The translations under genes and the position numbers were made by a program. Under the pieces are notes generated by a model. The model saw nothing but the letters and a program-made list of their open reading frames with translations, was not told the DNA's origin and made no database searches. From the NCBI GenBank assembly GCA_018816945.1, contig JAHIVC010000018.1, positions 1 through 64,000 of the forward strand: a stretch of 64,000 nucleotides of DNA. The letters run 5' to 3'. Source of the DNA: Bacteroidota bacterium. Lineage in GTDB: Bacteria; Bacteroidota; Bacteroidia; Bacteroidales; GCA-2711565. Of this stretch, positions 1 through 64,000 are shown piece after piece. How positions within the stretch are numbered: the first letter of the stretch is position 1; every line of letters begins with the position of its first letter.

Positions 1-818
1 AAAAGATAAGATTCAAATAATTCAGAAGGTACTTGTACGTATTTTAAGAATGTCCATATTAATAAATAATCGAATAAGATCAGGTAAGGTATTAGCCATG
101 TTCTCCTAACAAGGAAACCATATGCTTTGTAGAATTTAATTATTAAACTCAGTAATAAAACAATCAATAACTGATAGAAAATAAATAGTACTAAAGCTTG
201 CGTAGATTTAATTTCTTTTTGATTTCCTCGGATGATTGAAAATAAAAATATTCCATTATCATCGTGAATATTTAGATCATTAGGTTCAACAGATATTGCA
301 TAATTCTCATTAAGTGCTGCACTACTAATAAAATTTGGGATTAAATATTCATTATGGTATTCATACTCATTTTTCACTAAAAGAGCTACTATCAATCTAA
401 TATCATTAATTTTTTTCTGAGAAATTTTATACCAGCCATTGGATAGTTTCACAATGGGTTGTTCATCTCGAGCGATAATACCTGATGGATCAATTAAATT
501 TGACGACCAATAAATCAATGAATCTTTCTCAAAAAGATAAACCATTCCATTGATTGTGTTTAATTGAGCTGACCAATCCTCAGATGATTTTATCTGATTA
601 TTTAAATACGCTTCAAGTATCTCATCCGCAATCTTGTTTAAAACCTCACCTTTTTCATGTATTTCTTTCTCAAAAAGCTTTTTTATATGTTTATCGGATT
701 GCTGTTCATTAAATGAAAACATCAATAAAAACAACACTATTGCTGAACAAAGTGTACTTATCAGGTGAACCCAAAAGGAGCGTCTAGCAACATTCTTGTT
801 TTTCATTAAGGATTCCAT
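1..818 (-). CDS. Probable membrane sensor (histidine kinase-type), N-terminal part, cut by window edge
   Basis: An open frame starts at ATG 818 and runs without a stop to base 1, giving at least 272 residues; the gene continues outside the window. Residues about 13-33 are a membrane segment, followed by about 170 mostly hydrophilic residues that would lie outside the cytoplasm, then hydrophobic segments around residues 205-228 and 235-260. A stretch reading KNEYEYHNEYL resembles the periplasmic region of Bacteroidota sensor histidine kinases, but the kinase domain itself is not visible. It lies 20 bp after the methyltransferase gene on the same strand, so it is probably the last gene of the mnmG transcript. 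Membrane location is firm; kinase function is inference. Confidence 0.55.
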   Translation of the reverse strand, partial: MESLMKNKNVARRSFWVHLISTLCSAIVLFLLMFSFNEQQSDKHIKKLFEKEIHEKGEVLNKIADEILEAYLNNQIKSSEDWSAQLNTINGMVYLFEKDSLIYWSSNLIDPSGIIARDEQPIVKLSNGWYKISQKKINDIRLIVALLVKNEYEYHNEYLIPNFISSAALNENYAISVEPNDLNIHDDNGIFLFSIIRGNQKEIKSTQALVLFIFYQLLIVLLLSLIIKFYKAYGFLVRRTWLIPYLILFDYLLIWTFLKYVQVPSELFESYL

Positions 819-838
819 AATCTAGATCTAACGATACT

Positions 839-1708
839 TTATTTAATAAAATAAATTAGACTCGAATAATTCATATCAGATTTTGCATGCATATTGGATC
901 TTAGCCCATTTACTATTGCTTTAACTTTAGCTAAAACTGACTTACCCTCACTTAGCATACTCACATAATAAGCATCGTACTTCATTGGGTGAATACTAAC
1001 AATACTCATACCAAATTTGCCAAATAATTTCTCAATTGTTTTAGGATTGAAATGATACAAATGCCTTGGCACATCATAAGCTGCCCAATTCTCCTTATAT
1101 TTTATTGCATCCCAGGAATCAATATTCGGGACCGCCACTACTAGAATTCCATCAATATTTAGGGTAGACTTCAATTTTGGGATTACAAATTCGATGTCAT
1201 GCAAATGTTCAAGTACATGCCATAAGGTGATTACATCAAATTTTCGCTCAGTAATTGTGGTCCAGAATTCAGGAGCTTCAACACTTAAACCCAATTTCTT
1301 GCTTACAGCTCTTGCATCACTATTTGGCTCTATCCCACTAGCTAACCAACCTTGGCTACTTGCGTACTTAATAAATAAGCCTGCTCCACAACCATAATCT
1401 AAAAGTGTTCCTCGTACTTTAGTAACCTTATGAATAAGGTTCAATTTATTCTTAATATTTATATTTCTTACAATATTGTAAATTCCTGAAATAATTGACT
1501 TATTGTCATCACTATGAGAATAATAATCTTCTGATTTATAATATGGAGGTATTTCTTCAATTGTTGGTCGAGGATTTGTAAAAACAAAACCACAATTTTT
1601 ACATTGAGTTAATATAAACTCTTCTTTTGTAACTAAATAATCTCTGCATTTTAAGTAAATCATATTCTGATCTGAGTCACAAATCAAGCAATTTTTAAGT
1701 TTTTCCAT
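839..1708 (-). CDS. Class I SAM-dependent methyltransferase with N-terminal zinc site
   Basis: The protein (289 aa) begins with two CxxC pairs (CLIC at residues 8-11 and CKNC near 36-39), a small zinc-binding module often found in front of Methyltransf_23 domains. The SAM-binding glycine motif LLDYGCGAG lies near residues 102-110 and the post-motif ITLWHVLEHL near 160. Substrate cannot be deduced; relatives act on sugars, lipids or small metabolites. It starts 27 bp after mnmG ends, and that gap holds a parS-like site, so it is probably cotranscribed with mnmG. Function as a methyltransferase is firm, substrate unknown. Confidence 0.8.
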   Translation of the reverse strand: MEKLKNCLICDSDQNMIYLKCRDYLVTKEEFILTQCKNCGFVFTNPRPTIEEIPPYYKSEDYYSHSDDNKSIISGIYNIVRNINIKNKLNLIHKVTKVRGTLLDYGCGAGLFIKYASSQGWLASGIEPNSDARAVSKKLGLSVEAPEFWTTITERKFDVITLWHVLEHLHDIEFVIPKLKSTLNIDGILVVAVPNIDSWDAIKYKENWAAYDVPRHLYHFNPKTIEKLFGKFGMSIVSIHPMKYDAYYVSMLSEGKSVLAKVKAIVNGLRSNMHAKSDMNYSSLIYFIK

Positions 1709-1716
1709 ACGCTAAC

Positions 1717-1730
1717 GTTTCACGTGAAAC
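1717..1730. promoter_or_regulatory. parS-like ParB-binding site (site 1)
   Basis: GTTTCACGTGAAAC is a perfect 14-bp palindrome; the surrounding 16-mer at 1716-1731 matches the widely conserved chromosomal parS consensus TGTTTCACGTGAAACA at 15 of 16 positions. It sits in the short gap between mnmG and the methyltransferase gene. A second site lies just upstream of mnmG. Confidence 0.8.
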
Positions 1731-1735
1731 AATTT

Positions 1736-3607
1736 TCATTTTCCATTATGTATTGCCAAAACAGAAATATCTGATGGCGAAACACCGCTAATACGAGCTG
1801 CTTGGCCAATAGTAGTTGGTTTAATTCTATTCAGTTTTTCTCGAGCCTCATAAGATAAAGCTTTTATTTTATGATAATCAAAGTCAGTATCCAGCTTCAT
1901 CTTTTCAAACTTCTCAAATCTATCAGCCAATTCCTTTTCTTTAACGATATAACCTTCATATTTAATTAGGATTTCTATTGATTCTATCAATGCTGGATCT
2001 AAATTTTCATATTTAATCACTATATCGTTTGCTTTTTTACTATGTTCAATTAATTCAGGTAAATTGACTTGAGGGCGTAAAACAAGTGTTGCAATTTTTG
2101 TCTTTTGTGTAATAATGTTTGTATCCTTCGATATGAGATATGGATTTATATCGTCAGGATCAAGGCTTACATTCTTTAATTTATTAATAATCTCAGCTAT
2201 TTTTTCATTCTTATTATTTACAGCCTCCATTCTTTGCTCATCAGCTAAACCAATTTTATAACTTCTTTCTGTCAATCTGATGTCTGCATTATCCTGCCTA
2301 AGCAATAAACGATACTCAGCCCTTGATGTAAACATCCTATAGGGCTCATCTACACCTTTTGTAATTAAATCATCAATTAACACCCCAATATAGGAATCTG
2401 ATCTCTTTAAGATGAAAGGCTCTTTTTCACAAGTGAGCTGGTGTGCATTTATGCCCGCGATTATCCCTTGTGAAGCGGCCTCTTCATAACCGGTTGTTCC
2501 ATTTATTTGTCCTGCAAAAAACAAATTTGCAATCAATTTTGTTTCTAAAGTATATTTTAACTGAATAGGTGGGAAATAATCATATTCAATAGCGTAACCT
2601 GGTCTAAATATTTTTGCATTTTCAAATCCCGGAATTTTTTTGAGAGCTTTATATTGGATATGATCTGGTAATGACGATGAAAACCCATTCACATAATATT
2701 CAATCGTATTCCACCCTTCAGGTTCAATAAATAATTGATGTCTATCTTTATCAGAAAATCGATCAATTTTGTCTTCTATGGAAGGGCAATATCTTGGCCC
2801 AATTCCCAGAATCCTCCCACTAAACATTGGGGATTCATGAAAGCCATGTCTTAGTGTATCATGAACAGAAGTATTTGTGTAGGTAAGATAACAACTTCTT
2901 TGTTTTTGAAGTTTTGGAGTGTTGGTGAATGAAAACTTACCTGGAATCTCATCCCCCTTTTGTTCTTCCATTTTCTCAAAATCAAGGGATCTTCCATCTA
3001 CACGAACAGGAGTTCCGGTTTTCATTCTACTTGATTCAAATCCCATCTTTATCAACGATTCAGTTAACCCAACTGAAGCTCTTTCTCCTATTCTACCGCC
3101 ACCAAAAGTTTTTGTTCCAATATGAATTTTGCCATTTAGAAATGTACCATTGGTCAGAATGACAGCCAATGCATTAATCACTTGACCCATTCCTGTCTTA
3201 ACGCCTACTATACGATTATCCTTTTCAATTATCTCTGTAACCATATCCTGCCAAAATTCTAAATTTGGTTGGTTTTCTAATATCTCTCTCCATTTTCTTG
3301 AAAAAAGCATACGATCACTTTGTGCCCTTGGGCTCCACATAGCAGGACCCTTCGATTTGTTCAACATACGGAATTGAATCATTGTATGATCTGTAACGAT
3401 TCCTGAATATCCTCCTAATGCATCAATTTCACGAACTATTTGGCCTTTAGCGATACCACCCATCGCAGGATTACATGACATCTGAGCCATGTTCTCCATA
3501 TTCATTGTAATTAATAGGACGGAAGATCCCAAATTCGCAGCTGCAGCTGCGGCCTCGCAACCTGCATGCCCGGCTCCAACAACAATAATATCGTATTTTT
3601 TAAACAT
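1736..3607 (-). CDS. mnmG: tRNA uridine-5-carboxymethylaminomethyl synthesis enzyme MnmG (GidA)
   Basis: MnmG, with MnmE, installs the (carboxymethyl)aminomethyl group at C5 of wobble uridine-34 in several tRNAs, using FAD, NADH and methylene-THF. The 623-aa length is typical. The FAD-binding motif GAGHAGCEAA is at residues 11-20, and the family signatures CNPAMGG (about residue 45) and the GTFLNG region (about 155) are present; the C-terminal GidA-associated domain ends with the usual arginine- and glycine-rich helices. The start is ATG 3607, preceded by a TAACTTTG box at 3649-3642. The gene is bracketed by two parS-like sites, one of them inside its own 5' leader, which suggests an origin-proximal location and possible ParB influence on its expression. 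Confidence 0.97.
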   Translation of the reverse strand: MFKKYDIIVVGAGHAGCEAAAAAANLGSSVLLITMNMENMAQMSCNPAMGGIAKGQIVREIDALGGYSGIVTDHTMIQFRMLNKSKGPAMWSPRAQSDRMLFSRKWREILENQPNLEFWQDMVTEIIEKDNRIVGVKTGMGQVINALAVILTNGTFLNGKIHIGTKTFGGGRIGERASVGLTESLIKMGFESSRMKTGTPVRVDGRSLDFEKMEEQKGDEIPGKFSFTNTPKLQKQRSCYLTYTNTSVHDTLRHGFHESPMFSGRILGIGPRYCPSIEDKIDRFSDKDRHQLFIEPEGWNTIEYYVNGFSSSLPDHIQYKALKKIPGFENAKIFRPGYAIEYDYFPPIQLKYTLETKLIANLFFAGQINGTTGYEEAASQGIIAGINAHQLTCEKEPFILKRSDSYIGVLIDDLITKGVDEPYRMFTSRAEYRLLLRQDNADIRLTERSYKIGLADEQRMEAVNNKNEKIAEIINKLKNVSLDPDDINPYLISKDTNIITQKTKIATLVLRPQVNLPELIEHSKKANDIVIKYENLDPALIESIEILIKYEGYIVKEKELADRFEKFEKMKLDTDFDYHKIKALSYEAREKLNRIKPTTIGQAARISGVSPSDISVLAIHNGK

Positions 3608-3612
3608 AATTA

Positions 3613-3628
3613 TGTTCCACGTGAAACT
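3613..3628. promoter_or_regulatory. parS-like ParB-binding site (site 2), in mnmG leader
   Basis: TGTTCCACGTGAAACT matches the parS consensus TGTTNCACGTGAAACA at all positions except the last base. It ends 6 bp before the mnmG start codon, so it lies wholly in the predicted 5' untranslated region of mnmG, downstream of its -7 box. Confidence 0.8.
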
Positions 3629-3641
3629 TTATAACTTTTTT

Positions 3642-3649
3642 CAAAGTTA
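3642..3649 (-). promoter_or_regulatory. Bacteroidota -7 box of mnmG
   Basis: On the minus strand the octamer reads TAACTTTG, fitting TAnnTTTG. It would place the transcript start near 3638, about 31 nt before the mnmG ATG. The box overlaps an 8-bp inverted repeat (3631-3638 with 3643-3650). Confidence 0.5.
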
Positions 3650-3821
3650 TATATATGACTTTACAAATCCTAAATTTTAGTCTATCCGTTGCCTATTAAG
3701 AAACTATGCAACATTTTCTTTTAGAATATATCAGATATTAATCTTATTTATTTACACTATAACCACTATTAGGGAAAACCTTAAAGTTAAAATATGCAAT
3801 TTTGTGGAGGGATAATTCTTA

Positions 3822-4262
3822 TTACACTTTATCTAAATAAGCGTCTTCTAGTTCACTCATTAATTTCCTAGCAATCGCACTTTTATCAGAATATCCTATT
3901 AAATGAAGTAGCCCATGAATCAATAACCTTCTAACTTCTTTTGTTGTTGTTTGCTTATACAATACTGCATTTTCCTTAGCTCTTTCAATACTGATAAAAA
4001 CATCTCCGGACAGAATACCCTTATTTTCTGAATTATCAAATGTGATGACATCAGTCAAATAATTGTGCTTAAGATATTCTTTATTTATTTTTGATAGATA
4101 ATTATCATCACAAAAAATAATATTTAGCTCCCCAATCTTTTTACTCTCAGAAGCAGCACATGCAATAAGCCAAAGCCGTATCTCTTTAATACCCTTTACT
4201 TTATATTCGATATTTTCGTAAAAAAAATAGATTTTCGGTACCAGAGTTTTCGTTATGCTCAA
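3822..4262 (-). CDS. ybeY: Endoribonuclease YbeY, rRNA maturation
   Basis: YbeY is a small metalloprotein needed for 16S rRNA 3'-end maturation and ribosome quality control. The 146-aa protein has the metal-site sequence HGLLHLIGYSD with His116 and His120. The third ligand position is Asp126, where the E. coli enzyme has His; this HxxxHx5D form is, to my knowledge, usual in Bacteroidota. The gene overlaps the end of the upstream ATP-binding protein gene by 4 bp, so the two are translationally coupled. About 210 bp separate its end from mnmG. Confidence 0.93.
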   Translation of the reverse strand: MSITKTLVPKIYFFYENIEYKVKGIKEIRLWLIACAASESKKIGELNIIFCDDNYLSKINKEYLKHNYLTDVITFDNSENKGILSGDVFISIERAKENAVLYKQTTTKEVRRLLIHGLLHLIGYSDKSAIARKLMSELEDAYLDKV

Positions 4263-4714
4263 TTTACTTTTAGTTGTTGATTTAAGTAATTATTAAGGTA
4301 ATTTTTTCTATGTCTTGATAGTTTCTCTGCCACCCCTTCATTAATAAAAGTTAAAACAATCACTCGTTCTATACTATCAACAATTAAATCATCACATAAA
4401 GCATTTATCATAAAAAGAGAATTATCCGTCTCTGATCGGGTTTCAGTTAACAATTCCCGATCATTACTAAAAAGGGTAAGATCTAATTCATTTGAAAAGT
4501 CTTCAAAGACAAATGAGAATTCTTTTTGCTCGTTCTTGAAAGAGATTTTTACTCCCAAGTTCTTAGCTTCTATAATATTTACAACCTCCGAAACTGCGAT
4601 AATCATGTTTCCCAGAAACGTATCATTAATATTGAACCCAACGCAAATATGCTCTACGAAACTTTCAATTCGATTTAGACTCTCGTTTCTATTTCTTAAA
4701 ACAATTGTACTCAT
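4259..4714 (-). CDS. RsbW-like ATP-binding protein (HATPase_c_2)
   Basis: The 151-aa protein has the layout of anti-sigma regulatory kinases: an N-box-like helix (IIAVSEVVNIIEAKNLG, about residues 38-54), a central strand region, and a C-terminal LFMINALCDDL helix. The usual N-box asparagines and histidines of active RsbW kinases are poorly preserved, so ATP binding or kinase activity is uncertain. The same gene pair (this protein then ybeY) is known in other Bacteroidota. No sigma factor or antagonist lies next to it. Confidence 0.7.
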   Translation of the reverse strand: MSTIVLRNRNESLNRIESFVEHICVGFNINDTFLGNMIIAVSEVVNIIEAKNLGVKISFKNEQKEFSFVFEDFSNELDLTLFSNDRELLTETRSETDNSLFMINALCDDLIVDSIERVIVLTFINEGVAEKLSRHRKNYLNNYLNQQLKVN

Positions 4715-5131
4715 TTTTACTATAGCTTAAAAATTCCGAATAATTCTCTTGAATGTTGACTTATGTTTAAATTTTTAATATTTATATCAGTTTATACTAT
4801 TTTTTTTTGATAGGGTTACTAATTTTTTTAAATTTTTCGCTAATGGAAACTCTTAAGGATTCACTATTTAGCTTGCAATTTAAAAAATTCTTTAAAAATG
4901 CCACCCAGATTTGCTAAAGAAAGATCTTTTTCTGTAGTCTCTTATCTTTAACTGCTTCTTTTTGTGTATAATACGATCAATAGTATTATTGATCATGCAA
5001 ATTATTTCTGTCATAAAAATATTTAAAATTAAATTAATATTTAGATAAAAATATCCAAATCCCAGAAGATTGCCTCAACACTGCATGCCAAGAGCGTTTA
5101 TTTATATATTTGCACAATAAAATATTTCACG
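4715..5131. other. Divergent intergenic region with a perfect dyad
   Basis: This 417-bp AT-rich gap separates the minus-strand rsbW-like/ybeY pair from plus-strand gltX. At 4975-4994 GATCAATA and TATTGATC form an exact inverted repeat around a 4-nt loop, which could be an operator or a small hairpin. The gltX -7 box is at its right end. No open frame of interest is visible. Confidence 0.5.
5105..5112 (+). promoter_or_regulatory. -7 box of gltX
   Basis: TATATTTG fits the Bacteroidota TAnnTTTG consensus and is followed by C, as is common. It predicts a transcript start near 5116 and a leader of about 16 nt before the ATG at 5132. Confidence 0.6.
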
Positions 5132-6658
5132 ATGACTAAAAGAGTACGTGTAAGATTTGCTCCAAGCCCGACTGGACCTTTACATATTGGTGGTGTTAGA
5201 ACTGCAATATTTAATTATTTATTTGCTAAAAAGCATGCTGGGGACTTTATTCTAAGAATTGAAGATACAGATCAAAACAGATACGTTCCGGGAGCGGAAG
5301 AATACATTATCCAAGCTTTACATTGGCTTGGAATTGATCCTAATGAAGGAATAGAGCAAGGCGGTCAATTTGGTCCCTATCGCCAATCAGAACGTAAAAC
5401 CATATATAAACAATATGCAGATCAATTAATACAAAAGGGTCATGCATACTATGCTTTTGATACCTCCGAAGAGCTAGACCTAATGCGTGAACTACTACAA
5501 AGTGAGAAGAATCCAGTTCAGCAATACAACGCAATTACGCGTATAAATATGAAAAACTCATTAACCCTTTCATCTCAAATTGTTGAACAAAAACTTTCTA
5601 ATAAAGAGCCTTATGTTATAAGATTAAAACTACCTGATGATGAGGTTATAACTTTTAATGATACGGTTTTGGGTGAATTTAATTTTCATTCCTCTCAATT
5701 AGATGACAAGATTTTATTTAAATCCGATGGAATGCCAACTTATCATCTAGCTAACGTTGTCGACGATCATTTAATGCAAATTACCCATGTTATACGAGGC
5801 TCAGAATGGACAAATTCTACCCCTTCACATATTTTACTATATAAGTACTTTGGCTGGGAGAAAGAAATGCCTCTCTTCTCACATCTGCCACTTTTACTTA
5901 AACCGGACGGAAAAGGTAAATTAAGTAAGCGTGACGGTGATCGTTTAGGATTTCCAGTATTTCCCTTAGATTGGGTTAATTCAGACACTTACGAAAAATC
6001 TTCAGGCTTCCGTGAAGCCGGTTATTTTCCGGAAGCTTTTTTAAACTTTTTGGTATTACTCGGTTGGAATCCTGGTATCAATCAGGAAATATTTACTAAA
6101 GAACAACTAATACAATTATTTAGTCTTGATCGTATAGGTAAATCAGGTTCAAAATTTGATCTGGAGAAAGCTAAATGGTTTAATCATCAGTACTTACAAA
6201 AAAAATCCAGTATAGAAATAGCTTCTATTTTTTCAACAATCTTAGAGGAAAAAGGCATCAACTCAATTGAATTTCCAATCCTAAAAATAATAGATCTTAT
6301 CAAAGATCGGGCAACTTTCATATCAGATTTTTGGGAGCTGACCCATTACTTTTTCCAAGCACCAATTAGCTATGATCCACAAATTATTAAGAAACGCTGG
6401 AAAGAGGATACCCCACAAATGTTAGAAGAAATAATACTACTCATATCAAACATACAAGAATTCAATCCAATTGCCTTAGAGAGTGCTTTTAAACAACATA
6501 TTGAGGAAAAACAATATAATATGGGACAAGTGTTGAATACATTAAGATTGTCTTTAGTTGGCTCATCTCAAGGTCCATCAGTGTTTGAAATAGCCCATAT
6601 TCTAACTGCAGATGAGACAGTTAGGAGAATTAGAAAAGCAATTCAACAAATAAATTAG
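5132..6658 (+). CDS. gltX: Glutamate--tRNA ligase
   Basis: GluRS charges tRNA-Glu with glutamate using ATP. The class I signature PSPTGPLHIGG is at residues 11-21 and the second signature appears as KLSKRDGD at about residues 263-270. The 508-aa length is normal for the bacterial enzyme. The C-terminal anticodon-binding part follows. The start is supported by the -7 box 20-27 bp upstream. folB begins 7 bp after the stop, so the two form an operon. Confidence 0.97.
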   Translation: MTKRVRVRFAPSPTGPLHIGGVRTAIFNYLFAKKHAGDFILRIEDTDQNRYVPGAEEYIIQALHWLGIDPNEGIEQGGQFGPYRQSERKTIYKQYADQLIQKGHAYYAFDTSEELDLMRELLQSEKNPVQQYNAITRINMKNSLTLSSQIVEQKLSNKEPYVIRLKLPDDEVITFNDTVLGEFNFHSSQLDDKILFKSDGMPTYHLANVVDDHLMQITHVIRGSEWTNSTPSHILLYKYFGWEKEMPLFSHLPLLLKPDGKGKLSKRDGDRLGFPVFPLDWVNSDTYEKSSGFREAGYFPEAFLNFLVLLGWNPGINQEIFTKEQLIQLFSLDRIGKSGSKFDLEKAKWFNHQYLQKKSSIEIASIFSTILEEKGINSIEFPILKIIDLIKDRATFISDFWELTHYFFQAPISYDPQIIKKRWKEDTPQMLEEIILLISNIQEFNPIALESAFKQHIEEKQYNMGQVLNTLRLSLVGSSQGPSVFEIAHILTADETVRRIRKAIQQIN

Positions 6659-6665
6659 AACATAT

Positions 6666-7016
6666 ATGTCAATCATATCAATTGAAGGAATGGAGTTTTT
6701 TGCTTATCATGGTTGTTTTAAGGAAGAGCAAATTATAGGTACAAAATTTATTGTTGACCTTTTCATTGAGACTGAAACAAGTCTTGCTGAAGAAACAGAT
6801 GATTTAACAAAAACAATAAATTACCTAGAAGTTTATTCGATTGTTAAAAAAGAGATGGAAATTAAATCAAAACTTTTAGAAAATGCCGGGAGACGAATAT
6901 TAAGCTCCCTAAAACATAATTTTCCGAATACTAAAAATATGACTGTTAAAATTTCAAAGCTAAATCCACCTCTTGGTGGAAAAATTAAAAACGTAAGTTT
7001 AACTATTAAACTATAA
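6666..7016 (+). CDS. folB: Dihydroneopterin aldolase
   Basis: FolB converts 7,8-dihydroneopterin to 6-hydroxymethyl-dihydropterin and glycolaldehyde in folate synthesis. The 116-aa protein shows the family N-terminus (GMEFFAYHGCFKEEQIIGTKF, residues about 7-27, including the Tyr-His-Gly), the middle DLTKTINYLEVY block, the ENAGRRIL helix with the conserved Glu, and the C-terminal VKISKLNPPLGG strand. It follows gltX by 7 bp and is followed by the CWC protein after a single base. Confidence 0.93.
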   Translation: MSIISIEGMEFFAYHGCFKEEQIIGTKFIVDLFIETETSLAEETDDLTKTINYLEVYSIVKKEMEIKSKLLENAGRRILSSLKHNFPNTKNMTVKISKLNPPLGGKIKNVSLTIKL

Positions 7017-7017
7017 A

Positions 7018-7203
7018 ATGGAACTGGAAGAAAAAGAAATTTGTCCCAAATGCAAAAAAAAATTTTCATGCTCTAAATCAAATAAATGTTGGTGTTATGA
7101 AATTGGATTAGATTCTAATCAATTGGCAAAATTAAATACTAATTATGAATACTGCCTTTGCCCGAATTGTATTGAAGAATTAAAGAATCAAAATAAGCCT
7201 TAA
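7018..7203 (+). CDS. Cysteine-rich CWC family protein
   Basis: A 61-aa protein rich in cysteines: CPKC at residues 9-12, a Cys at 18, CWC at 24-26 and CLCPNC at about 46-51. The CWC spacing and the final paired cysteines match the small cysteine-rich CWC family, which probably binds zinc; no biochemical role is known to me. It starts one base after the folB stop and completes the gltX-folB operon. The tRNA-Cys gene follows, with its own promoter box. Confidence 0.8.
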   Translation: MELEEKEICPKCKKKFSCSKSNKCWCYEIGLDSNQLAKLNTNYEYCLCPNCIEELKNQNKP

Positions 7204-7233
7204 AAACTAACAATATGTATATAGGAAAATAAT

Positions 7234-7241
7234 TATCTTTG
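7234..7241 (+). promoter_or_regulatory. -7 box of tRNA-Cys
   Basis: TATCTTTG fits TAnnTTTG and lies 12 bp before the mature tRNA 5' end, so the tRNA can be transcribed independently of the upstream operon. Confidence 0.55.
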
Positions 7242-7253
7242 TACTCTCAAATT

Positions 7254-7324
7254 GGTCTCGTGGCCGAGTGGCTAGGCAGAGGTCTGCAAAACCTTCCACA
7301 GCGGTTCGAATCCGCTCGAGACCT
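7254..7324 (+). tRNA. tRNA-Cys (anticodon GCA)
   Basis: The acceptor strands GGTCTCG and CGAGACC pair completely. The anticodon loop CTGCAAA gives anticodon GCA, and the discriminator base is T, the identity base for cysteine. The T-arm GGTTCGAATCC is standard. CCA is not encoded. Confidence 0.95.
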
Positions 7325-7325
7325 C

Positions 7326-7358
7326 AAAAAAGCCTTCAGAATTTTCTGAAGGCTTTTT
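7326..7358 (+). terminator. Intrinsic terminator after tRNA-Cys
   Basis: GCCTTCAG and CTGAAGGC pair around an AATTTT loop and are followed by TTTTT; the A-run before the stem lets it work for the converging peptidase gene as well. Confidence 0.85.
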
Positions 7359-7377
7359 AATTTATTTATTTATCCTC

Positions 7378-8901
7378 TTACTTTACTTCTATATAATACT
7401 TCGCTAGCTCAAGTGCCCATTTTTCCATCAATTCCTGATTTAAATCGACTGGCGGTTTTGCATCTTTCGGTAAAAATGACTTATATGGATGTTTTATTGA
7501 ATAATCCTTAAACTCTTTTATAATAGCGTTTCTTAATTCTTCATTCATAAATAAATCTATCGCTGAAGCAGCCATTACTTTGGCACCAGCATTTAAACCT
7601 TTCCATGCAGTTGAGCCAAAGTTAGCAGTTACATTTGACCAATGATGACTAATCCCTCCTGGAACTCCACCCGGGAAACGAAGAGATGCTGTTGGTGCCA
7701 CTAAAGTCACATCCCCCACATCTGATGAACCACCTCCAACAAATGTTTCTTTTGATGCTTTAAATTCTTTAATTTTCGTTGGCATTCCATTTTCTTCTTG
7801 ACCAAGTTCCTTCTGTAATGCTTTTGCAAATTCATTTTCTTCTTCGGTCCATGCCGGCATTCCAATAAGATCCATATTTCTTTGCAATAGTTCAGCCATA
7901 CCCTTATTTGAATGCCTCTGATGTGCAGCAGCGATAGTACGAACTTCGAACAGTTCCGTTCCTGTTGCAAGAGCAGCACCTTTTGCACAATCCAAAACTC
8001 TTTCAAACATTTCCTCAACTTTATCATCACTATTTCTAATATAATACCACACAGTAGCTTTATCAGGAACAACATTAGGGGCTTCACCACCGGCAGTAAT
8101 CACATAATGCATTCGCTCAGTGTAAAACAAATGCTCCCTTAAATAATTAGTAGAAACGTTCATAATCTCAACTGCATCTAAAGCACTTCTTCCTGACCAA
8201 GGTGCCCCCGCACTATGAGCCGTTTTTCCTTTAAATGTAAAAAAAGTAGAAATTATCGCATTGCCACTTACCCCATATTCTGTACTGAATTCGCTACTAC
8301 TATGATTATCTATAACAAAATCAACGTCTTCAAATAGCCCCGCTTTGATCATATACGGTCTGCTTATAATTGTTTCTTCAGCAGGAGATCCATAAACACG
8401 AATCGTGCCTTTAAAGCCGAATTTTATCATCGCTTCTTTTATAGCAATTGCAGTAGCAGTAGCGGCTGTGCCCATCGTATTATGTCCACACCCATGTCCG
8501 GGAGCTCCATTAATTAATGGCTCCTGTTTAGAAACTCTACCTTTTTGAGAAATCATAGGTAACGCATCAAATTCGCCCAAAATTGCAATAACAGGCTTTC
8601 CTGATCCATAGGAGGCCACAAAAGCAGTTGGCATCCCTGCCACACCTCTTTCTAAAGTAAATCCTTCGGCTTCCAAGGTAGAAGCTAAAAGTGCTGACGA
8701 TTTAAATTCTTGCATCCCCAATTCAGCGTATGACCAAATGGCATCGGAAATTTTCCCGAATTTCATTATTGTTTTTTCATTACTTAAATAATTTAATGCA
8801 TAGGTTTTTTCCGCATACTCATTTGCTTTTGTATTATTTTTTTGAGAAAACATTTCAACATTTAGTAGTAATGCAAGAAGTAAGACTAACAACTTTTTCA
8901 T
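7378..8901 (-). CDS. Secreted M20-family amidohydrolase (AbgB-like)
   Basis: The 507-aa protein starts with a signal peptide ending near residue 19. M20 dinuclear metal-site elements are visible: GEFDALP near residue 110, APGHGCGHNTMG near 132-143, and PAEET near 173. The dimerisation domain follows in the middle. Relatives such as AbgB cleave p-aminobenzoyl-glutamate; others remove N-acyl groups from amino acids or dipeptides. It begins 18 bp after the S9 peptidase gene on the same strand, so both exported peptidases probably form one operon for peptide scavenging. The exact substrate is unknown. Confidence 0.85.
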   Translation of the reverse strand: MKKLLVLLLALLLNVEMFSQKNNTKANEYAEKTYALNYLSNEKTIMKFGKISDAIWSYAELGMQEFKSSALLASTLEAEGFTLERGVAGMPTAFVASYGSGKPVIAILGEFDALPMISQKGRVSKQEPLINGAPGHGCGHNTMGTAATATAIAIKEAMIKFGFKGTIRVYGSPAEETIISRPYMIKAGLFEDVDFVIDNHSSSEFSTEYGVSGNAIISTFFTFKGKTAHSAGAPWSGRSALDAVEIMNVSTNYLREHLFYTERMHYVITAGGEAPNVVPDKATVWYYIRNSDDKVEEMFERVLDCAKGAALATGTELFEVRTIAAAHQRHSNKGMAELLQRNMDLIGMPAWTEEENEFAKALQKELGQEENGMPTKIKEFKASKETFVGGGSSDVGDVTLVAPTASLRFPGGVPGGISHHWSNVTANFGSTAWKGLNAGAKVMAASAIDLFMNEELRNAIIKEFKDYSIKHPYKSFLPKDAKPPVDLNQELMEKWALELAKYYIEVK

Positions 8902-8919
8902 GGCTTAGTATTTAATTAA

Positions 8920-11118
8920 TTATTTGGTTTCTTTTCCTGATTTTTCGAAATGAGTATTATACCAGTTGATTATTCTGTCCCAATAATCATAAAAATCACT
9001 TTCATTACTAGCATTGCCAGCTCCATGACCACCATTATAGTAATTAACCCACATCACTTCTTTGCCTAACCTCCTTAATGCATAATACAATTCTCGTGAA
9101 TTAACCGCAGGAACATTCCAATCACCTTCGCCAGTGAGAAGAAGATGAGGGGTATTAATTCTATCGGCAAACAATACAGCAGATGTGGCTATATACTTGA
9201 GGGGAGCATCCCAAAGGGTTTCTCCAATTCTATCCTGCCCATTTTCGGCGGCTGCATAATTTCTCGTTCCAATACGAGGGCTATCACCCAGAAAACTAAT
9301 AATATTTACTTTGCCTGAGATATTAATAGCGGCAGCAAAACGATTAGTTTGGGATATCAATAAGGAAGTAGCATAACCACCGTAACTTGTTCCGTGTACT
9401 CCTAATTTTGTTTCATCAATAAGACCTTGATCAATTAATTTGTTTATACCCGCAGTAATTCCTTTAATCCAAGCTTCTCCAGGATAACCTTTTTCAAGAT
9501 TAACGGATGGCTTAAATCCAAAAAACCCGGCATTTGAAATTAAGTTCATAGACAAACTATAACCATTATCGAAAAAAGTTTCATAAATCTCACAAACGAG
9601 CGGATATTTCTTTGTAGAATCATAATTTACAGGATAATACAAAATTCCATTTAACTCTTTCCCATCAGAGTCCCTATATTTTACGAGTTCGCTTTTAGTT
9701 AATTTTTTAGTATTAATCCAGGGATTTAGGTCAGTTAATTGTGTACGACTTCTAAAATCACTTGCCTGTTTAAAAAAATTATCTGGTTGGTCACCATCCG
9801 AAAAATTATAAAAAAACTTACTTCCATCTTTGGACATTTTCCATCTTGAGTATAAATTAGAATCCTTAAATAGCTCCTCCATTTTCATATTAACAATATC
9901 GTATTTAAACAGCCCTCTATCCCATTTATCCTTCGCTGAATAAGACATAAACCAGTATTTTGCATCAGGACTCCAGCTTACAATATTTAACTCTGCTTCC
10001 TTTTCTTTATTCTCAGGAAATTCATAAACCATTTTTGTTAGGCTATTCTCTGAATTAATGAGCCAATAACCCTTTTTAGAAGAAACAAGAACATTTTTAT
10101 TATCAGGACTCCACTGTTCAACCGAAAACTTAACTTTCGAAGTATCAGTCAGTATAATTTCAGTAGTATCAAACGAAATTAGTTTAGCTTTTTCTTCATA
10201 AATATTTCGCACAAAAACCTTCCCAGAATCAGCATAAGCATATTTCAAATTCTTATCATCCCATCTAAATGATTTAGCAGCCTTATATTTTTTCTCAAGG
10301 ATCGTTCTCTCCTTATTTGAAAGCTTCAATTTCACCAATTCAAATTCAGAACCACCTTCTCTTTCATACACTGTTTTTATAGGGTAGTTCTGAATAAAAA
10401 CCAGATCAGATCCATCTTCCAAAATTCTAATATCACTATAAGTACCTTCTTTTGTTAAGAATTCTACTTTTGAATTTTTAGGATCCACGCTTGCCAAAAT
10501 TTTAAGATTATTATGGATTCTTATAGCATCCCATTTCAAAAAAGGCTGTTTTGAATCATAAACAGTAATGGGTCCAATGGTAGCTTCCTTAAAGAGTGAG
10601 TCAGCTTTTTTAGACCAAGTATTTTCGCGTAACGATAAAATGATCGATTCATCTTTTTTATTCCATAATAATTGCGAGTTAGAGGCGATTGGATATTTAA
10701 GTTCCGGCTTTACTTTTTGTAATTTTTGCTTCTCAATATCATAAATATAAAGAACAAATAGTGGATCTTCGTATTTAATAATTGCAAGCCAAGTCCCATC
10801 CGGAGACCACTTTAGACTACCAAAAATTCCTTTTTCCTTAAATGGAAATATTTGCTCCTTTGTTTCAGTATTAATAATAACCAGTTCACTATAATTCGGT
10901 GCAATATAATTAGCATCACCATATCGCTTATGATCAATATTCTGGCGATCCTTCATTGTTCTTATAAAACCCGCAGCATAATTTCCATTATCAGTTAAAT
11001 CGACCAAACTGTATGACCTAACTAATAAAGCATCTTCTGGAGTGAAAGCAGTGAGTTGGGCATTAGCGGCTGATGTTATAAAAATCAGGGAAATAAATAT
11101 AAGACTAAGTTTCTTCAT
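8920..11118 (-). CDS. Secreted S9-family (prolyl oligopeptidase-type) peptidase
   Basis: A 732-aa serine peptidase with a signal peptide (residues 1-20), an N-terminal beta-propeller containing WD-like SPDGTWL/SPDAKYW segments, and a C-terminal alpha/beta-hydrolase domain. The nucleophile motif GTSYGG is near residue 577, with a final catalytic His in YYNGGHGAG close to the C-terminus. The family includes dipeptidyl and oligopeptidyl peptidases that act on short peptides in the periplasm. First gene of a two-gene operon with the M20 hydrolase. Confidence 0.88.
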   Translation of the reverse strand: MKKLSLIFISLIFITSAANAQLTAFTPEDALLVRSYSLVDLTDNGNYAAGFIRTMKDRQNIDHKRYGDANYIAPNYSELVIINTETKEQIFPFKEKGIFGSLKWSPDGTWLAIIKYEDPLFVLYIYDIEKQKLQKVKPELKYPIASNSQLLWNKKDESIILSLRENTWSKKADSLFKEATIGPITVYDSKQPFLKWDAIRIHNNLKILASVDPKNSKVEFLTKEGTYSDIRILEDGSDLVFIQNYPIKTVYEREGGSEFELVKLKLSNKERTILEKKYKAAKSFRWDDKNLKYAYADSGKVFVRNIYEEKAKLISFDTTEIILTDTSKVKFSVEQWSPDNKNVLVSSKKGYWLINSENSLTKMVYEFPENKEKEAELNIVSWSPDAKYWFMSYSAKDKWDRGLFKYDIVNMKMEELFKDSNLYSRWKMSKDGSKFFYNFSDGDQPDNFFKQASDFRSRTQLTDLNPWINTKKLTKSELVKYRDSDGKELNGILYYPVNYDSTKKYPLVCEIYETFFDNGYSLSMNLISNAGFFGFKPSVNLEKGYPGEAWIKGITAGINKLIDQGLIDETKLGVHGTSYGGYATSLLISQTNRFAAAINISGKVNIISFLGDSPRIGTRNYAAAENGQDRIGETLWDAPLKYIATSAVLFADRINTPHLLLTGEGDWNVPAVNSRELYYALRRLGKEVMWVNYYNGGHGAGNASNESDFYDYWDRIINWYNTHFEKSGKETK

Positions 11119-11401
11119 AGCTAAATTTATTAAGTTTAATCAATAAATTTAACAATACTATTCAATTATAATGACTTGTATATACTAATGGTAGGTTATT
11201 ATGGACAAGCATGCAAAAATTATAGTTCAGTCAAATATTTAAAAATCCGAATGGCCAATATTCTGTCATGAAAAAGTGCTATTCATCATTAATAGAAATA
11301 CTTTAAACGCTTAGATTATCCATAGCCATTCAATGATAAATTTACAATTAGAAGTGAAATTTGCATTATAAAGACTAATAAGGATTCCAATAAAAGATTC
11401 T

Positions 11402-13111
11402 TTATTGGTCTTTATTCATTTTTGCCCACGAATCTTTTAGGGAAACGGTTCTGTTAAAAACAAGCTTATCAGGTTTAGAATCCAAATCAACGCAGAAATA
11501 ACCATTTCGCTCAAATTGGTATTTTGATTCGTGAATGGCATCGGCTAAAACAGGTTCAACATAACCATTTACAATTTGAAGTGAGTCAGGATTAAGGTTT
11601 GATTTAAAATCCTTATCTTCTTCCACTAGATCTGGGTTTTCATTGAGAAATAAACGATCGTAAAGCCTTATTTCTGCAGGAATTGCATGTGGGGCCGACA
11701 ACCAATGGATGGTTCCTTTAACTTTTCGTGTCAGAGGTATTCCACTTCCGCTCTTTGTATCCGGATCGTAAGTACAAAGAATTTCAATTATTTCACCTTC
11801 CGAATTTTTAACAACCTCATTACATTTAATTACATAAGCATATCTAAGTCTAACTTCATTTCCAGGTGCTAATCTAAAAAATTTACCGGAGGGATTTTCC
11901 ATAAAATCCGCTCTTTCTATTAATAACTCATGTGAGAAATACAATGTTCTTTTTCCTGCCGACTCATCTTCCGGATTATTGGTAGCTTCAAGTTCTTCAA
12001 ACTGACCTTCAGGATAATTGGTAATTACAATTTTAATGGGATCTAAAACCGCCATTACTCGATTAGCTCTTTTATTTAAATCCTCTTTAATGCTATACTC
12101 AAGTAAGGCAACATCAATTACGTTATCACGTTTAGCTACTCCGATAATATCGGCAAAATTACGAATTGATTCAGGTGTATAACCCCTTCTTCTTAAACCG
12201 GTAATTGTTGGCATTCGAGGATCATCCCAACCATTCACTAAGTTTTCTTCAACTAACTGTAAAAGCTTACGTTTACTCATTATGGTATAAGTCAAATTCA
12301 ATCGAGCAAACTCAGTTTGTACAGGTCGATAATCTCCTTCAATAATTTGATCCAGATACCAATCGTAAAGCGGACGATGTACCTCGAATTCGAGGGTACA
12401 AATTGAATTTGTAATACCTTCAATATAATCCGATTGTCCATGAGCAAAATCATACATGGGGTAGATGCACCATTTATCTCCCGTTCGGTGATGGTGCGCT
12501 CTCTTTATACGATACATGGCCGGATCGCGTAATTGCATGTTAGGAGAAGCCATGTCGATTTTTGCACGTAAAATTCTGGCTCCGTCAGGAAACTCGCCAT
12601 CTTTCATACGTTGGAACAAATCTAAATTTTCTTCGATACTTCTATTTCTATATGGGCTTTCAATACCTGGCTTAGAAGGTGTACCACGCTGCGAGCTCAT
12701 TTCTTCAGTAGATTGATCATCAATATAAGCTTTTCCCTTTTTAATAATTAACACTGCCCAATCGTATAATTGATCAAAATAATCAGAAGCATAATATAAT
12801 CGATCTTCCCAATCAAAACCCAACCATTTTACATCTCTCATAATGGAATCAACATACTCTACATCTTCCTTAGCTGGATTTGTATCATCAAATCGAAGAT
12901 TGGTCAGTCCATTATATTTCTTTGCTAAACCAAAGTTTAAACAGATTGATTTTGCATGTCCGATATGTAAATAACCATTGGGTTCGGGAGGGAAACGGGT
13001 ATGTACCCTTCCGCCGTTTTTACCTTCGCTGATATTTTTTTCGATCAGTTGTTCGATAAAGTTTAATGATGTTTTCTTCTTTGATTCGTCTTCGATGTGG
13101 TTCATATTCAT
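11402..13111 (-). CDS. glnS: Glutamine--tRNA ligase
   Basis: GlnRS charges tRNA-Gln with glutamine. The class I signatures [12 protein letters not shown] (about residues 40-51) and MSKRK (about 267) are clear, and the length (569 aa from this start) is typical. An in-frame TTG at 13132 would add seven residues, but a TATTTTTG -7 box at 13137-13130 overlaps it, so translation must begin downstream, at ATG 13111 or ATG 13105. The gene stands alone, with about 280 bp to the neighbouring operon on one side. Confidence 0.96.
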
Positions 13112-13129
13112 TGTTAAAAGCTTAGGCGG

Positions 13130-13137
13130 CAAAAATA
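13130..13137 (-). promoter_or_regulatory. -7 box of glnS
   Basis: TATTTTTG on the minus strand, followed by C, fits TAnnTTTG. Predicted transcript start near 13126; this decides the glnS start codon. Confidence 0.6.
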
Positions 13138-13302
13138 GTACTAAATGTCTATTAATTCAACTTCTTTTATTTTAAAAAGCATGAAATATCCATACTACCG
13201 TTGTTCATACTCACTACGAATATTAATAATGGATATTCTACCGAAAAATCGGGACAAGTTATGTGACCATTAAAATCAAAATTATTAACACATGAAATCG
13301 AA

Positions 13303-13346
13303 CAAAAAAAAATCCTGACCTCTTTCGATATTGAGATGTCAGGATT
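13303..13346 (-). terminator. Intrinsic terminator of the ECF sigma operon
   Basis: On the minus strand AATCCTGAC and GTCAGGATT pair (9 bp) around an 18-nt loop with an internal CTC/GAG pairing, followed by a run of nine T. It lies about 60 bp after the end of the 13406-13855 gene. Confidence 0.85.
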
Positions 13347-13405
13347 TCAGATATTTTAGTTTCAATTATTTGAGGAAGTACCACATTTCTATAAATACTG
13401 ATACT

Positions 13406-13855
13406 TTAGATCAATAAAAAGATATGTGTTGAAAATGATTTTTTTAAGATTTTATCCAAAATAATTAATGAAAATACGGCTACTAAACTTATTATTATAA
13501 TCGGCGATACATGAAAGTCTTTAAATATGGCTTGAAGGCTATTAAAAATATTAAAAGATAGGCTTGGAAGTTGAACATTTTCCATATTTACCCCACCAAA
13601 TATCCCATTTATAAACGACCAATCAAGGCCGAAAAGTACAAAACTCGCTGCAATAAAACCAAGTCCAATCAATAACCAATATTTTAAACTTAAAATTGGT
13701 TGATTTGCATTCTTGCTGGCCAAATCTAATTTAATACGATTCATTACCCCTGCTGTAAAGTCAGCCGATGGTTGATCCAATGAAGCTTTTGTGAGCATCC
13801 TCTTCAATAGATCGTCTTTTAAAAAATCCATGTTTGTCATAATTTCCTCCTTCAT
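13406..13855 (-). CDS. Two-TM membrane protein, probable partner of the ECF sigma factor
   Basis: A protein of up to 149 aa with a soluble N-terminal helix (about 45 residues, LLKRMLTKASLDQPSADF) and two membrane segments (about residues 58-80 and 117-135). The layout, cytoplasmic N-terminus then membrane, and the position directly behind the sigma gene fit an anti-sigma factor, but no zinc-binding HxxxCxxC motif is present. The ATG at 13855 overlaps the sigma stop codon (ATGA); an ATG at 13840 is preceded by a strong GGAGG and is an alternative start. Confidence 0.6.
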   Translation of the reverse strand: MKEEIMTNMDFLKDDLLKRMLTKASLDQPSADFTAGVMNRIKLDLASKNANQPILSLKYWLLIGLGFIAASFVLFGLDWSFINGIFGGVNMENVQLPSLSFNIFNSLQAIFKDFHVSPIIIISLVAVFSLIILDKILKKSFSTHIFLLI

Positions 13856-14427
13856 ATCAATTCGCCTATCCTGTATTTAAGCATAACGTTTATATGCTCA
13901 TAAAGTTTCTTCCTGGTGCGGTGAAGTTTAACTTTAACATTTGATACCGATAGGCCGGTAATTTCACTTATTTCTTCTATTGTTTGTTCTTCTAGATAAA
14001 ACATTGTTAATAACAGGTTGTCTTCTTCAGGTACTTTCTTTAGGGCCATCTCAAAATATCTCTTTTTATCATCTAGGCTCAAACCACCAGTTTCATCCAG
14101 AATTTCATCAAAGGTATAATTTTCTATAATGTGATCATCAATAGCCAATACCTCAAGACTTTTTTTCCTGGTTTTAGAAACAGCCGTATTAAAAGCGATT
14201 CTGTATACCCATGTAGAAAATTTAGCCTCTCTTTTAAAATTTTTTAAAGATTGAAAGACTTTTAAAAATACATCTTGCGCAATTTCTTCTGCATCCTCCC
14301 TGCTTTTTAAGATTCGGTTCGCGATTGTGAAAACCATTGCCTTATGTCGATTGATCAATTCGGCAAAAGCTGCGGTTTCTCCATTCAGAACCTTATCTAT
14401 ATAATATAAATCTTTCTGTTGCATCAT
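13852..14427 (-). CDS. RNA polymerase sigma factor, ECF (sigma-70 family)
   Basis: The 191-aa protein has region 2 (residues about 20-90, with the DAEEIAQDVFLKVFQ and FKREAKFSTWVYRIAFN helices) and region 4 (about 130-180, with EEQTIEEISEITGLSVSNVKVKLHR). It recruits core RNA polymerase to an unknown regulon. It is the first gene of an operon with the two-TM protein and is divergent from a DUF6249 membrane protein. Confidence 0.93.
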   Translation of the reverse strand: MMQQKDLYYIDKVLNGETAAFAELINRHKAMVFTIANRILKSREDAEEIAQDVFLKVFQSLKNFKREAKFSTWVYRIAFNTAVSKTRKKSLEVLAIDDHIIENYTFDEILDETGGLSLDDKKRYFEMALKKVPEEDNLLLTMFYLEEQTIEEISEITGLSVSNVKVKLHRTRKKLYEHINVMLKYRIGELI

Positions 14428-14655
14428 TCACATGATTAGACTACAATAATTGAAATTCGTTACAATATACAATCAGAAATATTTTTAGGCTATAGGAAAT
14501 CGGTAAAAAGTATTTTTAAGATGGTGGATTCAGGAATATAAGTTCTAAGCTTATTACTAGCATTAATAATACTGATTTTGAACCATTCGTAACCCAATAA
14601 ATAATCTTGCGTCATATGAGTAGAAAACGCATTGTTTAACTAAAAATTTAAAGTC

Positions 14656-14988
14656 ATGAGCGAACAAGTAGGAGCAGCATTTATTCTCACAGTAATATTC
14701 GGGTTTATATTCGCCATCGTTTATCTGGGAATACGTAGAAAAGAAAGAATGGCATTATTAGAAAAAGGGGTAGATGCCTCATTTTTCATCTCTAAAAAAA
14801 CAAGTTCAACAACCCTTAAATTCGGGATGCTATTTGTAGGAGTTGCCATTGGTATTTTATTAGGGAATATCCTTGAATATGCCACACCCTTAGATGAAGA
14901 AGTAGCTTATTTTTCAATGATTTTCCTTTTCGGTGGATCAGGATTAATTATCAATTACTTCATTGAGAAGAAAAACGAAGAAAAGTAG
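14656..14988 (+). CDS. DUF6249-type membrane protein
   Basis: A 110-aa protein with three hydrophobic segments (about residues 7-27, 53-72 and 84-102) and the RRKERMALLEKG sequence after the first one, which I associate with DUF6249. It is transcribed divergently from the ECF sigma operon, an arrangement that suggests it belongs to the same regulatory unit. Function unknown. Confidence 0.65.
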   Translation: MSEQVGAAFILTVIFGFIFAIVYLGIRRKERMALLEKGVDASFFISKKTSSTTLKFGMLFVGVAIGILLGNILEYATPLDEEVAYFSMIFLFGGSGLIINYFIEKKNEEK

Positions 14989-15012
14989 TGAAACTGCAGA
15001 ATTAAGTAGAAA

Positions 15013-15036
15013 GGAGGCCTTTGAGCCTCTTTTTTT
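15013..15036 (+). terminator. Intrinsic terminator after DUF6249 gene
   Basis: GAGGC and GCCTC pair around a CTTTGA loop, followed by eight T. It abuts the 3' end of the converging thpR gene. Confidence 0.75.
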
Positions 15037-15604
15037 ATGCCTTTAACGGAAATTCATGTAAAACTGTATAAATCGGACCAGTGCTTTTTAATATGCTTTC
15101 ATACAAATAAATTTTATCAACCTCCACTTTTTGAAATGTTAAGTCCTGATGTTTTTGTATAATTTTTTGAAACAATATTTTATCATTTAGTTGTTTTATC
15201 CTTCCTAAAGTTAAATGGGGTACAAAATTCTGGCGATCATTGACATATCCAATCTTTTCAAGATTCGTATTGATATCCTTTTCAAGTTCTTTCAGTTTTA
15301 CATCATTTGATATTCCTGCCCAAATCAACTTTGGTTGATAAATGCAGCCAAAAATCCCTACTTTTTCAATATCGAATTCAAATTTTGTCTTTGGATATAA
15401 AAGATTCTCAAGATTTAAAATGATGGAATTAATTTTTTCTGAATGCGTTTCTCCAAAAAACTTAAGCGTAAGGTGCATATTTATTAGTCTCACCCACTTA
15501 ATTCGCTCATGACTTAAACCCTTCTTTAATTGTTCGATTGCACTCATAAAATCAGTTTGAGGTTGAATTTCAATTGCCAGAAATATACGCTTTGATTTTA
15601 GCAT
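15035..15604 (-). CDS. thpR: RNA 2',3'-cyclic phosphodiesterase (LigT/ThpR)
   Basis: The 189-aa protein has the two HxTx motifs of the 2H phosphoesterase superfamily: HLTL at residues 44-47 and HLTL at about 128-131. The family hydrolyses 2',3'-cyclic phosphate ends of RNA, and E. coli ThpR can also ligate tRNA halves with a 2'-5' bond. Single gene, convergent with the DUF6249 gene. Confidence 0.92.
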   Translation of the reverse strand: MLKSKRIFLAIEIQPQTDFMSAIEQLKKGLSHERIKWVRLINMHLTLKFFGETHSEKINSIILNLENLLYPKTKFEFDIEKVGIFGCIYQPKLIWAGISNDVKLKELEKDINTNLEKIGYVNDRQNFVPHLTLGRIKQLNDKILFQKIIQKHQDLTFQKVEVDKIYLYESILKSTGPIYTVLHEFPLKA

Positions 15605-15643
15605 CTTTTAACATATTTAACTTATTGTATATTTTAATATTTG

Positions 15644-15651
15644 TACTTTTG
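15644..15651 (+). promoter_or_regulatory. -7 box of the DUF4405 gene
   Basis: TACTTTTG followed by C fits TAnnTTTG; it lies 45-52 bp before the ATG at 15696. Confidence 0.55.
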
Positions 15652-15695
15652 CAAAAAAAATTACGTCTAACTTTTTACCTTATAAAAATACAACA

Positions 15696-16523
15696 ATGAC
15701 CAATACAAGTAAGAAATTTAGCTGGAGGGCATTTATCAGTTTCGGATTGACTTATTCATTCATCATCATTTTTTTAACCGGGATTGTGCTCTATTTAGCT
15801 CCAGCCGGGAGAATAGCACAATGGGTTAATTGGAGGTTTGCCGGTTTTTCAAAAGATGAATGGCAAGCTATTCATACCATCTTTTCCTATCTATTTGTCA
15901 TCCTTTCAATTTTTCACTTATTTACAGCTAACTGGAAAACTTTTGTTTCTTATCTGAAAAATAAGACTCAAAATGGTTTAAATAAAAAACGTGAACTTTT
16001 TATTTCAACTATTCTAACTATCGCTATATTTTTGGGGATCCTATTTTCAGTTCCCCCCTTTAGTTCGGTCATGGATTTGGGCGAATATTTAAAAAGCTCT
16101 TGGGAAAACGAAGAATCGACACCTCCAATCGCACATGCTGAACTACTAACTTTAACCGAATTGGTCGTGCAATTAAACAATATGCCAATCGAAAAAATTG
16201 AAGAAAAACTGATAGCCAATAAAATAAAATTTGAGAATATAAACCAAACATTGGCAGAAATTGCAGCAATAAATAAGATTACGCCTAATGAGCTTTACAA
16301 TATCATAAGTAAAAAATCAGGCGCAGGAATGCCGGGTGCAGGAATGGGTAAAAAAACCCTTGCAGATATTGCCGTTGAAAACAATAAGGATGTTGATGAA
16401 TTAATTAATTTACTGAAAGACAAAAACATTATTGCAACCAAAGATAAAACGTTGAAAGCCATAGCCGAAGAGTATGATATGGCTGCAAAAGATATTCATG
16501 AAATCATTCTTCCAACAAAATAA
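15696..16523 (+). CDS. DUF4405 membrane protein with four C-terminal helical repeats
   Basis: A 275-aa protein. Residues 1-120 hold three membrane segments (about 13-33, 58-78, 101-119) with His60 and His74 in or next to the second, resembling the cytochrome b561-like DUF4405 fold, so heme binding is possible. The C-terminal half repeats a TLxxIA...(D/E)L/I unit four times, starting at about residues 152, 185, 221 and 252, each about 21 residues; the spacing between the third and fourth includes a Gly/Met/Ala-rich linker before unit three. The repeats look like small helix-turn-helix or LysM-like units. Function unknown; a role in anaerobic respiration or iron chemistry is only a guess. Confidence 0.7.
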   Translation: MTNTSKKFSWRAFISFGLTYSFIIIFLTGIVLYLAPAGRIAQWVNWRFAGFSKDEWQAIHTIFSYLFVILSIFHLFTANWKTFVSYLKNKTQNGLNKKRELFISTILTIAIFLGILFSVPPFSSVMDLGEYLKSSWENEESTPPIAHAELLTLTELVVQLNNMPIEKIEEKLIANKIKFENINQTLAEIAAINKITPNELYNIISKKSGAGMPGAGMGKKTLADIAVENNKDVDELINLLKDKNIIATKDKTLKAIAEEYDMAAKDIHEIILPTK

Positions 16524-16575
16524 AAGCTTGTTTCAAGATATATTTTCTCCTTATTGGTATTATCGGAAAATATCC

Positions 16576-16583
16576 TAAATTTG
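16576..16583 (+). promoter_or_regulatory. -7 box of tRNA-Ala
   Basis: TAAATTTG followed by C fits TAnnTTTG. It would start a transcript near 16587 with a leader of about 95 nt before the mature tRNA; the leader contains the hairpin listed next. Confidence 0.55.
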
Positions 16584-16593
16584 CACGCAAGTT

Positions 16594-16650
16594 GGGGCAT
16601 TAGCTTCCCGATTCGTTTCACTCATCGGGACAGGCAACTTCGCTAATGCC
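16594..16650 (+). repeat. Nested hairpin in the tRNA-Ala leader, sharing the tRNA 5' end
   Basis: GGCATTAGC (16596-16604) pairs with GCTAATGCC (16642-16650), and inside it TCCCGAT (16606-16612) pairs with ATCGGGA (16624-16630). The first 12 bases GGGGCATTAGCT are identical to the first 12 bases of the tRNA-Ala at 16682-16693. Confidence 0.7.
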
Positions 16651-16681
16651 AAATAAGAAAGTTTGAAGTTGTATAACTTAG

Positions 16682-16755
16682 GGGGCATTAGCTCAGTTGG
16701 CTAGAGCGTTTGACTGGCAGTCAAGAGGTCATCGGTTCGATTCCGATATGCTCCA
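16682..16755 (+). tRNA. tRNA-Ala (anticodon GGC)
   Basis: Acceptor GGGGCAT pairs with ATGCTCC and contains the G3:U70 pair that is the alanine identity element. The anticodon loop CTGGCAG gives GGC. Discriminator A, T-arm GGTTCGATTCC. CCA is not encoded. Confidence 0.95.
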
Positions 16756-16756
16756 C

Positions 16757-16788
16757 AAAAAAAAGGAAGGCATCTGTCTTCCTTTTTT
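16757..16788. terminator. Terminator between tRNA-Ala and the FISUMP gene
   Basis: AAAAGGAAG and CTTCCTTTT pair around GCATCTGT with A- and T-runs on either side, so it can serve both converging units. Confidence 0.8.
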
Positions 16789-16797
16789 ATTTATGCC

Positions 16798-17493
16798 TTA
16801 ATCCTTAACACAACGCACAGAAAAACCTAAATTCTTATAATAATTGAATCTGTTTACCCAATGATCATCGTAGAACATTTCGTGGTACCAGGCACGAGTC
16901 GCGTCGTGCTCTGTAGAACTCCACCAATATCCTGTGCTCCCAAGTTCCAAAAATTGTCCGTTGTCGCGGGCACCACCCGGAAGAGCAGTAAAGCCTGTTT
17001 CATTTGTTGCACCTAAATTAGGGCTGAACCAATGGCTTGTGCCTGCTTCTTTTAGTTTACCACCTGCATGATCTTCACCACCCAAATAGGACGTCAGGGT
17101 CCTCCACTCATCATCTGTTGGCACATGCCAACCTGTTGGGCAAAGTTTACCAGTATTCACGGTGTACCAGTTGTACAATGCACCATAAGTAGCTTTATTG
17201 GCTGCAGCATCATTGTTATACCAACTATAACCGGGGCTTACTAAATTGCTCAAATCAACATTGCTAGTAGCCAACGGGATAGGTGTGTTATCATTATACT
17301 TTGTGGTTTTAAGGTTTTCGGCCATCCAAACTTGTGTACCTATTGTAACTATACCATAATTATTACCGTCACTGTCGGTTAACGTATCACCTGATGTTTT
17401 TTCATCACTACCCTTTTTACAACTAATAGAAAGCATTATAATAAACAATATCAGTACTATGGAATTAATCCAGACTCTGTTGTTTTTTTTCAT
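16798..17493 (-). CDS. FISUMP-domain lipoprotein
   Basis: A 231-aa protein with a lipoprotein signal (hydrophobic segment then LSISC near residue 25) and a Fibrobacter succinogenes major paralogous (FISUMP) domain: GTQVWMAENLKTTKYND, YGALYNWY, CPTGWHVPTDDEW and the C-terminal GFSVRCVKD signature are all present. Such proteins are surface lipoproteins of unknown function, often in many copies in Bacteroidota. It is flanked by two similar terminator sequences, one belonging to tRNA-Ala, which hints that the gene was inserted beside the tRNA. Confidence 0.9.
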   Translation of the reverse strand: MKKNNRVWINSIVLILFIIMLSISCKKGSDEKTSGDTLTDSDGNNYGIVTIGTQVWMAENLKTTKYNDNTPIPLATSNVDLSNLVSPGYSWYNNDAAANKATYGALYNWYTVNTGKLCPTGWHVPTDDEWRTLTSYLGGEDHAGGKLKEAGTSHWFSPNLGATNETGFTALPGGARDNGQFLELGSTGYWWSSTEHDATRAWYHEMFYDDHWVNRFNYYKNLGFSVRCVKD

Positions 17494-17866
17494 GTCAATT
17501 TATTTTTAAAGGTTAATAATATAACCATTTAAGGTTTCTTGCCATTTTTAAGCTTGCATTCAAGCTTATCGCTAACTTGTGTATGCGTCCAATGTTTCCA
17601 TGATTAGCTTGGAATATCTTTCAAATAACATAGTAGTTGCCAATACCATAGGTTACTTTTTTCGAGAGAAAATCAAATATATAAAATTTTTAAGAATTTT
17701 CATCCTACATTTCGGAGAATATTACTTTGTGACTTTTTAAATTTATTGATATTTAATTCCGCTTATCCGAATCAATAAGTAAGGCGGGATATGCTGAACA
17801 AAAAAAGGAAAGCACTTGCCTTCCTTTTTCATTTAATACCTGAATGAAATGTTCAAAGTTATCCTT
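17494..17866. other. Intergenic region upstream of the FISUMP gene
   Basis: 373 bp, AT-rich. It contains the FISUMP promoter region, without a clear TAnnTTTG box, and at 17788-17841 a diverged copy of the tRNA-Ala 3' end plus terminator. Confidence 0.5.
17788..17841. repeat. Diverged copy of the tRNA-Ala 3' end and terminator
   Basis: GATATGCT followed by an A-run, GGAA(A/G)GCA, a short loop and CTTCCTTTTT repeats 16745-16799 with roughly 80% identity by eye. The hairpin at 17800-17829 also works as terminator for the TonB receptor gene on the minus strand. Confidence 0.6.
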
Positions 17867-20272
17867 CTACAAAATTGCTTTTAACGAAAGAATAAAGTTT
17901 CTGCCCGGAGCAACTATCCCCGAACTGTAAGGCCTGTAACGCTGATCGGTTAGATTTTCCAATCCGGCACTCACCGTCAATTTTTCGGTAAGCTGGTACA
18001 TGGCTTTAAAGTTCAACGTGTACCATCCCGGAGAATAAGGATTGCCATTTGCATCAATTGCATATATTTCCGGTTTGCCTTTTTCTTCTTCTGCTAAATC
18101 TTCATATTTACGATCTCCGCTATAAATTGCATATAATTGCATATTCAGCTTGTTTTTATTATAAATCAACCGCGAAATACCGAACCATGGAGGTGCATGA
18201 CGAGAAGGACTCGTTGTTCCATCATCCAGTTCTTCTTCACCCACCTGATAATTGAAATCTGATAAAATACCAAATCCGGATGGTAATTTAATTTCAATTC
18301 CGGCCTGAATACCGTATACATTTGCAACAGCTGCATTTTGTATTGCCTGAACCTGACTAAGTTCTCCGGCATACACGATACTATCAAGTCCATTCAACAT
18401 AAAATCACGCCTTACCATTGCATTTTTAAGTTTGGTATAATAACCGGTCAGGTCTATTTTCACAACATCATTAAAAACCCTGGCAACTCCTAAATCCAAA
18501 TTATAAGCATATTCTGCCTTGAGATTTGGGTTAGGAACAGTAACTGCACCCGGCTCCGAATCGAATACCTTTCCCACATCATCAACATTGGGCGATCTAA
18601 AACCGGTTGCAGCATTTGCATTAATAACCCACTCTTCCGTTGGACGATAAACAACACCAAAACTGCCGGTCAACGAACCATTATCAATTTTTGCTGTAGT
18701 AAAAGGAAAAGGATAAAAACGGGTATCAAAATCTGCATCAAGTTTAAAATAATTATATCTCAACCCTGTTTGTAATAAAACCTTTTCTGAAACCTTAAAC
18801 TGATCAGAAATATAGGCACCATATGAGGCCCATGTTGATAGCGGGTAACGACTTGCCCCGTCCTGACTTATTCCGGTGATAATATTTTTGTCTATTCCTG
18901 TAGAGGTAACATCGTTCCAAACAATCTCCAAACCATAGAAAAGTTCATTTTTCGAATTCAGCGCTTTTACAAAGTCAAGATTAAAGGAAGTTGCATCCAC
19001 CTTTTCAATTCGGGTTTCCCTTCCTGTTTTATTAATATCCCTGCTTATTCGGCTTTCTTCAAAGTACTGTTGCGCCAGATTAATTGTCATTTGATCATAA
19101 ACAGAATTATTTGCTGTATGCGTAATTTTAAGATTATTCATCATCCATATTTGCGGACCATAATTCCATTCACCATAGCGAGGTAATCCGTTTTTATATC
19201 TGATATGCCTGTCGTATCGCGAATATTCTGAAGTTTCTGAATAATGGAAACCATATTGAAAATCCCATTTGTTATTTAATTTAAAACGGATTTTCTGCAT
19301 CATGTTAATTTGTGAATAACCTGAAGGACGCTGAATGAGCGGATTATCATTAGTAATTACCACATCTACTCCATTCTGCCTTTGTACATAAAAAGGACGG
19401 AGATATTCATCCGGACCATGCGTTCCCATTCGTAAATCGCCATAATCATTTGAACTGATACTGCTAATTAAGGCCCATTTTTTCCAACCAATATTTACAT
19501 CGAAATGTTCCGTTTTTTCATTGTTAGCTGAAGAATAACGTGCAATGGCTTTACCGGTAATTAATGGATGATCGGCGAGTGATAGTTGAGGTGTAAGCGT
19601 TTGAAAATTCATCACCCCTCCAATGGCATCACTGCCATAAATAACAGATCCGGGACCAAAAAATACTTCCGAACGCTCGATGGCCATCGGGTCAAGAGAA
19701 ATTACATTTTGCAGGTTTCCACTCCTGAAAATGGCTGTATTCATTCGAACCCCATCAACTGTGTACAAAAGCCTGTTGGTGGCAAATCCGCGAATCATAG
19801 GACTTCCACCTCCTTGCTGGCTTTTTTGGATAAATACTTTACCTGTGATACTTAAAAGATCTGCAGCAGTTTGAGGATTTTGTAGCGCAACTTCCTTCAC
19901 ATTAAGGGTCATTATTTTTGAAGGAGTTGTGCTTGATGATTGATTCCATCTTGTTGCGGAAACAACAAACTCGTCGATGTTTATTAAAAGTGGTTTAAGT
20001 TGTATTTCGAAGGATTCTGTTTCAAGTTCTGCGTAACTTTTAGTGATCGTTTTGTAACCCAATATGCGGATTTCTATTCTTTTAGATCCTTTAAAAGCGG
20101 AGATATCAGCACGCCCAATGGCATTTGTTGTAGTAAAAGCTTTAGGCGTTTCACTCATCAGGGCAACCTGTTCTATCGGTTTTCCGGATTCCTGATCAGA
20201 GATGTTTATCGTTTGGGAAACCATAAAAATTGACATCCCCATCAATAAACAGAAAAGAAATATTTTTTTCAT
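17867..20272 (-). CDS. TonB-dependent outer-membrane receptor, heme/hemoglobin type
   Basis: An 801-aa receptor with a signal peptide (residues 1-19), a carboxypeptidase-regulatory-like domain (about 22-95), a TonB box region (DEFVVSATRW, about 102-111), a plug (about 120-225) and a C-terminal beta-barrel. The plug sequence with PMIRGFATNRLLYTVDGVRMN and the barrel end SSGIVAPGRNF resemble the hemoglobin/transferrin/lactoferrin receptor branch, so heme or iron uptake is the best guess; copper or another metal cannot be excluded. A small membrane-anchored protein gene lies upstream on the same strand, with two hairpins between. Confidence 0.88.
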   Translation of the reverse strand: MKKIFLFCLLMGMSIFMVSQTINISDQESGKPIEQVALMSETPKAFTTTNAIGRADISAFKGSKRIEIRILGYKTITKSYAELETESFEIQLKPLLINIDEFVVSATRWNQSSSTTPSKIMTLNVKEVALQNPQTAADLLSITGKVFIQKSQQGGGSPMIRGFATNRLLYTVDGVRMNTAIFRSGNLQNVISLDPMAIERSEVFFGPGSVIYGSDAIGGVMNFQTLTPQLSLADHPLITGKAIARYSSANNEKTEHFDVNIGWKKWALISSISSNDYGDLRMGTHGPDEYLRPFYVQRQNGVDVVITNDNPLIQRPSGYSQINMMQKIRFKLNNKWDFQYGFHYSETSEYSRYDRHIRYKNGLPRYGEWNYGPQIWMMNNLKITHTANNSVYDQMTINLAQQYFEESRISRDINKTGRETRIEKVDATSFNLDFVKALNSKNELFYGLEIVWNDVTSTGIDKNIITGISQDGASRYPLSTWASYGAYISDQFKVSEKVLLQTGLRYNYFKLDADFDTRFYPFPFTTAKIDNGSLTGSFGVVYRPTEEWVINANAATGFRSPNVDDVGKVFDSEPGAVTVPNPNLKAEYAYNLDLGVARVFNDVVKIDLTGYYTKLKNAMVRRDFMLNGLDSIVYAGELSQVQAIQNAAVANVYGIQAGIEIKLPSGFGILSDFNYQVGEEELDDGTTSPSRHAPPWFGISRLIYNKNKLNMQLYAIYSGDRKYEDLAEEEKGKPEIYAIDANGNPYSPGWYTLNFKAMYQLTEKLTVSAGLENLTDQRYRPYSSGIVAPGRNFILSLKAIL

Positions 20273-20298
20273 CCGTAAATAATTTTAATAAATAGGTC

Positions 20299-20357
20299 GG
20301 ATGGAACTCGCATATGAAATGTCCATCCATGTTTACGTTAAACGAATATGCTCGTTT
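20299..20357 (-). promoter_or_regulatory. Two hairpins upstream of the TonB receptor gene
   Basis: GGATGGA/TCCATCC (20299-20305 with 20322-20328) and AAACGA/TCGTTT (20340-20345 with 20352-20357) form two adjacent inverted repeats in the 175-bp gap before the receptor start. They could be operators or leader structures for metal or heme control. Confidence 0.4.
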
Positions 20358-20447
20358 CATCATGAAAATAAAAAATTAATTAAACAAATAGGTCATGTTT
20401 GCCCGCCTCTATATGATTAAACCATAGAACGAAAACATGAAACAGCA

Positions 20448-20999
20448 TTATAAAATTTCAATTTGTTTAATTAGCACAGGGGGTGGCGTTGGGGGTGGCC
20501 ATAAAGGAGATGAATAAATAACTGATTGGCCGCCATAATAATTCTTTGCAATTTGTGGTGTTGATTCCTGTTGTTCAAATCCGGAAGGACAAAAGAGTAA
20601 CTTAAAGTAGTTGGACAATTGTTTTTGTTTCAATCTGTTTTGTTGATCCAATCCCAAGGCATCAGCAACAAGCTTTTTTAATTGCTTTTCCAGTTTTGTT
20701 TCCTCATGATCCCACCAACACCAATAAAAAATGCTATCACCTTCTATTTGCTTTTCAACCACATCGTACATTTGTTGTTTATATTCAAATTCCTTTGAAT
20801 GCTTCCAGTTCAATTCACTCTGTACACTCGCTGTTGAAAACTTCAGTAAAACCAACTCATCTTTATCCAATCCTTCAATAATTCGCTTTTTAATATCTTT
20901 TCTGACCACGGATTTTTGGTATTGCAACCAGTTATAGGTTAAAAAAACCGGTGCAATAAGTATTAAAAGAAGTAATATTCCAATGATCTTTTTCTTCAC
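20448..20999 (-). CDS. Hypothetical membrane-anchored protein next to TonB receptor
   Basis: A 183-aa protein starting at GTG 20999, with one N-terminal membrane segment (residues about 4-25) and a soluble extracytoplasmic domain containing YWCWWDHEETKLEKQL near the middle and a proline-rich end (PPPTPPP). I do not recognise a family. Similar small anchored proteins occur beside TonB receptors in Bacteroidota, so it may assist the receptor; this is inference from position only. Confidence 0.6.
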   Translation of the reverse strand: MKKKIIGILLLLILIAPVFLTYNWLQYQKSVVRKDIKKRIIEGLDKDELVLLKFSTASVQSELNWKHSKEFEYKQQMYDVVEKQIEGDSIFYWCWWDHEETKLEKQLKKLVADALGLDQQNRLKQKQLSNYFKLLFCPSGFEQQESTPQIAKNYYGGQSVIYSSPLWPPPTPPPVLIKQIEIL

Positions 21000-21128
21000 G
21001 CTTCTAATTGTAAGTTGCTAAAGTAGTCAAAAGTGAGTGCTTCTTGGGTTTTTTACGGATGTTTTCTTCGTTCTGACTTTTATTATAAGAAGGATTCGTG
21101 CCATACCTTTCATCACATTTAAGATAAC

Positions 21129-22085
21129 TTATGGGAATAATTGTAATATAGATAGTATGAATGGAAGGCTGATCAAACTTAAAATATGAGAAATAAAAAC
21201 ATTCTTCATTGCCAGTTCATCATCACCTCCATACCTTTTTGCCACTAGAACCATAATAGCCATACAAGGCATGGCCGATTCAAGAATAAGCGAAGAAAAT
21301 GCAACTGTATTCATTTCAATATTCAGGACATTAAATATTGCCTTAAACATGAAAATGAAAACCACGGGCAATAAAAACATTTTATTAAAACTCAGTACAT
21401 AAACATTTATCGACCGAAGGGTATTTTTAATTTTTGTTTGCGCAAGCAATACTCCAATATAGATAATTGCCAGATATAGGGTAGTCCCTCCGAGGCCATT
21501 CAAAGGGGTATTTATTATATCCGGTATACGAATACTAAATGCCATCATCAGCAATCCCAATGACAATGCAATAATATTCGGATTGATCAATTTTTTCAGG
21601 TTCTTGATCCCTTTTTCTTTAGTCGATGGATTTAATTTAAAAACGCCGTAGGTCCACATCACGGTGTTAATTGCTAATTGGTAAAGTGCCGCGTATAAAA
21701 TTGCTTCCCCTCCCGGAAATAATGCATCCAGTAAAGGAAACCCCAGAAATACAATATTCCCAAATGCAGTGTGAAGCTCATGCACGGCTGCCTGTGGCTT
21801 CTTTAGTTTAAATAATTTAGCAGTGAGTTTCCCGATAAAAAGTTGAATAAAAAGGATTAGATAAGTGCCCAGTATGACCATTGCACCATTTCTTAAAATC
21901 TCTGAAGTTAAATTTAAGCTGGCTAGTTTTGTAACAATTAGCAAGGGTAGGGTTACAAAGAAAATGAGTTTTTCGATAACTTCCTTGGCCGAGTTTTGCA
22001 AAATCTTAAATCGATAAGCGATAATTCCGCACAGGGCGAGTACGCCTAAAAAAACGATCTGGTTTATAATGGTAGTAAATCCCAT
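21129..22085 (-). CDS. AEC-family transporter (auxin efflux carrier-like permease)
   Basis: A 318-aa membrane protein with about ten hydrophobic segments in the two inverted halves typical of AEC permeases; the PTS-like helix breaks (FGNIVFLGFPLLDALF near residue 107 and ESAMPCMAIMVLVAKRYGG near 265-285) match the family. Bacterial members move dicarboxylates such as malate. Substrate here unknown. Single gene. Confidence 0.85.
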   Translation of the reverse strand: MGFTTIINQIVFLGVLALCGIIAYRFKILQNSAKEVIEKLIFFVTLPLLIVTKLASLNLTSEILRNGAMVILGTYLILFIQLFIGKLTAKLFKLKKPQAAVHELHTAFGNIVFLGFPLLDALFPGGEAILYAALYQLAINTVMWTYGVFKLNPSTKEKGIKNLKKLINPNIIALSLGLLMMAFSIRIPDIINTPLNGLGGTTLYLAIIYIGVLLAQTKIKNTLRSINVYVLSFNKMFLLPVVFIFMFKAIFNVLNIEMNTVAFSSLILESAMPCMAIMVLVAKRYGGDDELAMKNVFISHILSLISLPFILSILQLFP

Positions 22086-22200
22086 TTTTTACATGAATTG
22101 ATATTGCAAATTTATAATAAACCAATTAAAAATTTGATTAACGTGACATGGATCATTAGATCATATACCAAACAATGAATCTGTTATACAAATAAGATCA

Positions 22201-22231
22201 TTTGATATTTATTCAAATATTTTTATCTTTG
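22201..22231 (+). promoter_or_regulatory. Full Bacteroidota promoter (TTTG-N19-TATCTTTG)
   Basis: TTTG at 22201-22204 and TATCTTTG at 22224-22231 are exactly 19 bp apart, the best complete match to the Bacteroidota -33/-7 consensus I found. Transcription would start near 22236, giving a leader of about 125 nt for the lipoprotein at 22360. Confidence 0.7.
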
Positions 22232-22359
22232 ATTATAATAAACGTTTGAAGAGTCAAGAATTAAAAATTGAGCTTATTCCAAGAGAGTTATAAAAGTGAA
22301 AAATATCAAATTATTCCTTATTTAACAAATGAGAACAGTACTAACTTAAAAAACTTTAT

Positions 22360-23064
22360 ATGAAAAAATTAATTATCTTATTGATCATTCCAATGATGTT
22401 TGGTTGTTCTTCAACAAAAATTTTAAAATTTTCGCACAGACCTCCGGATGTTACGACAACTCCATCTTTAAAAAAATTTTTAGCTGAGAATTATGCCCCC
22501 AAGGTTGTTTTGAGGGTTAATAAGACTTCGCAAAATGTCACAGACAATGAAAATAATGATCGTTTATACTCCTTGATTGATAATCGATTATTAGCGAATG
22601 GATTTGTGGTTAGAGACAGACAACTGTTCAATCAAATTCTTGGCAATCAGGAAAAAGATGTTGATTATCAGAAGTTAAAAGATAAAACAGATACGGATTT
22701 AATAATTGAACTGACAAAATTAGAAACAAACATCCTCTACGAAACAAATAAATATTATACTAAGAAAGGTAAAGAAAAGGTTGAAAAATCAGAGTCTTAT
22801 CAAAGAGCGGGTGCTTCTGTTGAATTTAAGCTAGTTTTAATAAATTCAAATGAACTTGCCGGGCTATATAAGTTCTATTGGGTTCCTTGTGATGAAAATA
22901 CGGGCGGTTGCGTAATCACCGAATCATCAAAGGATTCGAATAAAAAAATAAAAACCGGCAAAAAAGGAAAAGTAGAAGGTTATGAGGTTGTAACAGATAA
23001 AGAAGATATGGAAGCTTTTATTAGGGAGGCAACCGATGTACTTGTTTCAGAAATGAGAAAGTAA
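22360..23064 (+). CDS. Hypothetical lipoprotein
   Basis: A 234-aa protein with a lipoprotein signal (MMFGC, Cys at residue 16). The body is mixed alpha/beta with a lysine-rich segment (KKIKTGKKGKVEG, about 188-200) and a C-terminal helix. The RLLANGFVVRDRQLFNQIL segment recalls CsgG/DUF-type outer-membrane lipoproteins that contain an anticodon-binding-like fold, but I cannot assign a family. Driven by a strong-looking promoter of its own and followed by a bidirectional terminator. Confidence 0.65.
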   Translation: MKKLIILLIIPMMFGCSSTKILKFSHRPPDVTTTPSLKKFLAENYAPKVVLRVNKTSQNVTDNENNDRLYSLIDNRLLANGFVVRDRQLFNQILGNQEKDVDYQKLKDKTDTDLIIELTKLETNILYETNKYYTKKGKEKVEKSESYQRAGASVEFKLVLINSNELAGLYKFYWVPCDENTGGCVITESSKDSNKKIKTGKKGKVEGYEVVTDKEDMEAFIREATDVLVSEMRK

Positions 23065-23132
23065 AACTCAAAAATTTATTTCCAGTCAATAATTCAGACC
23101 TATTATTAGCCCAAATATTTTGAACACAAATA

Positions 23133-23164
23133 AAAAACCCACTCAAATGAAGTGGGTTTTTTTT
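23133..23164. terminator. Bidirectional terminator
   Basis: AAAACCCACT and AGTGGGTTTT pair around a CAAATGA loop, with A-run and T-run flanks, between converging genes. Confidence 0.88.
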
Positions 23165-23168
23165 GCAT

Positions 23169-24662
23169 TTATTTTTTCTTTAGAATATTCGGGGGCAAAA
23201 TATCACCCTCAAAATACATCTCTTTTGAATGAGGTTTGAAACTTTTTGAGTCAGCAACCTTCTTAAAAATGCTTGGGCTGTATGATTTGGTTTGCGGGAC
23301 TCCGTTTATGGCATTTAATGCAGCTTTTAACATAGGTTCATTCACATCGCCAAATGGCAATAAATTAGCAATGTCTTCTTCAGCTTCAATATCGGGAGAG
23401 AAACCATTCACAAAGTCACTTACTCCATTTGAATTGGCAATTTTCAAAGTAATAGGTTGTAAAGCCCATTTGTGGTTAGGATTAATATTCCCATTATTAT
23501 CATAATCTTTAATTGTAAACGAACCAACATTTTTCCCATGGGTATTCTCTCCAACTAAAATTACTTCCATGTATGGATCGAGCCCATTTATGACCAACTC
23601 ACTTGCCGAAGCAGAACCTCCTGTGGTAATGATATAAACTCTATTTAAATTTAAAGAATTGATGGGTTTATCTGGACCAGATTCCTGAGCTATTCCGGCT
23701 TCAAATCTGGTCTTAAAATAATCAGACCCATATTTACCTCGGAAATAATCATCTAATTTATCGTTATATTGAGTAAGTGCAAATACCTTAGTGGAATCAG
23801 CTCTATAAATCATGCTTGCCAGATATGCGGCTGTTTGCACGGAACCTCCGCCATTATATCGAAAATCTAAAATCAAATCCTGGATTCCTGCGTTTTTAAA
23901 CACTCCAAAAGCAGTATTTAAATCATTATCATAATTTGATCGAAAAGCGTTATAAACCATATAACCTACCTTTCTGCCAGACGATTCAATTAACTTGGTA
24001 TAATGAATCGGATTTTCATGAACCTCTACGGCGGTTAAAGATACGGTATGATTATTTGGGGTAATTACATTATTAATGATATTAGCAAATGATATTGCAA
24101 ACGCATTCCTATCAAAAAGTAAAGTTCTATAATTACTCATATTCAAGTTTTGCGAGTCAATTGCAATGAAAATATCACCACGTTTAATTCCGGCAATTGC
24201 GGCCGGGGTTCCCGGAACAACATATTGAACATACCCGAAAACACCTTCATTACCATATCTGACTAATCCATATTCAAATCCCATCGAAAGTGAAACCCCC
24301 TGAAATGAATTCTCTAATGCAACATAATCGTCTACTATCCACGACCATTTATCGATTGTGCCAGGCTGATAAAGTAAAGATTCAAACAAATCATCGTGCG
24401 AACTATACGTTTTTAAGAATGCAAGTAAAGCACTAGTAGTGGCAAAACGATTATCCGCTAAATTAGGAACGTTTTTATACCATAAATAATAAAGATTCAT
24501 GTTATACCAAATAAACTGATCAATCTCAGATGCTATGTTAACAGAATCATTGTTTTCAATGATGGGATCATCTATTTTTTTATCCTTTTTACATCCACCT
24601 ATTGATATCACAAATACTGCTATTATTAAGAAAATAAGCAGTCTTATATTTTTCCCTGTCAT
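23169..24662 (-). CDS. S41-family exported peptidase with PDZ domain, lipoprotein
   Basis: From ATG 24662 the protein is 497 aa. An in-frame ATG at 24704 lies upstream of the -7 box (24690-24683) and is therefore unlikely. A lipoprotein signal ends in ISIGGC. A PDZ-like region (VVPGTPAAIAGIKRGDIFIAI) sits near residue 150-170, and the tail-specific protease core contains LILDFRYNGGG, the nucleophile region TGGSASASE and the lysine of GENTHGKNVG. Related C-terminal processing peptidases degrade or mature periplasmic proteins. Substrate unknown. Confidence 0.88.
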   Translation of the reverse strand: MTGKNIRLLIFLIIAVFVISIGGCKKDKKIDDPIIENNDSVNIASEIDQFIWYNMNLYYLWYKNVPNLADNRFATTSALLAFLKTYSSHDDLFESLLYQPGTIDKWSWIVDDYVALENSFQGVSLSMGFEYGLVRYGNEGVFGYVQYVVPGTPAAIAGIKRGDIFIAIDSQNLNMSNYRTLLFDRNAFAISFANIINNVITPNNHTVSLTAVEVHENPIHYTKLIESSGRKVGYMVYNAFRSNYDNDLNTAFGVFKNAGIQDLILDFRYNGGGSVQTAAYLASMIYRADSTKVFALTQYNDKLDDYFRGKYGSDYFKTRFEAGIAQESGPDKPINSLNLNRVYIITTGGSASASELVINGLDPYMEVILVGENTHGKNVGSFTIKDYDNNGNINPNHKWALQPITLKIANSNGVSDFVNGFSPDIEAEEDIANLLPFGDVNEPMLKAALNAINGVPQTKSYSPSIFKKVADSKSFKPHSKEMYFEGDILPPNILKKK

Positions 24663-24682
24663 ATTATAATTTTTTAGAAGAG

Positions 24683-24690
24683 CAAAATTA
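24683..24690 (-). promoter_or_regulatory. -7 box of the S41 peptidase gene
   Basis: TAATTTTG followed by C on the minus strand fits TAnnTTTG, giving a leader of about 17 nt to ATG 24662. Confidence 0.55.
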
Positions 24691-24771
24691 TACAAATAAA
24701 CCATAATATTGAGAACAAATTAAATTCTCAATTATTGTGATCACCAAGAAATAATAAAGAGGATAAAGAAC

Positions 24772-26313
24772 CTACCAGTTTACAAAATTAATCCTGAAGT
24801 TTTCGCTTTGGTAGTTTCTTACAATTTGCTGTTTTGCATCTTCAGCCTGTTTTTTTGTTTCATAACCTATTGATACGCGATGGCCTCCCATAACTTCGGC
24901 CCAATCATAAACATCGCGGGCAATTAAACTATTAAAGGATCCTTGTAATTTATACGGTTCAACAACATAATGAACATTACTGATAAAGACGTTATAATGA
25001 TTGTTTGAAACAGTTCCGGGTATAATGATTGTCCTGTTTGGAGGATTACAAAAACAAGATGACCAAACAAAATAATAATAGGGTGGTTTTTCAATATAAC
25101 TTACACTAGATGTTATCCAAAGACTAGAAGATACCGTTGATTTTGCAGGCTTAATTTCAATTTCAGCATCGTTTCTGAATAATTTAGCTTCAAAATCATA
25201 ACAGTCGTCCATTCCGATAATAAATATTTCGGCATCACAATCTTTATCATAATCGGCCCAATAAGCACCGCCTAAATAAACACCCGGAAGCCCTGCATTT
25301 GCATCCATAAAAATAAACTTTCCATCATTTCGATAAACTCGCGTTGTTGGCCCAAATATGCTTTCACCACTTACCAACAAATCAAGATCTCCATCGCAAT
25401 CGTAATCCATAACCTGTACTTCACCCGAACGCATTCCAAGAATGGACGTTCCAATTTCTGTAAATCCTTTTTTCCCATCATTTCGATAAAAATATGAAAC
25501 GAGTTGAAAATTATTACTTTCCCCTGTAAGAAATACGTCAAGATCTCCATCATTATCAAAATCGCCCCATACAGCCTTTCCATATTTAACACCTCTTAAT
25601 GGAGCATTAATACTGACAAAATCAGTGTTGTTAACATTTTGGTAAATTAAGGAATAGGCATCTCCTTCTCTTGTTTCACCCGTAATAAGAATATCCCCGT
25701 CACCATCCTTATCGTAATCGCCCCAGCTCACCGATCCGCCATAGAGAGGCACCAGGTTAGCGCCTATATCAGAAAAACTGGTATTATTTATATTTTTGTA
25801 GACTTTCGAATAAATTTGTCCATTGTTTTCGCCACAAATCACAATGTCGAACTTACCATCACCATTAAAATCACCTACATCAATATCTCCATCTCTCACA
25901 CCTAGTATGTTTGGATTATAGGCAGTAAATTGCCCCCGTCCGTCGTTTTTAAATATTCGGGTCAAAATTTCTCCCTTATTATTTTCACCTGTAATAAATA
26001 AATCGTTATCCCCATCTTTATCCATATCTATCCATGCCATAGCTGAACGGTACATATTCATGATTCCCGAATTTTGAGGAATGAAATTCCCCTTTTTATC
26101 ATTGATGTAAAGATTGGTTTCAATGATTTTTTGATTCGCACTGTACCTTTCTCCTGTTGTTACCAAGTCATGATAACCATCTTTGTTCACATCGATCCAT
26201 GCTGAATTGCTCTGAATTAATCCTTCAGTTTTTGTATGTATAAACACAAATGGCTGGGCGTTAACTCCTATATAAAAGAAACAAGACAATAGAAGTACTT
26301 TTAATACTCTCAT
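24772..26313 (-). CDS. Secreted FG-GAP/VCBS-repeat protein with SPOR-like C-terminus
   Basis: A 513-aa protein with a signal peptide (residues 1-19). Seven calcium-loop repeats of the form D-x-(D/N)-x-D-G-x-x-D follow one another through residues about 40-370 (for example DVNKDGYHDL, DFNGDGKFDI, DFDNDGDLDV), each with a GE after the strand, making a beta-propeller. The last 35 residues (GGHRVSIGYETKKQAEDAKQQ) look like a SPOR domain, which binds denuded peptidoglycan at division sites. No C-terminal T9SS signal is evident. The combination of propeller and SPOR-like end is unusual. Confidence 0.78.
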   Translation of the reverse strand: MRVLKVLLLSCFFYIGVNAQPFVFIHTKTEGLIQSNSAWIDVNKDGYHDLVTTGERYSANQKIIETNLYINDKKGNFIPQNSGIMNMYRSAMAWIDMDKDGDNDLFITGENNKGEILTRIFKNDGRGQFTAYNPNILGVRDGDIDVGDFNGDGKFDIVICGENNGQIYSKVYKNINNTSFSDIGANLVPLYGGSVSWGDYDKDGDGDILITGETREGDAYSLIYQNVNNTDFVSINAPLRGVKYGKAVWGDFDNDGDLDVFLTGESNNFQLVSYFYRNDGKKGFTEIGTSILGMRSGEVQVMDYDCDGDLDLLVSGESIFGPTTRVYRNDGKFIFMDANAGLPGVYLGGAYWADYDKDCDAEIFIIGMDDCYDFEAKLFRNDAEIEIKPAKSTVSSSLWITSSVSYIEKPPYYYFVWSSCFCNPPNRTIIIPGTVSNNHYNVFISNVHYVVEPYKLQGSFNSLIARDVYDWAEVMGGHRVSIGYETKKQAEDAKQQIVRNYQSENFRINFVNW

Positions 26314-26442
26314 GCGGTGCGATTTTTAATTGAAAATCGTTTATTGATAGATTCTTACAAAATAAAACCTAATTCTTCTAACTTAAATATAAATTAAGAT
26401 AATTTATTTACATTGAATTGTTTAAAAGTATAAAAATTAATT

Positions 26443-26450
26443 TAACTTTG
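26443..26450 (+). promoter_or_regulatory. -7 box of the methylmalonyl-CoA operon
   Basis: TAACTTTG fits TAnnTTTG and lies 28-35 bp before the mce start codon. Confidence 0.55.
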
Positions 26451-26478
26451 TGAAAAATTTCACAGTAACATAAAAACA

Positions 26479-26889
26479 ATGAAACTAACTCATATTGAAC
26501 ATATTGGTATAGCTGTCGTAAATTTGGATGAAGCTATTTCTTATTACGAAAATGTATTGGGTTTAAAATGCTATGCATTGGAAGAAGTAAAAGATCAAAA
26601 AGTAAAAACTGCTTTCTTTAAAATTGGTCAAACAAAAATTGAACTTTTAGAATCAACGGACCCGGAAGGACCGATTGGTAAATTTATTGAAAATAAAGGT
26701 CAGGGCGTCCATCATATTGCATTTGCCGTAAATAAAATTGAAGAGGCTTTAATTGAAGCTGAAAATAAAAATATCAAACTTATTGATAAAACACCACGAA
26801 AAGGAGCTGAAGGTTTAGATATTGCATTCCTTCATCCTAAAAGTACTATGGGAGTATTAACAGAACTTTGCGAAGATAAAAACAAATAA
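26479..26889 (+). CDS. mce: Methylmalonyl-CoA epimerase
   Basis: This 136-aa glyoxalase/VOC-fold enzyme interconverts (R)- and (S)-methylmalonyl-CoA. Metal ligands are visible as the His of HIEHIGIAV near the N-terminus, the His of GVHHIAFAV near residue 75 and the Glu of VLTELCE near the C-terminus. It leads the decarboxylase operon, 11 bp before the carboxyltransferase gene, so it feeds the (S)-isomer into decarboxylation. Confidence 0.93.
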
Positions 26890-26900
26890 AACAATCAAAA

Positions 26901-28460
26901 ATGGCCATTGAAGATAAAATTCAAGAATTACTGAATAAAAGAGAAGAAGCCAGATTAGGCGGGGGGTTAAAACGAATTGATTCGCAGCACAGCAAAGGTA
27001 AATTTACTGCCCGTGAACGCATTCATCTTCTGTTAGATGAAGGAAGCTTTGAAGAATATGATATGTTTATGACACATCGTTCTCATGATTTTGGAATGGA
27101 TAAACTTCATTTTTTATCCGACGCAGTAGTAACAGGACATGGAACAATTGACGGAAGGGTGGTGTATGTATTCTCTCAGGACTTTACAGTTTTTGGAGGT
27201 TCACTTTCCGAGACCTTTTCTCAAAAAATCTGCAAAGTTATGGATCAGGCCATGAAGGTTGGCGCACCGGTTATTGGGATTAATGATAGCGGGGGAGCAC
27301 GAATTCAGGAAGGGGTAAGGAGTTTGGCAGGTTATGCCGAAATTTTCCAACGTAATATTATGGCTTCCGGTGTTATCCCTCAAATTTCTGCCATTTTTGG
27401 CCCGTGTGCAGGTGGAGCAGTTTACTCACCTGCTTTAACTGATTTTATCCTGATGAGCAAGGACACTAGCTATATGTTTGTTACCGGGCCAAAAGTTACC
27501 AAAACAGTAACAGGTGAAATAATTTCAACTGAAGATTTGGGAGGCTCTGAGGTTCATAGTAAAAAATCAGGAATCGCTCACTTTGTTTCAGAAGATGAGC
27601 GTGAAGGGATTTTAATTCTTCGTAAATTAATGAGCTTCCTTCCGCAAAATAATCTCGAAGATCCACCAATTACGGATTGTAAGGATCCTATTGACCGTTT
27701 GGATGATTTGTTAAATCAAATTATTCCGGAAAACCCAAACAAGCCTTACGATGTTAAAGATATTATACATACCATTGTTGACAATGGAGAATTTTTAGAG
27801 GTACAATGCAGTTACGCTCAGAATATAGTTATCGGTTTTGCAAAATTTGACGGGATGCCGGTTGGAATCGTAGCCAATCAACCAAATTATTTAGCCGGGG
27901 TTTTGGATATTAATTCTTCACGAAAAGCCGGCAGATTTGTACGCTTCTGCGATGCTTTCAATATCCCGATCGTAACATTGGTAGATGTACCGGGATTTTT
28001 ACCTGGAAGTTCACAAGAATATGGGGGCATTATCATTCATGGTGCCAAACTGTTGTTTGCTTATGGTGAAGCTACGGTTCCTAAAGTTACCATAACCTTA
28101 CGTAAATCATATGGGGGGGCTCATGATGTTATGAGTTCGAAACAGCTAAGAGGAGATATAAATTATGCTTGGCCTTCGGCCGAAATAGCTGTTATGGGAC
28201 CGGCTGGTGCAATTGAAATACTGGCAGGCAAAGAAATAGCAGGAATTACAAATGAAGAAGATAAAGCCAAATTAATTGCTCAAAAAGAAGAAGAATACCG
28301 CACAAAATTTGCCAATCCTTATGAAGCTGCAAAATATGGCTATATCGATGATGTAATCGAACCTCGTAATACCAGGTTCAGAATTATTCGGGCATTAAGA
28401 ATTTTAGCTACAAAAAAGGATTCAAATCCACCTAAAAAACACTCGAATATTCCACTATAA
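26901..28460 (+). CDS. mmdA: Methylmalonyl-CoA decarboxylase alpha subunit (carboxyltransferase)
   Basis: A 519-aa acyl-CoA carboxyltransferase. It moves the carboxyl group from methylmalonyl-CoA to the biotin carrier. The N-terminal half carries the SGGARIQEG oxyanion region (about residue 128-136) and the C-terminal half the [21 protein letters not shown] block (about 365-385) with RKSYGGAH. The close genes for OadG, biotin carrier and the membrane beta subunit identify the decarboxylase role rather than propionyl-CoA carboxylase. Confidence 0.92.
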
Positions 28461-28487
28461 ATTATATAATTTCAACACACATAAATC

Positions 28488-28847
28488 ATGAACACATTTT
28501 TATCGATTACAATACCCGAAGCCCTGCCTGAAGGAATTGTTATAACCTTGGTTGGTTATTCAATTGTTTTTAGTGCTTTGGTTATTCTTTATTTCGTGTT
28601 TAACACCTTTTCCAAAATTTTAACCATTAAGGTTCGTGAACGATTACGCAGAGAGGGAAGGCATGAAATTGCCAACTTACCTAATATTGACATCACCGGC
28701 GAAGAAACAGCAGCAATAAGCATGGCCCTGTACTTGTTTAACGAACTCCACGATAAGGAAAGTAATATAATTACCATCAAGAAAATCTCCAGGGCTCATT
28801 CACAATGGGGCGCAAAACGAGATAATATTAGCAAATTTCAACGATAA
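28488..28847 (+). CDS. OadG-type membrane-anchoring subunit (gamma/delta)
   Basis: A 119-aa protein with one N-terminal membrane helix (about residues 17-42) followed by a charged cytoplasmic part. This is the small subunit that holds the soluble carboxyltransferase to the membrane beta subunit. The ETAAISMALYLF segment near residue 72-83 and the final helix are typical of OadG proteins fused to no other domain. Third gene of the operon. Confidence 0.85.
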   Translation: MNTFLSITIPEALPEGIVITLVGYSIVFSALVILYFVFNTFSKILTIKVRERLRREGRHEIANLPNIDITGEETAAISMALYLFNELHDKESNIITIKKISRAHSQWGAKRDNISKFQR

Positions 28848-28861
28848 TCTTAATAAATAAA

Positions 28862-29284
28862 ATGAAGAAGTTTAATTTTAAAATCAGAGGAAATACTTAC
28901 GATGTTATAATTAAGTATTTTGAAGATGGAGTCGCAAAAGTAGAAGTAAATGGCTCACCTTATCAGGTTGAAGTTCAGAAATCTGTTCAGGAATCAAAAA
29001 CACCGATTTTAGTTCGTCAGGATATTATAAACCCAAAAGGTGCACACAAAATCCAAAAAGAAACCAGTTCAGTTACTAAGATATTGGCACCTTTACCCGG
29101 AAATATCATGCAAATATTTGTTAAGGTAGGGGATAAAGTAGTTAAAAACGACAAACTCTTGATGTACGAAGCAATGAAAATGGAAAACATGATCAAAGCT
29201 GAAAAGGAAGGTATTGTAAAAACGATAAAAGTTCAAAATGGGGATAGTGTTCTTCAAGGCGACTTACTTATTGAAATAGCATAA
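28862..29284 (+). CDS. mmdC: Biotin carboxyl-carrier subunit of methylmalonyl-CoA decarboxylase
   Basis: A 140-aa protein with a C-terminal biotinyl domain; the biotinylation motif EAMKMEN puts the modified lysine at residue 106. The charged linker (about residues 38-70) joins an N-terminal strand domain. It carries CO2 as carboxybiotin from MmdA to the sodium pump. It starts 14 bp after OadG and ends 3 bp before the beta subunit gene. Confidence 0.93.
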   Translation: MKKFNFKIRGNTYDVIIKYFEDGVAKVEVNGSPYQVEVQKSVQESKTPILVRQDIINPKGAHKIQKETSSVTKILAPLPGNIMQIFVKVGDKVVKNDKLLMYEAMKMENMIKAEKEGIVKTIKVQNGDSVLQGDLLIEIA

Positions 29285-29287
29285 AGG

Positions 29288-30628
29288 ATGAAACGATTTT
29301 TAACAGTAATAGGAATCATAGCCTTTTTGACCTTGTTAAGCGCTACCTTGGCAAATTCAGGCTATAATGAAAAAATTCCCTATCATGAAAATGATACCAC
29401 AACTGTAATTGATAATCAAAATCAAACAGATGAATATTCTACTTCGGATGAGGCTTTAAAAGGTGTTCGGAAATTTATAAGTTATACAGGATTTAGAAAT
29501 GCAACAACCGGAAACATGGTAATGATTCTGGTTGGATTATTTTTTATTTTTCTGGCCATTAAATATGATTATGAGCCACTTTTATTAGTTCCGATCGGAA
29601 CGGGAATTCTTATCGGAAATATTCCTTTCTTTCAGTCCAATGATCTCAATTTACAAATTGGTATCTACCAAGATGGAAGTGTGCTAAACTATTTGTATTA
29701 TGGTGTAACAAAAGGGATTTATCCCCCGCTCATATTTTTGGGAATTGGAGCGATGACCGACTTCTCATCTCTGATCTCTAATCCGAGATTAATGTTACTA
29801 GGGGCTGCTGCTCAAGTTGGTATATTCATCACATTTTTAGGAGCTCTGTTTTTAGGATTCAACTTACCTGAAGCTGCTTCTATAGGTATTATTGGTGGTG
29901 CTGACGGCCCAACTGCAATTTTCCTTTCTTCAAAGCTGGCAAATGGAGGTATTATTAACGGACTTCAAACCCGAAACTTAATTGGGCCAATTGCAATCGC
30001 AGCTTATTCATACATGGCTTTAGTTCCCGTAATTCAACCTCCAATAATGAGGCTTTTAACATCTAAACGCGAACGATTGATCCGAATGAAACCCCCACGA
30101 TCCGTTTCTAAACTCGAAAAAATTTCATTCCCAATTGTCGGGCTCCTATTAACTTGTTTTATTTCTCCCGGTGCCCTTCCTTTACTTGGGATGTTGTTTT
30201 TTGGAAATATTTTAAAAGAAAGCGGTGTGACCAGACGTTTAGCTGATACTGCCCGAACATCCCTAATTGACATTGTGGTCATTCTATTAGGTATAACAGT
30301 AGGAGCATCAACCCAAGCCGATGTTTTTCTAACTCCACAATCGATGCTGATTTTTGTTTTAGGAGCAATTTCGTTCATGTTTGCAACCGCAGGGGGTGTT
30401 CTGTTTGCAAAATTCATGAATTTATTTTTATCCGTAGGCGATAAAATAAATCCTTTAATTGGGGCTGCAGGAGTTTCAGCTGTACCAGATAGCGCAAGGG
30501 TTGTACAAATGGAAGGCTTAAAATCTGATCCAAACAACCATTTGCTTATGCACGCAATGGCACCTAACGTAGCAGGTGTAATTGGATCTGCTGTAGCAGC
30601 AGGTATTCTAATAAGCTTCCTGATTTAA
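29288..30628 (+). CDS. mmdB: Na+-translocating decarboxylase beta subunit
   Basis: A 446-aa integral membrane protein that decarboxylates carboxybiotin and pumps sodium ions out. Family hallmarks are GIGAMTDFSSLISNPRLMLLGAAAQ, the GGADGPTAIFLSS loop with the sodium-binding Asp, and the C-terminal AAGVSAVPDSARV and MAPNVAGVIGSAVAAG segments. The N-terminus (residues 1-65) is an extra signal-like helix plus a polar linker, longer than in Propionigenium-type enzymes but seen in other Bacteroidota. It closes the operon, followed by a strong terminator. Confidence 0.94.
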   Translation: MKRFLTVIGIIAFLTLLSATLANSGYNEKIPYHENDTTTVIDNQNQTDEYSTSDEALKGVRKFISYTGFRNATTGNMVMILVGLFFIFLAIKYDYEPLLLVPIGTGILIGNIPFFQSNDLNLQIGIYQDGSVLNYLYYGVTKGIYPPLIFLGIGAMTDFSSLISNPRLMLLGAAAQVGIFITFLGALFLGFNLPEAASIGIIGGADGPTAIFLSSKLANGGIINGLQTRNLIGPIAIAAYSYMALVPVIQPPIMRLLTSKRERLIRMKPPRSVSKLEKISFPIVGLLLTCFISPGALPLLGMLFFGNILKESGVTRRLADTARTSLIDIVVILLGITVGASTQADVFLTPQSMLIFVLGAISFMFATAGGVLFAKFMNLFLSVGDKINPLIGAAGVSAVPDSARVVQMEGLKSDPNNHLLMHAMAPNVAGVIGSAVAAGILISFLI

Positions 30629-30650
30629 AAGAAGCAATATTTTTAAGCTT

Positions 30651-30696
30651 AACAGGCCTTGGTTTATTTATCAAATAAATTAGGGCCTGTTTCTTT
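30651..30696 (+). terminator. Long-stem terminator of the mmd operon
   Basis: AACAGGCC/GGCCTGTT enclosing GGTTTATTT/AAATAAATT forms an extended hairpin, followed by TTCTTTT. Confidence 0.82.
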
Positions 30697-30752
30697 TGAA
30701 TTTACTAAATTTAGTGCATAAAGATTTTTATTATAAAACAAAATATACCCTA

Positions 30753-31364
30753 ATGTTGATTATCGGAATTGCAGGTGGATCCGGATCTGGAAAAACCACC
30801 GTTGTGAATAAAATAATTAAGGATATCCCAAAGGATTCTGTATCGATCATTTCTCAAGATGCCTATTACTTCGATAATGGGCATTTATCCGCACAAGAAA
30901 GGGCACAAATCAATTTTGACCATCCAGCATCTATTGAATTTGATCTGTTAATCAAACATCTTGATTTATTAATTAACGGACACTCGATACCCATGCCAAC
31001 ATACTCATATGTTACTTGTGCCAGAGCAAAAGAAACGATCACCGTTCATCCCCGTAAAGTGATCATTGTTGAAGGTATCCTGATTTTAACCAATGAAGAA
31101 CTCCGCAAACGAATGAACATCAAAGTTTATGTTGATGCCGACGCAGATGATCGATTGATGCGGATAAGTTGGAGGGATATTGAGGAAAGAGGAAGAACTT
31201 TTGAAAAAGTATTACAGCACTACAAAACCTTTGTCAAACCCATGCATCTTCAATTTATCGAACCCACTAAACGCTACGCTGATATTATTGTTCCTCAAGG
31301 TGGCAATAACCACGTGGCAATTGATATTTTATCGGCCAAGATAAAGTCGATGTTGGATAAATAA
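30753..31364 (+). CDS. udk: Uridine kinase
   Basis: Udk phosphorylates uridine and cytidine in pyrimidine salvage. The P-loop GIAGGSGSGKTT starts at residue 4 of the 203-aa protein. The DAYY and DHPASIEFD motifs and the DADDRLMRISWRDIEERGR region match uridine kinases. An upstream in-frame TTG (30696) would add 19 residues but lies in the preceding terminator, so ATG 30753 is chosen. Confidence 0.95.
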   Translation: MLIIGIAGGSGSGKTTVVNKIIKDIPKDSVSIISQDAYYFDNGHLSAQERAQINFDHPASIEFDLLIKHLDLLINGHSIPMPTYSYVTCARAKETITVHPRKVIIVEGILILTNEELRKRMNIKVYVDADADDRLMRISWRDIEERGRTFEKVLQHYKTFVKPMHLQFIEPTKRYADIIVPQGGNNHVAIDILSAKIKSMLDK

Positions 31365-31454
31365 TCATTTAAAAACCAAAACCATTTTTAAATATATCCG
31401 TTAAAGAGTCTACAATCGTTATATTTCGATAAAAATGAAAGTAAATTGTACTTG

Positions 31455-32435
31455 ATGATAAAAAATATTTTAAGATTTCTGGTTTTAGCAGTTATATTGC
31501 TACTGATTTCTTGCGGGAAAAAAACACCTGTATCGCCTATAAGTGACGATAGTTGGGTAAAATATACAACCAAGGATGGCTTGATCAGTAACGAAGTTTT
31601 AAGCTTAAGTTTTGATCAAAATGGCGTACTTTGGATAGGGACAGAATATGGCGTTTCGGCCTTTGACGGACAGAACTGGAATGCCTTTCGTGTGAATGAT
31701 GGACTAATTTACCATCGGGTTCATCATGTTTACGTCGACCGTTCAAATACCAAATGGTTTTCTACCCCTCTTGGCGTTTCAAACCTTAGAAACAATACCT
31801 GGGTTAATTACACAACTGCCAACGGTTTAGTTGATAATTATGTGAATGCTATAGCAGTTGACAGAAATTTTAACGCCTGGTTTGCTACTCCCAATGGCGT
31901 ATCAAAATATAGCAATAATACTTTTACAACAATCCAAAAACAAGGTGAAATAGCTCTTGTCAATAACAAGGTAAAATCAATTGCGATTGATCAGGACAAC
32001 AATAAATGGTTTGGAACAGAATTTGGTTTATCAAAATATGACGGGGAAAATTGGACCACACACCTATCCTCTCTATCATTAAACGATTACATCTTTACTA
32101 TTTTTATTGATTCTCAAAAAAAAATATGGATTGGAACTCTAGGTGGGGCTTCAGTATTTAATGGTACATCATGGGTCACATATAATCAAGATATTGGACT
32201 AATTTTTAATGAAGTGCATGCCATTGCGGAAGATCAATCAGGCAACATGTGGTTCGGGACACTTTTTGGTGTGACCAAATACGATGGATCCACTTTCACA
32301 AATTATAATCGTGACAATGGCCTTGTTGAAAATTACGTTACTTCCATAGCAATAGATGCTGATGACAATATTTGGTTTGGAACCCGTGGGGGTGGGATTT
32401 CAAAATTTGTTAAAAAGGAAACCCCAACCAAATAA
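31455..32435 (+). CDS. Reg_prop beta-propeller lipoprotein
   Basis: From ATG 31455 (an upstream TTG at 31446 is less likely) the 326-aa protein has a lipoprotein signal ending LLLISC and then only two-component-regulator propeller repeats of the type DGLxxNxVxxIxxDxxxxxWFGTxxGVSxY. About seven blades can be counted, enough for one closed propeller. Larger hybrid sensor kinases use such propellers for ligand sensing; here there is no kinase or membrane domain, so it is an isolated surface lipoprotein of unknown partner. Confidence 0.85.
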   Translation: MIKNILRFLVLAVILLLISCGKKTPVSPISDDSWVKYTTKDGLISNEVLSLSFDQNGVLWIGTEYGVSAFDGQNWNAFRVNDGLIYHRVHHVYVDRSNTKWFSTPLGVSNLRNNTWVNYTTANGLVDNYVNAIAVDRNFNAWFATPNGVSKYSNNTFTTIQKQGEIALVNNKVKSIAIDQDNNKWFGTEFGLSKYDGENWTTHLSSLSLNDYIFTIFIDSQKKIWIGTLGGASVFNGTSWVTYNQDIGLIFNEVHAIAEDQSGNMWFGTLFGVTKYDGSTFTNYNRDNGLVENYVTSIAIDADDNIWFGTRGGGISKFVKKETPTK

Positions 32436-32758
32436 GCGCTTATCTAAAATTAAAAATCCATTAAGGGAGTTGACAAACTTTAGTATTGGTGAATTGGTAA
32501 ATTTGTTATGCAAATAGATAAAAAAACCTTATCAAAAACACTTAAGCACCTAAACACATTAACACGCAAACACTTAAACACATCAGCAAATCCTCCTCTC
32601 AAAATTCTGAAATCGCAATATTTTTTCTATTCCTTTACTTGCTTTATATACAATGGAGTGGGTATTTAGACTAAACACCTAATATTCTCGACCAGTGAAT
32701 CTTGCTTTTTTCATAGGTTTTGTATATTTATCTCCTTAATAATAAATAAAATTTTTAT
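32436..32758. other. Intergenic region, simple repeated A/C-rich tract
   Basis: 323 bp. Around 32535-32590 there are loose repeats of an ACACTTAA(A/G)CAC type with no clear dyad. The S9 peptidase promoter must lie at the right end; a sequence close to TAnnTTTG but with an extra base (TAGGTTTTG) is near 32716. Confidence 0.4.
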
Positions 32759-35644
32759 ATGAACTTAAAAAGATCTTTTTTGCTGCTTTTTGTGTTAATA
32801 AGCCTAAGCTTATCTTCACAAAAGAAACATCTAACCCATTCCGTTTATGACGAATGGAAGAGTATTGGAAGCTCTCAAATATCAAATAATGGGAATTGGG
32901 TTAATTACGATATCAATCCCCAGGAAGGTGATGGTTGGATGTATTTTTACGATTTCAGGAACAATTTATTAGATTCAATTGCCAGAGGAACCGGATCAAA
33001 AATTTCTGCAACAAATGAATTTATTGTCTTTCTGATAAAACCAACCTATGCTGAAACTCGCAAAGCAAAAGTGGATAAAAAGAAGAAAGAAGAAATGCCT
33101 GTAAATAAATTAGGTATAAAAAACCTAAAAACTGGTGCAATTGTTGAAATCGACAGTGTAAAATCATTTGAATTAGCTGAAGAAGGTCAAAACTGGTTTG
33201 CTTATCTCAAGGAAAAAGAAGTTGAGAAAAAACCCGAAAAAAAATCTGACACTACGACAACTGAAGCTCCATCCAAAAATCCGCAAGTGAGACAACGTCC
33301 AACTGGTGGAGTATCTAATGATGGCAGTGCCCCAAAAGCTAAGGGTACTGAACTTGTCGTTACAAATCCAATAACAGATAAAAAGTTTTCTTTTACAGAT
33401 GTAATTGAATATCAAATTGCTAAAAACGGTCAAATTATCTGTTTTGTGCAAGTGACTACTGATACTGCGAAAAATGATACTTATGTTGTTAGTGCTTTTG
33501 ATACAAAAACTGAACAAACAAGAGAAATTTATAAAGCTATTGGAACATTAAAAAAGCTTACATTAAATAATGATGGTGATAATATTGCCTTTATCTATAG
33601 CTCTGATACTTCAAAAGTTAAAGTTTACGATCTATATTTCGCGAATGGAATTACCGCTAAAAATATTGTAAATGCCAAAACAGCAGGAATGGTTGCTGAT
33701 TGGGCCGTTAGTGAAAACGGAACCTTGAGTTTTTCAGAAAACAGTAAACGTCTATTCTTTGGAACTTCAATAAAACCTGTTGAAGAACCCAAAGACACCT
33801 TGTTGGCTGAAGAAAAATACAGTGTTGATATCTGGTCGTGGAACGATCCTTTACTTCAACCACAACAAAAAGTTCAATTAAGAAATGAACAGCGAAAAAC
33901 TTATGAGGCGGTTTACCATATCGACAAAGCAAAAATGGTTCAGCTTGAAAATACGGATATGCCAAGTGTTCGACTATTGCATAAAAAGGATGGAGATTTA
34001 GCTCTTGGATCATCTAACTTGAAATATCAGAAAGAAACATCATGGGATGCCAGCCGTTATAATGATTACTATTTAGTTGATGTTAACACCGGTAAAGCAA
34101 ACTTGCTGATCGAGAAAGCAGCCTCTTCTGTCGAACTATCACCAAATGGAAAATACTTGTTGTATTGGTGTGTTAAATGCCAGGCATGGCATGCAAAACC
34201 AACGGCAGGAGGTGAGGCCATTAATCTGACAAAATCCTTAAATATTCAATTCTATGATGAATTACATGACTCTCCAAGCGAACCCTCTCCTTATGGAATT
34301 GCCGGATGGATAAAAGGTGAAAGATATGTACTCATTAACGACAGGTATGATATCTGGAAAATAGATGTTAGCGGAGTCGATAAAGCAATTAATCTTACAA
34401 ATAACTATGGCCGAAACAACAATATAACTTTCAGGTATTTTTCACTTGAAGCTTCATCAGGCGCAGGGCGATTCAGGGGTTCCCGCGAAGTGGAAGAAAT
34501 CGATCCGAAACAAATCATGTATCTGAACGCTTTTCACAATTATACCAAACAAGCCGGCGTATTTACCATAAAAGCCAATCAGGTTAAAGATCCGTTAAAA
34601 ATTAATATGGGTAATTACGCTTATAATAGCATTAATAAAGCTAAAGATGCGGATAGACTAATATGGCAGCGAGGAGATTACGTTAATTATCCTGAATTGC
34701 ATATCAGCGACATAAATTTTAACAATGTCAGAAAAGTTTCGGTTACCAATCCACAACAGAGTGAATATAATTGGGGAACGGTTGAATTAGTAGAGTGGAG
34801 ATCTTTTGATGGACAGATGCTGCAAGGTTTGCTTTATAAACCTGAAGACTTCGATCCTACTAAAAAATATCCTATGATCGCTTACTTTTATGAAAGAAGT
34901 TCGGATGGAATGTATCGATATATGCCTCCGGCACCAAGTGCCTCAACCATAAACCGTACCTATGCAGTAAGTAATGACTATCTGATTTTTGTTCCCGATA
35001 TTCCTTACGTAATTGGTTATCCGGGCCAAAGTGCCTACAATGCAGTGGTAAGTGGAACTTACGCGATGTTGGATCAATTTGATTTTATTGATCCTGCACG
35101 ACTTGGGCTAGATGGTCAATCGTGGGGCGGATACCAAATCGCTTATCTGATCACGGAAACAGACCTGTTTGCCTGTGCATTTTCGGGTGCTCCGGTTGTT
35201 AACATGACCAGTGCTTATGGTGGAATCAGATGGGGAACAGGAATGAACCGGGCGTTCCAATATGAGCAAACACAAAGCCGAATTGGAGGAACACTTTGGG
35301 ATCGACACATGCAATACATTGAAAATTCACCCTTATTTTTTGTGCCCAAAATCAACACACCGGTTATGATCATGGCTAATGATGCAGATGGAGCTGTTCC
35401 ATGGTATCAGGGAATAGAATTTATTACTGCTTTAAGAAGATTGGGTAAACCGGCCTGGATGGTAAGCTATAATGATGAAGATCATAACTTAGTGAAGCGC
35501 CCGGCCCGAAAAGATTTGTCGGTTAGGAAAATGCAATTTTTTGACCACTATCTACAAGGTAAACCTATGCCATATTGGATGAAATATGGTATTTCACAGA
35601 TGGAAAAAGGGAAAAAAGATGGGTATGAACTTATAGAAAAATAA
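32759..35644 (+). CDS. Large secreted S9-family peptidase
   Basis: A 961-aa protein with a signal peptide (about 20 residues), a long propeller region interrupted by a low-complexity segment (about residues 150-195, rich in Lys, Glu, Pro, Thr) and a C-terminal alpha/beta-hydrolase domain. The nucleophile motif GQSWGG is at about residues 785-790, the acid in NDADGAVPW, and the histidine in NDEDHNL about residue 910. It is a prolyl-oligopeptidase relative, second of its type in the window. Single gene with its own terminator. Confidence 0.86.
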   Translation: MNLKRSFLLLFVLISLSLSSQKKHLTHSVYDEWKSIGSSQISNNGNWVNYDINPQEGDGWMYFYDFRNNLLDSIARGTGSKISATNEFIVFLIKPTYAETRKAKVDKKKKEEMPVNKLGIKNLKTGAIVEIDSVKSFELAEEGQNWFAYLKEKEVEKKPEKKSDTTTTEAPSKNPQVRQRPTGGVSNDGSAPKAKGTELVVTNPITDKKFSFTDVIEYQIAKNGQIICFVQVTTDTAKNDTYVVSAFDTKTEQTREIYKAIGTLKKLTLNNDGDNIAFIYSSDTSKVKVYDLYFANGITAKNIVNAKTAGMVADWAVSENGTLSFSENSKRLFFGTSIKPVEEPKDTLLAEEKYSVDIWSWNDPLLQPQQKVQLRNEQRKTYEAVYHIDKAKMVQLENTDMPSVRLLHKKDGDLALGSSNLKYQKETSWDASRYNDYYLVDVNTGKANLLIEKAASSVELSPNGKYLLYWCVKCQAWHAKPTAGGEAINLTKSLNIQFYDELHDSPSEPSPYGIAGWIKGERYVLINDRYDIWKIDVSGVDKAINLTNNYGRNNNITFRYFSLEASSGAGRFRGSREVEEIDPKQIMYLNAFHNYTKQAGVFTIKANQVKDPLKINMGNYAYNSINKAKDADRLIWQRGDYVNYPELHISDINFNNVRKVSVTNPQQSEYNWGTVELVEWRSFDGQMLQGLLYKPEDFDPTKKYPMIAYFYERSSDGMYRYMPPAPSASTINRTYAVSNDYLIFVPDIPYVIGYPGQSAYNAVVSGTYAMLDQFDFIDPARLGLDGQSWGGYQIAYLITETDLFACAFSGAPVVNMTSAYGGIRWGTGMNRAFQYEQTQSRIGGTLWDRHMQYIENSPLFFVPKINTPVMIMANDADGAVPWYQGIEFITALRRLGKPAWMVSYNDEDHNLVKRPARKDLSVRKMQFFDHYLQGKPMPYWMKYGISQMEKGKKDGYELIEK

Positions 35645-35656
35645 AAAATATTTTCG

Positions 35657-35685
35657 AAAAAACCCGCTACTCGGCGGGTTTTTTT
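35657..35685 (+). terminator. Intrinsic terminator after the S9 peptidase
   Basis: AAACCCGC and GCGGGTTT pair around TACTCG, followed by TTTTTT. Confidence 0.88.
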
Positions 35686-35753
35686 ATATTTTTATCTTTC
35701 ATATAATACTTAGTGTGAAGTTCAAACAATCTTATAAACCTAATTTAAAAATT

Positions 35754-36413
35754 ATGAAATTAAAAAATCTCCTGCTTTTTTTAGCGTTTATTGCCATTGC
35801 ATTTGGAGCATGCAAAAAAGATGGTGAAAACAGCGATCTTTTAGACGAAAATGGTCTAACACCTGCAATAAATAACATTGTTCCTGACGAAATTCTGCAG
35901 GAAATGAAAACCTTAGGCATGCCCATTAATACAGGGGCGGAGCCACCTTCTTTAGTAAACACTTATCTTGCATCTCCCTTTATCTTAAAAGCCAGTAATC
36001 GTTCCGGTGATTATGCCGGGCAATCTTTTTCTGATTATAGGGTGACTCTTTCAAATCAGAACAATACCAATCTTTCCATTAGCTTGAGCTATGTAAATGG
36101 TCCAGAAAGTGGCTCAGGTATTGGTGCCTTTATTAGTGGTGACGGGAATAGTTTTTCAGTATTTGCAAAAGTTGCATCTACCTATGGTGGAACTAATGCT
36201 GATCTTTTAATGGTTATTTCTGGAACATTGGTTGATGGTGGAATCAACAATTTTTATTATGCCAACTTTATGCTGGAAAACTATGGAAATCCAGGTTGGA
36301 TAGCAAATGGAGAAGGCCGGATTATCTACGATTCAGATGGGTTTTCACCTATCGTAACCAGTATGAAATCTATAGAAGAGAATACTATAGGCTCAAGTGC
36401 GGGAACGAAGTAG
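35754..36413 (+). CDS. Hypothetical lipoprotein
   Basis: From ATG 35754 (an in-frame GTG at 35715 would only lengthen the signal) the 219-aa protein has a lipoprotein signal ending AFGAC with Cys at residue 20. The body is predicted beta-rich (SFSDYRVTLSNQNN, LSISLSYVNGPESGSGIG). No family recognised. It stands alone between the S9 peptidase and a converging DsbA-like gene. Confidence 0.6.
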   Translation: MKLKNLLLFLAFIAIAFGACKKDGENSDLLDENGLTPAINNIVPDEILQEMKTLGMPINTGAEPPSLVNTYLASPFILKASNRSGDYAGQSFSDYRVTLSNQNNTNLSISLSYVNGPESGSGIGAFISGDGNSFSVFAKVASTYGGTNADLLMVISGTLVDGGINNFYYANFMLENYGNPGWIANGEGRIIYDSDGFSPIVTSMKSIEENTIGSSAGTK

Positions 36414-36476
36414 GTATCTTTTAAATTCTATTCAGGAATATATAAAATTATCTTATTTTCTTGAATTTTTGTTAAT

Positions 36477-36505
36477 AAAGGGTTCTCTTAAAGAGAACCC
36501 TTTAT
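36477..36505. terminator. Bidirectional terminator
   Basis: AAAGGGTTCTCTT and AGAGAACCCTTT pair directly across a two-base turn, between converging genes. Confidence 0.82.
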
Positions 36506-36507
36506 TA

Positions 36508-37497
36508 TTAATTTTTGCGACTTAAGTCAGCTTTTTTAACTAATTCTTGAATTATTATATCTTCCAAATAATTTACTGCAAATTCATCATCCAATAAAAG
36601 TCCATTAACAATGAAACTTGGAGTTGAATAAATTCCCAAATTTCTTAAGATTTCCTTATTTAGCATCATGTTTTTTAGGATATTAGGATCTTTCATGTCT
36701 TTCTCAAATTGTTGAATGTCTAAACTGATTTTATTTGCTAATTCATAATAAATTGAATCTTTGTATAAAAACTCTGAATTTTCAAATAAAAGATTATGCA
36801 TTGGAACAAATTTCCCTTGTTTTGCCGCTGCTTCACTTGCTAAACCAGAAGAACCAATATAACCGCTAAAGTAAGTGTACTTAAAATTTACTTTATTTGA
36901 ATACTTTTTATAAAGTCCAGATAATATTTTTTCAGCTTTAATACATGATGGGCATTCAAAGTCAGAGATAATATAAACTTCTATTCCCTTAGATGAGGTA
37001 AGACTATTGCCATATAAGCTTTGGGGGTCAACTCGTTTTATAATATCAGGTTTAAGGAAAAATCTAACATTATTTATTCTCATCAAAGAATCAATAATAA
37101 CATTCTGTCTTTGATATTTCTTACTTGATATTAAATATCTAATAGCTTCGGCTGAATCTATAGTAGGTTTTTCTGATAAAAATTTTGAGATTTCTACTTG
37201 AGATATCTCTTTAATCTTTTTATCAATCTCACGATTTATGTATTCTTTGATATCAATATTTAATTTATTCGCCTCAGCCTCTAAAAGACGAATACTTACT
37301 AATGATTTTAAGGCTTCTTTTCTTAATGTAAAAAGCTGATCAGCGATAATCGAATCAATTTCATTAATTTTAATACTATCATTTCCAATTATTGCTACGC
37401 TTTCCATTTGTGGAATAGATTGCTCAGTATGGGTACAATATGTTAATTGAATTGCCATCATTATTATACTAAGTAAAATTCTATGTTTTATAATCAT
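36508..37497 (-). CDS. Lipoprotein with DsbA-like thioredoxin domain
   Basis: A 329-aa protein with a lipoprotein signal (LTYC, Cys at residue 21). Residues about 30-135 are helical and charged, resembling the N-terminal part of SurA-type chaperones. Residues about 165-325 form a thioredoxin fold of the DsbA/Thioredoxin_4 type with the active-site FECPSC and the cis-proline region YSTPSFIVNG. It probably acts as an extracytoplasmic thiol oxidase or isomerase tied to a membrane, perhaps for a particular client. It is downstream of the 37742-38872 lipoprotein on the same strand but separated by a terminator-like hairpin. Confidence 0.78.
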   Translation of the reverse strand: MIIKHRILLSIIMMAIQLTYCTHTEQSIPQMESVAIIGNDSIKINEIDSIIADQLFTLRKEALKSLVSIRLLEAEANKLNIDIKEYINREIDKKIKEISQVEISKFLSEKPTIDSAEAIRYLISSKKYQRQNVIIDSLMRINNVRFFLKPDIIKRVDPQSLYGNSLTSSKGIEVYIISDFECPSCIKAEKILSGLYKKYSNKVNFKYTYFSGYIGSSGLASEAAAKQGKFVPMHNLLFENSEFLYKDSIYYELANKISLDIQQFEKDMKDPNILKNMMLNKEILRNLGIYSTPSFIVNGLLLDDEFAVNYLEDIIIQELVKKADLSRKN

Positions 37498-37676
37498 ATT
37501 TAACTGAATGAGAATTATTTAAATCATAGTAATTATTATAATCGAAAAAAACCTTGAAATTGATTATTATCGAGGCAAACGCATAAAGTAACAGCCAGTC
37601 AACCAAACTTTTTAACAAATTAAATCCAAAAAACGGAAACTGTTTATTTTATATTTCCTGCCAACTTATCACCAAA

Positions 37677-37701
37677 ATCTCCCCTAAAAATCAGGGGAGA
37701 T
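37677..37701 (-). terminator. Probable terminator after the 376-aa lipoprotein
   Basis: ATCTCCCCT and AGGGGAGAT pair (9 bp) around a 7-nt loop; on the minus strand a short TTTT follows. Confidence 0.65.
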
Positions 37702-37741
37702 GATGCGGAAATCTCAAACAAAAATGTCAATAATTCTTTGT

Positions 37742-38872
37742 TTAATAAAGAATATTATTTGCTTTTACATACCATTTATTACCTAATGTAAAAAATATAT
37801 CTGGAATCGCATCTGGAGGTTGGAACACCGAAACATAACCAATGTACTCAGTTGTTCTATCCTCACAATGCGGAGGGGGTGAACTTGGAGAAGGAGGATA
37901 TATACCAATCATAGTGAATGGATACACACATTGATTATTACTTGGCAATGAATATCCGCGATAATATGTGTTTCCAGTTCCCTCATAATACCAAGATGGT
38001 GTAGTCCCGCTAGGCGAATAACCACTTACCCGACAATTTGATCCATCAAAAGATGTATTAGCTATACCAGAACAATCACGCCCTCTATAATCATATGAAC
38101 TATATGCGATACTATATCTGACTCTTGAATCTGTATTATAAATTGCAAGGTAAAGACCCGTCCAGTCACCACCTTCATATGGCCTAGTATTATAGGCTGA
38201 ATAACTGCTTAATGTTAGCGTTTCTTCTGAATCTAGCCAAGGGTGAAATCCTCCAGAATAATAATAATGCCCCAATGCTACATTAATAGGATAATTATCC
38301 CAAGCTAATTTTGTAATTCCAATGAAATAACCACTCGTAGAGAACTCTTCGTCTATATATGTTATTGTTTTAAGCGAATTGGGTTTTGGTTCCACAACCA
38401 ATGAAAAATCAGTAATTCCATCTTTGAAATTTGATGAAATATTCTCGATAACCAATTTATTAATAGTTCGGTTAACCGATTTAGATAAAACTAAGTCATA
38501 AGCCTCTTTTTCTCTCTTATTGGTATTAATATGTGAATAATTTTGATTAAAATTATTTGCATTTTTAATAACCTTAGGTATATATGAGTACTCTTTCATT
38601 TTATTGGAACTAACCTCTATTGTCAATTCTTTTGAATTAATAAAATCATCTATCAGGTTAATTTCATTCGAAGATAGTCGGAAACATACCGAATTTTCTC
38701 CGGTTTTATCAAAGACCATTATATCTCGAGAGAATTTACCTTTTTGGTTGATGCTTTTAAGACCATCAATATTCTCTGAAATAGTTGAATTAATAGATTT
38801 AAAATCGTTTTTTTCGCAACTCGTAATTATAATAACGAATGCGAACAACATGAGTGGAAATAATTTTTTCAT
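37742..38872 (-). CDS. Hypothetical lipoprotein downstream of a LytTR gene
   Basis: A 376-aa protein with a lipoprotein signal (IIITSC, Cys at residue 19). The N-terminal part is Asn/Lys/Ser-rich, the C-terminal half is rich in Tyr, Gly, Ser and Pro (SGYSPSGTTPSWYYEG, PPSPSSPPPHC), like exposed secreted proteins. No family recognised. It follows a LytTR regulator gene by about 170 bp on the same strand and may be its target. Confidence 0.55.
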   Translation of the reverse strand: MKKLFPLMLFAFVIIITSCEKNDFKSINSTISENIDGLKSINQKGKFSRDIMVFDKTGENSVCFRLSSNEINLIDDFINSKELTIEVSSNKMKEYSYIPKVIKNANNFNQNYSHINTNKREKEAYDLVLSKSVNRTINKLVIENISSNFKDGITDFSLVVEPKPNSLKTITYIDEEFSTSGYFIGITKLAWDNYPINVALGHYYYSGGFHPWLDSEETLTLSSYSAYNTRPYEGGDWTGLYLAIYNTDSRVRYSIAYSSYDYRGRDCSGIANTSFDGSNCRVSGYSPSGTTPSWYYEGTGNTYYRGYSLPSNNQCVYPFTMIGIYPPSPSSPPPHCEDRTTEYIGYVSVFQPPDAIPDIFFTLGNKWYVKANNILY

Positions 38873-38989
38873 AGTATAAATTGTTTAAATGGTTAGATAT
38901 CAATAAAAATATATAAGCTTTTTATATCAAAAGCAGAAATAGTAATTGACTTTGCAGAGCAGGCAGTTTGCTATATGAAGGCATATGAT

Positions 38990-39325
38990 TTATATACAAA
39001 GACAAAATGCTTTTTCAATATTTCTTATTGAGTTAATACTAATTTATAATTCTGTTTTATTTGAAAAAACTATAATTGGTCTTTTATTTTTTTTAATTTC
39101 AATGCAATTATCAAAGTTTATTAAATAACTTCTATTTATTCTGAAAAAGTTATATCCTTCTAGTTCACAAGAGATTAATTTAAGAACCTTACAAGATGTT
39201 GCGACTAGATTTTTCGACACGATTTGCGTATAGGATCCTTCGGCTTTACAATATAAAATGTCATCGAGAAAAACTTTAGTCAATTTTTTTTCTGACTTAA
39301 TAATAATAAATGGTTTAATCATCAC
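38990..39325 (-). pseudogene. LytTR DNA-binding regulator interrupted by an in-frame stop
   Basis: The open frame 39325-39044 encodes 93 aa of a stand-alone LytTR domain (EKKLTKVFLDDILYCKAEGSYTQI, then FFRINRSYLINFDNCIEI), with no receiver domain. The frame ends at TAA 39046-39044 exactly where the last strand and helix of the domain are expected. Reading on in the same frame for 17 codons to the next stop at 38990 gives ISINSIRNIEKAF, which is what the missing C-terminal strand and helix should look like. So the gene seems to carry a single nonsense codon. A tolerated shortened protein, or a sequencing error, remain possible. Confidence 0.6.
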
Positions 39326-39723
39326 TTTTAAGTATTATAAAAAAGTACTAAAACTAAGTGGGGAATAGTTGTTTATTCCTAAATAAGCAAAAAGGTAACC
39401 CTTAAAATTTAAATATTTATTTAACTAATTAGTTTTTGTAATGATACAAGCCACCATTATTTTATCAATAATATCTCATTTTAGAGTAGGTATATCTTGT
39501 CTACAAATAGGAATTCTTATTTCTTACATGACGTAACATGATTAACTTATCTTCCGTAATCTTATAAACAAAAAAATGGAACTTCCATAATAAAAGAATT
39601 CCGCTTTAAAATAATCTTACCAAGACTTCTCAATTTCGTTTCGCTTATCAGGATAAACTTCTCTTTCTTATTGTTAAGCCATAAAAAAACGAAACCCAAA
39701 ATTAAATTGGATTTCGCTTTTGA
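39326..39723. other. Intergenic region upstream of the LytTR gene
   Basis: 398 bp without a plausible gene; it holds the LytTR promoter region and, near the right end, the tRNA-Arg terminator. Confidence 0.4.
39687..39720 (-). terminator. Terminator of tRNA-Arg
   Basis: On the minus strand GCGAAATCCAA and TTGGGTTTCG pair around TTTAATT, followed by seven T. Confidence 0.78.
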
Positions 39724-39795
39724 GTAGCCCCGACAAGAATCGAACTTGTATCTAAAGTTTAGGAAACTTCCATTCTATCCGTTGAACTACGGGGC
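39724..39795 (-). tRNA. tRNA-Arg (anticodon CCT)
   Basis: Read on the minus strand, GGCCCCG pairs with CGGGGCT, the D-arm is GTTCAACGGATAGAAT, the anticodon loop TTCCTAA gives CCT, and the T-arm is ACAAG/TTCGATT/CTTGT. Discriminator A. The first acceptor pair is G-U. Confidence 0.92.
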
Positions 39796-39843
39796 CTTTT
39801 TTAATGATTAATGTTGATTGAATAATGATAATTTTCAACTTGG

Positions 39844-39851
39844 CAAAAATA
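39844..39851 (-). promoter_or_regulatory. -7 box of tRNA-Arg
   Basis: TATTTTTG followed by C on the minus strand; transcript start predicted near 39840, about 45 nt before the mature tRNA. Confidence 0.55.
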
Positions 39852-40048
39852 AAATATTTCTACTTAATAATTTCTTTTATTTTATTAATCAATATTCATT
39901 AAAAAATAATCATTTACCCCGAACGTTCCGTTCGGAACGGGCGGGTATCCCTTGAACCCCGCCTGAATGAATTCATTCGGGCAGGTATGAGGCCGTTTTT
40001 AATGATTAATGTTTATTGAAAATTTTGTATCTATTTTATTATCTGCGG

Positions 40049-40056
40049 CAAAATTA
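40049..40056 (-). promoter_or_regulatory. -7 box in the duplicated leader
   Basis: TAATTTTG followed by C on the minus strand, in the second copy of the tRNA-Arg leader; there is no intact RNA or protein gene directly behind it before the first copy. Confidence 0.4.
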
Positions 40057-40131
40057 AGCGATTTTAGTAAAATTTTCACATATCTTCTATTAAACATATA
40101 TCAATAAAAAATAAGCAATAAAAATAATCGC

Positions 40132-42192
40132 TTACTTAATCTCGCTTCCGTTATTAAAGTCTTCCGAAGGCTTTACAAAACAAAGCTTTCCTTCCGCATT
40201 TTCAGCCATTAAAATCATCCCTTGCGATACTATTCCTTTTAACATACGAGGGGCTAAATTTACCAGTACACTTACTTTTTGTCCGATAATCTCTTCTGCA
40301 TTATAATATTCTGCAATGCCCGAAACAATGGTTCGTTTGTCAATGCCCGTATCTACAAGCAGTTTAAGCAATTTTTTTGTTTTAGTGATCTTCTCTGCTT
40401 CAACAATGGTAGCTGTTCTGATATCCATTTTAACAAAATCATCAAAAGTGATATCTTCTTTTTGTGGTGCTATTTTCACGTTATTTTTATTATTCTCAAC
40501 TTTGGTATCCAAAAGTTTTTGGACCTGTGCTTCTATTTGTTCGTCTTCAATTTTTTCAAATAAAAACTCCGGTTCATTTAATTGATGTCCGGCTAACAGT
40601 AATTTGCTGTCACCTGCTGCTTCCCAATTCGAAACAGATAAATTGAGCATCTTAAGCAATTTTTTACTTGTAAAAGGAAGAAATGGCTCTGCCAATAAGG
40701 CTAGGTTGGCACAAATCTGAAGTGAGATATTAAGGATGGTTTTAACACGCTCCGTATCCGTTTTAAATACTTTCCATGGTTCGGTTTCGGTTAAGTATTT
40801 ATTGCCCAATCTGGCTAAATTCATGAATTCATTCAATGCTTCCCGAAAACGGTAATTTTCAAGGCTGTTTGCAATTCTTTCAGGAAATTCCTTTAATTCA
40901 TTAATAGCAGCATGATCCAATTCGGTCAATTCACCAAGTTCCGGAACAATCCCATCGAAATATTTCTTTGTTAACACCAAAGTACGGTTGGCAAAATTTC
41001 CGAAAATGGCCAACAATTCACTGTTATTTCTTGCCTGAAAATCCTTCCAAGTAAAATCATTATCTTTTGTTTCAGGAGCATTAGCACATAAAACGTACCT
41101 CAAAACATCTTGTTTCCCCGGAAAATCTTCCAAATATTCGTGCAACCAAACCGCCCAATTTCGTGAAGTCGAAATTTTATCACCCTCTAAATTCAAAAAT
41201 TCGTTGGCAGGCACATTTTCGGGTAAAATATAAGTCCCCTCGTGTTTAAGAATTGCAGGAAAAATGATACAATGAAAAACAATATTATCCTTCCCAATGA
41301 AATGAAGCAATTTGGTATCCTTGTCCTTCCAGTAAGGTTTCCAATCAATGCCTTTTTCAGTTGCCCATTCTTTGGTTGCAGAAATATATCCGATAGGTGC
41401 ATCAAACCACACATAAAGTACTTTTCCCTCAGCACCTTCAATCGGGACTTTTATGCCCCAATCCAAATCACGGGTTACAGCTCTGGCTTGCAATCCTTGA
41501 TCAATCCATGATTTACATTGTCCATAAACATTCGATTTCCAATCATGTTTATGACCTTCAATAATCCATTTTCTTAACCAGCCCTCATATCTATCTAAAG
41601 GCAAATACCAATGCTTTGTTTCTTTAAGCTGAGGGGTGTTCCCTGTTAATGCAGATTTTGGATTAATCAAATCCGTGGCATTTAAGGTAGTGCCACAATT
41701 TTCGCACTGATCACCATAAGCTTTTTCATTGCCACAATGAGGGCAGGTTCCGATAATATATCGATCGGCTAAAAACTGATTTTTATCGTGATCGTAAAAC
41801 TGTTCAGTTGTTTGCTCAATAAATTCGCCTTTGTCATAAAGCGTTTTAAAAATTTCGGATGCAGTTTCATGGTGCACCTTGTTTGAGGTCCGGGAATAAA
41901 TGTCGAATGAAATTCCAAAATCTTCAAATGACTTTTTAATAATCCCATGATATTTATCGACAATTTGCTGAGGCGTAACTTTTTGTTGCTGGGCCTTAAT
42001 TGTAATCGGAACCCCGTGTTCATCCGATCCACCAATAAAGACAACATCTTTACCTTTCATGCGTAAATACCTCGTATAGATATCGGCAGGGATATAAACA
42101 CCGGCCAAATGGCCGATATGAATAGGACCATTCGCATAAGGTAAGGCAGAGGTAATGGTATAGCGTTTGAATTTTGACTGATTTTGTTCCAT
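40132..42192 (-). CDS. metG: Methionine--tRNA ligase
   Basis: MetRS charges tRNA-Met with methionine. From ATG 42192 the protein is 686 aa. The class I signature [16 protein letters not shown] is at about residues 15-30, zinc-knuckle cysteines occur as CPHC and CENC near 150-170, the KMSKS equivalent is KISTSRN near 340, and residues about 580-686 form the C-terminal dimerising tRNA-binding domain ([12 protein letters not shown]). A TTG-initiated extension to 42282 is excluded by the -7 box at 42226-42219. Confidence 0.96.
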
Positions 42193-42218
42193 TTTCAATT
42201 TTTTCCAGTAACTTTCGG

Positions 42219-42226
42219 CAAAGTTA
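42219..42226 (-). promoter_or_regulatory. -7 box of metG
   Basis: TAACTTTG followed by C on the minus strand, giving a leader of about 23 nt to ATG 42192. Confidence 0.6.
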
Positions 42227-42304
42227 AGGATTTGTTTAATACTTACAATCCTGTGAATAATGAATAAAAACAGCTTATTCAAATCTTAAAATAAACGACA
42301 CTTG

Positions 42305-43201
42305 ATGATCACACCTGATTATTTATCCAAGGGAGATAAAATAGGCATAGTTGCCACTGCCAGAAAAATAGAATTAAATGAGTTAACATTAGCTTCTCAA
42401 ACTTTTAGTGAATGGGGGCTTGAAGTTATTTACGGGAACAATCTTTTTAAAGAATGTAATCAGTTTGCCGGTAACGATGAGGAACGCATTGTGGATTTTC
42501 AAACGATGTTAAATGATGTCTCTATAAAAGCTATTATTTTTGCCAGAGGAGGCTATGGGACGGTTAGAATCTTAGATCAGGTTGACTGGAGTGGCTTCGT
42601 TAAAAAACCAAAATGGCTGATCGGGTTTAGCGATCTTACTTGTATTCATTCACATGTATATTCAAATTTCAGGATCGAGACATTACATGGAATCATGCCG
42701 CTTAATTTCGAAATGGCCTCCGAAGAATCAAAAAAAACATTGTATAAAGGCCTTTTTGGTGAACCGCTCAAGTATGAGATAAAAACCCATCCATTTAACA
42801 AAAATGGTAATGCAAAAGGAATTTTAATTGGTGGGAATCTATCACTCATCCATACCTTGAAAGGAAGTAAATCGGACATTAATACCGAAGGAGCGATACT
42901 TTTTTTAGAAGATCTGGACGAATATCTTTATCATATCGACCGAATGATGGTCAGTTTAAAAAGATCCGGTCATTTAAGCAAATTAGCAGGATTAATTGTT
43001 GGGGGCATGACTATAATGAATGATAATTCAATCTCTTTTGGTGAAACCGCTTATGAAATTATTCGCCGAAATGTTTCGGATTATGATTATCCGGTATGTT
43101 ATAGCTTTCCGTCAGGTCATTTTCCTGATAACCGAGCTCTTATTTTAGGAAGAAAAATTAAGTTGATAGTCGGGGATAAAGTCAAAATTGATTTTAACTA
43201 A
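42305..43201 (+). CDS. S66-family LD-carboxypeptidase
   Basis: A 298-aa protein related to LdcA, which removes the terminal D-Ala from murein tetrapeptides during cell-wall recycling. The nucleophile region IGFSDLTCIH is near residue 100-109, with the Glu/His relay later in the sequence (FLEDLDEYLYHIDRM near 202 and the GHFPDNRAL region near 276). No signal peptide, so it is cytoplasmic. ATG 42305 is preferred over TTG 42302. yraN follows by 9 bp. Confidence 0.88.
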   Translation: MITPDYLSKGDKIGIVATARKIELNELTLASQTFSEWGLEVIYGNNLFKECNQFAGNDEERIVDFQTMLNDVSIKAIIFARGGYGTVRILDQVDWSGFVKKPKWLIGFSDLTCIHSHVYSNFRIETLHGIMPLNFEMASEESKKTLYKGLFGEPLKYEIKTHPFNKNGNAKGILIGGNLSLIHTLKGSKSDINTEGAILFLEDLDEYLYHIDRMMVSLKRSGHLSKLAGLIVGGMTIMNDNSISFGETAYEIIRRNVSDYDYPVCYSFPSGHFPDNRALILGRKIKLIVGDKVKIDFN

Positions 43202-43210
43202 ATATATTTA

Positions 43211-43576
43211 ATGATGGCAGAACATAACGACCTTGGGGAAAAAGGCGAAGAGCTGGCCCGAAATTATCTCATCAAGAATAATTATAAAATCAGGGAGAAA
43301 AATTGGCGATTTGGGAAAAATGAAATCGACATAATCGCTGAAAATAATGATACGCTTGTGATTGCGGAAGTAAAAACCCGAAGTAGTCGTTTTTATGGTG
43401 AACCTGAGGTTTTTGTTACCAAAACCAAACAGCGATTTTTAATTAAGGCAGCCCACGCTTATATTATCCAAAACAACATTAATCTGGATTGTCGATTTGA
43501 TATCCTCGCTGTAGTAATTACTCCCAATAAGGCAGAAATCCATCATATTCAAAAGGCATTTTACCCTATGCGTTAA
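43211..43576 (+). CDS. yraN: YraN/UPF0102 family putative endonuclease
   Basis: A 121-aa protein with the nuclease-like core NEIDIIAENNDTLVIAEVKTR (residues about 37-57), which carries the D...ExK pattern of restriction-like folds. The family is widespread, of uncertain function. Start is either of two adjacent ATG codons (43211 or 43214). Probably cotranscribed with the S66 peptidase. Confidence 0.88.
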   Translation: MMAEHNDLGEKGEELARNYLIKNNYKIREKNWRFGKNEIDIIAENNDTLVIAEVKTRSSRFYGEPEVFVTKTKQRFLIKAAHAYIIQNNINLDCRFDILAVVITPNKAEIHHIQKAFYPMR

Positions 43577-43727
43577 GACTTTGAATTGCTGTTTGCAATT
43601 AGCTTTTAGCTATTGGTAAGGCTAACAGCTAATAACTAACAACTTGATGCTTACACAAAACATACCTATTAAGCTTATATAATGCAATCATCAACCAATA
43701 GTTGAATATCAGTCCTTAGATTAGTTG

Positions 43728-43735
43728 TAACTTTG
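43728..43735 (+). promoter_or_regulatory. -7 box of the pseudouridine synthase gene
   Basis: TAACTTTG followed by C, 18-25 bp before the ATG at 43753. Confidence 0.6.
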
Positions 43736-43752
43736 CAAGCAAAATATTTATC

Positions 43753-44652
43753 ATGGCTAAACAGGAAGCAAAAGGTTCACAGAAACATGGAGACTTTTCA
43801 AAGTTTATGAAACCTGGCAAAAAGCAAATAAAAGATCGAATCAAGGCCGACAAAAAGAGATCTGAAAAACCAACTAAAGCTGCAAGACTGCCAAAATCTG
43901 AAATTAAACCTATTGGCACCCTAAAAAGCACAAAACCTGAACCCATTAGGTTGAATAAATATATTGCCAACTCAGGAATTTGTTCACGTCGTGATGCTGA
44001 CCAGTTAATTTTAAAAGGAGAAATTAAAATCAATGGAATTGTGGTCGCCGAACTTGGAACAAAGGTTAATCCTTACGATAAGGTCGAATATCAGGATAAG
44101 GCCCTCAGACCGGAAAAGCTTGTTTATCTGTTACTCAATAAGCCAAAGGGCTATATCACAACTACCGACGATCCTTTAGAGAGAAAAACAGTAATGAAGT
44201 TGGTTGAAAAAGCTTGTCAGGAAAGAATATTTCCGGTTGGACGTTTAGATTTGAACACAACCGGATTATTATTGTTTACGAATGATGGAGAACTGGCAAA
44301 AAAGCTGACCCATCCCAGACATGAAATTAAAAAGATATATCACGCAGTTTTGAGCAAACCCCTAACGCAGGAAGATTTCATCAAAATTGCTGAAGGCATT
44401 GAACTTGAAGACGGTCTCATAAAGGTCGACAAGATCGCTTTTGTGGAGACCGGGCAGGATAAAAAGCAAATTGGGATAGAACTTCATTCGGGCAAAAATC
44501 GAATCGTACGAAGGATCTTTGAAAGCTTGGGATACGATGTAATCCGGCTTGACAGGGTATCGTTTGCCGGATTGACCAAAAAAGATGTTCCCCGTGGAAA
44601 GTGGCGCTTACTTAAGGAACTTGAAATTAATCGTCTGAAAATGATTTCCTAA
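43753..44652 (+). CDS. 23S rRNA pseudouridine synthase, RluB/RsuA type
   Basis: A 299-aa protein with a basic N-terminal tail (residues 1-60, lysine-rich), an S4 RNA-binding domain (about 65-115, RLNKYIANSGICSRRDAD) and an RsuA/RluB catalytic domain. The catalytic Asp is residue 166 in VGRLDLNTTGLLL. It isomerises a specific uridine in 23S rRNA; RluB, RluE and RluF cannot be told apart with certainty. It is the last backbone gene before tRNA-Asn. Confidence 0.9.
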   Translation: MAKQEAKGSQKHGDFSKFMKPGKKQIKDRIKADKKRSEKPTKAARLPKSEIKPIGTLKSTKPEPIRLNKYIANSGICSRRDADQLILKGEIKINGIVVAELGTKVNPYDKVEYQDKALRPEKLVYLLLNKPKGYITTTDDPLERKTVMKLVEKACQERIFPVGRLDLNTTGLLLFTNDGELAKKLTHPRHEIKKIYHAVLSKPLTQEDFIKIAEGIELEDGLIKVDKIAFVETGQDKKQIGIELHSGKNRIVRRIFESLGYDVIRLDRVSFAGLTKKDVPRGKWRLLKELEINRLKMIS

Positions 44653-44706
44653 TTTAAAAAAAGACAAAAAAATTAAGATTACGCTTGAGATTTAAAAATC
44701 TTATAT

Positions 44707-44714
44707 TATCTTTG
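44707..44714 (+). promoter_or_regulatory. -7 box of tRNA-Asn
   Basis: TATCTTTG followed by C; a leader of about 80 nt with a small CCTGA/TCAGG hairpin (about 44757-44770) precedes the tRNA. Confidence 0.55.
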
Positions 44715-44798
44715 CCGCACTTTTTAAAAGTACCTCTTTCGTTCTTTGTCTAGGGTCCTGAGCGATCAGGGTTCATCAGAGGTTAAAAAGTAAAACAT

Positions 44799-44872
44799 TC
44801 CTCCTTAGCTCAGCTGGTTAGAGCATCTGACTGTTAATCAGAGGGTCTCAGGTTCAAGTCCTGAAGGGGGAG
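44799..44872 (+). tRNA. tRNA-Asn (anticodon GTT), island attachment site
   Basis: Acceptor TCCTCCT pairs with AGGGGGA (one U-G pair), the anticodon loop CTGTTAA gives GTT, and the T-arm is CAGG/TTCAAGT/CCTG. Discriminator G. Its 3' 43 bases plus three following bases are repeated at 62631-62676. Confidence 0.95.
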
Positions 44873-44875
44873 CAA
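44830..44875 (+). repeat. Left attachment repeat (inside tRNA-Asn)
   Basis: 46 bases from the anticodon stem through the tRNA 3' end and the following GCAA, identical to 62631-62676. Confidence 0.92.
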
Positions 44876-44883
44876 CAACAATA

Positions 44884-44919
44884 AGGGTTTCAAGACATCA
44901 AGTCTTGAAACCTTTTTTT
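44884..44919 (+). terminator. Terminator after tRNA-Asn
   Basis: GGTTTCAAGAC and GTCTTGAAACC pair (11 bp) around ATCAA, followed by seven T. It lies inside the island; the other end of the island carries a different terminator behind the attachment repeat. Confidence 0.88.
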
Positions 44920-44921
44920 AT

Positions 44922-44947
44922 GCGCAAGGTTTGAGCAAGGTTTTGGG
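44922..44947 (+). repeat. Arm-type repeat, left end
   Basis: GCGCAAGGTTTGA then GCAAGGTTTTGGG: a doubled CAAGGTTT unit that recurs almost identically near the right end (62508-62534) and once after the integrase gene (60203-60225). Likely integrase arm-binding sites. Confidence 0.6.
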
Positions 44948-45103
44948 AAGTCCCTCCCAAAAAACAAGAGTTCGAATATGTCCTTCTGTCTCATTTCAAA
45001 ATCTATCTTGTGCATTGTTGATAAGTTTCTGATTGGTTTTTATCTTGCAAATTGAGATATAAAATACAAAAGATTATTTTAGTGGTCTGATAATTTAAAA
45101 TCA

Positions 45104-45304
45104 ATGAACAGAATTAAAGAAGTACTTGAAGAAAAAGGAATAAAGCAGACTTGGTTGGCTGACAAACTGGGGAAGAGTTACAATATGGTAAACTCATATG
45201 TGCAAAATAGACAACAACCAAGATTAGAAGTTTTATATCAGATTGCTGAAATACTTGAAGTTGAAGTAAAGGACTTATTAATAGAGAAGAAGGATGTTAA
45301 ATAA
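45104..45304 (+). CDS. XRE-family HTH regulator of the restriction operon
   Basis: A 66-aa Cro/C1-type helix-turn-helix protein (KQTWLADKLGKSYNMVNSYVQNRQQPRLEVLYQIAEIL covers helices 2-5). The res gene starts inside its last codons (11-bp overlap), so it is translationally coupled and probably acts as the control protein of the restriction operon. No clear operator palindrome is visible in the 230 bp upstream. Confidence 0.88.
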   Translation: MNRIKEVLEEKGIKQTWLADKLGKSYNMVNSYVQNRQQPRLEVLYQIAEILEVEVKDLLIEKKDVK

Positions 45305-48188
45305 TATCATATATGAAAAGAAAAACCAGTGGTTACAGTCTGCCGACTGTACCATTGTTGATTTGGTAAAATATATTCGAGACAAAGGACAATTGCGAGA
45401 TACTCAAATTGAAGCAATTGAGACCTATTTGTTTTTGAAAATTAAAGGACAAAATAAACCACTTTGGCAACTATTTATAGAGGGCTTTTTTACCAATGGC
45501 ACCGACTTATCAAAACTGAATATTAATCAAGCTGCAAGGGATTTTTTAACTGAAAACAAATACGCCTTTGCCCTTTACGATTTTGCCAGAACTAAAAATG
45601 AAAAAGGAACATTGCTTCCTGAATTAGAAAAACTCATTATTGAAAAACCAACTGAATTAGATTATGAAACAATCATTAAAAGCATCTTCTACAATGTAAG
45701 CTATGCCGACTATTTAATGAGTTTACCAATGGGAGCAGGTAAGACGTTTCTAATGGCTGCTTTCATATATTTGGATTTGTATTTTGCCGACAACGAGCCT
45801 GAAAACAAATGCTTTGCCCATAATTTTTTAGTGTTAATTCCTTCTGGTTTAAAAAATTCAATTGTTCCCAGTTTAAAAACCATTGAAAATTTTGACCCTT
45901 CTTGGGTTTTGCCTGAGCCTTCGGCAAGCAAGCTGAAAAAGTTATTGAAATTTGATGTGCTGGACGAACAGAAATCAGCGAAAAAAAGTAACAAAGCAAG
46001 AAATCCAAATGCTCAAAAAGTAAATGCTTGTTTGCCGAATCCATTTGGGCAAGTTTTTGTTGTAAATGCCGAAAAAGTAATATTAGAAAGCTTTCGGTTT
46101 GATGCTCAAACAGAAATAGTTTATGATACTGACGAGGAAAAGGACACTGCAAATGATTTAAAAAGATTATTCGGGCAAATTCCGAACCTTACAATTTTAA
46201 TTGATGAAGTACACCACGCTGCAACCGATGATATTAAATTACGGCAAGCTGTAAATTATTGGCAAAGCAAAGGGAATATCACAACCGTTTTAGGTTTTTC
46301 AGGAACGCCTTATTTACAAGGTGCAGAGACCATTAAAGCGGGAGATTACGCTTTCAAATTCTCGCAAATTACCAATACCGTTTATTATTATCCATTGGTA
46401 ACGGCTATCAAAAAATTTCTTAAAAATCCAACGGTTAAAATCGGGCAAAACCTTGACCGTTTTCAGATTATCAAAAAGGGAATTGATGACTTTGATAAAC
46501 TTTATAAAACCAAAGTTTACGACAATGGAACAATTGCAAAAATTGCAATCTATTGTAGTAACATTGAAGTATTGGAAGAAGAAGTTTATCCTTATTTAAC
46601 TTCTGAACTAAAAATAAATCCTGTTGAAATTCTGAAATTTCACGGTGGAAATAAGAAATATACTTTACCCAAAGAAAATGAATTAGAGTTTCGTTCATTG
46701 GATTTGGCTATTTCAAAAAAGCGTTACATTCTTTTGGTGCAAGTAGGTAAGGAAGGTTGGGATTGCCCAAGTTTGACGGGTGTAATCCTTTCTCAAAAAG
46801 GTGACAGCCCACAAAATATGGTTTTACAAACTTCTTGCAGATGCTTACGCCAAGTTGACAAAGGTAAAGTAGAAACCGCATTGATTTGGCTGAATAAAGA
46901 CAATGCCGACACATTGAACAAGCAGCTAAAACAAGAGCAAAACAGCAGCATTGAAGAGCTTAATAATACCAGACGAAATGGGCATGTAGAAATGGTAGAA
47001 CGCCACAGTCGTTTAGATTTTTTGCAATTGCCAAAAGTGGAATTTTACCAAATGAAAGTAACTTACCAAAGTATTGATGAAGAAGAAACAGCCAATACCA
47101 AAGCAAAGCTGAAAGCCATTATTAAAAAGATGGAAGATTATAAGGCTTCGGCATTGATTACTACAAGTGAAATATCAAATTTAGATACTGGTAGCATTGA
47201 CATTATTAAAGAAACAGGAATTGCCTTTGCCAATTATAATCAATGGCTTTTTGAAATTTCACGGGAAAGTTTCGGTGCAATTTCGGAAAAACAATTACAT
47301 CAGTACAATAGTGAATTGATAGAAATATTTGAAACTGTATCTTTTGAAAAAGACGGAACCCGCTTTTTCAACGAACTTTACGATTTGCACCAAATTAAAT
47401 CAAAAATTCGTGTTGCTTTCAGTATTAAAAGAGATTTGCAAACCGATACCGAAGTAATTCCAAAACATGCTGAATTATTGATTGCCGAACGTTTAACTGA
47501 TGTAGAGAAAAACCCTAAACTATTTCCTAATGATGCAGACACAGCAAAAATTTTGGAATTAGACAGCAAAAACGAAAGCCTTGAAGTTGATATGTCCGAA
47601 GTAGAAAAGGCTTATCAATTAATGAAAGCAACAATGGAAGCGCAGGGAATGGGAAACTTTGTTCCACCAATTGAAAGCTATAAAACTCAATTTGATTTTT
47701 CGCCAATTGTAAAATCAAAAAATAATTCATTTCACTATTTACCTTACAATTTTGGAGGTAACGGAAGTAGTGGTTTTGAAATTGAAACCTTGCAAAAGGC
47801 TTTGCAATTATCTGATTTTAATAACAAACAATTAGAAATTTATTACAATGGCGAACGTGGTTTGACGGAATTTGTAATTAACTGCTTTGCTAAAGAAGGT
47901 AAGTATTGGAAAAACATAGGAAAATACACAACCGACTTTTTGATAATAAAGCGAACCGAAAAAGATAAAATTCACAAAGCCCTGCTTATTGAAACCAAAG
48001 GTGCTTTATATGCAGAAGACAAGGTTTTTCAGAAAAAGAAAAACTATGTGGAAACTGAGTTTTTAAAACTCAATCAAGAAAAATTCGGGTATCATCGTTT
48101 CGACTTCCTTTATTTGGAGGATAGTAAAAACATAGTAGCCAACATCACAAAATTGAACAATAAAATTAACAACTTTTTTAATGATTAA
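45294..48188 (+). CDS. Type III restriction enzyme Res subunit (helicase-nuclease)
   Basis: A 964-aa SF2 helicase with Walker A LPMGAGKT at residues 144-151, DEVH box at about 304-307, the SAT-like motif GFSGTPY near 339-345, and helicase C motifs GKEGWDCPS and the SCRCLRQ arginine region near 485-525. The C-terminal nuclease shows a PD-(D/E)xK pattern: Asp881 in TDFLII and Glu900-x-Lys902 in LIETKG. Type III Res translocates or diffuses between two sites and cuts DNA when the Mod subunit finds unmethylated sequences. It precedes mod, the reverse of the common mod-res order. Confidence 0.9.
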   Translation: MLNNIIYEKKNQWLQSADCTIVDLVKYIRDKGQLRDTQIEAIETYLFLKIKGQNKPLWQLFIEGFFTNGTDLSKLNINQAARDFLTENKYAFALYDFARTKNEKGTLLPELEKLIIEKPTELDYETIIKSIFYNVSYADYLMSLPMGAGKTFLMAAFIYLDLYFADNEPENKCFAHNFLVLIPSGLKNSIVPSLKTIENFDPSWVLPEPSASKLKKLLKFDVLDEQKSAKKSNKARNPNAQKVNACLPNPFGQVFVVNAEKVILESFRFDAQTEIVYDTDEEKDTANDLKRLFGQIPNLTILIDEVHHAATDDIKLRQAVNYWQSKGNITTVLGFSGTPYLQGAETIKAGDYAFKFSQITNTVYYYPLVTAIKKFLKNPTVKIGQNLDRFQIIKKGIDDFDKLYKTKVYDNGTIAKIAIYCSNIEVLEEEVYPYLTSELKINPVEILKFHGGNKKYTLPKENELEFRSLDLAISKKRYILLVQVGKEGWDCPSLTGVILSQKGDSPQNMVLQTSCRCLRQVDKGKVETALIWLNKDNADTLNKQLKQEQNSSIEELNNTRRNGHVEMVERHSRLDFLQLPKVEFYQMKVTYQSIDEEETANTKAKLKAIIKKMEDYKASALITTSEISNLDTGSIDIIKETGIAFANYNQWLFEISRESFGAISEKQLHQYNSELIEIFETVSFEKDGTRFFNELYDLHQIKSKIRVAFSIKRDLQTDTEVIPKHAELLIAERLTDVEKNPKLFPNDADTAKILELDSKNESLEVDMSEVEKAYQLMKATMEAQGMGNFVPPIESYKTQFDFSPIVKSKNNSFHYLPYNFGGNGSSGFEIETLQKALQLSDFNNKQLEIYYNGERGLTEFVINCFAKEGKYWKNIGKYTTDFLIIKRTEKDKIHKALLIETKGALYAEDKVFQKKKNYVETEFLKLNQEKFGYHRFDFLYLEDSKNIVANITKLNNKINNFFND

Positions 48189-48191
48189 GAT

Positions 48192-50207
48192 ATGCCAGTA
48201 AAATACATCCCGTATTACCCGAACACGGTTGAAGGACAAGCCATTTTAGACAATATTACACGTAGTCAACGAGTTTTGCGTTACCGCGAAAACGACAAAG
48301 TTTACGACCGAATAAAACGGGGAATGCCCTATTACGAAGTAGAGCAATTGGAGACCGTTGGCGAACCATCTGAAAATTTGGTAATCCGTGGCGAATGTAT
48401 TTCAGCTTGTGCTTACCTCAAAGAAAAAGGAATTAAAGTGGACTTGGTTTATATTGACCCACCTTTTGCTAGTGGTGCAGATTATGCTAAAAAGGTGTAT
48501 TTGCGTAAAAACCCAAAACTTGCTGAAAAAGTAGCAGCAGCCGAACAAGAAATGGATATTGATGAACTCAAAGCATTTGAGGAAAAGATGTATGGCGATA
48601 TTTGGCAAAAGGAAGATTACCTGAATTGGATGTATGAAAATCTGATGGCAATAAAAAGCGTGATGAGTGATACTGCAAGTATTTATTTACATCTTGATTG
48701 GCATATTTCACATTATGCAAAAATATTGATGGATGAGGTTTTTGGAGAGGATAATTTTGTTAATGAAATTATTTGGAGAAGAAAATTAGCAACTTCTTAT
48801 GCTTCAAAACAATTTGGAATAACAAATGATACAATATTTTGGTACTGCATTGGTGATGAATATGTTTTTAATGCAGAGTATTCTTTAGAAGATGAAAATA
48901 CCCAAAATTATCTTGCCGAAAGATTTGTTTATGATGATGGTGATGGTCGAAAATACATGAAATCACCTCTTGTTAACTCATTATTCCGTCCGAATCTAAA
49001 ATATGTATTTAATGGCATAGAACCTCCTGAAAATGGTTGGTTATATAGCAAAACAAGAATGCAAGAGCTATTTAATAACAATGAACTTGTAATACCCGAA
49101 AATGGTACAGGTAGAATTTATCGAAAAATTTATGCGGATACATATCAAGGTCAACTAATTCAAAATTTATGGCTTGATATACCTATTGTAAACCCAATGG
49201 CAAAAGAACGATTGGATTATGCAACTCAAAAACCAGAAGCTTTATTACAACGAATCATAAAAGCCAGTAGCAATAAAAATATGATAATCGCAGATTTTTT
49301 TGGTGGCAGTGGAGTAACCGCAAAATCGGCAAACGACTTAGGCAGAAAATTTATTCATAACGATATTGGCATCAATAGTATACAAACCGTAAGAGATAGG
49401 CTAAAAGAAGCAAAGGCAAATTTTCAAATATTTGAAATTAAAGACGGTGTGAGTTTATTCCGTAATCCACAGCAAACAATGGATAAACTAGCAATACTTA
49501 TTCCAGGCTTACAAAAAGGAGTAAAAGGAATTAGTAATTTTTGGTTTGGTGCCATTTCCAAGAGCAAAGAAGGAATTGTGCCTGTGTATGTTCCTAATTT
49601 GCTCAACACACAAGAAAAGGTTTTGGATATTCCAACAATTAATACCATCATTAATCAGGAATTGCAAAACTTAGAAGTGAATGCAAAAAAAGTAATCGTT
49701 TATTACATCGACATTGACGACCAAAAAGCATTAGAAAAATTCATAAAAGACAATAACGCCACCGAAATTGAAGTTGAACTAAAAGACCTTAAAAACCTGC
49801 TTCACGACGTAGTAATTGAAGATATTATTGAGTTTACGACCAGTGAAACCAAAGGTGTTTTTACAACCGAAATTACAAAATTGATAAGCGACCGATTAAT
49901 TCAAAAAATTGGAGAGTTCAACCAAAAAGGGAATTTACAATCCGTAATCAAAGGCAAAAAATTTGAACCAATCAATATTAGCAACGAAGGATTAGAACTT
50001 ATTGAGCTCATTGCCCTTGATTGTAAAAATACCGAAGGACAATGGCACAGCACAACCGAAATAAAGATTAACAAACTTGGCTATGTCATTAAAGACGGAG
50101 TTAAATCAAAAGAGTTTTGGGATGGTAAAATAGTAAGTGATACCAAACCGAAACGAATTAAAATAAGGAATATAAGTGGGGATGAAACGATAAGAGTCAT
50201 TGAATAA
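48192..50207 (+). CDS. Type III modification methyltransferase (Mod), N6-adenine class beta
   Basis: A 671-aa DNA methyltransferase with motif IV DPPF at residues 89-92 preceding motif I FGGSG at about 370-374, the class beta order. The stretch between them is the target-recognition region. Mod recognises the sequence for both methylation and cleavage. It starts 3 bp after res and its stop overlaps the next start (TAATG), so the operon is tightly coupled. Confidence 0.9.
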   Translation: MPVKYIPYYPNTVEGQAILDNITRSQRVLRYRENDKVYDRIKRGMPYYEVEQLETVGEPSENLVIRGECISACAYLKEKGIKVDLVYIDPPFASGADYAKKVYLRKNPKLAEKVAAAEQEMDIDELKAFEEKMYGDIWQKEDYLNWMYENLMAIKSVMSDTASIYLHLDWHISHYAKILMDEVFGEDNFVNEIIWRRKLATSYASKQFGITNDTIFWYCIGDEYVFNAEYSLEDENTQNYLAERFVYDDGDGRKYMKSPLVNSLFRPNLKYVFNGIEPPENGWLYSKTRMQELFNNNELVIPENGTGRIYRKIYADTYQGQLIQNLWLDIPIVNPMAKERLDYATQKPEALLQRIIKASSNKNMIIADFFGGSGVTAKSANDLGRKFIHNDIGINSIQTVRDRLKEAKANFQIFEIKDGVSLFRNPQQTMDKLAILIPGLQKGVKGISNFWFGAISKSKEGIVPVYVPNLLNTQEKVLDIPTINTIINQELQNLEVNAKKVIVYYIDIDDQKALEKFIKDNNATEIEVELKDLKNLLHDVVIEDIIEFTTSETKGVFTTEITKLISDRLIQKIGEFNQKGNLQSVIKGKKFEPINISNEGLELIELIALDCKNTEGQWHSTTEIKINKLGYVIKDGVKSKEFWDGKIVSDTKPKRIKIRNISGDETIRVIE

Positions 50208-51262
50208 TGTCGAGAGGTTTACCATACAATGTAAAACAAAGCCTTGAAAAATCAAGAGATTCGGCATTGTTGGCTATTGAAACATACAATAAGCCAGCAA
50301 TAAAGTTCCGTTCAGGAGGGTATATTGTGCTTATGGTAATTTCTTGGACTTCATTATTTCATGCCATATTTTTTAGAAAAAAAATAAAACCATTCAGAAG
50401 GGAGGAAGGTAGTAATCGCTTTAAAATCATAGAAAATGACTTCTGTTACTGGAACCTCAATGAATGTTTAAAGGAATATTTTAAATCTGATACTCAAAAT
50501 CCCATTAAAAGCAATCTAGAGTTTTTCATTCCATTACGAAACAAGATTGAACACAAATCTTTGCCCGAAATAGATTCTGATTTATTTGCGGAATGTCAGG
50601 CTATGCTTCTTAATTATGATAAAATTCTTGAAAAGGAATTTGGTGTTGATTATTGCATACGTGAAAGTTTATCGTTTTCATTACAATTATTTCCATCTCC
50701 CCGTGGTCTTGTAGATGCTGTAAAATCAAACCCAGATGCAAAAAAGGTAAAGGATTTTATCAATCAATATCGTTCTTCACTTTCAACAGAAATTCTCGAG
50801 AGCGGTCAGTATTCTTTTAAAGCTTTTTTATTACAAGTTGTAAATCATAAATCTGCTGATTCATTACCAATACAATTTATTCGTTATGATGAATTATCAG
50901 AAGAAGAAAAAAGAAATGCTAACAGGATTGCAGCTCTAGTAAAAGTTAAAGAACGACCAGTTTCGGGTAAAGATTTATTAATGCCAGGTAAAGTTGTGGA
51001 AATTGTTCAACTTGGAATAGGTAATCCTAAAATAACCAAGAACAAAATGATTAAAAACAAATTCAATCATTATACACATACAAAATGTTGGAAAAAATAT
51101 TCTGTAAGACCTGATAATGGTGATGCAACCCCTTCAAATACAAATACCAAATATTGTATTTATGATGAACCTTCGGGACAATATAGATATACAAAAGGTT
51201 GGACAGAGTTTCTGATTGAAAAAATGAAAATTGAGGATGAATATTGTGCTTTGTTCAAATAG
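50207..51262 (+). CDS. DUF3644 protein (HEPN-like), linked to the restriction operon
   Basis: A 351-aa protein of the DUF3644 family. A conserved RNKIEH at residues 111-116 has the R-x4-H form of HEPN ribonucleases. The C-terminal part (FNHYTHTKCWKKY then CIYDEPSGQYRYTKGW) is the family's second conserved block. Its ATG overlaps the mod stop, so it is made together with the methyltransferase. It may be an RNA-cutting effector or a partner of the restriction system; no function has been shown that I know of. Confidence 0.82.
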   Translation: MSRGLPYNVKQSLEKSRDSALLAIETYNKPAIKFRSGGYIVLMVISWTSLFHAIFFRKKIKPFRREEGSNRFKIIENDFCYWNLNECLKEYFKSDTQNPIKSNLEFFIPLRNKIEHKSLPEIDSDLFAECQAMLLNYDKILEKEFGVDYCIRESLSFSLQLFPSPRGLVDAVKSNPDAKKVKDFINQYRSSLSTEILESGQYSFKAFLLQVVNHKSADSLPIQFIRYDELSEEEKRNANRIAALVKVKERPVSGKDLLMPGKVVEIVQLGIGNPKITKNKMIKNKFNHYTHTKCWKKYSVRPDNGDATPSNTNTKYCIYDEPSGQYRYTKGWTEFLIEKMKIEDEYCALFK

Positions 51263-51348
51263 ACAAAGTTTTATATTCCTGCTCTATGGCTGGTCGCTAT
51301 TTTATGCCAAAGCAGATTCAAGGCCAGCTATAGATTTTGTCTGCCTTA
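51262..51348 (+). repeat. Imperfect inverted repeat after the restriction operon
   Basis: AGACAAA and TTTGTCT at the ends and CTATGGCTGG with CCAGCTATAG inside form an asymmetric hairpin of about 87 nt directly after the DUF3644 stop. It may end the transcript or be an attC-like fold. Confidence 0.5.
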
Positions 51349-51852
51349 ACGCCTAATCTGTAAATAATAAAACGAACGAAGAATCTATAAATCCTTCTCA
51401 GTTTTTAAGAAAATGTCCCAAAATTTTCAATTTAATTATCTAAAGAAAACCGGTTTTTGAGATTTCTGGCCCAAAAATTTTTATTTCACATACGGGATTA
51501 TACCCAATTAATCACCCCCCCTAGAAACAACTATACTGAGGGGCGGTACGGCGGTAGCCCGGGTGGGGAGCCCATGGCCGGGGCGGAGGGAGGATGGTCA
51601 CCGGGAAAAGTCGAAACTCAAACAGCAAATAATCCATATACCCCATTCCTGTAACCTACAATTAGTCTGTAAACCCAATAAATACAAGTCATCTACAAGG
51701 ATGGTTTGCTGTTTGATTTGTATGGATGGAGATCCGGAACAATTTAGGCGAGATGGATCGCAGATCCTAAGACCAAAAAAAAGACCGTTTTTTTGATAGG
51801 AAAATGCAGGAAAGGGTAATTTGGATTATGGAGTTAAAGATTTGAACTAGGA
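51349..51852. other. Non-coding stretch with a GC-rich structured block
   Basis: About 500 bp without a convincing gene. Bases about 51538-51605 are strikingly GC-rich (runs of G, GGCGGTACGGCGG, AGCCCGGGTGGGG) in an otherwise AT-rich island; CCCGGGTG and CACCGGG can pair. It is followed by an 18-nt inverted repeat (51618-51635 with 51699-51716, two mismatches, 63-nt spacer) and a GGATC/GATCC hairpin near 51751. Open frames through it have skewed composition and look accidental. Confidence 0.5.
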
Positions 51853-52467
51853 TTACCCCAAGATTTCATGTTTTTGTGCAGATTTTTTTACTTTCATTAC
51901 CGTTCGAGTTGAGACTCCATTTACTTTACTTGTTTCACGAACGCTCAATCCTTTCTTTAATGACTTAACAACAGAAACACTTGTCTTTTTGTTTAAGAAT
52001 TCCTTTTCGGATTCGTTTGTTCCACGAGGCCTACCAAGGACACCGCCATTCTGAACATATACCATGCGTCCAGTACTCGTCCTTTCTAAAATATTTTCCA
52101 ATTCCATAGCATAAAGCGAACTCATGGTTGCACAAATGATCTTCCACACAGGATTCGGATTACCATCTGGACGAGATTGCAAACCAAGATTTCGGACTAT
52201 TATGTTCACTCCTTTTGAGTCTAACCATTCGCAGACTGAAATACAATCCCCTACTGAACGACCTATGCGACTCAATTCTTCAATGTGAATTTCACTTACC
52301 TTATTATCTTCAACAAGCTTCACGAGTTCCTTTCCTTTGGGTCTTTCCCTAAATGGTATGGAGCCGCTTATTTTATCGAAAAGTACGAGGTCGTATTTAT
52401 CTGTATCAGCATTGAATCTATTTCCACTCTGATTTATGGTTGAAACTCTATTGTATTTTATCTTCAT
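51853..52467 (-). CDS. Serine recombinase (resolvase family)
   Basis: A 204-aa protein with the resolvase N-terminus YNRVST (catalytic Ser9), the ELSRIGRSVGDCISVCEWL helix region and a C-terminal helix-turn-helix (VSVVKSLKKGLSVRETSKVNGVSTRTV). The first conserved block is slightly shortened and changed (the usual YxRVSTxxQ appears as YNRVSTINQSG). It may be a resolvase or inversion enzyme left from a transposon in the island. No matching res site was identified, though the dyads to its 3' side are candidates. Confidence 0.85.
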   Translation of the reverse strand: MKIKYNRVSTINQSGNRFNADTDKYDLVLFDKISGSIPFRERPKGKELVKLVEDNKVSEIHIEELSRIGRSVGDCISVCEWLDSKGVNIIVRNLGLQSRPDGNPNPVWKIICATMSSLYAMELENILERTSTGRMVYVQNGGVLGRPRGTNESEKEFLNKKTSVSVVKSLKKGLSVRETSKVNGVSTRTVMKVKKSAQKHEILG

Positions 52468-53081
52468 ATCGTGCTATATTTAATCCTAATATAAATGTAA
52501 CACATTTATGCCATTCTGCCTAATATCCAGCTGGTTAATTTAAATTAAAAGTGCATTACTTTTTATTAAGATATTTTGTATCACACTTCAGGAAGTTAAA
52601 CAGGATAAAAAATCTATCCTGATCCCGGAAGATCTATTTGTCGAAGATCAGTTTGCACATCGAATAGAATTGGGGTGTATTTCAAGTTGAAGGCTGTGCA
52701 ATACTAGTTTCCACGAGAACCCGGGAAGGAGATCCATATCCACTTCAGGTTTTTTCAATAAACTTTTCGTATTCGACCACGATATGTGCTATCAAATTGG
52801 AAAAGCCAGACTGATTGACCATAGAAGGCCTATATCTAGAAAATCAAAAGAGGAAGGGATTATGGGGTATGTAGTGATTTTTTCTCCTCAGAAGTAATTG
52901 TTTTGAAGCAGTACCAGAATTCTATATTGAATAAGACAGGTGTAGATAAATGGGCTACTAAATATTATGATATTGTAAGTCAACCCAAGTCCGACGTATA
53001 ACATGCTAGGGATATTATTTATAGAATTGTAGCCCTCCCTATAAATAGGACTATTTAAAGCTAGAAGATCGATTATTGCTA
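52468..53081. other. Decayed region with gene remnants
   Basis: About 610 bp. It contains an AGGATA/TATCCT hairpin (about 52602-52620), a diverged copy of the 3' end of the 89-aa gene (listed separately), and on the plus strand a coding-like stretch ending at TAA 52999-53001 that reads VLKQYQNSILNKTGVDKW without a start codon. It looks like accumulated debris of insertions. Confidence 0.45.
52721..52796 (-). pseudogene. Remnant copy of the 89-aa island gene's 3' end plus IS junction
   Basis: Read on the minus strand this encodes LIAHIVVEYEKFIEKT, stop, then SGYGSPSR, matching the end of the 54086-54355 gene (LVAHIVDEYLLQKKK) and the same TCTCCTTCCCGG junction that precedes the IS remnant there (54073-54150). 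So the same gene/IS boundary exists twice. Confidence 0.55.
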
Positions 53082-53468
53082 TTACTCTTCGTAGTATTTT
53101 ATTATTTCATTTTCTTGATAATCCAATTCATTATTATTAATAATCGCAATATAGTATTTCCCCAGCCTATCATTTTTATTCTCATCGTATTTAAAACACC
53201 AAGCGACAAGATAAATTATATCATTTTTCTTTTCTACTGATAATCTCACGAGTCCACAATACTCACAAATTCCACCTATTTCTAAAACCAAATTTTCATT
53301 TGATAGAAAATCCTCCATCTCTGGTTTAATAGCTTTATTAAATATTTCATTAATGTTAATATCGCTACCAGATAATAATCGATAATCCTTCATTACATCA
53401 TGAACGTCGGTTGATTCAAGGTCACGATATAATAGTTGACTTGTACAAATATTACAATAATCTGCCAT
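53082..53468 (-). CDS. Hypothetical protein with two CxxC pairs
   Basis: A 128-aa protein with CNIC at residues 5-8 and CEYC near residue 69-72, a likely zinc ribbon, and an acidic C-terminal half ending in NEIIKYYEE. No family recognised. It lies alone in the decayed centre of the island; its integrity suggests it is still functional. Confidence 0.5.
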   Translation of the reverse strand: MADYCNICTSQLLYRDLESTDVHDVMKDYRLLSGSDININEIFNKAIKPEMEDFLSNENLVLEIGGICEYCGLVRLSVEKKNDIIYLVAWCFKYDENKNDRLGKYYIAIINNNELDYQENEIIKYYEE

Positions 53469-53540
53469 AATTTTTTTTAAATTGTATTACTAGAATTTCA
53501 CTCTTATTAACTTCACGTAAAAATAATTCTTTATTTTCAG

Positions 53541-53903
53541 CTATTTCACTATTTGAGTGAAACCCGGAGGACTCTTATAGGGAATAGCTTCTATTTTATC
53601 ATTACACATATCTGTATTCATGATTCCTTCATGAACTGTTTCTACAATGAAATTGTAGCCAACACTTGATTCAGCAATTTCAATCCCATCCCAAACATAA
53701 CCAACTTCCTTAGTTTCTCTAAAGGTTTGACCATCATAGCAGAAGATTTTGAAACTGTTACCACAGCAATTTCCACCACATGCAGTAATAATCTCTACTA
53801 ATATGTCTGTATAACCGTCATTATTGAAATCAGCCTCTTTCTTAATATATACGTCGCCAAGTAAATTTGAACTTTTAGAGTCAAAAACTAAGAGAGTATT
53901 AAT
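53541..53903 (-). pseudogene. 3' fragment of a secreted-type gene, truncated by an IS remnant
   Basis: An open frame of 121 codons without a start codon, ending at TAG 53543-53541. It reads ADFNNDGYTDILVEIITACGG, a single FG-GAP-like calcium loop followed by CCGNSFKIFCYDGQTF. The upstream end abuts the stop codon of the IS3-type transposase remnant, so the 5' part of the gene was lost to the insertion. Confidence 0.6.
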
Positions 53904-54075
53904 TCAAAGTTAATTGATTTTTCTGATATTGTTTTTTTCTTGCATTTAAAGTTTTGTCTTTGACATTTTTTCGTTTTCTTAACTTACTTTCTGCCCTTCC
54001 ATAATACACCTCTGCTGGTGTAAGATTTTGTATAGATTCATGATATCTTTCATAATTATAATACTTTACAAACCG
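53899..54075 (-). pseudogene. IS3-type transposase C-terminal remnant
   Basis: About 58 codons reading FVKYYNYERYHESIQNLTPAEVYYGR and then a lysine/arginine-rich tail match the end of integrase-core (rve) transposases of the IS3/ISxO type, where YNxxRxHxSLxxLTPxxVY is the conserved end. The DDE active site and the rest of the gene are missing. Confidence 0.7.
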
Positions 54076-54085
54076 GGAAGGAGAT

Positions 54086-54355
54086 TCACATCCCGTCTTC
54101 AGATTTTTTCTTTTGCAATAAATATTCATCCACGATATGTGCCACCAAATACCCGAACACTGAACCATTTATTGAGGAGAATACGATTACTGGGTCTTCC
54201 TCTAAATCAATTCCCATTTTGTCTTCTAAATAATATTTAGCGAATTGAATCTTCTCTTCTGAAATCTCGTTCATATTGAAATGGTCTTCAAAATCGAAAT
54301 ACAATCGGTCTCTTTCATCGTTTTCATTTGATATGTCAGTGTTTCTATTGCTCAT
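54086..54355 (-). CDS. Hypothetical small acidic protein
   Basis: An 89-aa acidic protein (MSNRNTDISNENDERDRLYF at the N-terminus; IVFSSINGSVFGYLVAHIVDEYL near the C-terminus). No family recognised. It starts 25 bp after a ribbon-helix-helix gene on the same strand and may be its partner. Its last codons run into the IS-remnant junction, so the natural C-terminus may be slightly altered. Confidence 0.5.
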   Translation of the reverse strand: MSNRNTDISNENDERDRLYFDFEDHFNMNEISEEKIQFAKYYLEDKMGIDLEEDPVIVFSSINGSVFGYLVAHIVDEYLLQKKKSEDGM

Positions 54356-54379
54356 AATCTTCTTATTATTTTATAATGG

Positions 54380-54529
54380 TTATTTTGTTAAGTAATCTGC
54401 TAAGGCGAGCCTGACCACTTCGGATTTAGTGATTCGTTCCTTTTTTAACAGCTCAATCAAATTTTGATATTGCTGGACTGTAAGACGGATGCTCAGGTGT
54501 TTGGTTTTTTTCTTATTCTTCATATCCAT
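54380..54529 (-). CDS. Small ribbon-helix-helix (CopG/Arc-type) DNA-binding protein
   Basis: A 49-aa protein with a basic N-terminus (MKNKKKTKHL), a strand HLSIRLT and two helices (QQYQNLIELLKKERITKSEVVRLALADYL), the standard RHH pattern with the serine-glutamate-valine start of helix B. Start ATG 54529 or 54523. It precedes the 89-aa gene, as an antitoxin or repressor would precede its partner. Confidence 0.75.
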   Translation of the reverse strand: MDMKNKKKTKHLSIRLTVQQYQNLIELLKKERITKSEVVRLALADYLTK

Positions 54530-54982
54530 ATAAATATCTGATTGTGCTACAAAATCTCGATTTTTAATAAAAAATGTTCTTCTTTATCAAAGGGTTCACT
54601 TCTATTGATATAATTGACTGTTAAATTTTGTAACACATTGTCGAACAATACTTTAGTTATTGACAACACTAGCAGGATTTCATAATACTAATTGACACAA
54701 TTAAATAACATTTACACCTAATTGTCTGCTACGATAAAAAACACGAATAAAAACCATATAAACATTATTAAAGGAGCAATTTGAGGATGATTTAAGAGAT
54801 ATTAATGTTAAATGAGGGTGTTGTTCTTCTGATTCCTTATCTTCTAACATAGTTCATTAAAATCAATTTTGGGAGGGCATTGTTGATGTTTGTTATCTTA
54901 TAATTAAATAATTTCCTGGCTAAGATGGGAATAAGATTAATAATATATCCGGAACAAAACAATCTGATTTTTTTATTTTCTA

Positions 54983-55079
54983 CTAGTCATATATATGCTA
55001 GTATTTTCTAGTATTATTTCTAGTATTTGTATTCTAGTATTCCTTTCTAGTATTCTTTTCTAGTACTTAGTGCTCTAGT
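54983..55079. repeat. Iteron-like CTAGTA array
   Basis: Eight CTAGT words start at 54983, 54998, 55008, 55020, 55034, 55047, 55060 and 55075; most read (T)CTAGTATT or CTAGTA. Spacing is 10-15 bp, close to one helical turn or a little more, all in one orientation apart from the self-complementary CTAG core. Confidence 0.75.
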
Positions 55080-55099
55080 AAAAAAGTGGCTTTTAGATT

Positions 55100-55390
55100 G
55101 TTGCGTTCGTCTAGTCCTTTAGTTATCACCAAAGGCTAGAACGAACTCTCAAAATATGTCTTTTGAGTTGCTCCCCCTAATCAACGCCGTGTGCTGGGGG
55201 CTGGAATCACCTGTCAAGCCGTTCGGTTGCTCGTCATCCTTACCTTAAATCCCTTTGTTCTCAGGTTGCTCTTTGGATGAGTCCCATTGTAGAGCGATTG
55301 AAAGAATTAACGCAACTGTCATACGTTTAACCGACCATTAATTCTTTATTTTGTTTGGCATTAGCCGTAATAATTGAGGTTTACCTCTGA
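55100..55390. other. Hairpin-dense segment, candidate structured RNA or origin
   Basis: Successive inverted repeats: GTTCGT...CCTTT with AAAGG...ACGAAC (55105-55146), CAAAA/TTTTG (55150-55165), CCCCC/GGGGG (55173-55200), TCATCC/GGATGA (55234-55280), AAGAATTAA/TTAATTCTT (55302-55346) and GAGGT/ACCTC (55376-55387). GGTTGCTC is directly repeated. No open frame fits it. Confidence 0.5.
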
Positions 55391-55647
55391 TGTAAAATAT
55401 AAATAAAATATTCGAAAAAATCAACCCTTAACTAATAATAAATACATCATAATTGAAAAAAAACTGAATCTCATTAAAAAAACTGAATTATACCATCCAT
55501 TCTAAAAACCGCGAATAACCAACTTCCTGTCGTACGATTTAAAGTTAAACCTTGCATTCCAACCTAAAATTTCAATACCAATAGAAATTCTGTTTTCATT
55601 GATATTCCTATTGTTTAGAGGTTTAGTAAAAAAATGTTTCAAAAATA

Positions 55648-55679
55648 TTTGGAAATGAGTATGTCATTACATATCTTTG
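55648..55679 (+). promoter_or_regulatory. Promoter of the 149-aa gene
   Basis: TTTG at 55648-55651 and TATCTTTG at 55672-55679 (20-bp spacing) fit the Bacteroidota promoter pattern, about 25 bp before the ATG at 55705. Confidence 0.6.
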
Positions 55680-55704
55680 CCATAGTTTTGAAAAATAATC
55701 TATT

Positions 55705-56154
55705 ATGAGTCGTAAAAAAACACAGACGAATGTTCCGGGAATTCTTGAAGGATTTGAGGAGTTAGAAAGATTAATTGCTGTACAAGATGGTTTTGTTTAC
55801 AACAGGAAGCCCAAAAATGTTGCCATAGCATTTGACCATCTGCGATTACTTGCTGAAAAGTATAGAACGGCTTTGAATGAGATTGAAGAGGCTATTCTGA
55901 ACTATAAACAGGAATGGATAATTGCTGAACCAACAGTTTACGTCGCCAGAACAAGGGATAAAAAGACGGATATCGAGTATTTCACAGCAAAGACCTTTTG
56001 GCCATTAGCTGGGGGCAAGAATAAAGAGGTTAAGATTTATCTTGGTAAAGCATCTGATTTTGGGGATGATACTTTGAATATAAAAGCGAAGGAGCTAGCC
56101 AAAAGTAAAATGAGTGAAACTCTTCTAAGAAGGAGGGATGAGGGAGATATATAA
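55705..56154 (+). CDS. Hypothetical protein of the island
   Basis: A 149-aa basic protein with a helical middle (YRTALNEIEEAILNYKQEW, about residues 51-69) and a beta-rich C-terminal part (VYVARTRDKKTDIEYFTAKTFWPL then KEVKIYLGKASDFG). No family recognised. It has a good promoter of its own directly behind the repeat array and the hairpin segment, so it could act on those sequences; this is position-based speculation. Confidence 0.55.
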   Translation: MSRKKTQTNVPGILEGFEELERLIAVQDGFVYNRKPKNVAIAFDHLRLLAEKYRTALNEIEEAILNYKQEWIIAEPTVYVARTRDKKTDIEYFTAKTFWPLAGGKNKEVKIYLGKASDFGDDTLNIKAKELAKSKMSETLLRRRDEGDI

Positions 56155-56491
56155 TTTTTATTTAAAAACCATATCATTTTTATACTATGCCATATTACAT
56201 TTTTAAAATAGAAGGGGAGATATTCGATATCGCTTTGAACATTGTTCAGAGGTGTCGGTCTTCAATTTTAACTATTCATCGAGTTCTATATTCCTGCCAA
56301 AGGGAGTGAGATTACAAGTCAAATGGCAAACGGAGGTCAATAAGCGAGTTCCTTAGGAATTCTGTTTTTTTTGACCCAAAACTATGTCATAACAGTGTGA
56401 TGACATACACGGATTGAAATCAATCCTGACGGCCATTGGTATGTTTAAAAACTATGTCAAACAATCAATATAACATATAAATAAAAAGAAA
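56155..56491. promoter_or_regulatory. Upstream region of the ParB-methyltransferase gene with operator-like dyads
   Basis: TATGTCAT (56383-56390) and ATGACATA (56400-56407) form an exact inverted repeat with a 9-bp spacer; ACTATGTCA recurs at 56451-56459, 32 bp before the start codon. GGATTG/CAATCC (56411-56426) makes a small hairpin between them. No gene is seen in these 337 bp. Confidence 0.5.
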
Positions 56492-58093
56492 ATGAAAACA
56501 ATAATTTTTGATACAGAACTGGACAAGGTTCAGTTACACCCATTAGTAAAAGAAGTTTATAAGAACAAAAACCTTGAGGGTTTAAAATTAACAATGAATG
56601 TCATCGGACAACTTGAAGCTGTCAAGGTGGTCGAACGTGATGAATTCTTGAACATCATAGATGGGGCAGGCAGATATTACGCAGCAAAAGAGTTGGGATT
56701 TAAGACCATCCGTGTGGAAGTGCTGGAATACACCGATGAGCAGATTAACGACCAATTAGTTCTGAGGAATTTTAGAACCAAAAGGTCATATAAAGAACTC
56801 TGCGACCATGCGGAACTCATTCTCGGTATTTTGGGAAAATCACAAGGTAAAAAACGTGAGACTATTGGTGATTTAACGCTTGGTAATGATGATTTCGCCC
56901 TTGCAGGTAAAGATAGGTTTGGGATTGCCTGTGAGATTATTGGATGTGATATCTCGGCAACCTCGCTTCGAAGAATTTTTGCCATTAGGGATTTTGAAGA
57001 GAATGGTGACGAGGAGGCCAAAGGGTTTAGGTTAATGGAACGGCTTGAGAGTGGGGAAATGTTGGTCAACCAAGCCTATGACAAGATGAAGGCCTACAAA
57101 GCCGATAAAGCTGAACAGGGAACCAACGCCCTTACTGAAGCTATGGATTATATAAAGGGCAATCATTTTGAACTATTTAACAAAACCAACGAAAATCTCT
57201 CCGATATTCCTGATAACAGTATTGATTGTGCTACGACATCCAACCCTTATTTCGGTCAAAGAAATTACCCTGACGGAACAAACCCCGAAGGTATGGTTCC
57301 ACATGGACAAGAGGAGAATGTGGATGAGTATGTTAGGAATCAGGTTAAGGTTTTCAGTGGCGTTCGTCCTAAACTAAAGGAAACAGGAAGCCTCTTTGTG
57401 ATAATGGCAGACTCATATAATGATGGTAAAAATTGCATGGCAATCTACAAGTTTGCCATTGAAATGATGAAGGATGGTTGGTTCTTTGTTGACGAGTGGA
57501 TTTGGCGAAAAACCAACCAAAAACCCCAAACAGTAAAAGGCAGGCTTCTTCCAACCATTGAACGAATACTCCACTTTGTAAAAGACCCAAATAAATATTA
57601 TTTCAGAGAGTTTAAGAACTGGCAACCTAATCAAGGGTTTGAAATTGTTAAGGGCAAGAAATCCCAATCAAGAAAAGAATCAGGCTGGTCGTTTAAAAGA
57701 CCCCTCGAGCGATTCCGAAATTTCCTCGAAGAGCAGGATGTCAGGAAGATTATCGAAACAGCAGTCTTCAACTGGCAAGAGTTGAGTGAGATTGACCCTA
57801 AATTTAAGCACCTAGCTCCTTTCCCGAGTGTTATACCTCTTTTACCCATCCTGATGACCACAAAACCCGGTGAAACTGTTTTGGACATTTATAGTGGTTC
57901 AGGAACAACAACGGCGGTTGCAGTGGCTTTAGGCCGAAATGCAATTGGGTATGACACCGATACAAAATCACACAATTTTGCGGCTAAACGACTTCAACTT
58001 GTCGATGAGAACAGACCGGATATGGAACAGGTATTCGAATTTGAAAATGAATTTATGCTTGAACCCATAACTCACTGCACAATCAATAATTAA
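56492..58093 (+). CDS. ParB-like domain fused to a DNA methyltransferase
   Basis: A 533-aa protein. The N-terminal ParB/sulfiredoxin-like domain contains IDGAGRYYAAKELG (about residues 56-69), followed by a helical region to about 220. The C-terminal half is a class beta-type N4-cytosine/N6-adenine methyltransferase: motif IV appears as SNPYFG (residues 250-255) where SPPYFG is usual, and motif I as DIYSGSGTTT (465-474). Such fusions occur in phages and integrative elements, where the ParB part binds DNA or nucleotide and the methylase protects or marks element DNA. There is no cognate nuclease next to it, so it is an orphan methylase. Confidence 0.85.
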   Translation: MKTIIFDTELDKVQLHPLVKEVYKNKNLEGLKLTMNVIGQLEAVKVVERDEFLNIIDGAGRYYAAKELGFKTIRVEVLEYTDEQINDQLVLRNFRTKRSYKELCDHAELILGILGKSQGKKRETIGDLTLGNDDFALAGKDRFGIACEIIGCDISATSLRRIFAIRDFEENGDEEAKGFRLMERLESGEMLVNQAYDKMKAYKADKAEQGTNALTEAMDYIKGNHFELFNKTNENLSDIPDNSIDCATTSNPYFGQRNYPDGTNPEGMVPHGQEENVDEYVRNQVKVFSGVRPKLKETGSLFVIMADSYNDGKNCMAIYKFAIEMMKDGWFFVDEWIWRKTNQKPQTVKGRLLPTIERILHFVKDPNKYYFREFKNWQPNQGFEIVKGKKSQSRKESGWSFKRPLERFRNFLEEQDVRKIIETAVFNWQELSEIDPKFKHLAPFPSVIPLLPILMTTKPGETVLDIYSGSGTTTAVAVALGRNAIGYDTDTKSHNFAAKRLQLVDENRPDMEQVFEFENEFMLEPITHCTINN

Positions 58094-58226
58094 CCAAAAT
58101 CCGTGATAATATGAAAAACAAAAAAAACAGAAGTCCTTAGTTTACGAGCCAATAACCAATAACCAATAATCAGAAATAACTTATAATAATTTAAAACCGG
58201 GAACAGGGATACTGAACACTAATACT

Positions 58227-58691
58227 ATGAAAATATTAACTCGCCAACAAAAAAGGGCTTTAATGAGACTAGTTGAAAAGAAAAGAAAAAATTGGAAAGT
58301 TCCAAAGTGGACTCCTATGAAGTTTGTAGAAAAACAAGTAGACCCCGCTAACCCCGAAGGCGATATCGGCATTTTTATAAATGATATTTATAATGTCAAA
58401 GCCAGAGTAATGATTGATGGAATGATTCACCTATCATTTCATAATAAAGATAATTCAACTGATATCCCTTGGACTCACAAGCAGCAAATCAAAAACGATA
58501 TTTGCGGTGAAGATAGGGAAGCAATCGAAATATTTCCTGCCATGAGCCGAATTGTAGATACCTGTAACCAATTTCACTTGTGGGTCTATCCGGAGGGTTA
58601 TATCATCCCAACAGGATTTCCCCAAGATACTAAATACAAATTCAAAAAATCCCAAAATAATTACACCAAAATCGCTACAAACCAGTGTTAA
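58227..58691 (+). CDS. DUF7694-like small protein
   Basis: A 154-aa protein. The block MIHLSFHNKDNSTDIPW, QQIKNDICGEDREAIEIFP and RIVDTCNQFHLWVYPEG follows the pattern I know from the DUF7694 family of phage and plasmid proteins (HLS...W...Q.IKN...G.E..AvE..P..sR.VDt.N.yHLWV). Function unknown. It sits between the methyltransferase and the xis-int module. Confidence 0.6.
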   Translation: MKILTRQQKRALMRLVEKKRKNWKVPKWTPMKFVEKQVDPANPEGDIGIFINDIYNVKARVMIDGMIHLSFHNKDNSTDIPWTHKQQIKNDICGEDREAIEIFPAMSRIVDTCNQFHLWVYPEGYIIPTGFPQDTKYKFKKSQNNYTKIATNQC

Positions 58692-58757
58692 CGCGGGTTT
58701 TATTTGGTATTCTAATTTTAATTATGTATATTTTTAACGCAAAATCGAAGATTAATT

Positions 58758-58967
58758 ATGTTTAATAACAACAAATATTTAACAGTTTATATGCTTGGAG
58801 AGTATTTGCAAATCTCCAGGTCGCTTATCTATAAGAAAGTAAGTAAACAGTCCATTCCATATAAAAAGATTGGAAAAAGTACCCGATTTGATATAGAAGA
58901 AATTGATAGATGGGTGGCAAATGATTGCAAAAATGAATATGAATTACCAAAACTTCAAAAATTATAA
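58758..58967 (+). CDS. Excisionase-type HTH protein
   Basis: A 69-aa protein with an N-terminal winged-helix/MerR-like excisionase fold (LTVYMLGEYLQISRSLIYKKV, then the wing YKKIGKSTRFDIEEIDRWV). It ends 2 bp before the integrase gene. As Xis it would direct excision of the island. Confidence 0.85.
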   Translation: MFNNNKYLTVYMLGEYLQISRSLIYKKVSKQSIPYKKIGKSTRFDIEEIDRWVANDCKNEYELPKLQKL

Positions 58968-58969
58968 TT

Positions 58970-60178
58970 ATGGCAGCTTTTAACTTGGTTTTAGATACCC
59001 GTGTACTGAAAAAGAAAAATCAATATAACCTCGCTATTCGAGTCAATATGGGTAGTGAACAAATGTATCTGAACATCGCAAAGATAACCCAAGAACAATA
59101 CGATCACGTTTTTGAAAAGAAATCAATGGATAAAAATAGTGTTGAGTTTAGGCAGACATGCGCTCAACACTTGGCCAAGAGCGAACGTGTTTTTATAAAC
59201 CTAAAACCATTTGATAAACAGGAATACAGAAGACAGTTTTTCAATAAAGAACCTGAACAAGTCAGCTCATTATTATTGAAAGATTTGTTCGAGAATTTCA
59301 TATTGAAATCTGAAAATCTAAAGCCGGCCAGTAAGGCTCATAACAAATACAGCAGGTCGGTTTTTGAAACATTCAGTCCCGATATCTCAGTATTAAGTAT
59401 TACACCCAATTACATCAATCGGTTTGTTAAAGAAAGATTGGATTCAGGGGTCAGTCAATGTGCAATTGATTCAAATCTGAGGGATTTGAGAAGAATAATC
59501 AATTACTTTTCAAATGAAGACAATATTATCCCAACCAGCTTCAAATATCCGTTTGGGAAAGGCGGATATAGTATTAGTAGCTATTATCCTCGAAAGTTGG
59601 TAATGACAAATGATGAGATTAAAAAGGTAGCTGAATTAAATGAGTTTGAATCGGTGCAGGAAGAATACGCCAGAGATATATGGTTATTTCTTTATAGATG
59701 TAACGGGATTAATTTTGCTGATTTATTGAGAATGCGCTGGGACAATATTCATAACAACTATATCGTGTTTTTTAGGAAAAAAACAGAGACGACGAGGAAG
59801 AATAACAAAAAAGAAATTATCGTCCCTGTAAGTCCTCTATTAAAGGAATTAATGGATAAAATAGGGGTGAAAGACAGTCCGTTTGTGCTGGGAAAGTTAA
59901 AGGAGGGATATTCAAATAGTATGTTTGAGAACAAGAGTAAAAAAATGAAAAAAATTATAAATAATAGCCTCAGTGAAATAGGGAAACGATTAGAAATATC
60001 AGTTCCGTTGATGGTAAAAACAGCTAGGGACTCATATGCTACCACATTAAGACGAGCCGGGGTATCGAAGGATGATATTGGCGAAATGCTGGGTCATTCC
60101 AATTCAATTGTGACCGAACATTACTTGGCGAGCATCGATATGGAATCAACTTTTGAAATTAATAAACATCTTTTTTAA
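58970..60178 (+). CDS. Tyrosine integrase of the island
   Basis: A 402-aa recombinase with an N-terminal arm-binding part (about 1-95), a SAM-like core-binding domain (about 105-205) and a catalytic domain. The first catalytic arginine is Arg243 in YRCNGINFADLLRMRW. Box II reads KTARDSYATTL (Arg353) where HxxRH is the textbook form; the LGHSNSIVTEHYL segment holds the conserved His and the tyrosine nucleophile. It is the obvious agent of integration at tRNA-Asn. An arm-type repeat follows the gene. Confidence 0.92.
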   Translation: MAAFNLVLDTRVLKKKNQYNLAIRVNMGSEQMYLNIAKITQEQYDHVFEKKSMDKNSVEFRQTCAQHLAKSERVFINLKPFDKQEYRRQFFNKEPEQVSSLLLKDLFENFILKSENLKPASKAHNKYSRSVFETFSPDISVLSITPNYINRFVKERLDSGVSQCAIDSNLRDLRRIINYFSNEDNIIPTSFKYPFGKGGYSISSYYPRKLVMTNDEIKKVAELNEFESVQEEYARDIWLFLYRCNGINFADLLRMRWDNIHNNYIVFFRKKTETTRKNNKKEIIVPVSPLLKELMDKIGVKDSPFVLGKLKEGYSNSMFENKSKKMKKIINNSLSEIGKRLEISVPLMVKTARDSYATTLRRAGVSKDDIGEMLGHSNSIVTEHYLASIDMESTFEINKHLF

Positions 60179-60501
60179 GGAGATTGTTTACTAATATATA
60201 AATGCACAAGGTTTTGGGGAAATCCATAATGACAATCCATTTTCATTAGTAATCGTTACGTTTTAATTCATCTTATTTCATATATTTGAAAAAGGTACTA
60301 CAATTTTTATCTAGCGGACAACCCACAGAATTATGTAGCACATGAATTTTGGGGAAGAGGGGAAATATATAAGAACATAAAAGGTGCACAATACATACCA
60401 ATACGGGTGGATATATACATTCAAGGTGAACATATAAATAAGTTATGCGCAAATTAACAACTTTGACATTAATAATTTAGCTTAAAATAAGTAGACACAT
60501 T
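60179..60501. other. Gap between int and the ATPase, with an arm-type repeat
   Basis: 323 bp. CACAAGGTTTTGGGGAAATCC at 60205-60225 matches the arm-type repeats at both island ends. GTTATGCGC near 60444 is close to the reverse complement of GCGTATAAC at 62385-62393, at the far end of the ATPase/TOPRIM pair. Confidence 0.5.
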
Positions 60502-61827
60502 ATGATACAATTTGTTGAAGTAACAGGATTTAAGTCGCTTAATAATTTTAAAATAGAATTAAAAAAGGGATTAAATATTTTAGTAGGACCGAATGGTTCA
60601 GGCAAAACAAATATTATTTCTTTATTTGAATTTTTGTCTCATATTGCACAGAGAGAGGTACAGGATGCAGTTGGTTTATCGGGAGGAGCAGGCTCAATTT
60701 TTAGAAAAATTGGCACAGTTGAATTTAGTAATGAAATTCACATTACTACAAGGGGTAATTGTTTGTTTGATAAAAACAGATATTTCAATTATTTGTATGA
60801 ATTTAAAATATGTGTTATTAAAGAAAAAGGACTTATACGATATTCATACCAAAGGATAATAGGTCAGCTGAGTAATAAACAAGCATTACTTTCTGGAAAT
60901 TCAAAAAACATAGATTTAAACATTGAGCAGTCTGTCAATTCTGATGGGGAAATTGAGGTTAAATTGTTGAAGCTTGACCGAAGAAAGTACAAAAGTCACA
61001 TGTATCGTAAAAACCCTGATAATGAAGAATTAATAGATTTTTTAACTCGTAGTGGTGATAATCAAAAAAGAAGTTTGGTACAGCAACTTTTTAGATTTTT
61101 ATCACATATTGAACTGATTTTTGGAGACTTATTAGGGGGTGAAACATTCAATATTATTCCCACAAAAGTAAAACAGCCTGAAGATATTGCAAATGAACCT
61201 GGAATAAAGAAAGATGGTACAGGCCTGGCTTCAACTTTATACCATATACAAAATAACTTAGATTTAAGAAGGAGTATGTCATATGGTTACATGATTAGAC
61301 GAAGAAGGCACATTAATCCAAAGACATATGAGAGAATAGAAAAGCTAACTAACCTGGCAAATAATTCTATAAAACGAATTGAAGTAGTTAATAACCCTTT
61401 TGATAATCAATTACAAGTAAAAATTCACATTTCAACCGATAAGGAAAATATTGTACTTCCGCTATCGGCAATGTCTGATGGAACTATTAAGTGGATTACC
61501 TTAATTACTGCGATATTAACTACAACCCAAATATTTTCGATTGAAGAACCAGAAAATTATCTACACCCTTGGATGCAGGCGCAGATTGTTGATATCATGC
61601 GAGATACATATGCTTCAAAAAATGAAAATTCCTTTATTATCATGTCAACTCATAGTGAAACTCTACTGAATCATTCAAAGCCAGAAGAGGTAATTATAGT
61701 TAAACTTGAGCATGGCGTTACTAGTGCTGAAAGAGTTAAAAATGCGAAAATGCTAAATGAGGAAATCTCTAAAACTGGATTTGGGCTTGGGTACTATTAT
61801 TTTACAGGAGGACTAGACAATGAGTAG
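60502..61827 (+). CDS. AAA-family ATPase of a probable two-gene defence system
   Basis: A 441-aa ABC/SMC-type ATPase (AAA_21/AAA_15 group). The N-terminus MIQFVEVTGFKSLNNF is the typical first strand, Walker A GPNGSGKT is at residues 29-36, the Walker B region SIEEPENYLHP near 345-357 and the switch motif MSTHSETLL near 383. A large insertion (about 90-300) carries the system-specific part. It overlaps the next gene by 8 bp. ATPases of this kind pair with TOPRIM nucleases in OLD, Gabija and PARIS anti-phage systems. Confidence 0.85.
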   Translation: MIQFVEVTGFKSLNNFKIELKKGLNILVGPNGSGKTNIISLFEFLSHIAQREVQDAVGLSGGAGSIFRKIGTVEFSNEIHITTRGNCLFDKNRYFNYLYEFKICVIKEKGLIRYSYQRIIGQLSNKQALLSGNSKNIDLNIEQSVNSDGEIEVKLLKLDRRKYKSHMYRKNPDNEELIDFLTRSGDNQKRSLVQQLFRFLSHIELIFGDLLGGETFNIIPTKVKQPEDIANEPGIKKDGTGLASTLYHIQNNLDLRRSMSYGYMIRRRRHINPKTYERIEKLTNLANNSIKRIEVVNNPFDNQLQVKIHISTDKENIVLPLSAMSDGTIKWITLITAILTTTQIFSIEEPENYLHPWMQAQIVDIMRDTYASKNENSFIIMSTHSETLLNHSKPEEVIIVKLEHGVTSAERVKNAKMLNEEISKTGFGLGYYYFTGGLDNE

Positions 61828-62392
61828 GCCTGCATATCTTGTTGATGGTCAAACTGAGCAAAAAGTAATTAGGAAAATTTGCCCAAACCAACCCGTTAAA
61901 CTAATTGGGTGTAATGGAGATACTGTTTGTTTAAGTGAAATTGCAAAAAGAATATCTACACACATTAATCTTTTAAATAATAATTATTATCCAATAATTT
62001 GTCTTATTGATAAAGAGAAAAGAACTACAAGCATATCTGAAATTGAGAATGAATTAAGAATTCTTCTAAATAATTTAGGTCATCAGAATGATAATATAAT
62101 AATTGGAGTAGCTGATAGAATGATTGAAAACTGGATTTTAGCAGATTGGGATAATTTTAGCAAATATTATAATATAAATAAAGAGTGTCCTATGTCAAAT
62201 TTTGATGGAATTAGTGGCAAAGGTTTCATAAGGAAAACTGTTGATTTTTATCACGAGACAACTGACGGTGTAGATTTAATTTTATCAGCCGACCCGAAAG
62301 TAATATATTTAAATAGCCCTAGTTACAAACATTTTATTGATAAATTTAATGAAGTAGAATGTCACTATATTGATGAAATAATCAGCGTATAA
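61820..62392 (+). CDS. TOPRIM-like (DUF4276-type) effector, partner of the ATPase
   Basis: A 190-aa protein starting with YLVDGQTEQKV (Glu13), the first acidic motif of TOPRIM nucleases, followed by ICLIDKEKR (Asp64, Glu66) and GVADRMIENWILADWDNF (residues 96-113), a block typical of DUF4276-like proteins. Its start overlaps the ATPase gene, a sign of a fixed-ratio complex. It probably supplies the nuclease or nucleic-acid-cleaving activity of the pair. Family name is by resemblance; nuclease activity is inferred. Confidence 0.7.
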   Translation: MSRPAYLVDGQTEQKVIRKICPNQPVKLIGCNGDTVCLSEIAKRISTHINLLNNNYYPIICLIDKEKRTTSISEIENELRILLNNLGHQNDNIIIGVADRMIENWILADWDNFSKYYNINKECPMSNFDGISGKGFIRKTVDFYHETTDGVDLILSADPKVIYLNSPSYKHFIDKFNEVECHYIDEIISV

Positions 62393-62510
62393 CACGCGGT
62401 ATAAACATTGGGGTTTAATTGGTTATTCGAGCTTTCTGCCACGCATCAAGTTCGGTGTATCTTGATAGGAAAGTCGCCCGCAATCCCCAACGATTTCTTA
62501 TAAAAACGCG
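62385..62510. repeat. Long imperfect palindrome, attC-like, after the TOPRIM gene
   Basis: Left arm GCGTATAAC...GGTATAAACATTGGGG and right arm CCCCAACG...TTATAAAAACGCG can pair with interruptions across about 120 nt. The pattern resembles integron attC sites, but the terminal 7-mers are not canonical. Confidence 0.4.
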
Positions 62511-62534
62511 CAAGGTTTCAAGCAAGGTTTTGTG
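62508..62534 (+). repeat. Arm-type repeat, right end
   Basis: GCGCAAGGTTTCAAGCAAGGTTTTGTG, nearly the same as 44922-44947 at the left end and in the same orientation. Confidence 0.6.
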
Positions 62535-62630
62535 TAAAACCGTGACAAATGGTGGACATCTTAATCTATTCTATTTATAATAACTCACAGAACCCAAGTA
62601 TATTGGGGATTTTGGAATTTCCCCAAAAAC

Positions 62631-62676
62631 ACTGTTAATCAGAGGGTCTCAGGTTCAAGTCCTGAAGGGGGAGCAA
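62631..62676 (+). repeat. Right attachment repeat (3' part of tRNA-Asn)
   Basis: 46 bases identical to 44830-44875. There is no 5' half, so it is not a working tRNA; it marks the island end. Confidence 0.92.
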
Positions 62677-62707
62677 AAAAGCGTTCAGGGTTCTGAACGC
62701 TTTTTTT
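62675..62707 (+). terminator. Terminator behind the right attachment repeat
   Basis: GCGTTCAG and CTGAACGC pair around GGTT with A- and T-runs. This was probably the original terminator of tRNA-Asn before the island inserted. Confidence 0.85.
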
Positions 62708-62777
62708 ATTGTCGACTGCATATTTATAATTAAAGATTTTTTAAAGGCATGGTTGGTTACCTGCCTAACGCGAAAGA

Positions 62778-62802
62778 CCTGAAGGGGGAACAAAAAGCGT
62801 TT
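62778..62802 (+). repeat. Degenerate third copy of the attachment sequence
   Basis: CCTGAAGGGGGAACAAAAAGCG followed by TTTA repeats the tRNA-Asn 3' end plus the start of the terminator stem (62661-62687) with few changes, about 100 bp beyond the right island end. Confidence 0.65.
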
Positions 62803-62882
62803 AATATTTTGGATGTTTTTTTATTTAAGAATGGTTGTTTGTTAATTTACGATTTTCAATTTGGAAATATGATAAAATCAAC

Positions 62883-63944
62883 CTACACCTTCTTGGATTT
62901 CATCGCAAAGGCTGCTATTCTGTCCAAAAGATTTTCTTTGTCTTTAAAATTATTTACCAATTTATGATTTATTGAATAGACGGCTGTATGCTCTTGTTGT
63001 CCTTTCAAATAAAATTGCCCCAAACGAATAAAGTCCCATTTCTTTTTACAACTTGTTTTTACTAATTCTGAAAGAACAATTGACTTCTCAACTACCCTTG
63101 TATGATCTTCTAAACGGGAGGCGGTATTTACTGCATCCCCAATAATAGTATAATCCATTTTAATTTCTGAGCCCATATTCCCTTCTATTACCATACCTTT
63201 ATCAATTCCATATCCTGAATATAAGAGCGATAGAGGTGAATTGGCAGATACTGTAATTCTAAGTTGCCTTAACTCTTCTAAAATCTCAATACAGGCTTCC
63301 AATGCAAAGTCGGCATTATCACCATTAAAATAAGCCATAAATCCATCACCAATAAACTTATTGACCTCTCCTCCCTTCTTGGTAATAATTCGGGTACAAA
63401 TTTCAAAATAGGAATTGATGAGCAAAAATACATCTTCAATATTCAATTGTTCAGCCAAAGAAGAATAGGACAAGATATCTCCAAAAACAATAATTCGTTC
63501 AACCTCTTTTGGTTGAATCATCACAGGATTTAATCCATTACTAATAATCTTTAAAACACTGGGTTGCGTATATTTTTCAATGACCATATGAGAATCAATT
63601 AGGGCCTGCAAAAGCAACTTGATAGGTAATGAAAGTTCATCTGTCTTTTGATCGAGATTTGTTAACTTCATAGACCAATCAGGGAAATAGCGCTCACTAA
63701 TATCATTTTCCAACTTAAGGGCCAATATATCTTCATGGCGATGGTCACCCTTAATTTTATTAAAAAGCAAGTCAATATCCTTTTCGGTACCCTCGATAAT
63801 TTGAAAAAATAAGTTGTTAAAATAAATAAGAGTGCCCGTTATTTTTTTTGTCCGGTTATTTTTTTCAAATATCTTACCGAGTTCATCAATCTCTGAGAAA
63901 CTTAATTTTGCTTTTAATTTACTGATATAGGTAATTCGTTTCAT
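62883..63944 (-). CDS. BLUF-domain photoactivated adenylyl cyclase (bPAC-like)
   Basis: A 353-aa protein with the same length and plan as Beggiatoa bPAC. Residues 1-95 are a BLUF flavin-binding blue-light sensor: Tyr6, Asn30, Gln48 in FFQIIEG, Trp90 and Met92 match the residues that couple flavin photochemistry to signalling. A linker helix follows (about 100-150), then a class III nucleotide cyclase domain with metal-binding Asp156 (FGDI) and Asp200 (FIGD), ATP-specifying Lys196 and Thr266, and transition-state Asn273 and Arg277 (AVNTASR). All expected catalytic residues are present, so blue-light-driven cAMP production is strongly predicted. It lies just outside the island, convergent with it. 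A TATCTTTG box at 63960-63953 leaves a leader of only about 5 nt. Confidence 0.93.
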   Translation of the reverse strand: MKRITYISKLKAKLSFSEIDELGKIFEKNNRTKKITGTLIYFNNLFFQIIEGTEKDIDLLFNKIKGDHRHEDILALKLENDISERYFPDWSMKLTNLDQKTDELSLPIKLLLQALIDSHMVIEKYTQPSVLKIISNGLNPVMIQPKEVERIIVFGDILSYSSLAEQLNIEDVFLLINSYFEICTRIITKKGGEVNKFIGDGFMAYFNGDNADFALEACIEILEELRQLRITVSANSPLSLLYSGYGIDKGMVIEGNMGSEIKMDYTIIGDAVNTASRLEDHTRVVEKSIVLSELVKTSCKKKWDFIRLGQFYLKGQQEHTAVYSINHKLVNNFKDKENLLDRIAAFAMKSKKV

Positions 63945-63952
63945 AGTATAAT

Positions 63953-63960
63953 CAAAGATA
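63953..63960 (-). promoter_or_regulatory. -7 box of the photoactivated cyclase gene
   Basis: TATCTTTG on the minus strand fits TAnnTTTG; the predicted transcript start is near 63949, only a few bases before ATG 63944, so the message may be nearly leaderless. Confidence 0.5.
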
Positions 63961-64000
63961 TGATATTAAATGGCACTATGTTTAAGTGTTTGGATGCTTA

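Follow-up and report, generated by a model that had tools for sequence, protein, structure and literature searches.

Whether a Bacteroidota genome can harbor a light-switched source of cAMP, how such a gene came to lie beside a mobile island, and what its product might serve are the questions raised by one gene near the right end of the 64,000-nucleotide stretch of DNA analyzed here (hereafter, the window). To our knowledge, photoactivated adenylyl cyclases (PACs) are known mainly as optogenetic tools, and their roles in bacteria have been little studied. Two reports describe light acting in bacteria through a cyclase or its product: spirochete motility is under light control via a photoactivated cyclase whose sensor is neither BLUF nor LOV (PMC9043183), and in a Vibrio cholerae strain, light raises cAMP, with motility (PMC13079933). 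No report of a PAC in Bacteroidota was found in the open-licence literature, among the matches listed.

Architecture, active-site residues and predicted fold

The gene (62883..63944, minus strand) begins with ATG, encodes 353 amino acids, and reads through without an internal stop or frameshift. Pfam searches placed a BLUF domain at the N-terminus (PF04940, 2.1e-24, residues 1-93; 63666..63944, minus strand) and a class III cyclase domain at the C-terminus (Guanylate_cyc, PF00211, 3.8e-14, residues 152-324; 62973..63491, minus strand), both above their curated cut-offs. The best matches in the PDB by phmmer were OaPAC (2e-111) and bPAC (2.4e-101). Together with the fold prediction described below, these results bear out the bPAC-type architecture that an earlier reading of the DNA, here called the original prediction, had proposed. 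All 11 residues named in that prediction were found: Tyr6, Asn30, Gln48, Trp90 and Met92 in the flavin pocket, where they stand alongside Phe26, and, in the cyclase domain, the metal-binding Asp156 and Asp200, the transition-state Asn273 and Arg277, and the adenine-selecting Lys196 and Thr266. Their numbers coincide with those of OaPAC in the pairwise alignment and, as had been stated, run one below those of bPAC, for which a published study gives K197, D201, T267 and R278 (PMC8522238). A match to bPAC "residue by residue" was thus correct for the named sites, although it overlooked Phe26, which occupies a flavin-tuning position in bPAC.

Guanylyl cyclases have Glu and Cys or Ser at the places of the substrate-recognizing Lys and Thr. 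A guanylyl cyclase reading of the window gene is ruled out by Lys196 and Thr266, the adenylyl-type substrate residues to be expected of the cAMP-making enzyme that had been proposed. As further checks, the original prediction had suggested alignment to the two characterized enzymes and structure prediction, and both gave the anticipated result. In a four-row alignment, the protein is 64% identical to its counterpart in the "Bacteroidetes bacterium SP103" metagenome-assembled genome (MAG), 53% to OaPAC and 46% to bPAC; the OaPAC alignment is gapless over residues 1-331, the alpha-3 linker being free of insertions and deletions. An AlphaFold2 monomer run on 20 rows, all of them the window or fetched loci, yielded a model with a pLDDT of 86.7 and a pTM of 0.72. 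Foldseek matched this model best to OaPAC (4yus, E 2.3e-48, TM 0.83), bPAC chains reached a TM of 0.88, and the best 24 rows were OaPAC or bPAC entries without exception. Architecture, residues and fold, like the locus, were computed directly; by sequence and predicted fold, the window gene is a PAC, and it would couple light to cAMP synthesis.

The gene also bears signs of constraint. Across its 353 codons, it differs from the SP103 gene at 106, 74 and 207 first, second and third codon positions, respectively, and since the third position is richest in differences, the pattern is as under purifying selection; the counts span both lineages, and recent selection in the window lineage alone lies beyond them. 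A candidate promoter, TATCTTTG, which matches the -7 type box of Bacteroidota (consensus TAnnTTTG), stops 8 bases short of the start codon; approximately 0.04 such matches are expected per 60 bases. No counterpart of this box was seen by eye in the other PAC loci printed.

A tRNA-Asn hot spot and the origin of the gene

The gene had been placed directly beside a mobile-island attachment site, a position taken to suggest transfer. The site itself is genuine: a 46-bp direct repeat has its first copy (44830..44875, plus strand) within a tRNA-Asn (GTT) gene (44799..44873, plus strand), which serves as the attachment site, and its right copy (62631..62676, plus strand) at the end of a 17.8-kb island that encodes an integrase (Phage_integrase, 8.5e-13; 58970..60178, plus strand). 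Transfer of the PAC with this island did not hold up. Approximately 210 bp separate the end of the island from the PAC stop codon, and the gene, lying beyond both intact att copies instead of between them, is ruled out as island cargo; the phylogeny presented below likewise recovered a Bacteroidota-only clade (99/96).

The island's own genes (44876-62676) include methylases at 48192-50207 and 56492-58093, a helicase-like methylase neighbor recognized by eye at 45294-48188 (no PADLOC match), a PDC-S19 candidate defence protein at 50207-51262 (5e-134), and, at 60502-62392, an AAA ATPase paired with a DUF4276 protein that match HEC-01A and HEC-01B, the ATPase matching 111 models. The tRNA-Asn island is possibly a defence island. 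Elsewhere in the window, the propionate-fermentation operon that had been read from the DNA is plausible: the sodium-pump decarboxylase beta subunit at 29288-30628 exceeds its cut-off (471.8 versus 190.6 bits), but the gene at 26901-28460, whose closest model is methylmalonyl-CoA decarboxylase alpha, falls below the cut-off of that model (801.9 versus 998.8 bits).

What survived of the mobility claim, once cargo status was set aside, was the place of the PAC between degenerate tRNA-Asn 3' ends and the differing content of this place in a close relative. One such end, with a terminator, lies just beyond the PAC stop codon (62777..62826, plus strand). Past the right att copy, these remnants occur at C18:62777, 64034 and 65139 (C18 being the contig that holds the window), and a comparable stem-loop and T-run comes after each of them; the latter two lie beyond the window end, and that at 64034 is on the other side of the PAC from 62777. 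A 15-base tRNA-end motif, picked after BLAST had shown the remnants, matched C18 five times with at most two mismatches, always in the PAC locus and in the tRNA orientation, compared with 0 to 2 matches in each of 20 Markov-shuffled copies of the contig. The rest of the genome provided an independent check on the motif: the whole 4.14 Mb contained 25 matches versus 13 for a reversed control, and all four matches with at most one mismatch fell in the PAC locus, while 20 of the 21 with two mismatches fell elsewhere. A 17-base version with up to five mismatches was uninformative (13 matches on C18 versus 4 to 12 in shuffles).

In the relative G002, identity to the locus is 92% on the tRNA side, 90% on the far side, and 78% in the gene adjoining the place of the PAC. 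Between tRNA-Asn and that gene, G002 has no PAC; it carries a PAS hybrid histidine kinase, bracketed by tRNA-Asn remnants like those described above, and a 644-residue protein (Fib_succ_major-type by eye). With remnants to either side and other genes occupying the site in G002, the PAC counts as accessory, placed in a hot spot for integration at tRNA-Asn. The flanks conserved with G002 share a contig with the PAC, which also makes bin contamination less likely. Past the window, at C18:64127-69491 in the same variable locus, a Fib_succ_major protein and a paralogue (by eye) flank two genes, one for a small T9SS-sorted-looking protein and one for a repeat protein of 831 aa that ends in Peptidase_S74. 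No conserved PAC neighbor was seen by eye in the seven loci listed, two Riflebacteria excepted, and the window and SP103 PACs have no neighbor gene in common.

The Bacteroidota host and the rarity of such fusions there, both part of the original prediction, were confirmed. The same-genus genome G001 is the SP103 MAG (same contig, identical PAC), and a PAC occurs in two of the six genomes of the genus, the window's own and G001; the other four, two of which are 87% and 68% complete, match only via a different class III cyclase. At 1e-60, 2 of 393 genomes in the order sample, which does not include G001, carry a PAC, namely the window's own and G338, whose partial gene ends at a contig edge; in the phylum sample, the count is 1 of 395, the window's own genome. 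A scan of named genomes (79 loci kept, from the best 80 of 124 encoding a relative) returned 38 PACs and 41 loci whose best match is confined to query residues 1-186. By title, and within those best 80 of 124, the PACs comprise 25 from cyanobacteria, four from Thiotrichaceae, four from Riflebacteria/Ozemobacter, one from Desulfobacteraceae and four from Bacteroidota (L014, L015, L016 and L017). Carriage by mobile elements was also sought: plasmids gave no match at E 1e-40, and among 2 and 65 pattern-matching stretches in viral contigs, zero were confirmed.

Such patchy occurrence (2/393, 1/395 and 2/6 in order, phylum sample and genus), like the hot-spot position, would fit recent acquisition of the gene from a Beggiatoa-type or cyanobacterial source. 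The tree of BLUF-cyclase fusions that had been suggested as a check argues otherwise. Its 34 rows are the window, the partial G338 protein, OaPAC (residues 1-331), bPAC and 30 of the 38 PAC loci, L017 having been dropped for a frameshift and L031, L032, L035, L036, L038, L043 and L044 as similar cyanobacterial rows. In this unrooted tree, the window, SP103, Saprospiraceae and Lewinella PACs occupy one side of a branch supported at 99/96, and the window and SP103 proteins pair at 100/100. Thiotrichaceae PACs group with bPAC at 100/98 and cyanobacterial PACs with one another at 89/85, so the window PAC stands apart from both the Beggiatoa-type and the cyanobacterial enzymes. With one supported Bacteroidota clade and the putative donors elsewhere, a recent gift from either is unsupported, and we consider it highly improbable.

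Of the 31 inner branches, 13 are starred and 13 open. At 92/87, the four Bacteroidota PACs group with three others, one from Desulfobacteraceae and two from Riflebacteria, and the Riflebacteria-type L047 and L048 fall far from the other two PACs of that type. A Bacteroidota clade including the partial G338 protein was not recovered, though its constraint was not rejected (AU p 0.108), whereas a constraint joining L020 with the Bacteroidota PACs was rejected (p 0.025); both groups were chosen after tree inspection.

A candidate cAMP circuit

In the mechanism that we propose, the BLUF flavin would be excited by blue light, the alpha-3 helices would relay the resulting change to the paired cyclase domains, and these would convert ATP into cAMP. 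This cAMP would enter a pathway that the genus already has, comprising a membrane class III cyclase and a cyclic-nucleotide-binding histidine kinase as the likely receiver. Dimer formation, flavin binding, light activation, the cAMP product and the receiver are all steps that we infer. The genome encodes a single BLUF domain, that of the PAC. Besides the PAC, it has one further class III cyclase, a protein on contig C25 without a BLUF domain, which from its sequence we read as a membrane protein with HAMP. A C25-like cyclase is found in five of the six genus genomes; among control genomes, a PF00211 search gave matches in 5 of 14, with none in Bacteroides ihuae.

No obvious cAMP receiver gene lies beside the PAC. 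Genome-wide, five cNMP_binding proteins were detected, four CRP/FNR-type regulators and one histidine kinase (C10:121566-122813). CRP is the classical cAMP receiver, and with four proteins of this type in the genome, one of them might take this role in place of the kinase; by eye, however, none of the four has the GE...R(S/A)A cyclic-phosphate cassette, which makes this alternative rather unlikely. The search for a CRP-type receptor that the original prediction had recommended thus found proteins of the type but none with the cassette. Among the five, the phosphate-binding cassette FGE..RSA (FGEYSLIDEETRSASV) was seen by eye solely in the histidine kinase, whose cNMP domain is closest among solved structures to those of cGMP- and cAMP-dependent protein kinases; cGMP is a possible ligand. 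A kinase homologue is present in all six genus genomes, PAC-less members included, and so need not depend on the PAC. The matches in G002 and G003 each contain one in-frame TAA, and the cassette is readable in five of the six genomes, the Arg codon in G001 having an unreadable base. Judged by sequence, this histidine kinase is most likely the best candidate receiver.

A photolyase gene, present here as in 8 of the 14 controls, lends weak support to a life in light. Overall, the gene product is probably a soluble, dimeric BLUF-type PAC, encoded by an accessory hot-spot gene and feeding a pre-existing cAMP pathway of the genus. A PAC with a nameable candidate receiver makes a light-cAMP-phosphorelay circuit directly testable.

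The flavin pocket and comparison with known PACs

Phe26 (codon TTT, 63867..63869, minus strand) takes the position of bPAC Ser27 and is unique among 82 aligned BLUF domains (41 PAC rows and 41 BLUF rows, window included and L017 excluded), the 81 others having a small residue there. In the 40 other PACs, this residue is Ser (36), Cys (2) or Ala (2), and in the 41 BLUF-only loci, it is Ser (23), Ala (11), Cys (5) or Thr (2). According to one bPAC study, S27A brings dark activity down to 40% and moves the absorption peak up by 15 nm, while F198Y reduces dark activity to approximately 4% and light activity to approximately 18% (PMC8522238). The equivalent of the latter position, residue 197, is Phe in the window PAC and Tyr in 3 of 34 rows (SP103 [L016], L020 and L040), which are natural PACs with the change that was engineered in PACmn against dark activity. 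Natural changes in two same-genus PACs fall at two positions that set dark activity or color in bPAC. As a speculative reading, the PAC might be naturally retuned: Phe26 would reshape the flavin pocket, giving shifted absorption and low dark activity, SP103 would achieve low leak via Tyr197, and the host's cAMP-histidine kinase pathway would be intolerant of leak.

Phe26 could also block the binding of flavin or weaken it, in which case the cyclase would be permanently slow, permanently active, or inactive altogether. The restriction of all 40 other PACs and all 41 BLUF-only loci to Ser, Ala, Cys or Thr at this position speaks for such an impaired photoreceptor; the intact gene, the presence of the other named core BLUF residues, and a confident AlphaFold2 model around the site (residues 21-30, mean pLDDT 90) speak against it, and we regard it as improbable. 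The TTT codon differs from the SP103 Ser codon TCT by a single transition, and at one base's distance, a sequence error is conceivable. Phe26 would then reflect faulty assembly or base calling, or a variant of a minor strain, in an otherwise ordinary PAC, a view to which a single assembly of 108 contigs lends some weight; yet the gene is otherwise without frameshift or stop and there is no other sign of poor sequence, and this explanation, too, appears doubtful. The PAC is authentic, rare and complete; it belongs to an already known kind of enzyme and has one unusual pocket residue.

Among characterized systems, OaPAC from Oscillatoria acuminata (PDB 4yus, 5x4t) shares the domain order, a 331-residue gapless alignment (53% identity), the 11 named residues and the fold of the window PAC, which differs in having Phe26 for Ser and Gly201 for Cys and in being 13 residues shorter at the C-terminus than the 366-residue OaPAC-type proteins. 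In OaPAC, the last nine residues are reported to restrain activity (PMC6937261); by analogy, from its shorter C-terminal end, the window PAC should behave more like bPAC than like OaPAC. Beggiatoa bPAC (PDB 5m27) has the same architecture and fold at 46% identity and a similar length (349 versus 353 residues), and here the window PAC has Phe26 for Ser27, Tyr265 for His266 and Gly201 for Cys. The PACs of the SP103, Saprospiraceae and Lewinella MAGs (L016, L014 and L015) form one clade with the window PAC (99/96), and Glu103, Gly201, Thr320 and Lys334 are common to these four and absent from the other 30 of the 34 rows. Gly201 adjoins the metal-binding Asp200 and is replaced by Cys or Ser in the remaining 30 rows. 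Within the clade, the three relatives have Ser26 where the window PAC has Phe26, and the SP103 enzyme has Tyr197, which corresponds to the F198Y change engineered in bPAC.
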